In this document: one piece after another, positions 1 through 26,836 of the stretch
How positions within the stretch are numbered: the first letter of the stretch is position 1
Layout of the letters: the number at the start of each line of letters is the position of its first letter
Virus record (IMG/VR): IMGVR_UViG_3300042350_003369
Coordinates: 1-26,836 of that record
Strand: one strand, 5' to 3'
Source: a virus
Length of the DNA: 26,836 nt
Made by a program: the position numbers and the translations under genes
Notes under the pieces: model-generated
What the model was told of the DNA's origin: nothing
Seen by the model: only the letters and a program-made list of their open reading frames with translations
Database searches by the model: none

Positions 1-12
1 ATAAATAAAGTG

Positions 13-20
13 TATTTTTG
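13..20 (+). promoter_or_regulatory. Candidate Bacteroidetes-type -7 box (TATTTTTG) before the first gene
   Basis: TATTTTTG fits the TAnnTTTG consensus of the Bacteroidetes housekeeping sigma factor and lies 21 bases before the ATG at 42. The matching -33 TTTG element would fall before the window, so it cannot be tested. A TTG inside the box is in frame with the gene but is more likely promoter than start codon. The box alone is expected by chance at times in AT-rich DNA. Confidence 0.35.
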
Positions 21-41
21 TGTTTAGAAAAAAAGATAACT

Positions 42-344
42 ATGGAATCAAAAGGAAAAATGTTAGCGTTTTGCCACAAGGTGAAGCCTAAAAGAAACAT
101 CACATTAACTACGGTAGCTGACCGGCTTGTTTATTTTGAATGTGCTGATTGTAAGGATATCCCCAAAATAATCGAAAATCTCGATGAAGTGGTACGAAGT
201 GGGGTTATTGACTCAGAGTATTTGTATGAATTATCGTATAAAATTGGCGATAAGGAAGAAGAAACGATTATTATTAGTATGTTCAAGAATGATGAAAAAT
301 GGATAAAAAACCTATTCATAAAGTTGTTCAGCGAGGAACTGTAG
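42..344 (+). CDS. Hypothetical phage protein, 100 aa
   Basis: I do not recognise this protein. It is a small charged protein. The N-terminus (MESKGKMLAF) is basic, with Cys12 followed by a CADC motif near residue 36. The rest is acidic and probably helical, and it ends in FIKLFSEEL. There is no signal peptide or membrane segment. I chose the ATG at 42 over an in-frame TTG at 18, because the TTG sits inside a TAnnTTTG promoter-like box. The gene overlaps the resolvase-like gene by 46 bases, which suggests joint translation. It could be a small regulator or nucleic-acid-binding protein (CxxxxC spacing is not seen; the cysteines are C12, C36 and C39 approximately), but nothing in the sequence shows this. 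It is real by frame length, spacing and context. Confidence 0.6.
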   Translation: MESKGKMLAFCHKVKPKRNITLTTVADRLVYFECADCKDIPKIIENLDEVVRSGVIDSEYLYELSYKIGDKEEETIIISMFKNDEKWIKNLFIKLFSEEL

Positions 345-910
345 TTGAAAACCGGGTAAATCGGTTGCTTCTTGGCGGATATGACGACTATTCGACCAAC
401 ATTGATCAAGAGGGGTATCCATTTAAAATGTTCTATAATTCTGTAAGAAGATGCAAAATGGACATCCCTGTGCTCTTTGGGTATTTGAATATGTGGGGCG
501 GTACAGTGGATAATAGTGTGTTTGTTCCAAATAATGTACCCTCGCTAAAGAATAGCAAGCAATTTGTATACAATAAAAAGCTTAAACGGGGCATACTATT
601 GCCTTCCTCTACGGTTAGTAAGTATTTATCTGCAACGGATAAGTATTGGCGAGGTATTATTGAGGATGTTAAACAGGTGGTAGATAGCAATAGCCGGATT
701 AAATTAAAGATGGGATTTATTCGAGATAGTGCCAGAATATTTGATTTGATTAACGCGGCTCAGATTGTTCAGGATTTATTGGTTAAGCACGATATGATTG
801 CGGATGATAATGCTAATCATTTAATTCCTGAATTTGATGATAAAAAACCATACATCATTGATAAAAAAAATGCAGGAATAATTATTACTTTTAAAACATT
901 AGAAAATTAA
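299..910 (+). CDS. RusA-like Holliday junction resolvase (putative)
   Basis: This is probably a RusA-family endonuclease that resolves branched DNA during phage replication or before packaging. The C-terminal half shows the family pattern: an Asp-x-x-Asn pair (FDLIN), then VQDLL, then a small loop and IADDN, ending in a hydrophobic strand (GIIITF). RusA uses three conserved aspartates, and FDL, VQD and ADD offer acidic residues in the right order. The middle carries a VPSLKNSKQ stretch, which I associate with the start of RusA-like proteins in Bacteroidetes phages. The protein is 203 aa, longer than the roughly 120 aa of E. coli RusA, with an extra N-terminal segment of about 60 residues. ATG starts at 428 and 458 would shorten it; I kept 299 because the upstream residues look protein-like. 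It overlaps the preceding gene by 46 bases. The assignment is from motif only. Confidence 0.55.
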   Translation: MDKKPIHKVVQRGTVVENRVNRLLLGGYDDYSTNIDQEGYPFKMFYNSVRRCKMDIPVLFGYLNMWGGTVDNSVFVPNNVPSLKNSKQFVYNKKLKRGILLPSSTVSKYLSATDKYWRGIIEDVKQVVDSNSRIKLKMGFIRDSARIFDLINAAQIVQDLLVKHDMIADDNANHLIPEFDDKKPYIIDKKNAGIIITFKTLEN

Positions 911-913
911 ATT

Positions 914-1171
914 ATGGAAGAACAAGAATCTTATGGCAAAAGTGATGCCACCGGACAAATAGATGAACGCGAAAATAAACACTGGATTAAGCCTGGTATG
1001 TACGTGCGTCATTTTTCATTGCCTAATGTACGTATTACCGTAGATTATGTGGAGCGAATTAAGAACGAACAAAAGAATAAAGACTTAATTGTTGGTGTTC
1101 GCTGTCATTGGATTTACGACGGAGAAATGAAAGATGGCGTATTTCGTACTACAGAATTAGATAAATGGTAA
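914..1171 (+). CDS. Small beta-rich phage protein, 85 aa (possible DUF2158-like fold)
   Basis: This is a small soluble protein of unknown role. The N-terminal 25 residues are polar and probably disordered. The rest reads as a compact beta domain: KPGMYVRH, then a Pro-Asn turn, RITVDYVERI, then a strand with VRCHWIYDG and FRTTEL. That order (gly-bounded first strand, a 'xxTVxxV' strand, a Cys-x-Trp strand, then F..xxL) recalls the small DUF2158/YodC-type proteins (GD.V...SGGP.MTV...V.C.WF), but the match is loose. It starts 3 bases after the resolvase-like gene, and its last 7 bases overlap the start of the next gene, so it belongs to the same transcript. I am confident it is a gene and unsure of the fold. 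Confidence 0.6.
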   Translation: MEEQESYGKSDATGQIDERENKHWIKPGMYVRHFSLPNVRITVDYVERIKNEQKNKDLIVGVRCHWIYDGEMKDGVFRTTELDKW

Positions 1172-1689
1172 GTTTTAATGGATTCCGGTGGGTGGCTGAG
1201 GATTTAATCACTTCTGTTCCGGAATTTGCTCAATACTTAAAAGCATTAAAAGGTAATGAAGAGCATTTTGCCGATGTGATTAACTTTGTTTGTTTTGTGT
1301 ACGACAAGAAAAGTCCGTATAAAGAGGTGATTATTGCAGATCGGGAAAAGCTAGTATTTGATGATTTAAAATTAAATATAAAATACACATCCTTAAAAGC
1401 ATTTAAGGGAATACCCGGAGATTATAAAAATATGATTAAAAAGTATAAACAACTTAACTATACGCACAAAGAGCGTTTAGTAGATGCGTGGAATGAAAAA
1501 GTAAATGAGTATGTAAATTTCTGGAAAACAATTACCTTTGATGAGTCTAATTCACTGGATCAAGGAAAGGTTTTAAAAAACATAAACGATTTGTTAGAGA
1601 TGAAGGATAAGATTGATGCTTTGCGAGATGATAAGGAAACCCTTGAAGCTTACGGTGGTGGACAAAGTACATTATTTGAAAATCCTTAA
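1165..1689 (+). CDS. Hypothetical phage protein, 174 aa
   Basis: I cannot name the family. The protein is mixed charged and largely helical. Residues 45-65 contain a KKSPYKEVIIADREK stretch that looks like a conserved core. A long helical region follows (about 85-155), and a short Gly-rich linker leads to the C-terminal STLFENP. Short ends of the form LFxx after a glycine linker often act as docking peptides (for example beta-clamp binding motifs, QxxLF), and here QSTLF matches that shape. This is inference only. There is no signal peptide or membrane segment. It overlaps the previous gene by 7 bases (ATGGTAA arrangement) and ends 11 bases before the Pro-rich small gene. It could serve replication or head assembly. 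Confidence 0.6.
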   Translation: MVSFNGFRWVAEDLITSVPEFAQYLKALKGNEEHFADVINFVCFVYDKKSPYKEVIIADREKLVFDDLKLNIKYTSLKAFKGIPGDYKNMIKKYKQLNYTHKERLVDAWNEKVNEYVNFWKTITFDESNSLDQGKVLKNINDLLEMKDKIDALRDDKETLEAYGGGQSTLFENP

Positions 1690-1700
1690 AACAAATCATT

Positions 1701-1946
1701 ATGCCTGGACCTCCTCCTCTTCCAATTGCTAAAAAAGGCGCTGTTAATACAGCCATTTTTGGTTCACAATCTTTTTGTGGCGGAAAAATCTGCAACAATC
1801 CCAAACTACCCGGATTTAAAGATCAAAACACCCAAGCGCCATTGCCACCTAAAACGATATTTAGTTCTAATCGTTCTTTTATTCCCACGTCTGGTACTTT
1901 AGGCCGATATAACAATAGTCCGTTTTCTGCGTGTAAATGCGTGTAA
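1701..1946 (+). CDS. Pro- and Cys-containing small protein preceding the tail fibre, 81 aa
   Basis: I do not recognise this protein. It begins MPGPPPLPIAKKG and is rich in Pro, Asn, Ser and Gly, with almost no predicted helix. Four cysteines form two CxxxxC/CxC-like pairs: CGGKIC near residues 26-31 and CKC at the extreme C-terminus. It fits snugly between neighbours (11 bases after the previous stop, 12 bases before the fibre start), which supports real coding despite its odd composition. Placed directly before the fibre, it might be a fibre or baseplate accessory such as a cap, spike tip or adaptor. The paired cysteines could bind metal, as in phage spike tips, but no His-x-His motif is visible. 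A minus-strand reading frame across 1547-1804 is less plausible because it crosses two plus-strand genes. Confidence 0.5.
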   Translation: MPGPPPLPIAKKGAVNTAIFGSQSFCGGKICNNPKLPGFKDQNTQAPLPPKTIFSSNRSFIPTSGTLGRYNNSPFSACKCV

Positions 1947-1958
1947 TATCTAGGCGAG

Positions 1959-4712
1959 ATGCGGGTAATCACAGATACGGGCGAACTCCCTTCATTAGAT
2001 ACTATTATTCTTCAGGGTCGTGGTGAGTTAAACTTATATAATCAAACCTTACGATTTAAACCGGGTAAAGATTACACGCATCCTGATTTTAATATCCCGA
2101 TATATAATCCCTCTACACAAACGTATGATTTCACATGGGTAAATAGAGGTCCTTATGTGGCATTAGTATCTCCGAGAGATGGAAGTGTAGGTACTCCAGT
2201 GTGGAGTAGCATTGGGTTAGAATATATTGATAAAACTTTAGCAACAGCCGGTGATGTAATCACTTTTGATGGACTTAATGTAGTTTGGAGTCCTGGCGGA
2301 GGTGGTGGCGGTGGAGGTGTTACGTCTGTAAGCCTTAATATGCCATCTGCGTTTACGGTTGTAGGGTCTCCTATTACAACTGCAGGAACATTTATTGTTT
2401 CAGGAGCAGGAACTTCATCTCAATACATTGATGGCACAGGAGCATTACAGACATTCCCAAGTGGAACTGGATTGCTGACAGCTAACAATGGGTTAACAGA
2501 GAATCCTGCAACTAATGTTCAGTTAGGGGGTTTATTACTTCAAAATACAACAATAAATGCCGACACTTATCTATTTGATGTAATAGGAACAAACAATTCG
2601 GTAGTATTCCAAGTTAAGAATACAAGTGTTACAGGTACAGGTGTTGCCGCTTATTTTGAATCAGCAAGCGATAACGCTATTACTGCTCAATCACTATCAG
2701 GGAAAGCGGCAATATTTGGTTTTACAAATGGCAGTAATTATTCTATTTTAGGACTTACAAAAGCTAATGGTAACAATGTTGTAACATTAGTAAAAACAGC
2801 AAGAATAATAAATTCTGGAAGTGTTGGAGTGGGATTGGGTGGCGCAATAGATATTTCGTTGCCTATTTCATCATCAGCCGTTATTCCAACATCAACTATT
2901 GAAATGAGAGCATTATGGACATCTGTGAGTCCGTTAGATGCGTCTTGGCAGTTGTGGACAACAACAGCAAATTCTTTAACTCAAAAAATGGAAGTTTTTG
3001 CAACAGGGCAATTAAAAATTGATAGATACGGAATTGGAACATTTTTAGGAACACCTGCTTACTCATTAGGTGTTGATGCTACAGGTAATGTAGTTGAGTT
3101 TACCCCTGCAACTGGCGGGGGTGGAATAAAGTCAGGAACAGCAAGTGGAACAAATAATTATACAGTAACTATATCAGGCGTTTCATCCTACACAGATGGC
3201 GATACTTATGTAATTAAGTTTACCAATGGGAATGATGACGATTCTGATATAAATATAAATGGACTTGGTGCTAAGAATCTTGAAAAACAGGCTAATATAA
3301 GGGTAACAGGTGGAGATATTGTTTCTGGTCAAGAGTTAATCATCATTTATGATGGCACTCACTTCCAAACTTTAGGGGTTGCTCCGAATCAATTGTTTGC
3401 ATATGTTACAAACGATGATTCAGTAACAATTACCAAAGGACAACCTGTATATGCCTTTGGTGCAGCAGGGAATAGGATGAGCGTTAAGTTGGCTAACAAT
3501 ACATCAGATAGCACCTCCGCACAGACTGTAGGCGTTGTTTTTAGTTCAAGTATAGCTCCAAATCAAAAGGGATTTATAATTACGCAGGGCGTAATATCGG
3601 GCGTGAACACGTCAGCATATAGTCCAGGTGCGCAATTATACTTAGGTGCAACAGCAGGCACTTTAACTGCTACAAAGCCATACGCCCCGAACCACCTTGT
3701 ATATATTGGAATTGTGGAACGAGCGAATGCAGGTAATGGTCAGATATACGTTAAGCCACAAAACGGATATGAACTTAACGAATTGCACGATGTTGATTTA
3801 ATAACAAACGCTCCTGTAAATAATGACCTATTAACGTATGTTTCGGGAAGTCCGAATTTGTGGAAAAATAGAAGTCTTGGCGCAATATTAGGTGGCACTA
3901 CTTCGCAATATGTAAGGGGTGATGGCACTTTAGCTACAACACCAACTGGTACAGTAACAGGCGTTACAGCTACTTCTCCTATAACATCATCGGGCGGAAC
4001 TGCTCCTGTAATATCTACATCAATGGCAACCAATAGGCTTATTGGCAGAAGCACGGCAGGTACAGGGGTGATGGAGGAAATACAAGTGGGCAACTTTTTA
4101 ACTCTTAGTTCAGGAGTTTTATCGTCAGTGCCACCTATTGAACTATCGCAAGTGTACACAACGGCTTGGAATTTAGCCCCAACAATAATTTTAGCAGCAG
4201 CATCGGGCGGAACATCAACATCCGCAAATCAATGGTATATTATTCCAAAATATTTACCTCCTAATACTTCTATATCAGATATAGGGGTGCGCATATCAAC
4301 ATTATCAAGTTCTCTAACTGGAAGACTTGCAATTTATACGTCAACATACGATTCAACGAATAAAGGGTTTATACCTAATTCAAGAGTGGCAAATTCAGGA
4401 GCATTAACTATTTCAGGCACTGGATTTGTATCATTTACATTGCCATCAACAATACAAGTTAGCGGATGGGTATTTTTTGTAGTTGGATTTACCGCAACAA
4501 CATGTACATTTAGGAATGTCAACAGCAATAGTGTTATTGGGCTACCTGCATTAGTTAATTCGGGCAGTCCATTAAATACAGATACAACAGTAAGGAATGG
4601 GATGTATACTAATACAAGTAATGCAAGAACATCCGACCCCCCTAATCCATGGACAGGAGCATTATCTCAAGTAAATTCAAATATTCCCGCAATATTCTTT
4701 TTTATACCATAA
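1959..4712 (+). CDS. Modular tail fibre / receptor-binding protein, 917 aa
   Basis: This is a virion appendage that probably recognises the host surface. Modules in order: an N-terminal attachment domain (about 1-110, containing GRGELNLYNQ and TPVWSSIGLEYI); a linker of eight glycines (113-120); a repeat unit GVTSVSLNMPS...TSSQYIDGTGALQTFP (120-168); a long beta-rich shaft; a domain with SYTDGDTYVIKF, NINGLGAKNLEK and IIYDGTHFQ (about 390-475); a domain with TKGQPVYAFGAAGN through QNGYELNELHDV (about 490-612); a second copy of the repeat unit (TTSQYVRGDGTLATTP, about 645-660); and a C-terminal beta-rich domain from about 727. The repeat units and the KGQPVYAFGA domain recur, as I recall, in fibres of Bacteroidetes phages. 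The C-terminal domain is the likely receptor-binding part. No chaperone autocleavage motif is visible. It is followed 2 bases later by a small gene. Confidence 0.8.
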   Translation: MRVITDTGELPSLDTIILQGRGELNLYNQTLRFKPGKDYTHPDFNIPIYNPSTQTYDFTWVNRGPYVALVSPRDGSVGTPVWSSIGLEYIDKTLATAGDVITFDGLNVVWSPGGGGGGGGVTSVSLNMPSAFTVVGSPITTAGTFIVSGAGTSSQYIDGTGALQTFPSGTGLLTANNGLTENPATNVQLGGLLLQNTTINADTYLFDVIGTNNSVVFQVKNTSVTGTGVAAYFESASDNAITAQSLSGKAAIFGFTNGSNYSILGLTKANGNNVVTLVKTARIINSGSVGVGLGGAIDISLPISSSAVIPTSTIEMRALWTSVSPLDASWQLWTTTANSLTQKMEVFATGQLKIDRYGIGTFLGTPAYSLGVDATGNVVEFTPATGGGGIKSGTASGTNNYTVTISGVSSYTDGDTYVIKFTNGNDDDSDININGLGAKNLEKQANIRVTGGDIVSGQELIIIYDGTHFQTLGVAPNQLFAYVTNDDSVTITKGQPVYAFGAAGNRMSVKLANNTSDSTSAQTVGVVFSSSIAPNQKGFIITQGVISGVNTSAYSPGAQLYLGATAGTLTATKPYAPNHLVYIGIVERANAGNGQIYVKPQNGYELNELHDVDLITNAPVNNDLLTYVSGSPNLWKNRSLGAILGGTTSQYVRGDGTLATTPTGTVTGVTATSPITSSGGTAPVISTSMATNRLIGRSTAGTGVMEEIQVGNFLTLSSGVLSSVPPIELSQVYTTAWNLAPTIILAAASGGTSTSANQWYIIPKYLPPNTSISDIGVRISTLSSSLTGRLAIYTSTYDSTNKGFIPNSRVANSGALTISGTGFVSFTLPSTIQVSGWVFFVVGFTATTCTFRNVNSNSVIGLPALVNSGSPLNTDTTVRNGMYTNTSNARTSDPPNPWTGALSQVNSNIPAIFFFIP

Positions 4713-4714
4713 TC

Positions 4715-5092
4715 ATGACGCAAGAAGCACATTACAAGTACGGAATAGATGAAAACAGCAACACGGTTCTATTAAGTGTTGAATACTATGATATAGAGCC
4801 TACGCTATTATTATACGAACAAAAGCATGAAATTAGAAAAGAGCAAATTTTTGAATTGGATAAATATTTTAGAGAAGAATTAACCAATCAGCAATATGCT
4901 AACTATCTTAATACAACAAGAAATCATAAAGACGATTGGCTTGCAGGTAGTCCAAGACTAAGACTATACTTTGAAAATGGTCAAAATTCAGATTGGGCAA
5001 CTAATTTTACGACAAATGGATTTGCTCAAACATCCTATTATTCAGACGCACGTAAAGAGCAAGCATTGACTATTTTGACATATATAGAATAG
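4715..5092 (+). CDS. Small protein next to the tail fibre, 125 aa
   Basis: Unknown protein, translated from the ATG at 4715, 2 bases after the fibre stop. An upstream in-frame ATG at 4649 would overlap the fibre by 64 bases and is unlikely. The protein is hydrophilic, rich in Tyr, Asn and Gln. It starts with a short beta segment (NTVLLSVEYYDIEPTLLLY) and continues with a helical, charged middle (EQIFELDKYFREEL) and a C-terminal stretch with repeated aromatic residues. There is no signal peptide. Position directly after a tail fibre suggests a fibre chaperone, an assembly factor, or a second small receptor-binding subunit carried along with the fibre as a cassette. Nothing in the sequence chooses between these. 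Confidence 0.6.
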   Translation: MTQEAHYKYGIDENSNTVLLSVEYYDIEPTLLLYEQKHEIRKEQIFELDKYFREELTNQQYANYLNTTRNHKDDWLAGSPRLRLYFENGQNSDWATNFTTNGFAQTSYYSDARKEQALTILTYIE

Positions 5093-5105
5093 ATGATTAC
5101 ATTTG
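5074..5105 (+). promoter_or_regulatory. Full-consensus Bacteroidetes promoter (TTTG-N20-TAnnTTTG)
   Basis: TTTG at 5074-5077 is followed after 20 bases by TACATTTG at 5098-5105. Both elements and the spacing match the Bacteroidetes housekeeping promoter (TTTG, 19-21 bases, TAnnTTTG). Transcription would start near 5110, ten bases before the ATG at 5120. This is the only boundary promoter here with both elements. It would drive the packaging genes. A match of this quality is expected less than once by chance in a window of this size and composition by my rough estimate, so it is good but not conclusive. Confidence 0.5.
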
Positions 5106-5119
5106 CAAAAAAAGTTTTT

Positions 5120-5530
5120 ATGAAAATCAGTCAAATTAATCATTTATTAAGTGTTTGTAGAGAATTGGCAGAACAAGATAAACTGCCAATATCCTATGCT
5201 ATTGCTAGAAATCTTGCATTATTAGAACCCATCTCATTTAATGCAAGTAAAGAGCTTTTTGATGTAGTTAGAAAGTATGCAACTAAAGATGAAAATGGAG
5301 CGCCTAAAGTGTTGCCTAATCGCCCGGGTAATAACTTTATAGATTTTGAATATGGCGATCAAGTGGAGCACGCTGTTGCCGAATATGAAGCAATACAATC
5401 TAGGGAAGTTTCTATTGATCTTTATCAGGCAAACATTATGGTTAGCAAGCAGTATTTGGATAGTAATCCTAAAGCTAAGTATCTTACTGTCTTATTGGAA
5501 TGTAATGTAATACAAGATGTGGCAGAATAG
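5120..5530 (+). CDS. Hypothetical protein upstream of terminase, 136 aa
   Basis: Unknown function. I chose the ATG at 5120 (MKISQINHLL) over the in-frame ATG at 5093, because a promoter-like -7 box occupies 5098-5105 and transcription would begin after 5093; the longer form (145 aa) remains possible on a read-through transcript. The N-terminal half is helical (ELAEQDKLPISYAIARNLALLEP), followed by a charged middle (KYATKDENGAPKVL). A compact C-terminal half contains FIDFEYGDQVEHAVAEYEAI and a final hydrophobic segment. It overlaps the next gene by 14 bases. Since it lies two genes before the large terminase, a packaging role such as small terminase is conceivable, but I see no helix-turn-helix typical of TerS. 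Confidence 0.6.
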   Translation: MKISQINHLLSVCRELAEQDKLPISYAIARNLALLEPISFNASKELFDVVRKYATKDENGAPKVLPNRPGNNFIDFEYGDQVEHAVAEYEAIQSREVSIDLYQANIMVSKQYLDSNPKAKYLTVLLECNVIQDVAE

Positions 5531-5753
5531 ATTTAAAGATGCTGTTGATATAAAAGATATAAAGCATAAAATAAAAGAAGGGTTTGTTTTTATGGAAGAT
5601 CGAACCAACTATAACCCTCACGAAATGGCTATGATTGCAAGAATTAAGCAATTAATTCCAGAACAAAATCAACGTTCTAATTTATATAATACTGTGCATC
5701 AACTAAAGAAAAAACTTAACTTTAGGCTCACTGATGTATATAAAATAAAATAG
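5517..5753 (+). CDS. Small basic protein directly before terL, 78 aa
   Basis: This is a short, basic, helical protein of unknown role. The long form starts at 5517 (MWQNRFKDAV) and overlaps the previous gene by 14 bases. A second ATG at 5592 (MEDRTNYNPH) gives a 53-residue form without overlap, and either could be used. The C-terminal half has two helices (MAMIARIKQLIPE and NTVHQLKKKLNFRL) joined by a polar turn, a shape compatible with a small DNA-binding helical hairpin. It ends one base before the terL ATG, so its translation is probably coupled to terminase synthesis. It could be a diverged small terminase fragment or a packaging accessory; I have no motif for either. Confidence 0.5.
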   Translation: MWQNRFKDAVDIKDIKHKIKEGFVFMEDRTNYNPHEMAMIARIKQLIPEQNQRSNLYNTVHQLKKKLNFRLTDVYKIK

Positions 5754-5754
5754 A

Positions 5755-7692
5755 ATGCCTTGCACATCCGGATTTGTCAATACTGTAGAATTTTCCCCTC
5801 ATGCATTAGGCAAGGAAATTTGTCCGCCAAGAAAAAGTAATGAATATGAATACAGAGAATATTGGAGAATACAGCAAGAGCGTTGTATAAATGGATACAC
5901 GGTTGGTGGCGTAAATATAACGGGAGAGCATTATTTCTATCTAAACTACATTAAAATTCTTCGTGTGGTCGATGGAAGTAAACGTAAAAAATGGTATGTT
6001 CCTAGATTTATTGATCTAGACTATGATTTTTTTCATTCTTATAGAATAGCCCGGTTTATTGAAAACAAGCTTGGATTACCCGTAACAGGGTCAAGGCAAA
6101 GGGGTAAAACCTATAAATCAGCGTCATTGGCAACTTACGAATTGGTATTCCAGCCAAGATCCCAAACTGTAATTGTATCTTACGAATCAGATTATGGATA
6201 TGATACATTTTTGAAGGTTAAGTCAAATTTAGACGGTTTAGTTCATACAGAATTTTTTAAACGTCGTTTAAAGGCTGATGATGAAATGATTAAAATAGGA
6301 TATAAGCTTAGAGATAATCTAACTAAAGAATATATTGAATCTGGCTTTTTATCCGAGCTACATCTTAGAGTGGCAAAGAATAATCCGCAATGCACTATCG
6401 GTTTAACGCCATCTTTGGTATTAAGAGAAGAGGCGGGAAAGTTTAATAATTACGATGCGCAGTATAACTATATGCGAGATCAGATTGTGTCAGAAGGCCA
6501 ATCTACCGGCTTTATACTTGATTTTGGCACAGGTGGTGAAATGACTAAAGGAGGATCATATGGACTAAAAAACTCTATATATGCGCCTGATAAGTATGAC
6601 TATCACGGATTTAATGAAGATTGGGGGGAGCATGGCGAATATTTGCCTAATTCAAAGAAAAAGGTAGGTTTTTTTATTCCGGCTTGGCGCGGATTAATTA
6701 TGGACGATCAAGGTAATTCTATGTATGATAAAAGCATTGAAATCATTAAAGCCAATCAAAAGAAATATGAAGATGATCCGGTAGAATATGCTACAAGGAT
6801 ATCGCAAGAACCTGTAAATATTGAACAATCTTTTTGGATTCCTGGTGAGGATATATTTAATATTCGTTTGTTAAATAAGCGTTTATCTGATATAGTAAGA
6901 ACAGATAGCCTTAATAATATGGTACAAAAGGGTAATTTAGAATGGATTAGAGATAGCAAGGGGAATATTATTGATGTAGAGTGGATTCCTAATATCAACG
7001 GACCGTTTCAAATTATTGAGCACCCTGAATGGACTTTACCGGAAAATCAGCGAAAATTAAATGTAAATAAAAATAATGGGTGGAATGTCTATATATCCGG
7101 ATGCGACTCTTACGATGCCGATTCGTCCACTACCGACTCAGAAGGCTCTATTTTTATCTATAAGCGATTTATCCATCCCGGGGCAACCGGCGATTTATTT
7201 GTAGCGCAATATACCGGGCGACCTGATGCTGATGAGTTTTATGAAGGTACAGCTAAGTTAAATTGGTATTATAAAGCTAGAATGCTTTTTGAAGCTACTA
7301 ATTTAGGTATAAAAACATGGTATATTAATAATAATATGGTGCAATATTTAAAGGAAAAGCCGCAAGTGGCGTATTCTGATATTAAGGATTCTAAGGCTAA
7401 TTACACGTATGGTTTGCAAATGCCAATACATGTTAAGGAATATTGCATACGAGAAACCAAGAAATGGATTGATAAATTGTATGAAAATTTATTTTTTAAG
7501 GATCAAATTCAAGATTTGATTAAATTTACAAGAGAAACTAACCATGACAGAACAATATCTACAATGTTATGTATAGTTCATAATTTAGATACAGTGAGGA
7601 TTAAGGTTGATAATGAAAGTAAACCAACATATAATCATAAATCAATTGTAGTTAAAAAAATTAATGGCGTTCTAAAAAATACTTACAAATAA
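5755..7692 (+). CDS. terL: Terminase large subunit (packaging ATPase and nuclease)
   Basis: This is the motor that pumps phage DNA into the prohead and cuts the concatemer. The ATPase half shows Walker A GSRQRGKT (112-119), a Walker B/catalytic region LVLREEAGKF (221-230, catalytic Glu in the EE pair) and a coupling-like motif GTGG (258-261). The C-terminal half is RNase H-like: CDSYD (450-454) gives the first metal-binding Asp, FEATN (512-516) the Glu, and NHDRTIS (596-602) the last Asp. The stretch YTGRPDADEFYEGTAK (486-501) is typical, as I recall, of crAss-like and related Bacteroidetes phage terminases. At 645 aa the length is normal for the group. The Walker B strand has an Arg (LVLREE) just before the acidic pair. 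It starts one base after the previous stop, and its stop overlaps the portal start (TAATG). Confidence 0.93.
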   Translation: MPCTSGFVNTVEFSPHALGKEICPPRKSNEYEYREYWRIQQERCINGYTVGGVNITGEHYFYLNYIKILRVVDGSKRKKWYVPRFIDLDYDFFHSYRIARFIENKLGLPVTGSRQRGKTYKSASLATYELVFQPRSQTVIVSYESDYGYDTFLKVKSNLDGLVHTEFFKRRLKADDEMIKIGYKLRDNLTKEYIESGFLSELHLRVAKNNPQCTIGLTPSLVLREEAGKFNNYDAQYNYMRDQIVSEGQSTGFILDFGTGGEMTKGGSYGLKNSIYAPDKYDYHGFNEDWGEHGEYLPNSKKKVGFFIPAWRGLIMDDQGNSMYDKSIEIIKANQKKYEDDPVEYATRISQEPVNIEQSFWIPGEDIFNIRLLNKRLSDIVRTDSLNNMVQKGNLEWIRDSKGNIIDVEWIPNINGPFQIIEHPEWTLPENQRKLNVNKNNGWNVYISGCDSYDADSSTTDSEGSIFIYKRFIHPGATGDLFVAQYTGRPDADEFYEGTAKLNWYYKARMLFEATNLGIKTWYINNNMVQYLKEKPQVAYSDIKDSKANYTYGLQMPIHVKEYCIRETKKWIDKLYENLFFKDQIQDLIKFTRETNHDRTISTMLCIVHNLDTVRIKVDNESKPTYNHKSIVVKKINGVLKNTYK

Positions 7693-10220
7693 TGTTGTAT
7701 TCATTTCCATCACAGAATATACCTGAAGCAAATAAAGATTCCTCATGGATGAAACAATGCATTGACGCTATAATTACATTAGGTACGGTTAATGAATATG
7801 AGCGATATCAGGATTTGTTTTGCTATAACATATATAATGGGGTATGGCCTAAAGAAATGTTTGATTATTTAAGAAAAGTGGAAGATTATGAATTTCCGGC
7901 ATATATTAGACACATACCACTACAAAGGCCTCGTATTGATTTACTTATAGGGCAAGAAATTCGCAGACCACTAAAAAACTTTAGAACATATACCACAAAC
8001 AGAGACAATATTAAATTAAAAGAAGACATGCAATTGGAAATGATTATGCAGACAGCTTATGGTGTTGTAGCTGCTAATCAAATGCAGGTAAGTGCTATGC
8101 AACAACAAATTGATGCGGCAAGACAACAGTTGCAACAACAGCAAAGTCAATTAGATCCAGCCACGCAATCGTCTTTAAATGCGCAAATTGTAAATGCTAT
8201 GATGCAGTTGCAATTACAAAGCATGTCCACTCAGCAATTAGCTAATAAAATAAATGAAGAGTTAAAAGCAAAAGAGTTAAATAATAGGCGCAATTTTAAG
8301 ATGAATATTGAAATTAAATCTCAAAAACTATTAAATAATTTAATTGAAGCGTCAGATGCGCATTCTAAATTTGCAGAAGGATTTGCAGATAGTTGGATCA
8401 CCGGTAAAGAGCGATATTTTGTTTATGCTAAAGATTTAAATGTACCTATATCATTAGATAAAATAAATCCCATACGTTCCGCGCATTCTCCTGAAGAAAA
8501 TGCTCGATATATTCATCAATGTCAATGGTTTACGTGGAATGTAGATATGACAATATCACAAATCATAGATCGGTTTGGTCCGTATTGGAGCGCAGAAGAA
8601 TTAAAAGCATTACACGAATCCAGTTCATCATTATTTGATGCGTCAATTAATAACACTTATCAATTTAGTGGATTAAGACAAGAGCAACAGTTTGATATGA
8701 ATGATTATGGGTATAGAACTTTATATAGCGATTTATCCAGAAGCAACTATCAAAGAACAGTGCATTTTACATTATGGCGTTCTCAGCGCAGGATAAATAT
8801 TAAACGATCGGTTAAAAAAGACGATCCGACAGTAACATTCACGCATATTATAGATGATGAAGAAGCAGCAAAAACAGATAAATCATTAATTCAGCATAAA
8901 TATGTAGAAGATATTTATTTTGGTGTGCGTATAGCCGGTAATATATATCGTTGCGGAAAATTACCTTACGTGTATCGTAGTGTTGACAATCCGGGACAAG
9001 CAATACTTCCGGTTTTTGGACATGCTTACAATTCAATAATTAGAAGACCATACTCTGTAGTTTGGGCGACTAAAGATTTGCAAATATTGTACAATCTTGT
9101 CCATTATCACGAAGAACTAATGTTAGCTACAGCCGGACGTAGAGGAATGATTATGGATAAAGCGCAAATCCCAACTGATATGTCTATGGATGAATGGGAG
9201 TATCAAAAGAAAGTAAAGGGCAATATGTACATAAACTCTGCTCAATATTATAATGGCATGAAACCATTATTTAATCAGTTTCAGCAATATGATGAATCAT
9301 TAAGTCCAAGTATACAGTATTTACATGTAGTTAAAACAAAAATTGAGGAGATGTTAGGTAATGCTATAGGTGTACCTAGACAACGATTGGGTGCATTGAA
9401 TCCTGAAGATCCAGTTGGCACATCTAAAATGTCTAATGTGCAATCTTCTTTAGTAACCGATTACAAGTTTTATGAGCACGATATTATTAAAAAACAAGTG
9501 CTTACGCACATGATAAACTTAGCATGGCGTACATATAAAAAAGGATATTACGGTATGTCTATATTAGGCGCAGAAGGTCAGGATCTATTAAGTTTAAAAC
9601 CAGAAGAAATGAGTTTATCTGATTTTGATGTTTTTCTTACAGATAGTATTCATGAAGCTAATAAGTTTGAAGAATTAAAACAAATGGCTGCTGTTGGATT
9701 AAAAACAGGAAATCTTAATTTTAGAGATGTAGTTAAATCTTATCGTTATGATACAATACCAGAACTAGAATCTGCATTAGATCATATGTCTAAACTTAAC
9801 GAAGAAGCGGCCCAGGCAAATGAAGAGCGAAAGCTTCAAATACAGCAACAAATAGAACAAAAGAGAGAACAAATGCAGCAAATACTTCAGGAGCAGAATA
9901 GAAAAATACAAGAATTAGGATTGCAATTACAAGACAAGAATATACAAGTGACACAACAGCATTATCAGCAACAAGACGAGATAGCGCGTATGCGATTAGA
10001 ATTAGACAGGCAAATACAAACAGGTAATTTAGCGGTATCTAAACAAGATGTTGATACAGAGCGTATTATGGAAGCCGCATATTTAGAAGAAGAAAAACGT
10101 CAAGCAGATATGGAATTTGCTATATCGCAAGCAGAATTAGCAATGAACAAAGACACTGATGAAAAGAAAATAAAGGTTGATTTAAAAAAGAAATCAAACA
10201 CGCAACAAATAGGAAACTAA
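7692..10220 (+). CDS. Portal protein, crAss-like, 842 aa
   Basis: This is the dodecameric vertex protein through which DNA enters and leaves the head, and on which the terminase docks. Recognition rests on position right after terL, on length, and on the N-terminal motif RPRIDLLIGQEIRRP (79-93), which I associate with crAss-like portals. Conserved-looking core features follow (KERYFVYAKDLN near 240; the GVPRQRLGALNPEDPVGTSK region near 555-575). Two glutamine-rich coiled-coil regions stand out. One lies inside the N-terminal domain (about 130-190) with runs such as QQLQQQQSQ. The other is the C-terminal tail (about 700-830), very rich in Gln and Glu, ending with a basic KKIKVDLKKK stretch. 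The tail may form the barrel in the head interior. The start overlaps the terL stop by one base. Confidence 0.88.
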   Translation: MLYSFPSQNIPEANKDSSWMKQCIDAIITLGTVNEYERYQDLFCYNIYNGVWPKEMFDYLRKVEDYEFPAYIRHIPLQRPRIDLLIGQEIRRPLKNFRTYTTNRDNIKLKEDMQLEMIMQTAYGVVAANQMQVSAMQQQIDAARQQLQQQQSQLDPATQSSLNAQIVNAMMQLQLQSMSTQQLANKINEELKAKELNNRRNFKMNIEIKSQKLLNNLIEASDAHSKFAEGFADSWITGKERYFVYAKDLNVPISLDKINPIRSAHSPEENARYIHQCQWFTWNVDMTISQIIDRFGPYWSAEELKALHESSSSLFDASINNTYQFSGLRQEQQFDMNDYGYRTLYSDLSRSNYQRTVHFTLWRSQRRINIKRSVKKDDPTVTFTHIIDDEEAAKTDKSLIQHKYVEDIYFGVRIAGNIYRCGKLPYVYRSVDNPGQAILPVFGHAYNSIIRRPYSVVWATKDLQILYNLVHYHEELMLATAGRRGMIMDKAQIPTDMSMDEWEYQKKVKGNMYINSAQYYNGMKPLFNQFQQYDESLSPSIQYLHVVKTKIEEMLGNAIGVPRQRLGALNPEDPVGTSKMSNVQSSLVTDYKFYEHDIIKKQVLTHMINLAWRTYKKGYYGMSILGAEGQDLLSLKPEEMSLSDFDVFLTDSIHEANKFEELKQMAAVGLKTGNLNFRDVVKSYRYDTIPELESALDHMSKLNEEAAQANEERKLQIQQQIEQKREQMQQILQEQNRKIQELGLQLQDKNIQVTQQHYQQQDEIARMRLELDRQIQTGNLAVSKQDVDTERIMEAAYLEEEKRQADMEFAISQAELAMNKDTDEKKIKVDLKKKSNTQQIGN

Positions 10221-10221
10221 T

Positions 10222-12537
10222 ATGAAATCGTTATATATATCCAAATCTAAATCAGCAGGCAAATCTAAATATATGGCGGTTCCTGATCCGACAAAACCGT
10301 ATCATCCAACTCTAAATCCTGATGGATATGGCGGACCAATAATTGTAAATCCTAATGATCCTGCTGGAAGACAAAGATATCAATCTTATCAGGATAGTCT
10401 AATTACATATAACAACGCTCAGCTATATAATAGAGATTTACGTAATTTAATAGATCAGAATCTTACAGATGGTGCTTCGCGTACTCATGATCCATTATAC
10501 TCGACGGGTATGTTTTCAAGTTATGGCTATTCATCAAAAAATGATGCAGAAAAAGCTAAAAATAGATTTAATAATGAGCAAACTAGATTAGCGTCTCAAT
10601 ATCAATTAAATAATAATTTAAATCCTTATAATCATACAGTTGATTTTGTTAATGATTCGTATTTATATTATCATCATCCTCCAGGTTCTTCCAACAATTG
10701 GTATTCAAATGCTGTTGGGTTAAATCCTCAACTGGCAGCTTTCCCAAAACCCCAAGAAGTAATATACGACACAACTACCCCACCTGACCCACCTGACCCA
10801 CCTAACCCACCTGACCCACCTAGAAAAAAAATAAATATATCTTCAGTACCGGTAAAAGACGCCACAACATACTCACCGCCTCCACTACCCCCGCCTAAAC
10901 CTAGACCAATTCCAAGTCCTACTAATCCCAACAAAAATTTATATATTCAATTTCGAGATCCTAAACAATCTACACGCACCAGTCAAGAGTTCATTCATTT
11001 TGGTGATTGGGACACATATAAAGAATTTAATGATGCATTGCAAAATGCAGGCAGAATGTTTAGTGCATCTAGTATGAATATGGCTAAAACAAAAGCTTCA
11101 GCATCGTATGGCGGAACGACTAAAGAGGAAGCTATGGAAATTTATAAAAAATACACTGAACCTAAATCAACCTATCGAACTGGAGGATTATTTAAGAAAA
11201 AGGTGGGTGATAGAAATGATTATTCAAATGGGGGAGTATCACCATTAGTATATAAGCATTCTCCTGGAAAGATGGGTTCGTATGAAATGCAATCTACTAT
11301 ATCCCCGTACAAAACAAAAAAACAAATAAAAAAATATACGGAAAAACCTACAGATCCCTTACAAATAGATTTTTTAAGTAATTATGCAGGAGCATTAGGA
11401 TATAAGTATTCTAAAGATTTTGAATTTCCACAATCGGTTCCTTATGAAGGAAATAAACATTGGAATATAGATAGGTTTATTATTAATGCTCATCAACCTA
11501 GTGAGTTTTTTGGACAGAGTACCCCTTCTACATCATTGAAAGATACAAAAAAAGATGTTTTATATGATATGTATAAATACAATCTTTATCAGGGGCATAA
11601 AAAAGATGATGCATTTAAACAAGCTAAACGTTTTATTAGAAATGAATATACACCTCGAATGAAAGGTGCGTATGCAAAAAACGTCTTAAATAGTAAAAAA
11701 GACATAAATTTGCTAACAACAAGTGTAGATACATTTGCAGATACAAATCCTTTTGCAAGAGTTTATGAAAATAAAGATTTAGATTATTATAAAGGGGCTG
11801 AAAAATATAAAGACCCAAAACTTCGTAGAATTTCTATGGACTACCTTACTGATTTTAGAAAAATGGATAGAAAAGATGCAAAAAATATGATAGGGGGGTG
11901 GATTAATGAAAGAGATCATATAAAAAGTCAATATGAATCTATCCATCAAGCTCAAGATGGTGGAGCATTAGGAGCAGAAGCATTACAACAAAACAAACAA
12001 GAGTATGGCAAAGGAGGATTATTTAAGAAAAAAAACAATAATAGCATCACGCCTAATCCTTTATATAAGTCTAATAAAGATTATGTTTACAACGCTTGGA
12101 GAAAATCTCTACCAGAAAATTTAAGAAATGAATCTGAAGGTTATAATTTAAGAGGAGCTTGGGAAGGAGGGTTAGAGCCTGAATATGTTACTGATGATAT
12201 GGCTTTCCATTTATCTAGTAGAAACCCTAATACAGGAGAAATTTTAAAATCACCTGGACATGATACTTATAACATGGCCATTGAAGGTGATATTAGAATG
12301 GGTTATACTCCAAGAGTAGATTTAAGAACTGGTAAAATATATACAACTAATTCTAATGATCCTGTATTAGAGGGTCCTTTTAAAAATGTTTTTGCTAAAG
12401 GTGGAAAAATGATTAAACGTGCAGATGGCTCATATTCTCAAAGGGGTTTATGGGATAACATTAGAGCAAATAAAGGTTCAGGTAAAAAACCTACAAAACA
12501 AATGTTAGAACAAGAACGTAAAATTAAAAATAAATAA
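10222..12537 (+). CDS. Large unknown virion-type protein with Pro-rich linker, GGLFKKK tags and RGLWDNIR tail, 771 aa
   Basis: Not a family I can name; probably a virion or cargo protein because it lies between portal and capsid genes. The N-terminal 180 residues are rich in Tyr, Asn and Pro. A proline-rich linker follows (187-236), beginning with PPDPPDPPNPPDPP encoded by a 9-base repeat. GGLFKKK appears at 321-327 and again at 598-604, splitting the protein into blocks. The block between them is basic and helical. The block after the second tag contains YNLRGAWEGGLEPEY, DDMAFHLSSRNPNTGE and SPGHDTYNM, and recalls a domain seen in many phage proteins with a YDLRGA...HF...KPxHxTF pattern. A third tag KGGKM (726-730) precedes the C-terminal tail SQRGLWDNIRANKGSGKKPT (739-758), a basic ending I remember from gut-phage virion proteins. 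No catalytic residues could be assigned. Confidence 0.65.
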   Translation: MKSLYISKSKSAGKSKYMAVPDPTKPYHPTLNPDGYGGPIIVNPNDPAGRQRYQSYQDSLITYNNAQLYNRDLRNLIDQNLTDGASRTHDPLYSTGMFSSYGYSSKNDAEKAKNRFNNEQTRLASQYQLNNNLNPYNHTVDFVNDSYLYYHHPPGSSNNWYSNAVGLNPQLAAFPKPQEVIYDTTTPPDPPDPPNPPDPPRKKINISSVPVKDATTYSPPPLPPPKPRPIPSPTNPNKNLYIQFRDPKQSTRTSQEFIHFGDWDTYKEFNDALQNAGRMFSASSMNMAKTKASASYGGTTKEEAMEIYKKYTEPKSTYRTGGLFKKKVGDRNDYSNGGVSPLVYKHSPGKMGSYEMQSTISPYKTKKQIKKYTEKPTDPLQIDFLSNYAGALGYKYSKDFEFPQSVPYEGNKHWNIDRFIINAHQPSEFFGQSTPSTSLKDTKKDVLYDMYKYNLYQGHKKDDAFKQAKRFIRNEYTPRMKGAYAKNVLNSKKDINLLTTSVDTFADTNPFARVYENKDLDYYKGAEKYKDPKLRRISMDYLTDFRKMDRKDAKNMIGGWINERDHIKSQYESIHQAQDGGALGAEALQQNKQEYGKGGLFKKKNNNSITPNPLYKSNKDYVYNAWRKSLPENLRNESEGYNLRGAWEGGLEPEYVTDDMAFHLSSRNPNTGEILKSPGHDTYNMAIEGDIRMGYTPRVDLRTGKIYTTNSNDPVLEGPFKNVFAKGGKMIKRADGSYSQRGLWDNIRANKGSGKKPTKQMLEQERKIKNK
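10780..10821 (+). repeat. 9-base tandem repeat coding Pro-Pro-Asp/Asn
   Basis: CCACCTGAC is repeated about 4.7 times in frame (third copy CCACCTAAC), coding PPDPPDPPNPPDPP. Because the unit is a multiple of three, copy-number changes would only lengthen or shorten the linker. Confidence 0.9.
11182..11201 (+). repeat. 20-base direct repeat, copy 1 (codes GGLFKKK)
   Basis: GGAGGATTATTTAAGAAAAA occurs here and, base for base, at 12013-12032 within the same gene. Identity at all 20 bases, including wobble positions, suggests recent duplication or strong constraint. Confidence 0.9.
12013..12032 (+). repeat. 20-base direct repeat, copy 2 (codes GGLFKKK)
   Basis: Second identical copy of the repeat at 11182-11201, 831 bases downstream in the same frame. 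The flanking bases differ on both sides, so the shared block is sharply bounded. Confidence 0.9.
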
Positions 12538-12539
12538 TC

Positions 12540-14147
12540 ATGAAACTGACGTATAAAAAAGGCGGCACAATGGGTGGTTGCTATAAATGTGGCGGTAAAA
12601 TGCATGCAGCAAAAGGAATGAAAATGGGCGCATGTTATAAATGTGGCGGGAAAATGTATGGCCAGAATGGTATGGTCATGGGTGGCGATCCTCCAGTTAC
12701 AGGTGCGCCAAGTTCTATTCCACAAGGTAAAATTCCTGCACCACCTAATCTATATGGAAATTATACAGCAGTTAATGATAATACAACAAATAAAATACAA
12801 GTAATACCAACTAATAATGAATTAGCATACAATAATTCTATGGCCGATAGACCGGTGATTACTGCGACAAAGCCTAAATCTCAGCCTAAATCTTCATCCA
12901 AAGAGCAAGAATTGGTAATGCAAAAAATTCTTCAAGAAGAGCAAGATAAAATGACTGGACCTTTATTTAGAAAACCTCCGGCGTCAGGTGCAGTTAATAG
13001 TTTAGGTGTCATAGGAGAAAACTGGTTAGCGGAAAATCCTGACGTTGCATTAGCTCTTGCTTTAAGAAGCCCACAAGCATTGGGTTTTTCTTTGGCTACA
13101 CAAGGTGTAAAGCAACTACTTAAAACTGCGGCATTAAACGCACTAAAATTTGGTAAAAATGTTGGAAAAACTTATCTTACTAATCCTTATGTTTATGGCG
13201 CATCGTTAGCAACAACAATGCTACCTAATACAACAAAAGCTGTTGATGGATTTAATAGAAATATAAATCCTAGTACTAAAGATAAACTTAATGTACCATA
13301 TGACACATCAAGATCAAATATTATGACATCATTGGGATATTTATCTGGATTTGGAAGGCTTTTTCCTAATAGATTAATAAGAAACCTATCTAATATTACC
13401 AGTGGCGCTGTTCAAGGTAGTGGCGCTTATGATATATATCAAGGCAATTATGGACAAGGATTTGCTCAACTACTTGCTCCGGGTATTGGTTCTATTGGTG
13501 GTAAAGCTTTAATTTCAGGCATGAGCAAAATACCTAAAGGCAAACCTAATACTTTTTGGAATAAAATTACAACTGGCACTCAAAAAATGGCAGGTTTCTC
13601 TGGAGATAAATCAATAGGCTATAATAAATCTACAGGTAGTTTTACGTCTATGGATAAAAATAAGTATGGTTTTAACCGTAAAAATAGAATTGTATCGCCA
13701 ATGGAGTCGTTTAGAGGTTTTAATCTTAAAAATGTTTTTCCATCAACATATTTATTTAATCCAAAATCATGGAAATCAACTAATTTAAAAACAGATTTAA
13801 ATAAAGTTATTAATGAAAGACGCCAAGTAAAAAATTTAAATCTTGATTTAAAAGAATTTGGTGCAAATACACAAAAAAAGTTAGAGATTATAAAAGACTT
13901 CAAATCAAAATCAGATAAATTTTTAGGTAAGGTTAATAGAGAATATAAAGGTGCATATACATACACTCCTCCTTCTATGTCGTTTAATAATAAGCTTATG
14001 TATAATATGAGAACAAAACCAATATCAACAACGGCTAAGGGATTGGGTTTGTTAGGTGCTAGTGCATTAGCTGGTGATTATATGTTTAATGACAGTAAAT
14101 TATTGAATAAGACAAGAAGTTCTGTAAAAGGTCTTTTTAATAAATAA
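12540..14147 (+). CDS. Unknown virion-type protein with duplicated CYKCGGKM zinc-ribbon-like N-terminus, 535 aa
   Basis: I do not recognise the family. The N-terminus is striking: KKGG (6-9), then CYKCGGKM at 14-21 and again at 32-39. This gives two CxxC pairs 18 residues apart (Cys14/17 and Cys32/35), a layout able to hold a zinc ion. The stretch is Met-, Gly- and Lys-rich and ends at MVMGG near 50. A polar, Pro-rich linker (50-125) leads to a region with small hydrophobic and amphipathic helices: WLAENPDVALALALRS, the YVYGASLATTMLP segment, and a Gly/Ala/Ser-rich stretch with LLAPGIGSIGGKALISG around 310-330. The rest is basic and helical, with a final GLGLLGASALAGDY segment. Amphipathic, Gly-rich stretches of this sort suit an ejected, membrane-interacting protein. 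It starts 2 bases after the previous stop, so the two are one unit. Confidence 0.65.
   Translation: MKLTYKKGGTMGGCYKCGGKMHAAKGMKMGACYKCGGKMYGQNGMVMGGDPPVTGAPSSIPQGKIPAPPNLYGNYTAVNDNTTNKIQVIPTNNELAYNNSMADRPVITATKPKSQPKSSSKEQELVMQKILQEEQDKMTGPLFRKPPASGAVNSLGVIGENWLAENPDVALALALRSPQALGFSLATQGVKQLLKTAALNALKFGKNVGKTYLTNPYVYGASLATTMLPNTTKAVDGFNRNINPSTKDKLNVPYDTSRSNIMTSLGYLSGFGRLFPNRLIRNLSNITSGAVQGSGAYDIYQGNYGQGFAQLLAPGIGSIGGKALISGMSKIPKGKPNTFWNKITTGTQKMAGFSGDKSIGYNKSTGSFTSMDKNKYGFNRKNRIVSPMESFRGFNLKNVFPSTYLFNPKSWKSTNLKTDLNKVINERRQVKNLNLDLKEFGANTQKKLEIIKDFKSKSDKFLGKVNREYKGAYTYTPPSMSFNNKLMYNMRTKPISTTAKGLGLLGASALAGDYMFNDSKLLNKTRSSVKGLFNK
12579..12656 (+). repeat. Imperfect tandem repeat coding CYKCGGKM twice
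   Basis: Two 24-base blocks coding CYKCGGKM start 54 bases apart (12579 and 12633). They differ at a few silent third positions (TGC/TGT, GGT/GGG), so the protein motif is kept while the DNA has drifted, which points to selection on the peptide. Confidence 0.85.
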
Positions 14148-14154
14148 AATATTA

Positions 14155-14162
14155 TAAATTTG
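14155..14162 (+). promoter_or_regulatory. Candidate Bacteroidetes -7 box before scaffold and capsid genes
   Basis: TAAATTTG fits TAnnTTTG and lies in the 31-base gap before the ATG at 14179. Transcription would start around 14167. No TTTG is seen 19-21 bases upstream, so the promoter is incomplete. Its position, opening the capsid module, is the main support. Confidence 0.4.
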
Positions 14163-14178
14163 CTTAAAATAGATAATT

Positions 14179-15246
14179 ATGTCAGAAACAGTTCAACCAC
14201 AACCAGAACAGCAGGCAAGTGCATTTTTAACAAAGGAAGACCTTAATGATCCATCATTTCTAGATGATGATTATATAGATATTCCTACAATACCAATAAA
14301 CAGGCAAGAATCTACACAACAAACGCAACAACAGCCTATAAATCAAGCAACTACACAAGTTAATCAAAATGTTCAATCTAGTGGCGGGGAAGATGATTTT
14401 TATATGCGACCATTTAGAGAGTTTGCAAAAATGAATAATCTAGAGTTAGATGATGAAGTGGCAAAAAACATAAATAAAGACAATTGGGTTAATCAATTTG
14501 TAGAGTCTGTAGCTGAGATGTATCAAACTGATCCGGCTGATGTGTTACAGCAATACGTGCATCCATCATTTTTACAAGCACAAAATATGCTATCAAAAGG
14601 CAAATCGTGGGATGAAGTAAAACAATTTGTCGATCAAGATATGGGTTTTAGAAATAATAAAGAAAATGTTGTAGCATGGGCCTTAAAAAACCAATATGGA
14701 TATGATGATAATAAAATTGCATCTACAATAGATGCATATAAACAAAAGGAATTATTAGATATAGAATATGAAAAATCTGCAAAGATTTATGATATAGCGG
14801 TAAAGATGAATATGGAAAGAGAACAACAGATTCAACAGCAGGAATACGAAAAACAACAGGAAGAATACGTAAGTAATTTACGACAATCTATAAATAGTGG
14901 AGTATCTTATTTTAATAGTTTAAACGAAATCGCAGGTGTGCCTATAGGCAAAGCCGATAAAGACACATTTGAAAAAGATTTTGTTCATGCTATAATGCCA
15001 GATCCACAAACCGGAATGTCACCACTAATGAATGAATTGCAAAGCGATGAAACGTTAGTTAAAGTGTTTTGGTTTTTAAGAAATGGGGATAATTCATTTA
15101 AACGGACAATTAATCAAGCTAAAGAAAGCGCCAAACAAAGCGCAACAGACAAGCTGTTTAATGCACCGGCGATTGATACCGGAGGTGGTACATCGAGTGT
15201 TAAAGATTACAGGCAAGAGACATTAGATGCATTTTTAGATGACTAA
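14179..15246 (+). CDS. Putative scaffolding protein, 355 aa
   Basis: This is likely the internal scaffold that guides capsid assembly. Evidence is positional and compositional: it lies directly upstream of the major capsid gene, is acidic, and has a long disordered, Gln/Thr-rich N-terminus (about 1-70, with QESTQQTQQQPINQ). A mostly helical middle follows (FREFAKMNNLELDDEV, DPADVLQQYVHPS), then a Gln-rich coiled coil (about 213-237, REQQIQQQEYEKQQEE). The C-terminus holds a helical, net-basic patch (NGDNSFKRTINQAKESAKQ) and ends in an acidic LDAFLDD; scaffolds commonly use a C-terminal helical segment to touch the capsid protein. It shows no protease catalytic signature that I can see. A gap of 29 A-rich bases separates it from the capsid gene. 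Confidence 0.6.
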   Translation: MSETVQPQPEQQASAFLTKEDLNDPSFLDDDYIDIPTIPINRQESTQQTQQQPINQATTQVNQNVQSSGGEDDFYMRPFREFAKMNNLELDDEVAKNINKDNWVNQFVESVAEMYQTDPADVLQQYVHPSFLQAQNMLSKGKSWDEVKQFVDQDMGFRNNKENVVAWALKNQYGYDDNKIASTIDAYKQKELLDIEYEKSAKIYDIAVKMNMEREQQIQQQEYEKQQEEYVSNLRQSINSGVSYFNSLNEIAGVPIGKADKDTFEKDFVHAIMPDPQTGMSPLMNELQSDETLVKVFWFLRNGDNSFKRTINQAKESAKQSATDKLFNAPAIDTGGGTSSVKDYRQETLDAFLDD

Positions 15247-15275
15247 ATCTTTAATTTAAAAAACAAACAACAAAC

Positions 15276-16733
15276 ATGAAAATCGTTCCTGGTAATAAGC
15301 AGTTTGATGGATCAATCACTGCAACCACAATGTCTTTGGGAGATGCGTTACTAACACGCCCCGAAATCTCCACTAAAGTAGTAGAGCTATTTAAAAATAC
15401 GTGCTCTTTAACTGCTTATTTAACATCAATGGGTAAAACCAAAAAAGATGTAACTAACACTGATGTGTTCAAAATTGACAATGTATATGGCAATCCTAAA
15501 GTGATGTGGCCTATTATTGGCTTTCCTGAGCGCGTTGTGTATCAAGTGGCATCTGCAACACAATTAGATGGATCAACAGTTCCTGCTACTTCATACGTTG
15601 CTGGCACTGAATACTATTTGTACATTGATTCTCCTTATTTTAATCCTAATGACATTATCACAACGACTAATCGTCAAGTGCAATTGTTCATAAAGGGTGA
15701 AGGTACAATGATCACTCCGACGAAATGGCGTTACAAATTTGTTTTAAACTTGTCTAATAACACCGATACAGTACCGTTATCATTATTTGCGCAAGGCGAA
15801 CAATTAGGTCGTATGGCTACTAAATTTCCTGAATTGTCATTAACCGGATATGAGTCACATAACTACCCTGAGTGGTATTCTAACCGTATGTGTATTCAGC
15901 GTTTAAAAGCGTCAATTTCGGGAAGTGCGTTTAAATCTAAACTTTGGATTGAGCATAATGGTAAGTACATGTATTGGAATCACCAAGAAGCCAATCTAAT
16001 GAGAAAAGCTCATTTATATCGTGAAAATGATATAATCTATGGTAAAGCTACTACTGACGTTAACGACACTACATTTGTTTACGATGAAGATGGAAAGCCT
16101 ATTGTTTCTGGCGATGGCATTATCGAGCAAATGGATTATTCATTACGTCGTAAATACACTTTAGAAAGTGATGGAACTATTGATCCAAACTACTTTGAAG
16201 ATATGATGCAAGACATTAAAATAATGGCTAATCATGATGGTGTATTGGAATTGGTTGTTGCAGGTGGTAATGGTGCTATAACAGCATTCCATAAAACAAT
16301 GCGTAATATCTATAAATATGAGCCTTCTGTTATTACTAAAAGAAACAGTAAAGGTCTTGAAATAGGTACTGACTTTATAGCTTACTATCTAAATGGTGTT
16401 CGTCTGATTCCGTTGGAGTGTAGTGCAATGGACGCTCCAAACTTGCCATCTAAACCAAACTCTTTAACTGGACGTGCTAATGAAAGCTACAGAATGTTGC
16501 TATTAAATACAGGTATTACATCCACTGGTGATAATAATGTTGAAATGGTTACATTAGGTAACGGACAAGGAAATCGTGCATTTACAAGAAAAGTAATTAA
16601 TGGTATGGAATCTTTAACAGATAGCGAAGTAGCATCAACATCATTGGATGGACTTGCTGTTCAGGTGTTAATGGAATCTGGTGTTATTGTACGCAATCCG
16701 TTCTCTTGCGGTATGTTAGAAATAATTGACTAA
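15276..16733 (+). CDS. Major capsid protein, crAss-like HK97 fold, 485 aa
   Basis: This is the shell protein. Recognition comes from length (crAss-like capsid proteins are near 490 aa), position after a scaffold-like gene, and N-terminal sequence: GNKQFDGSITATTMSLGDAL, then CSLTAYLTSMGKTKKDV and VYGNPKVMWPIIGFPER, which I associate with Crassvirales capsid proteins. Internal features include an insertion-like segment with YESHNYPEWYSNRMC (about 190-205) and WIEHNGKYMYWNHQEANLM (about 227-245). The C-terminal part, GLAVQVLMESGVIVRNPFS, reads like the final strand of the P/A domains. The leader is A-rich (AAAAAACAAACAACAAAC) with no Shine-Dalgarno, as expected for highly translated Bacteroidota genes. 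There is no N-terminal delta domain of the HK97 kind, in keeping with a separate scaffold. Confidence 0.88.
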   Translation: MKIVPGNKQFDGSITATTMSLGDALLTRPEISTKVVELFKNTCSLTAYLTSMGKTKKDVTNTDVFKIDNVYGNPKVMWPIIGFPERVVYQVASATQLDGSTVPATSYVAGTEYYLYIDSPYFNPNDIITTTNRQVQLFIKGEGTMITPTKWRYKFVLNLSNNTDTVPLSLFAQGEQLGRMATKFPELSLTGYESHNYPEWYSNRMCIQRLKASISGSAFKSKLWIEHNGKYMYWNHQEANLMRKAHLYRENDIIYGKATTDVNDTTFVYDEDGKPIVSGDGIIEQMDYSLRRKYTLESDGTIDPNYFEDMMQDIKIMANHDGVLELVVAGGNGAITAFHKTMRNIYKYEPSVITKRNSKGLEIGTDFIAYYLNGVRLIPLECSAMDAPNLPSKPNSLTGRANESYRMLLLNTGITSTGDNNVEMVTLGNGQGNRAFTRKVINGMESLTDSEVASTSLDGLAVQVLMESGVIVRNPFSCGMLEIID

Positions 16734-16750
16734 TCTAAACTACAAATAAC

Positions 16751-17476
16751 ATGGCAACAGTATCACTAAAGTTAAATGAATCCAATCCTAAGAAAGCACG
16801 TATAGGTAGATTAACGTCATTTATTTTGACGCTACCTAAGAAAAACGATGGTTCTTATAGATTGCCAAAGGGAGTTTCTGATAAAGAAGCCGAAAAAATA
16901 GGTATTAAAACAGGTGTAAAATGGTCGTTTTCGCTACGTCCTAATATGGTTTTTGATGATTCAAATCCTGAACATCAAATCCAATTAAAGATATTGCAAT
17001 CGACTATATTCAATGATATTATTGCAAGTCGTAAATCTGATTTAACGTCATTACATCGATTCTATTTTGATAATCCGGTTATTGAAGGGAAAGACAAGGC
17101 AGGCAAACGTAAACGTAAATATGAAGCGGATAAGCTATTATTCAGTTTGAATGAAAGCGAACAACGTGAATTATTGCAATATACGTATGGCTATGCTGAA
17201 GTTGATCAATTTACATCGGAAATGGTCACGTCTGCATTGGGTGAAGAAATTGATAAAAACCCTGATGACTTTTTTACTAAGGTGCAAAATCCACATCGTA
17301 AAACCATAGTTGAAATTAATAAAATGGTTGAAATGGATATTTTGCAACGCAAAGAAGGTAAATACTATCATAATCAAACATTGATTGGTATTGATATTGA
17401 AACTGCGGTATCTTATTTAGAAAGTCCCAAAAATGCAGACTTGGTTTCGCAATTGATTGCACTTTTGAAAAAATAA
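16751..17476 (+). CDS. Conserved-looking protein following the capsid gene, 241 aa
   Basis: I believe I have seen this family right after the capsid gene in Bacteroidetes phages, always as a hypothetical virion protein. The first 110 residues are beta-rich (TVSLKLNESN, RIGRLTSFILTLP). They are followed by a basic linker (DKAGKRKRKYEADKLLF, about 115-130). The C-terminal 60 residues form a probable winged-helix-like unit: IVEINKMVEMDILQRKEGKYYHN, then GIDIETAVSYLESPKN and a closing helix. Such a unit could bind DNA or another virion part. It starts 17 bases after the capsid stop with an A-rich leader. It may be an auxiliary capsid or a head-completion protein; the sequence does not decide between these. 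Confidence 0.6.
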   Translation: MATVSLKLNESNPKKARIGRLTSFILTLPKKNDGSYRLPKGVSDKEAEKIGIKTGVKWSFSLRPNMVFDDSNPEHQIQLKILQSTIFNDIIASRKSDLTSLHRFYFDNPVIEGKDKAGKRKRKYEADKLLFSLNESEQRELLQYTYGYAEVDQFTSEMVTSALGEEIDKNPDDFFTKVQNPHRKTIVEINKMVEMDILQRKEGKYYHNQTLIGIDIETAVSYLESPKNADLVSQLIALLKK

Positions 17477-17480
17477 ATAA

Positions 17481-18197
17481 ATGATTACTACAGCGACTGA
17501 GATGTATGCGCTTTTGTTAGAACTCTATCAAAGGCAAAAAACGGGGAGTATCACTATTGACGAATTCAACACTCGCGTAAATGTTGCAGCGTTAAATGTG
17601 GTTACGTCCAAACTCCCAGTCGCTGAAAGTAGTCAATATTTAGACGATTCACTACGAACACTAACCAGAGAACGAATACTTACACCTAATTCAGCTACAG
17701 GCGTTCCTGTTATTATTGATACACAAATTGAAAGTAATAACTATAATACGCTATTACCCTATTATTTAAGAATGTTAAGTGTTGAATTTAAAATAAAATA
17801 TAAGGGAAGTAGTTGTAATGAGGAAGATTCTATATCTGATTGGATTACAGCAAAACGATACAGATTAGATAATACAAAAATTAATAATGATCCGTTTCAA
17901 AAACCATCTGATAGCAAGCCGTATTACCGATTAAGCAGTAATGACGCGGGAACTACAGTATCATTTGAAAATTGGATTGTTCCAATTATCAACACTCCAT
18001 CGTTAATAAATCAAATTAAATTAAATTATGTTAAATATCCTAATAAGATAATTTTAACAGCAAATCCGGCTACAGATAGTAATTCGGATTTACCTTCAGA
18101 AATACAGCAGGAAATTGTTTTTTTAATGTTGCGCGAAATATTGGAAAATACGGAAAGTCCTAGAGTTTATAAGCCCGCAGAAAGCGGGTCTAATTAA
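17481..18197 (+). CDS. Putative head-tail connector / ring protein, 238 aa
   Basis: Probable adaptor between portal and tail. The N-terminus is a helical bundle (EMYALLLELYQRQKTGSITIDEFNTRVNVAAL), typical of connector proteins. A beta-rich middle follows (YYRLSSNDAGTTVSFENWIVPII). The C-terminus carries a helix LPSEIQQEIVFLMLREILENTESPRV (from about 204), whose pattern (LPxE..qEIv...REiLENteSpR) I remember from virion structural proteins of Bacteroidetes phages. Position after the capsid gene and before the tail genes agrees. A GC-rich hairpin covers its last codons, followed by a second, AU-rich hairpin. It starts 4 bases after the previous stop (TAAATAAATG). Which ring of the tail it forms cannot be told from sequence. 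Confidence 0.6.
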   Translation: MITTATEMYALLLELYQRQKTGSITIDEFNTRVNVAALNVVTSKLPVAESSQYLDDSLRTLTRERILTPNSATGVPVIIDTQIESNNYNTLLPYYLRMLSVEFKIKYKGSSCNEEDSISDWITAKRYRLDNTKINNDPFQKPSDSKPYYRLSSNDAGTTVSFENWIVPIINTPSLINQIKLNYVKYPNKIILTANPATDSNSDLPSEIQQEIVFLMLREILENTESPRVYKPAESGSN

Positions 18198-18212
18198 AGT
18201 TAGAACAACTTT
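18173..18212 (+). promoter_or_regulatory. Two tandem hairpins at a gene end (possible attenuator)
   Basis: CCCGC (18174-18178) pairs with GCGGG (18184-18188) around an AGAAA loop, and AAAGTT (18196-18201) with AACTTT (18207-18212) around AGAAC. The first overlaps the stop region of the upstream gene. The second is followed by a short T run (TTTTT) and might end some transcripts or protect the mRNA 3' end before the Cys-rich gene. Confidence 0.45.
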
Positions 18213-18238
18213 TTAAACCTAAATAAAACAAAAAAACA

Positions 18239-19045
18239 ATGGCAAAATCAACTTTTCAGCATCCACCGGTTAAAATACTGGTTGGTGATGCAAGTGCCTC
18301 CACAATCACTGGAAGTGGCACAGAATCGGCTCCTTGGGTAATCAGCGCAGGCGGTCAAATTATTTCATTTACAACAGCTGATATCGAATACATGTCCGAA
18401 GAAATATGCACAAGTGATGGTGATAAGCAAGAAATTGTAATCACATTTGATGCAATCGAAGAAACATGCGAGTGTGTACGCGATGCAAGTATTCGTGTTA
18501 TTCGTAAACATGGACGTAATTGGAAAATAAGCAACACGTACCAGCAAACACGTTTTTATAAAGCAAGTGCGGCAAAAGGAGTTACAGCAACAATAAATAG
18601 TTTAGTAGCTAAATTAGAAGATATTATAAATGCTGATGAATTTTCTCCTGTAACTGCTACTTCATTAGGTGCCGTATTAACATTAACGTCTAAGGAAAAC
18701 GGAATAGCAACTATAGCTGTTGCCACTGAAAGTTCCGCAACAATAGTATCAACTCCAGGCGTTGAACCTGTATTGACAGCAGATGATATTTTAATTCAGT
18801 TCCCAATAAAACCTCATACGTTTGGTCAGCGTCCATTAACCGGATTGTGTTATGACTGTATGTGTTTTTACACATTAAAGCTTCGTAAAAACAATGGATA
18901 TGATCCAATTGAAGGTGGTGGTGAATCAACATTAAATGAGTATCATTTTTATGTTGGTTGTGAAGATCCAACAGCCGATACTGTTGAAGGAGATGCAGAT
19001 TGGGCTGAGGATTGGACTACAATTTATACTGCTAAATATGATTAA
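18239..19045 (+). CDS. Cys-rich virion-type protein, 268 aa, last gene of the head module
   Basis: Unrecognised. It is beta-rich with many Ser/Thr/Val strands, so a decoration, tail tube or other virion surface protein is plausible. Seven cysteines are unusual for this phage: C57, C77 and C79 (TCECV), C204, C207 and C209 (CYDCMC) and C241. The CxC and CxxCxC groupings suggest metal binding or disulfides once the virion is outside the cell. Residues 20-40 contain a TITGSGTESAPWVISAGG segment typical of phage structural proteins, and the middle (about 100-175) may be a separate domain (YQQTRFYKASAAKGVTATIN). The leader is A-rich (AATAAAACAAAAAAACA), as for the capsid gene, hinting at high expression. 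A strong terminator follows 51 bases after the stop. Confidence 0.6.
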   Translation: MAKSTFQHPPVKILVGDASASTITGSGTESAPWVISAGGQIISFTTADIEYMSEEICTSDGDKQEIVITFDAIEETCECVRDASIRVIRKHGRNWKISNTYQQTRFYKASAAKGVTATINSLVAKLEDIINADEFSPVTATSLGAVLTLTSKENGIATIAVATESSATIVSTPGVEPVLTADDILIQFPIKPHTFGQRPLTGLCYDCMCFYTLKLRKNNGYDPIEGGGESTLNEYHFYVGCEDPTADTVEGDADWAEDWTTIYTAKYD

Positions 19046-19096
19046 TTAGTTCTAATCATCCTCACAAGATTGGAATAATTAGTTTTTTTTGAGAAT

Positions 19097-19129
19097 AAAA
19101 AAACCCGTATATAATGTGCGGGTTTTTTT
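19097..19129 (+). terminator. Rho-independent terminator after the head module
   Basis: A run of seven A then CCCG (19104-19107) faces CGGG (19119-19122) and seven T (19123-19129), with an 11-base loop. The A/T flanks can extend the stem, so it may act in both directions. It separates the head genes from the tail genes. Confidence 0.8.
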
Positions 19130-19132
19130 ATT

Positions 19133-19140
19133 TATATTTG
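19133..19140 (+). promoter_or_regulatory. Candidate -7 box immediately after the terminator
   Basis: TATATTTG fits TAnnTTTG and ends 4 bases before the ATG at 19145. No TTTG is found at the -33 position because the terminator occupies it. If used, transcription would start at or next to the ATG, giving a leaderless or nearly leaderless mRNA. Confidence 0.4.
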
Positions 19141-19144
19141 TGAT

Positions 19145-19471
19145 ATGATAGAAATGATAGTTATTATTAGCATGTTCTGTCTTGGCTTGCATTATGCAGC
19201 TAAAGAAGGCAACATTTTATCATTTATACCATTATGGGTGCCTGATTGGGTGTGTAAAATGATTTTTAATTGTGCTCCATGCATGTCAACAATATATGGA
19301 ACTTTAATTATGTTTTTCTTTTCAGACGTATTTACATTGCCTGCTCTTGTCCTTAGCATAGGCGCATCCAGTGGTTTGTCATATATAGGAATAACAGTGT
19401 GTAATTCTATCTATTTTATAGCTAAATCTATTGAACAAGAAATAGAACAAGAAGATAATGGCGACATATAG
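19145..19471 (+). CDS. Small membrane protein with CAPCM motif, 108 aa
   Basis: This is a predicted inner-membrane protein. Hydrophobic segments lie at about 3-15, 50-70 (TIYGTLIMFFFSDVFTLPALVL) and 66-93, and the last 15 residues are acidic (SIEQEIEQEDNGDI), so the C-terminus is probably cytoplasmic. CAPCM (43-47), plus Cys37, gives a CxxC that I recall from small membrane proteins of Bacteroidetes phages with a C..CM.S.wG pattern. The role is unknown; holin-like, superinfection or assembly functions are all possible. It starts at 19145 or, if the promoter box is real, at the second ATG, 19154 (MIVIISMFCL). It overlaps the next gene by 14 bases and opens the tail module after the terminator. 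Confidence 0.6.
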   Translation: MIEMIVIISMFCLGLHYAAKEGNILSFIPLWVPDWVCKMIFNCAPCMSTIYGTLIMFFFSDVFTLPALVLSIGASSGLSYIGITVCNSIYFIAKSIEQEIEQEDNGDI

Positions 19472-20129
19472 TGAAGTGGTTTATTCTGTAATTAATCAAG
19501 TTACAGCCGGTAACTACACCGATGATAATATGCTTTCTTTTGAATTAGTTGGGCATGTTGTTAATAATGTTCGCAGTACACTAATGAAAGACTATTATGA
19601 AAAGACAAAGTTTCTTGATCCATCATTTTATCAAAAGAATTGCTGTTTAGAAGTGATTTGCGAAAAGGTGGAATGCAACAATTTGTTTTCAGGACAAACA
19701 GATAAAGTGATTAATATACCTAATTTAGCTAATTATCTAGGACAAAAAGCTATATTGTATTTAGGCCCTGCATCATATAACGATCCTTATAATTACGTTC
19801 CACTTACTAATATATCCTACTATAAAGACAGAAGATTTGGAGGAAAATTAAAGTCTTATACGATAATAGGCAATCAAGTGCATTTACATAATATATCTAT
19901 TTCAGGATTAAAGTATGTATGTATTATAGGAGCTTTTGAAGAACCTATACCGGAATGTGGCATAGATGAAGCATCCGGAAATTGGGAATATCCTATACCC
20001 GGTCATTTATTGCATAAATTAGAATTACTATCTATACAACAAATTACTAGTACATTTCTTAGAAACACTGATATAGCTAATGATGGCAGGGAAATAATAA
20101 TAGGAAACGCACCAAAATCACAAGAATAA
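19458..20129 (+). CDS. Putative tail ring / connector protein, 223 aa
   Basis: This is probably one of the stacked ring proteins of a crAss-like tail. The N-terminus is helical (YSEVVYSVINQVTAG, VVNNVRSTLMKDYYEK). A beta-rich middle follows (VINIPNLANYLGQKAILYLGP), with SYYKDRRFGG and VHLHNISISGLKYVCIIGAFEEP, a pattern seen in gp4/gp11-like adaptors and their relatives. The end (IPGHLLHKLELLSIQQITSTFL, then NDGRE) resembles, from memory, a C-terminal helix conserved in ring proteins. It has five or more Cys residues (CCLEVICEKVEC cluster near 55-66). It overlaps the membrane protein gene by 14 bases and ends one base before the next gene, so these are read together. Confidence 0.6.
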   Translation: MATYSEVVYSVINQVTAGNYTDDNMLSFELVGHVVNNVRSTLMKDYYEKTKFLDPSFYQKNCCLEVICEKVECNNLFSGQTDKVINIPNLANYLGQKAILYLGPASYNDPYNYVPLTNISYYKDRRFGGKLKSYTIIGNQVHLHNISISGLKYVCIIGAFEEPIPECGIDEASGNWEYPIPGHLLHKLELLSIQQITSTFLRNTDIANDGREIIIGNAPKSQE

Positions 20130-20130
20130 C

Positions 20131-20334
20131 ATGAGGATAAAAACATTAAAAAAACTGCATTTTACAGTTGATGGCACTATAATACAAGTTCCACAGGAAA
20201 CAATTATTGATAATGCAACTAAAACTAGAAAAATCAGTCCTTGTTGCACATATTACATTTACACTTTTGTATATAATGATAAGCAAATCACAACTTCCAA
20301 AGCTCACCAAAGATATATACAAGTTGTGGAGTAA
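20131..20334 (+). CDS. Small basic protein, 67 aa
   Basis: Unrecognised small protein, basic at the N-terminus (MRIKTLKKLHFTV) and mostly beta by pattern (FTVDGTIIQVPQETII, CCTYYIYTFVYNDKQI). It starts one base after the ring protein stop (TAACATG). Its last 59 bases may be overprinted by the next gene if that starts at 20276. Reality is supported by its spacing and by the fact that otherwise about 145 bases would be non-coding in a compact operon. Confidence 0.5.
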   Translation: MRIKTLKKLHFTVDGTIIQVPQETIIDNATKTRKISPCCTYYIYTFVYNDKQITTSKAHQRYIQVVE

Positions 20335-20875
20335 TGTGGGTAAGTCTGTACATGGGCGTAGGTTCTATTCTCCGGTGTACAATGACTATATTTCTTATAA
20401 ATTATCTAATTTAAAACGTCTTTTATCATATAAAAACTGCAAAAGCACTTATGCTATATTAATGCCTTTTTTGTTAAAGTATATTAAAATACACTATCCT
20501 AAGGATCAATATAACAATAGGTATCGAAGAGCAGAGCGTATTGTGATTAGTGTGTGTCATAGATTTAATGAACTGCTTGTAGATTCATTAATAGATAATA
20601 ATGACTATTTTGTGTTTCCTACACCCGGATTTGGTTATTTATGTGTTATGCCTCACTACCCGCCTAAAAAAAATTATGTTAATTTTGCTACAGATCATAA
20701 GCGTGTAAATCTTAAATTTATACCAGGTCGCACAGGAATACGATATGTTAAACAACCTTATATTCATTATGTAAGACAGTCGGATTCGGTTAGGATTATG
20801 AAAAGGGTTGTTAATGAACATTTTAAATACACCTATAATGGACCAAACAAATTACAAATTAGTAAAAGTAAATGA
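20276..20875 (+). CDS. Basic virion-type protein, 199 aa
   Basis: Unrecognised by name. It is strongly basic, rich in Lys, Arg, Tyr and His, with helical N-terminal segments (LPKLTKDIYKLW) and a long helix (NRYRRAERIVISVCHRFNELLVDSLI). A C-terminal beta/loop part contains FVFPTPGFGYLCVMPHYPPKK and FIPGRTGIRYVKQPYIHYV. A charge like this suits contact with DNA in the tail channel or a ring that touches DNA. I chose the ATG at 20276; an earlier in-frame ATG at 20207 overlaps the 67-residue gene almost fully, and a GTG at 20336, directly after that gene's stop, is an alternative giving 179 aa. The 3' end overlaps the next gene by 38 bases. Confidence 0.55.
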   Translation: MISKSQLPKLTKDIYKLWSNVGKSVHGRRFYSPVYNDYISYKLSNLKRLLSYKNCKSTYAILMPFLLKYIKIHYPKDQYNNRYRRAERIVISVCHRFNELLVDSLIDNNDYFVFPTPGFGYLCVMPHYPPKKNYVNFATDHKRVNLKFIPGRTGIRYVKQPYIHYVRQSDSVRIMKRVVNEHFKYTYNGPNKLQISKSK

Positions 20876-21443
20876 AGTTATAGCGGAATATAATGCTCGA
20901 TATAAGAATAACCCTATTGATCAAAGTGATGCTATAAATTGGATATATGACTGTATACGTCATGTTGGCTCAGTAGATAACTATCAACACACAGAAGTTA
21001 AGCTGGATGTTAAAAATCACAAAGTGGCGCTACCTTGTGATGTATATAAAATATCTGCCGTTTTAAATTTAAACAGACATCCATTGGCTTATGAAGATGA
21101 TGGAATATTTCTTAATTTATATGATCCTAAAACAGAAGTGGTGCTTTTACGTTATTGGGCTTTACCTAAAGATGATGATGGTTATCCCTTAATATTAGAA
21201 GAAACAAAAGATGCGGCTGTTCATTTTTTGTTTATGCGCAACACTGCAGAACCTGATTGGTATACCGGTAAAATTAGTGATCAAAAATATCAAATGATTA
21301 ATCAAGAATATCATCGTTTAGTTGGTATGGCTAGGGGTAGTTTACGTCATTATTCACGCAATGATATGGCTAGACATACTACAATAACAAGACAAATGGT
21401 TGTTCCTTCATCTACAGTGTTACAAAATAAAGATCGTAAATAA
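20838..21443 (+). CDS. Putative tail ring / adaptor protein, 201 aa
   Basis: Likely a head-tail adaptor or tail ring. The first half has a helix (YKLVKVNEVIAEYNARY, then AINWIYDCIRHVG) followed by strands (HTEVKLDVKNHKVALPCDVYKI) and a core with VVLLRYWALPKDDDGYPLI, the last of which recalls the beta core of T7 gp11-like adaptors (Y..LP.D.dG.p.i). The helical C-terminus contains AVHFLFMRNTAEPDWYTGKI and ends with a charged tail (about 160-200). I chose the ATG at 20838 (MDQTNYKLVK); ATGs at 20808 and 20814 would extend it by 10 or 8 residues and overlap the basic gene further. The stop lies one base before the muzzle gene start. Confidence 0.65.
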   Translation: MDQTNYKLVKVNEVIAEYNARYKNNPIDQSDAINWIYDCIRHVGSVDNYQHTEVKLDVKNHKVALPCDVYKISAVLNLNRHPLAYEDDGIFLNLYDPKTEVVLLRYWALPKDDDGYPLILEETKDAAVHFLFMRNTAEPDWYTGKISDQKYQMINQEYHRLVGMARGSLRHYSRNDMARHTTITRQMVVPSSTVLQNKDRK

Positions 21444-21444
21444 G

Positions 21445-24400
21445 ATGCAAATAAATGTATTTGATAATGGCGTAAACACAGATATTGATCCGGCAAGAGT
21501 TCCGGCTACGCAATATACAAGCGGACGTAATGTTAGATTAGTTAATGACAGATCTAATGGATTAGTAATCAAGCCATTAGATGGAACGTCATTACAGTTT
21601 GTTATTGGTGGAAATAAAGTACCTATTGGCACTATAGATACACCATACGGATTTTCTATAATATTTTCAAAAGCGCAATCTTCCACTGCTTTTGATGAAA
21701 TAGGTGTTTATCCTGCACCTAATTGTATTGTTAATAATAACCCTAATAGCTTAGGATTTAGTAATCAATATAGGCCATTAAAAAACATATTAAGTACAAC
21801 TGGAGCATTAATTGACTGCATAACTACAGAACTAAATTTTAGCGTAGGTAATACAATAACCGGATTTGTACGTTTAGATGATGATAATACATTTAATATT
21901 TATTTTACAGATAATCGCAACCCTGTTCGTTGTATAAATTCAGGGTTTAAATTAGATGGAACGCAAGCAGATATTAAACGAATTAGTGTTAAGCAATTAC
22001 ATATAGATAAGCTAACATCTATATTTTTAGATACTAATATTCCCGGTAAAATAGATTTATTAAGCGTATCAACAACAGGTAAGCATTTATGCGGAAATTA
22101 TGTTTATTATATGCGATATGTAACAAAATCGTATGATAAAACACCATTTAAATGTCAATCTGGACCTATACAAATAGCTCCGACATCAAACCAAACATAC
22201 GACCAAATATTACAAGCTCATGGAGGAGAAGGTGGCAGACAAACAGATAAATCTGTTTTGCTTAGGGTAAGCGGTGGCTTTAATTCAGATCATAATACAG
22301 ATATACCACTAGATAAAGCATATGATTATGTAGAATTCGCTTATTGCTATAACTATGAAAATGGTGCTAAAACCTTTGAAATTATAGATAAATTATTTCC
22401 AATAAATGGAAATGACACTATAGATGTATTAATTACAGGTGATGAACCTAAAATAGCATCATCTTTATCTGATATTTTATTTAGACATCCGGAAGATCGT
22501 ATTGCTGAAACTATAAAATATCATAAAAGAAAATTATATATAGGGAACACGTCAGTGGAATATCCATTATACGATACTATACCGGGTAGTAATGGTATAG
22601 AAAAAGAACAGTATCTTATTGAATTTGCTAAACGTATTAAAATTAGTTATTTAAAAAATAGAACATCAACTACAGTTGGTAGCAAACTTTTATCATTTGA
22701 TATAATTAGTGAATTAGGAGATATTAATGCAGGATATGGTGGTAATATATACAAGGACGAAAAAAAAACTTATTATAATGTAGGGTATTTTAGAGGAGAA
22801 ACTTATCAATTTGGAATACAATTCACCCTTAATAATGGTCAAGAAACATTGTATTATCCAATGAAAGGGGATGATGAATGGTCTGAAAATAGCAAAGGAA
22901 ATTTTGTAAATGAAGATGGGATATATCGATTTCCTAGTGTATATGATTATCCGTATTATGGAGAAATAGAACCTAATACTAATCATTTAGTTCCTGGGAG
23001 TAATGTATTGCAATTGCTTTTTGTTGAATTTGACATGTCTGATGCTATAATATATCTTAATAACAATCCATTTGCAGCAGATTTTTTTCAGAAATATATA
23101 TCAGGGTATTGTTTTGGAAGAGCAGAACGTAAACCCAATTTGGTGTATCAAGGTTTAATGATGCATGCATTTGATGGTGCTCCATTTGGTGATTGGCCTG
23201 ATAATGTGGCGTATTATTCTATGATAGACAAAGGGCCCGAATACAGAAATGATAAAACATCATATGGGCCTGGAAATGATCCAGATACTCTAACAAATAA
23301 TAATTATCCTCTTAGAAATAGTTTACCTCACAGTCCCGATCAATTAGAATGTATAAATTATGCAATGTATCCTAATGTGACTGGCGGTCAAAATGATATA
23401 TTTTTTGATAGCGATAATGCAGATAGCTCAATGACGCTAAGTAAAAAAAGATTTCCTTTATTTACCCGATTTAATGGTTATTATAAAGAATCTTTAAAGA
23501 TTGAAGATACAGGCTTTTTGCAAAATGCTGAACCAGTTTTGGTTTATCAAACGGTTAGTGGTAAATCTTTTATACCGAGTTACCCTTTTGCTGCATTACC
23601 AGCTATCTTTATTTGGAAGAGAAGAAATGATGGTAATAATTTTGAAGATATTCCAAGAGTGTATTATATAGAGCAATTTTTTGGATTACATCAAAATTAT
23701 TTAAGAGGAGATTACACTGCTACAGAAAGTAACAGTGGTGGGTTTAATTCGTTTTTACAAACACCTAGTTTAAATTATAAAGCTATATTTTCAAATGATT
23801 ATTTTTTTGAAAAGAATATACCTGATGGAAGTTATCATATGCTTATGTTTAGCGCTGTACAATATACCACGTATTGTAGTAAAAAGTTAGACGTCGATGA
23901 TGGATATAGACGTGATTACATGGATGCATCTTTGGAAGATCTCGCCTACGATTCACGTTGCAGACCATATAATTTTGGAGCTGCGCCAACAAGAAATCAT
24001 TTTGTTAAATATCCAAGTTATGGTTATAGCGGCAATACTAATACATTAGGCAATATAGCAGGTTGGCCAATACAAGCATATCAAATTTATGAATGGGAGC
24101 AAGGTGCTAAAGAAGGATTTACATCATTTTTTACACAAGGTGGTGATTTTTCTAAAGATTGTTTGTTTTGGTTTAATTCAGCAAACACGCAATCAGCAGA
24201 AAGAGGTGTAGCTAATCGCTCATTTGCTATTGGCAGGTATATTGGAATTAAATTTGAATTGCCTTATAAAATAGATGAAACAGAATATCCATCTGCTGTA
24301 TCTGGTCGTTGTGGAAGAGAAAATGCGTCACTTAATGCAATATATTTAGGCTCGAATGGTTATTGGGGAGATCATCAAGCACCTCATACAAGAATTCCGT

Positions 24401-26205
24401 CTACTACAACAGGGTCTACAACATATAGTAACCGATGGAGCAATGATCAATTTAATAGAATTGTTAATGTATATCGATATATCCCATGGACAATATATGA
24501 TAAGATGAATAATTCAGAGTATTCTAATGCGTCTTATAATATAAAAAATGATTATGATTTTGCCAAACAACCGTTATTTAAAATAACGCCATTTATAAAA
24601 TATGTAAACAAAAACAGTATATCTCCTAAATATGTTGCCGCAAACGGTGATTGTTTTATAGGTTGTATGGCTCAAAAAATACTCCATAATCCTGAAACTA
24701 CCGGTATACCTGCAGAAAAAAAAGGATGGCAATTCGGGTTGTTAAAAAGACAAGAAACTAAAACAGAATTTAGCGATACCGGATCACCAATAGTTAACTA
24801 TGACGAAATAATTGCAGGATTTGGAAATACTATAATTATACTTACCGAAAATAAGTATAACACAGGAATGCGCGTTAAACGTTTAAGTGCAGATTCTAAG
24901 TTTTGGAATTGGGAATTTATTAATAGAGGTAACATTTCGAATTCAAAAGAGTGGGATTTTTATGATTATTCTGTAATATGGAATAAAAAAGAAGAAGATT
25001 ATTTTAATACCGGTTATAATGTTGTTTTAGGTGATTTATTTGGATTAGGTTATGAAAAGTTAGATCCTTATCGAATTAAAAAAAGAGCTAATCGCATTAG
25101 ATATTCAAAAGATAATATATCTGGAGTGTACACCGATCAAAATAGGATATTCTTACCGGTTGCATTTCAAGATTTAGATTCTAAATATGGTAGCATATCA
25201 GCACTAAGCAGTGTTCAAAATAAAGCAATTGCCGTGCAAGATCACGGTATTGTTGTGCTTGAAATAGATGAACGTTCTGCAGTTCCGGATAATTCAGGCA
25301 GACAATTAACATTGTCGGAAGGCAAACCATTAGGAAGTGATTATTTGGTATTATCAGATACTATTGGCTCACAACATTTACGGTCTATTGTAGAAACGGA
25401 AAATGCTACATACGGAGTAGATGTGTCTAAGTTTAAAGTGTGGCGTATTACAGGTAAAGGCTTTGAAATAATATCTGATACCAAATCCATACGATCTGAA
25501 CTAAATGCTTATTTTAAACAAACATCTCCCGGTGGAACAAACATAGAAGCACATAATATTAATGAATTTGAGGTGGTTGGAGGACATAACAAGCGCCATG
25601 CTGAAGTGGTATTTACTATTAAATATGAACCTAATAGAGAGATTGTTAATAATATTTCATTTATATTTTCTGAGTTTAGTGATTCATTTACGTCTAATAA
25701 AATGGACTATAATGCTAATTTCTATCTTTCCATAAATAATGATTTTATTATGTGTGATACAAGCAGATTGCCGGGATTTGATGAATTTTGGATGGAAAAA
25801 GATAGTGCAATTAAATGTTCATTCTATGGTAATATAAATTCTAGTCATTTAGAAATACCTGTTAATGGTCCAGAGCAGATAAATGCTTTAGTTAAAACAT
25901 TTGATCACTGGGAAGGTATTATGGATGATTCTGTGCCTGATATAGTTTATTACAGAACAAAAAATCAAACATCGCTACAAAATCCATTTGTTCCTACAGC
26001 GGCTAATGAATTATACGTGCTTCCTAAATGGAAAGAAGATAGATGGTTTGTTCCTATAAAAAGAGCAACTACTTCTGTTTCTGGAGGATATATCCAAGGA
26101 AGTATATTAAAAGGTCAATATATATTAATAAAATTAGAGTATTTATCAGGTCAAGATTTTTGGATAAAAAGTATATTTACAGAATATAAACAAGCCATAC
26201 GATGA
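21445..26205 (+). CDS. Giant tail muzzle / stabilisation-type protein, crAss-like, 1586 aa
   Basis: This matches what is annotated as stabilisation protein in crAss-like phages, the protein forming the outer tail (muzzle). The N-terminus (FDNGVNTDIDPARVPATQY, then GRNVRLVNDRSNG and VIKPLDGTS) is the family hallmark. Further on, KHLCGNYVYYMRYVTKSYDKT (around residue 215-235) opens a long beta-rich body with many Asn, Tyr and Gly. Near residues 1230-1330 a second recognisable block appears: YGSISALSSVQNKAIAVQDHG, SEGKPLGSDYLVLSD, then IGSQHLRSIVETENATYGVD, a beta-propeller-like stretch. It begins at 21445 after the adaptor stop; an earlier ATG at 21400 is a read-through of the adaptor end in another frame. 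Its stop overlaps the next start (ATGA). No peptidoglycan-cutting motif was noticed. Confidence 0.82.
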   Translation: MQINVFDNGVNTDIDPARVPATQYTSGRNVRLVNDRSNGLVIKPLDGTSLQFVIGGNKVPIGTIDTPYGFSIIFSKAQSSTAFDEIGVYPAPNCIVNNNPNSLGFSNQYRPLKNILSTTGALIDCITTELNFSVGNTITGFVRLDDDNTFNIYFTDNRNPVRCINSGFKLDGTQADIKRISVKQLHIDKLTSIFLDTNIPGKIDLLSVSTTGKHLCGNYVYYMRYVTKSYDKTPFKCQSGPIQIAPTSNQTYDQILQAHGGEGGRQTDKSVLLRVSGGFNSDHNTDIPLDKAYDYVEFAYCYNYENGAKTFEIIDKLFPINGNDTIDVLITGDEPKIASSLSDILFRHPEDRIAETIKYHKRKLYIGNTSVEYPLYDTIPGSNGIEKEQYLIEFAKRIKISYLKNRTSTTVGSKLLSFDIISELGDINAGYGGNIYKDEKKTYYNVGYFRGETYQFGIQFTLNNGQETLYYPMKGDDEWSENSKGNFVNEDGIYRFPSVYDYPYYGEIEPNTNHLVPGSNVLQLLFVEFDMSDAIIYLNNNPFAADFFQKYISGYCFGRAERKPNLVYQGLMMHAFDGAPFGDWPDNVAYYSMIDKGPEYRNDKTSYGPGNDPDTLTNNNYPLRNSLPHSPDQLECINYAMYPNVTGGQNDIFFDSDNADSSMTLSKKRFPLFTRFNGYYKESLKIEDTGFLQNAEPVLVYQTVSGKSFIPSYPFAALPAIFIWKRRNDGNNFEDIPRVYYIEQFFGLHQNYLRGDYTATESNSGGFNSFLQTPSLNYKAIFSNDYFFEKNIPDGSYHMLMFSAVQYTTYCSKKLDVDDGYRRDYMDASLEDLAYDSRCRPYNFGAAPTRNHFVKYPSYGYSGNTNTLGNIAGWPIQAYQIYEWEQGAKEGFTSFFTQGGDFSKDCLFWFNSANTQSAERGVANRSFAIGRYIGIKFELPYKIDETEYPSAVSGRCGRENASLNAIYLGSNGYWGDHQAPHTRIPSTTTGSTTYSNRWSNDQFNRIVNVYRYIPWTIYDKMNNSEYSNASYNIKNDYDFAKQPLFKITPFIKYVNKNSISPKYVAANGDCFIGCMAQKILHNPETTGIPAEKKGWQFGLLKRQETKTEFSDTGSPIVNYDEIIAGFGNTIIILTENKYNTGMRVKRLSADSKFWNWEFINRGNISNSKEWDFYDYSVIWNKKEEDYFNTGYNVVLGDLFGLGYEKLDPYRIKKRANRIRYSKDNISGVYTDQNRIFLPVAFQDLDSKYGSISALSSVQNKAIAVQDHGIVVLEIDERSAVPDNSGRQLTLSEGKPLGSDYLVLSDTIGSQHLRSIVETENATYGVDVSKFKVWRITGKGFEIISDTKSIRSELNAYFKQTSPGGTNIEAHNINEFEVVGGHNKRHAEVVFTIKYEPNREIVNNISFIFSEFSDSFTSNKMDYNANFYLSINNDFIMCDTSRLPGFDEFWMEKDSAIKCSFYGNINSSHLEIPVNGPEQINALVKTFDHWEGIMDDSVPDIVYYRTKNQTSLQNPFVPTAANELYVLPKWKEDRWFVPIKRATTSVSGGYIQGSILKGQYILIKLEYLSGQDFWIKSIFTEYKQAIR

Positions 26206-26836
26206 AATCTAGCAAAAAATTATATAAAAAGAAAATGCAACCGCCTAAATATGCGATTGGAGCCGTTCTTGCTCCATTGGCTGCGGCGGTAACAACATCA
26301 GGAGTTCCGGCTACAGGAGCTGCAGCTACGGGTGCATTAAGCGCAAGTACATCAGCGGCAATAGCTGGTGCCACTAAAACTGCAGGTGCAAGTGTTACCA
26401 CTGGCGCTCCATATGGAATGCTATCGTCTAATGCAAATTCTAGTACAATTCCTAGTACAATGCAAGGTTTTAATAACATGCTAGGTATTGATCCCACTAA
26501 AGCAGCAGGTGCAGGTCAGATGACTCAGTCTAAAAACGCAAGTAGTAAAGTAAATGATATTATGCAACTTGATAGTATTGGTGATTTAATGAGTTTAAAC
26601 AAACTTCCAATGTTAGCAATTTCCGGGATAAGAGAAAATGCATTAAGAAGACAAAAGGGGAAAATGAACCAAATGAATTTTGCTGATAATATGAACACTA
26701 ATATGGATTCAGGTGCTTATGGAGATTCAGGAATGATGAAAAAGGGGGGAATAATGAACTCGGTGGCTGAACTTACAGGACAGGAGTATATCGTTCCTAA
26801 AGAATTAATACCGTATGCTTTAGCGGCAGGAAACGC
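26202..26836 (+). CDS. Ala/Gly-rich putative cargo (ejection) protein, partial, cut by window end
   Basis: The gene starts by ATGA overlap with the muzzle stop and is open for at least 211 codons to the window end. The N-terminus is basic (MKSSKKLYKKKMQPPKY), then an Ala/Gly/Thr-rich region (about 20-75, GAVLAPLAAAVTTSG and AATGALSASTSAAIAGATK), suggesting a flexible or membrane-active stretch. Near residue 180 come MMKKGGIMNSVAELTGQEYIVPKEL and IPYALAAGN, resembling the SDxGEYVIPADVV..LG.GN motif recurrent in phage ejection and tape-measure-type proteins. The KKGG here is shared with the 535- and 771-residue proteins upstream. In crAss-like phages, large cargo proteins follow the muzzle gene, which agrees. 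The true length is unknown. Confidence 0.6.
   Translation, partial: MKSSKKLYKKKMQPPKYAIGAVLAPLAAAVTTSGVPATGAAATGALSASTSAAIAGATKTAGASVTTGAPYGMLSSNANSSTIPSTMQGFNNMLGIDPTKAAGAGQMTQSKNASSKVNDIMQLDSIGDLMSLNKLPMLAISGIRENALRRQKGKMNQMNFADNMNTNMDSGAYGDSGMMKKGGIMNSVAELTGQEYIVPKELIPYALAAGN

Follow-up and report, generated by a model that had tools for sequence, protein, structure and literature searches.

Gene layout of the window

The window, the whole stretch of DNA that was analysed, is a linear IMG/VR fragment of 26 836 nt (26.8 kb; IMGVR_UViG_3300042350_003369), which is classified by its gene content as part of a crassvirus-like phage genome. All four of the Crassvirales-type markers TerL, portal, MCP and muzzle are present. 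Crass-type (crAss-type) TerL, portal and MCP were all matched using PHROGs, and the identity of TerL to Crassvirales reached up to 31% in tblastn searches. The muzzle gene shows to which group the phage belongs and where in the window the cargo position lies. The genes considered here are as follows.

5755-7692, + strand: terminase large subunit, crAss-type (PHROGs; tblastn)
7692-10220, + strand: portal, crAss-type (PHROGs)
10222-12537, + strand: 771-residue modular protein, a mosaic of exchangeable modules (ORF directly 3' of the portal gene)
12540-14147, + strand: 535-residue protein with an N-terminus rich in the motif described below (ORF)
21400-26205, + strand: muzzle protein (crAss_MUZ; Pfam PF25731, E = 6.6e-38)
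26202-26834, + strand: partial ORF, cut by the contig end, directly 3' of the muzzle gene

By the gene order of crAss001, in which gp45 is encoded after the muzzle, the partial ORF (ORF 26202) occupies the position of cargo protein 1; the 771- and 535-residue proteins sit 3' of the portal gene and not of the muzzle gene. The cargo protein 1 domain (PF25725, crAss_CARG1) was absent from the window proteins in Pfam searches. No match to it was obtained in the 211 residues available of ORF 26202, and the domain may lie beyond the contig end. No relative of ORF 26202 was confirmed in viral_contigs. The 771-residue protein gave no PHROGs or NCBIfam match and no Pfam match above the cut-off. The single viral_contigs relative of the 535-residue protein (87% identical) is that of L002, a sibling phage with an MCP ~98% identical to the window MCP. 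In the more distant relative L003 (MCP 66% identical) the 771-residue protein is missing altogether, and a 451-residue protein without tags is found at the position of the 535-residue protein.

The GG motif and its distribution

The original prediction was that short lysine/glycine tags recur in these proteins as a common signal. Every quoted string was found as described, and none occurs in any other window protein: GGLFKKK (residues 321-327 and 598-604) and KGGKM (726-730) in the 771-residue protein, KKGG (6-9) and CGGKM (17-21 and 35-39) in the 535-residue protein and MMKKGG (178-183) in ORF 26202. Aligned by eye (YRTGGLF, YGKGGLF, FAKGGKM, YKKGGTM, YKCGGKM twice and MKKGGIM), the tags read as copies of a single conserved motif, [Y/F/M]-x-x-G-G-x-[M/L/I/F]. 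The emphasis on lysine did not survive this alignment: what is conserved is a hydrophobic residue after the GG and, at the third position ahead of it (-3), an aromatic residue or Met. Lysine was rejected as the defining residue; in relatives its place is often taken by E, Q, A, N, Y or D, and Y and M at -3 are enriched there 4.5-5.5 fold. The residue preferences at -3 and +2 are strong, not absolute. The copies in the window, termed joint motifs, and the segments of the 771-residue protein to which they are related are listed below.

10285-11196, + strand: block 1 shared with L002, residues 22-325 (78% protein identity to L002 residues 216-520)
11173-11202, + strand: joint motif 1, YRTGGLFKKK, residues 318-327 (swap breakpoint with L002)
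11221-11241, + strand: degenerate joint motif, YSNGGVS, residues 334-340 (pattern match)
12004-12033, + strand: joint motif 2, YGKGGLFKKK, residues 595-604 (end of DNA homology to L002)
12085-12348, + strand: module, residues 622-709 (47% identical to gp73 of the human-gut crAssphage cr56_1)
12391-12411, + strand: joint motif 3, FAKGGKM, residues 724-730 (DNA homology to L002 resumes within it)
12397-12534, + strand: mobile C-terminal module KGGKMIKRADGSYSQRGLWDNIRANKGSGKKPTKQMLEQERKIKNK, basic (relatives in viral_contigs; alignment A1)
12552-12572, + strand: joint motif YKKGGTM, residues 5-11 of the 535-residue protein (pattern match)
12579-12656, + strand: two CYKCGGKM units, C14-x2-C17 and C32-x2-C35, zinc-knuckle-like (sequence of the 535-residue protein)
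26736-26756, + strand: joint motif MKKGGIM, residues 179-185 of the partial ORF (pattern match)

Two of the quoted tags belong in part to other elements. CGGKM overlaps the joint motif and is also part of a separate, zinc-knuckle-like CxxC element; KGGKM at 726-730 lies within FAKGGKM and is also the start of a separate mobile module of ~43 residues. A plain zinc finger was rejected as the whole explanation, as CxxC is confined in the window to the copies in the 535-residue protein. YKCGGKM was seen too in tandem arrays of the cargo protein 1 of relatives. CxxCGG recurs together with the motif in relatives.

The pattern [YFM][KRAGQE]xGGx[MLIF] has seven copies in the three tagged proteins (1517 residues) versus one in the other 7363 residues of the window; when the residues of these proteins were shuffled the mean was 0.12, and no shuffle out of 1000 reached seven. 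With the looser pattern [YFMH][AKREQNSGDV]xGG the counts were nine and two, respectively. The number of KGG strings in the three proteins was equalled by 28 of 1000 shuffles, and GG alone is not over-represented (104 of 1000 shuffles reached the observed number). Since the patterns were refined on the window and related proteins, these statistics are not an independent test, and the tests on whole contigs are the stronger evidence.

Nine long contigs of relatives (79-128 kb), picked for carrying the mobile module, were used for this purpose, the cargo slot being defined by position as the three nearest genes 3' of the muzzle gene that encode 250 residues or more. The density of the looser pattern was 3.09 per 1000 residues in cargo slots versus 0.33 elsewhere, 9.3 times that of all other genes and higher in nine of nine contigs; it was still 2.20 when genes bearing the mobile module were left out. 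An aromatic residue, Met or His at -3 was seen 93 times in cargo slots (30.1 expected from the number of GG and the composition) and 140 times in the other genes (106.6 expected). Because the nine contigs had been chosen for the module, Azobacteroides phage ProJPt-Bp1, a named genome chosen otherwise, provided a useful check. Its gp25, gp23, gp22 and gp20, a group formed after the counts were known, contain 22 motifs in 6322 residues versus 12 in the 24 045 residues elsewhere, three of the latter being in gp19, the likely slot of cargo protein 1 (C1). In this termite-symbiont phage the motif often reads PRYAxGG and the motif-rich giants lie 3' of the portal gene, as in the window.

Cargo protein 1 has three copies of the motif in crAss001, four in cr128_1 and two in cr10_1; three gut crAss genomes were translated with TAG = Q. 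The largest motif-rich relatives have up to 2084 residues and up to 26 motifs. Tandem heptads such as YKCGGKM-YNFGGQM-YNMGGSM occur in cargo proteins, a search with a heptad-array pattern giving nine matches. The cargo-slot genes of the Oafivirinae examined showed no enrichment, so the motif is widespread, yet neither universal in the order nor needed by all crassviruses. Across the nine contigs and ProJPt-Bp1 it is common to cargo-type proteins of separate loci, as had been proposed, and at background level elsewhere; an equal rate in replication and regulatory genes was looked for and not found.

Module borders and the cargo protein 1 domain

At the position of the 771-residue protein L002 carries a mosaic protein of 1031 residues. 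The two were compared using blastp and blastn, which gave three shared blocks separated by sequences that are unrelated to each other. Block 1 starts in L002 a few codons 3' of LFKSGGVLR and ends in both phages at YRTGG[L/I]FK. Block 2 (window residues 581-604) ends at YGKGGLFKKK, with DNA homology stopping at base 12033, and block 3 (726-771) starts at KGGKM, with DNA homology resuming at 12397, where the K codon begins. Most of the swap breakpoints therefore lie at the tags or within a few codons of them. The start of block 2, after QDGG, is a weaker case of a tag-linked breakpoint. The L002 protein additionally has an N-terminal phage-lysozyme module (22.5 bits; cut-off 22.3). A kinase identity suspected by eye for its module 780-945 was supported by neither PDB nor Pfam and was discarded. 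Mosaics with domain exchange between close relatives, a trait of polyvalent proteins, are hence present in the window and L002.

For the module at residues 622-709 no relative was confirmed in viral_contigs. In cr56_1 the similar module lies in a post-portal gene (gp73), and YADGGEI comes next, corresponding to FAKGGKM in the window. The mobile module KGGKMIKRADGSYSQRGLWDNIRANKGSGKKPTKQMLEQERKIKNK has at least 595 confirmed relatives in viral_contigs, in which it is N-terminal, internal, C-terminal or a stand-alone small protein; 22 positions are invariant across the 35 sequences of alignment A1. It is weakly predicted to form a helical hairpin (AlphaFold confidence low, mean pLDDT 64). Searches of 50 697 phage records and of prokaryotes (84 980 genomes, one per species) did not find it, no significant Pfam, PHROGs or NCBIfam match covers it in carrier proteins, and its sequence is printed in no paper found in the open-access literature. 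A crassvirus muzzle was also present in 31 of 36 records carrying the module.

Borders were analysed in a set of 109 non-redundant motif-rich proteins of the cargo type, a border being the end of a shared segment (HSP), with boundaries rotated within proteins as the control. Because the motif itself can bias where HSPs end, the test was performed both unmasked and with GG masked. In the unmasked test 271 of 1178 borders had a motif within 5 residues (78 expected). Once all GG and the mobile module had been masked, the number was 120 of 780 (49 expected), and 61 borders (50 expected) lay as close to other GG sites. At 10 residues the masked counts were 213 for the motif (87 expected) and 155 for other GG sites (91 expected); as the latter rise too at this distance, some of the effect may come from masking itself. 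In the masked comparison five of the six control words were flat, and EE was slightly raised (77 versus 59). In the border tests and the L002 swap the tags sit at the joints between modules.

Matches to amidase, LysM, phage-lysozyme and endolysin modules were obtained in the motif-rich proteins. HExxH was found at 22 sites in 20 of the 109 proteins, versus 0.76 in shuffles. Judged by eye, the contexts of these sites are typically zincin-like.

The cargo protein 1 domain PF25725 lies within five motif-rich giants of relatives (L073, L012, G018, G019 and G020), and profile A2, built from the C1 region of 20 relatives, matched gp45 in the PDB with E = 7.6e-21. With a profile of the C1 core only the domain was detected in 38 rows, in which crAss001 gp45 appears twice and some rows are near-duplicates; a motif was present within 60 residues upstream of the core in 68% of rows (29% expected) and within 60 residues downstream in 63% (22% expected). 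Positional conservation is therefore seen, with the motif flanking the cargo protein 1 domain on both sides. In the AlphaFold model of the C1 region the motifs lie in low-confidence flanks of the core (mean pLDDT 57). According to excerpts of its structure paper, gp45 of crAss001 is a solved virion protein with a portal-bound domain, segments 214-245 and 425-552 being resolved by cryo-EM. FAEGGGL (GG at 263-264) is found about 18 residues past the first segment, and FAYGGDT (GG at 562-563), the last of the three copies, comes after the second. The motif is not reported in these excerpts.

Proposed role of the motif in probable modular cargo

From homology to gp45 or from position, the motif-rich proteins appear to be virion cargo that is most likely injected. 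It is very probable that the motif marks joints between exchangeable modules in crassvirus-like cargo (ejection) proteins. The best explanation overall, to which a probability of about 60% was assigned, is a conserved inter-module joint that is also a recognised contact site in modular cargo; a docking or adhesion role of the motif is, taken separately, a tentative proposal. The joints would be unfolded stretches that allow a large multi-domain cargo chain to be stored beside the portal, and the chain would be threaded through the portal and tail module by module. For gp45 itself, the structure as described in the excerpted paper suggests that the protein is stored at the portal and threaded through the tail. 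The aromatic/Met and hydrophobic residues would make the joints recognised contact sites instead of mere spacers, with the portal or tail interior or other cargo chains as possible partners. Sequence alone does not discriminate between docking, proteolytic cleavage and a passive linker.

If the motif were a passive linker or recombination joint, that is, a flexible Gly-Gly spacer spread by module exchange via short repeated DNA, this would agree with the identical 20-nt core GGAGGATTATTTAAGAAAAA of joint motifs 1 and 2, which contain the two GGLFKKK copies, with the occurrence of the sibling swaps at joints and with the low AlphaFold confidence of the motif flanks. However, a spacer needs neither the aromatic residue or Met at -3 nor the hydrophobic residue after the GG, the Gly codons of the motif vary between copies, so that it is more than copied DNA, and the motif recurs in phages as distant as that of the termite symbiont. 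A purely passive linker is accordingly considered rather unlikely, and the conserved residues together with the tandem heptads favour a contact site over a spacer.

The main rival reading is a processing code, in which a phage peptidase, perhaps one of the zincin-type modules of the same proteins, would cut a cargo polyprotein at the motifs. The position of the motif between modules would suit such a code, and the frequency of HExxH signatures in motif-rich proteins keeps cleavage under consideration. HEMGH is present, together with weak metallopeptidase matches in Pfam, in the post-portal gene of cr56_1; that of cr10_1 has HEISH, and crAss001 gp47 has YHEAFH. Zincin-like peptidases have been proposed to process polyvalent proteins (PMC5512222). 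Against cleavage, HExxH is absent from the proteins of the window and of L002, and excerpts of the published crAss001 work give gp45 as one 90.8-kDa cargo protein, with cleavage unmentioned there. The N4 vRNAP bears a peptidase domain of this zincin-like kind and is packaged without being cut (PMC5512222). C39 and S78 peptidases were not found in 25-26 records with working controls, and a C48 search was also negative, with a silent control. Tandem heptad arrays make poor sense as cut sites and would fit multivalent contact better than one cleavage point. Cleavage at the motif was thus judged improbable, somewhat more so than a linker.

Two known kinds of site were compared in this context. In T4-like phages capsid-targeting sequences/prohead-protease sites are N-terminal and are cut by the prohead protease at acidic sites. 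The tags resemble them as short tags on internal head proteins and differ in being internal, repeated and GG-centred, with no S78 protease found. Adenovirus and similar viral polyproteins have GG-X cleavage sites for C5/C48-type cysteine proteases. By analogy, these internal virion polyproteins also have a hydrophobic residue a few positions ahead of GG, but the hydrophobic position differs and no C48 match was obtained here, in a search with a silent control.

A DNA-binding signal, in which basic Lys/Gly tags would condense or hold the packaged genome, would account for the lysine-rich copies in the window and the basic C-terminal module, but is very improbable: Lys at -1/-2 is merely one common residue in relatives, acidic and neutral residues are frequent, and YADGG and FAEGG are not basic. 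That Gly- and Lys-rich proteins share short strings by chance would agree with the ordinary frequency of GG alone in the three window proteins and can practically be dismissed, as the full motif is far above shuffles and localized to cargo-slot genes in the nine contigs and ProJPt-Bp1.

Among known kinds, those nearest to these proteins are crassvirus cargo protein 1 and the polyvalent proteins of phages. The motif-rich giants of relatives hold the portal-bound domain of gp45, which itself has three copies of the motif; unlike these giants, gp45 is a protein of 842 residues with few inserted modules. The two complete motif-rich proteins of the window differ from cargo protein 1 in following the portal gene and in giving no C1 domain match. 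Polyvalent proteins of phages and conjugative elements, for which entry into the cell together with the DNA has been proposed (Iyer et al., 2017; PMC5512222), are likewise large mosaics with swappable enzymatic domains, HExxH zincin-type peptidases and cell-wall enzymes. The main text of that paper contains none of the words crAss, linker and glycine, and no shared joint motif is reported in the part consulted. The joint motif was described in no paper found in the open-access literature. The proteins belong to known kinds; what seems undescribed is the joint motif, together with its connection to the exchange of modules.

Among the viruses of the human gut, crassviruses are the most abundant (PMC10172136). 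The finding bears on the question of how such phages pack megadaltons of protein into their heads and drive it out through a narrow tail. As the motif can be traced to the solved gp45 and to module borders, this question of loading and ejection becomes testable by point mutation. The motif also offers a sequence handle for injected payload domains (lysozymes, amidases and HExxH peptidases) in uncultured phages. A further reading, which is speculative and about as doubtful as the linker, is a payload code: any domain bracketed by [YFM]xxGGx[MLIF] could be plugged into cargo, loaded, delivered and possibly cut free. If this were true, crassvirus-like phages would have an exchangeable payload system.

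Mobile module, sibling mosaic and 917-residue protein

The 43-residue module at the C-terminus of the 771-residue mosaic protein was found with approximately 75-95% identity across at least hundreds of metagenomic phage contigs. It is embedded in proteins of many kinds and also makes up a small protein by itself. No match was obtained in the phage-record collection, nor any family match in Pfam, PHROGs and NCBIfam scans.

Window 12397-12534, also relatives L006-L085: 43-residue module, beginning RADGSYSQRGLWDNIRANKGSGKKPT
L002 (sibling phage) 3780-6875: mosaic protein
Window 1959-4712: 917-residue protein, located after a run of small ORFs

At its N-terminus the L002 mosaic protein carries a phage-lysozyme module, which on its own scores 22.5 bits for PF00959. 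Residues 780-945 of the protein form a separate 160-residue module, kinase-like by eye, an appearance for which no support was obtained from Pfam or the PDB. The 917-residue protein contains an eight-glycine run and low-complexity sequence and may be part of a fibre or spike. The joint motif, [YFM]-x-x-G-G-x-[MLIF], is not matched by the GG sites of this protein.

Further GG elements

A GG element of a second kind recurs in relatives, with a hydrophobic stretch after it. This element resembles the loop of the C1-type (cargo-protein-1) domain, GGTHEENP in other relatives, and contributes some of the histidines at position -3 before GG. CxxCGG knuckles (CYKCGG, CYECGG, CMKCGG) recur alongside the joint motif in cargo proteins, as possible zinc or disulfide joints.

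Relatives L010, L031, L032, L035, L038, L050: [ST]HE[EN]GG element
Window 12579-12656; relatives L031, L038, L045, L020, L047: CxxCGG knuckles

HExxH signatures

An HExxH signature was noted in crAss001 gp47, a giant cargo protein associated with the vRNAP. It is kept in this protein of distant crassviruses as YHEAFHxV and variants, recalling the metallopeptidase domain of the N4 virion RNA polymerase.

L089 (crAss001) 35120-42145, gp47; relatives L156, L157, L143; contigs G001, G012, G018: YHEAFHxV-type HExxH
L158 (cr10_1) 5036-6334: gp64, HExxH near portal
L086 (cr56_1) 11919-13448: gp73, HExxH near portal

In some gut crassviruses HExxH (variants HEISH and HEMGH) also occurs in a gene that follows the portal gene immediately or is separated from it by one gene; in the window this region is occupied by the 771-residue mosaic. 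The near-portal protein of these phages may serve as a maturation protease or a cargo protease.
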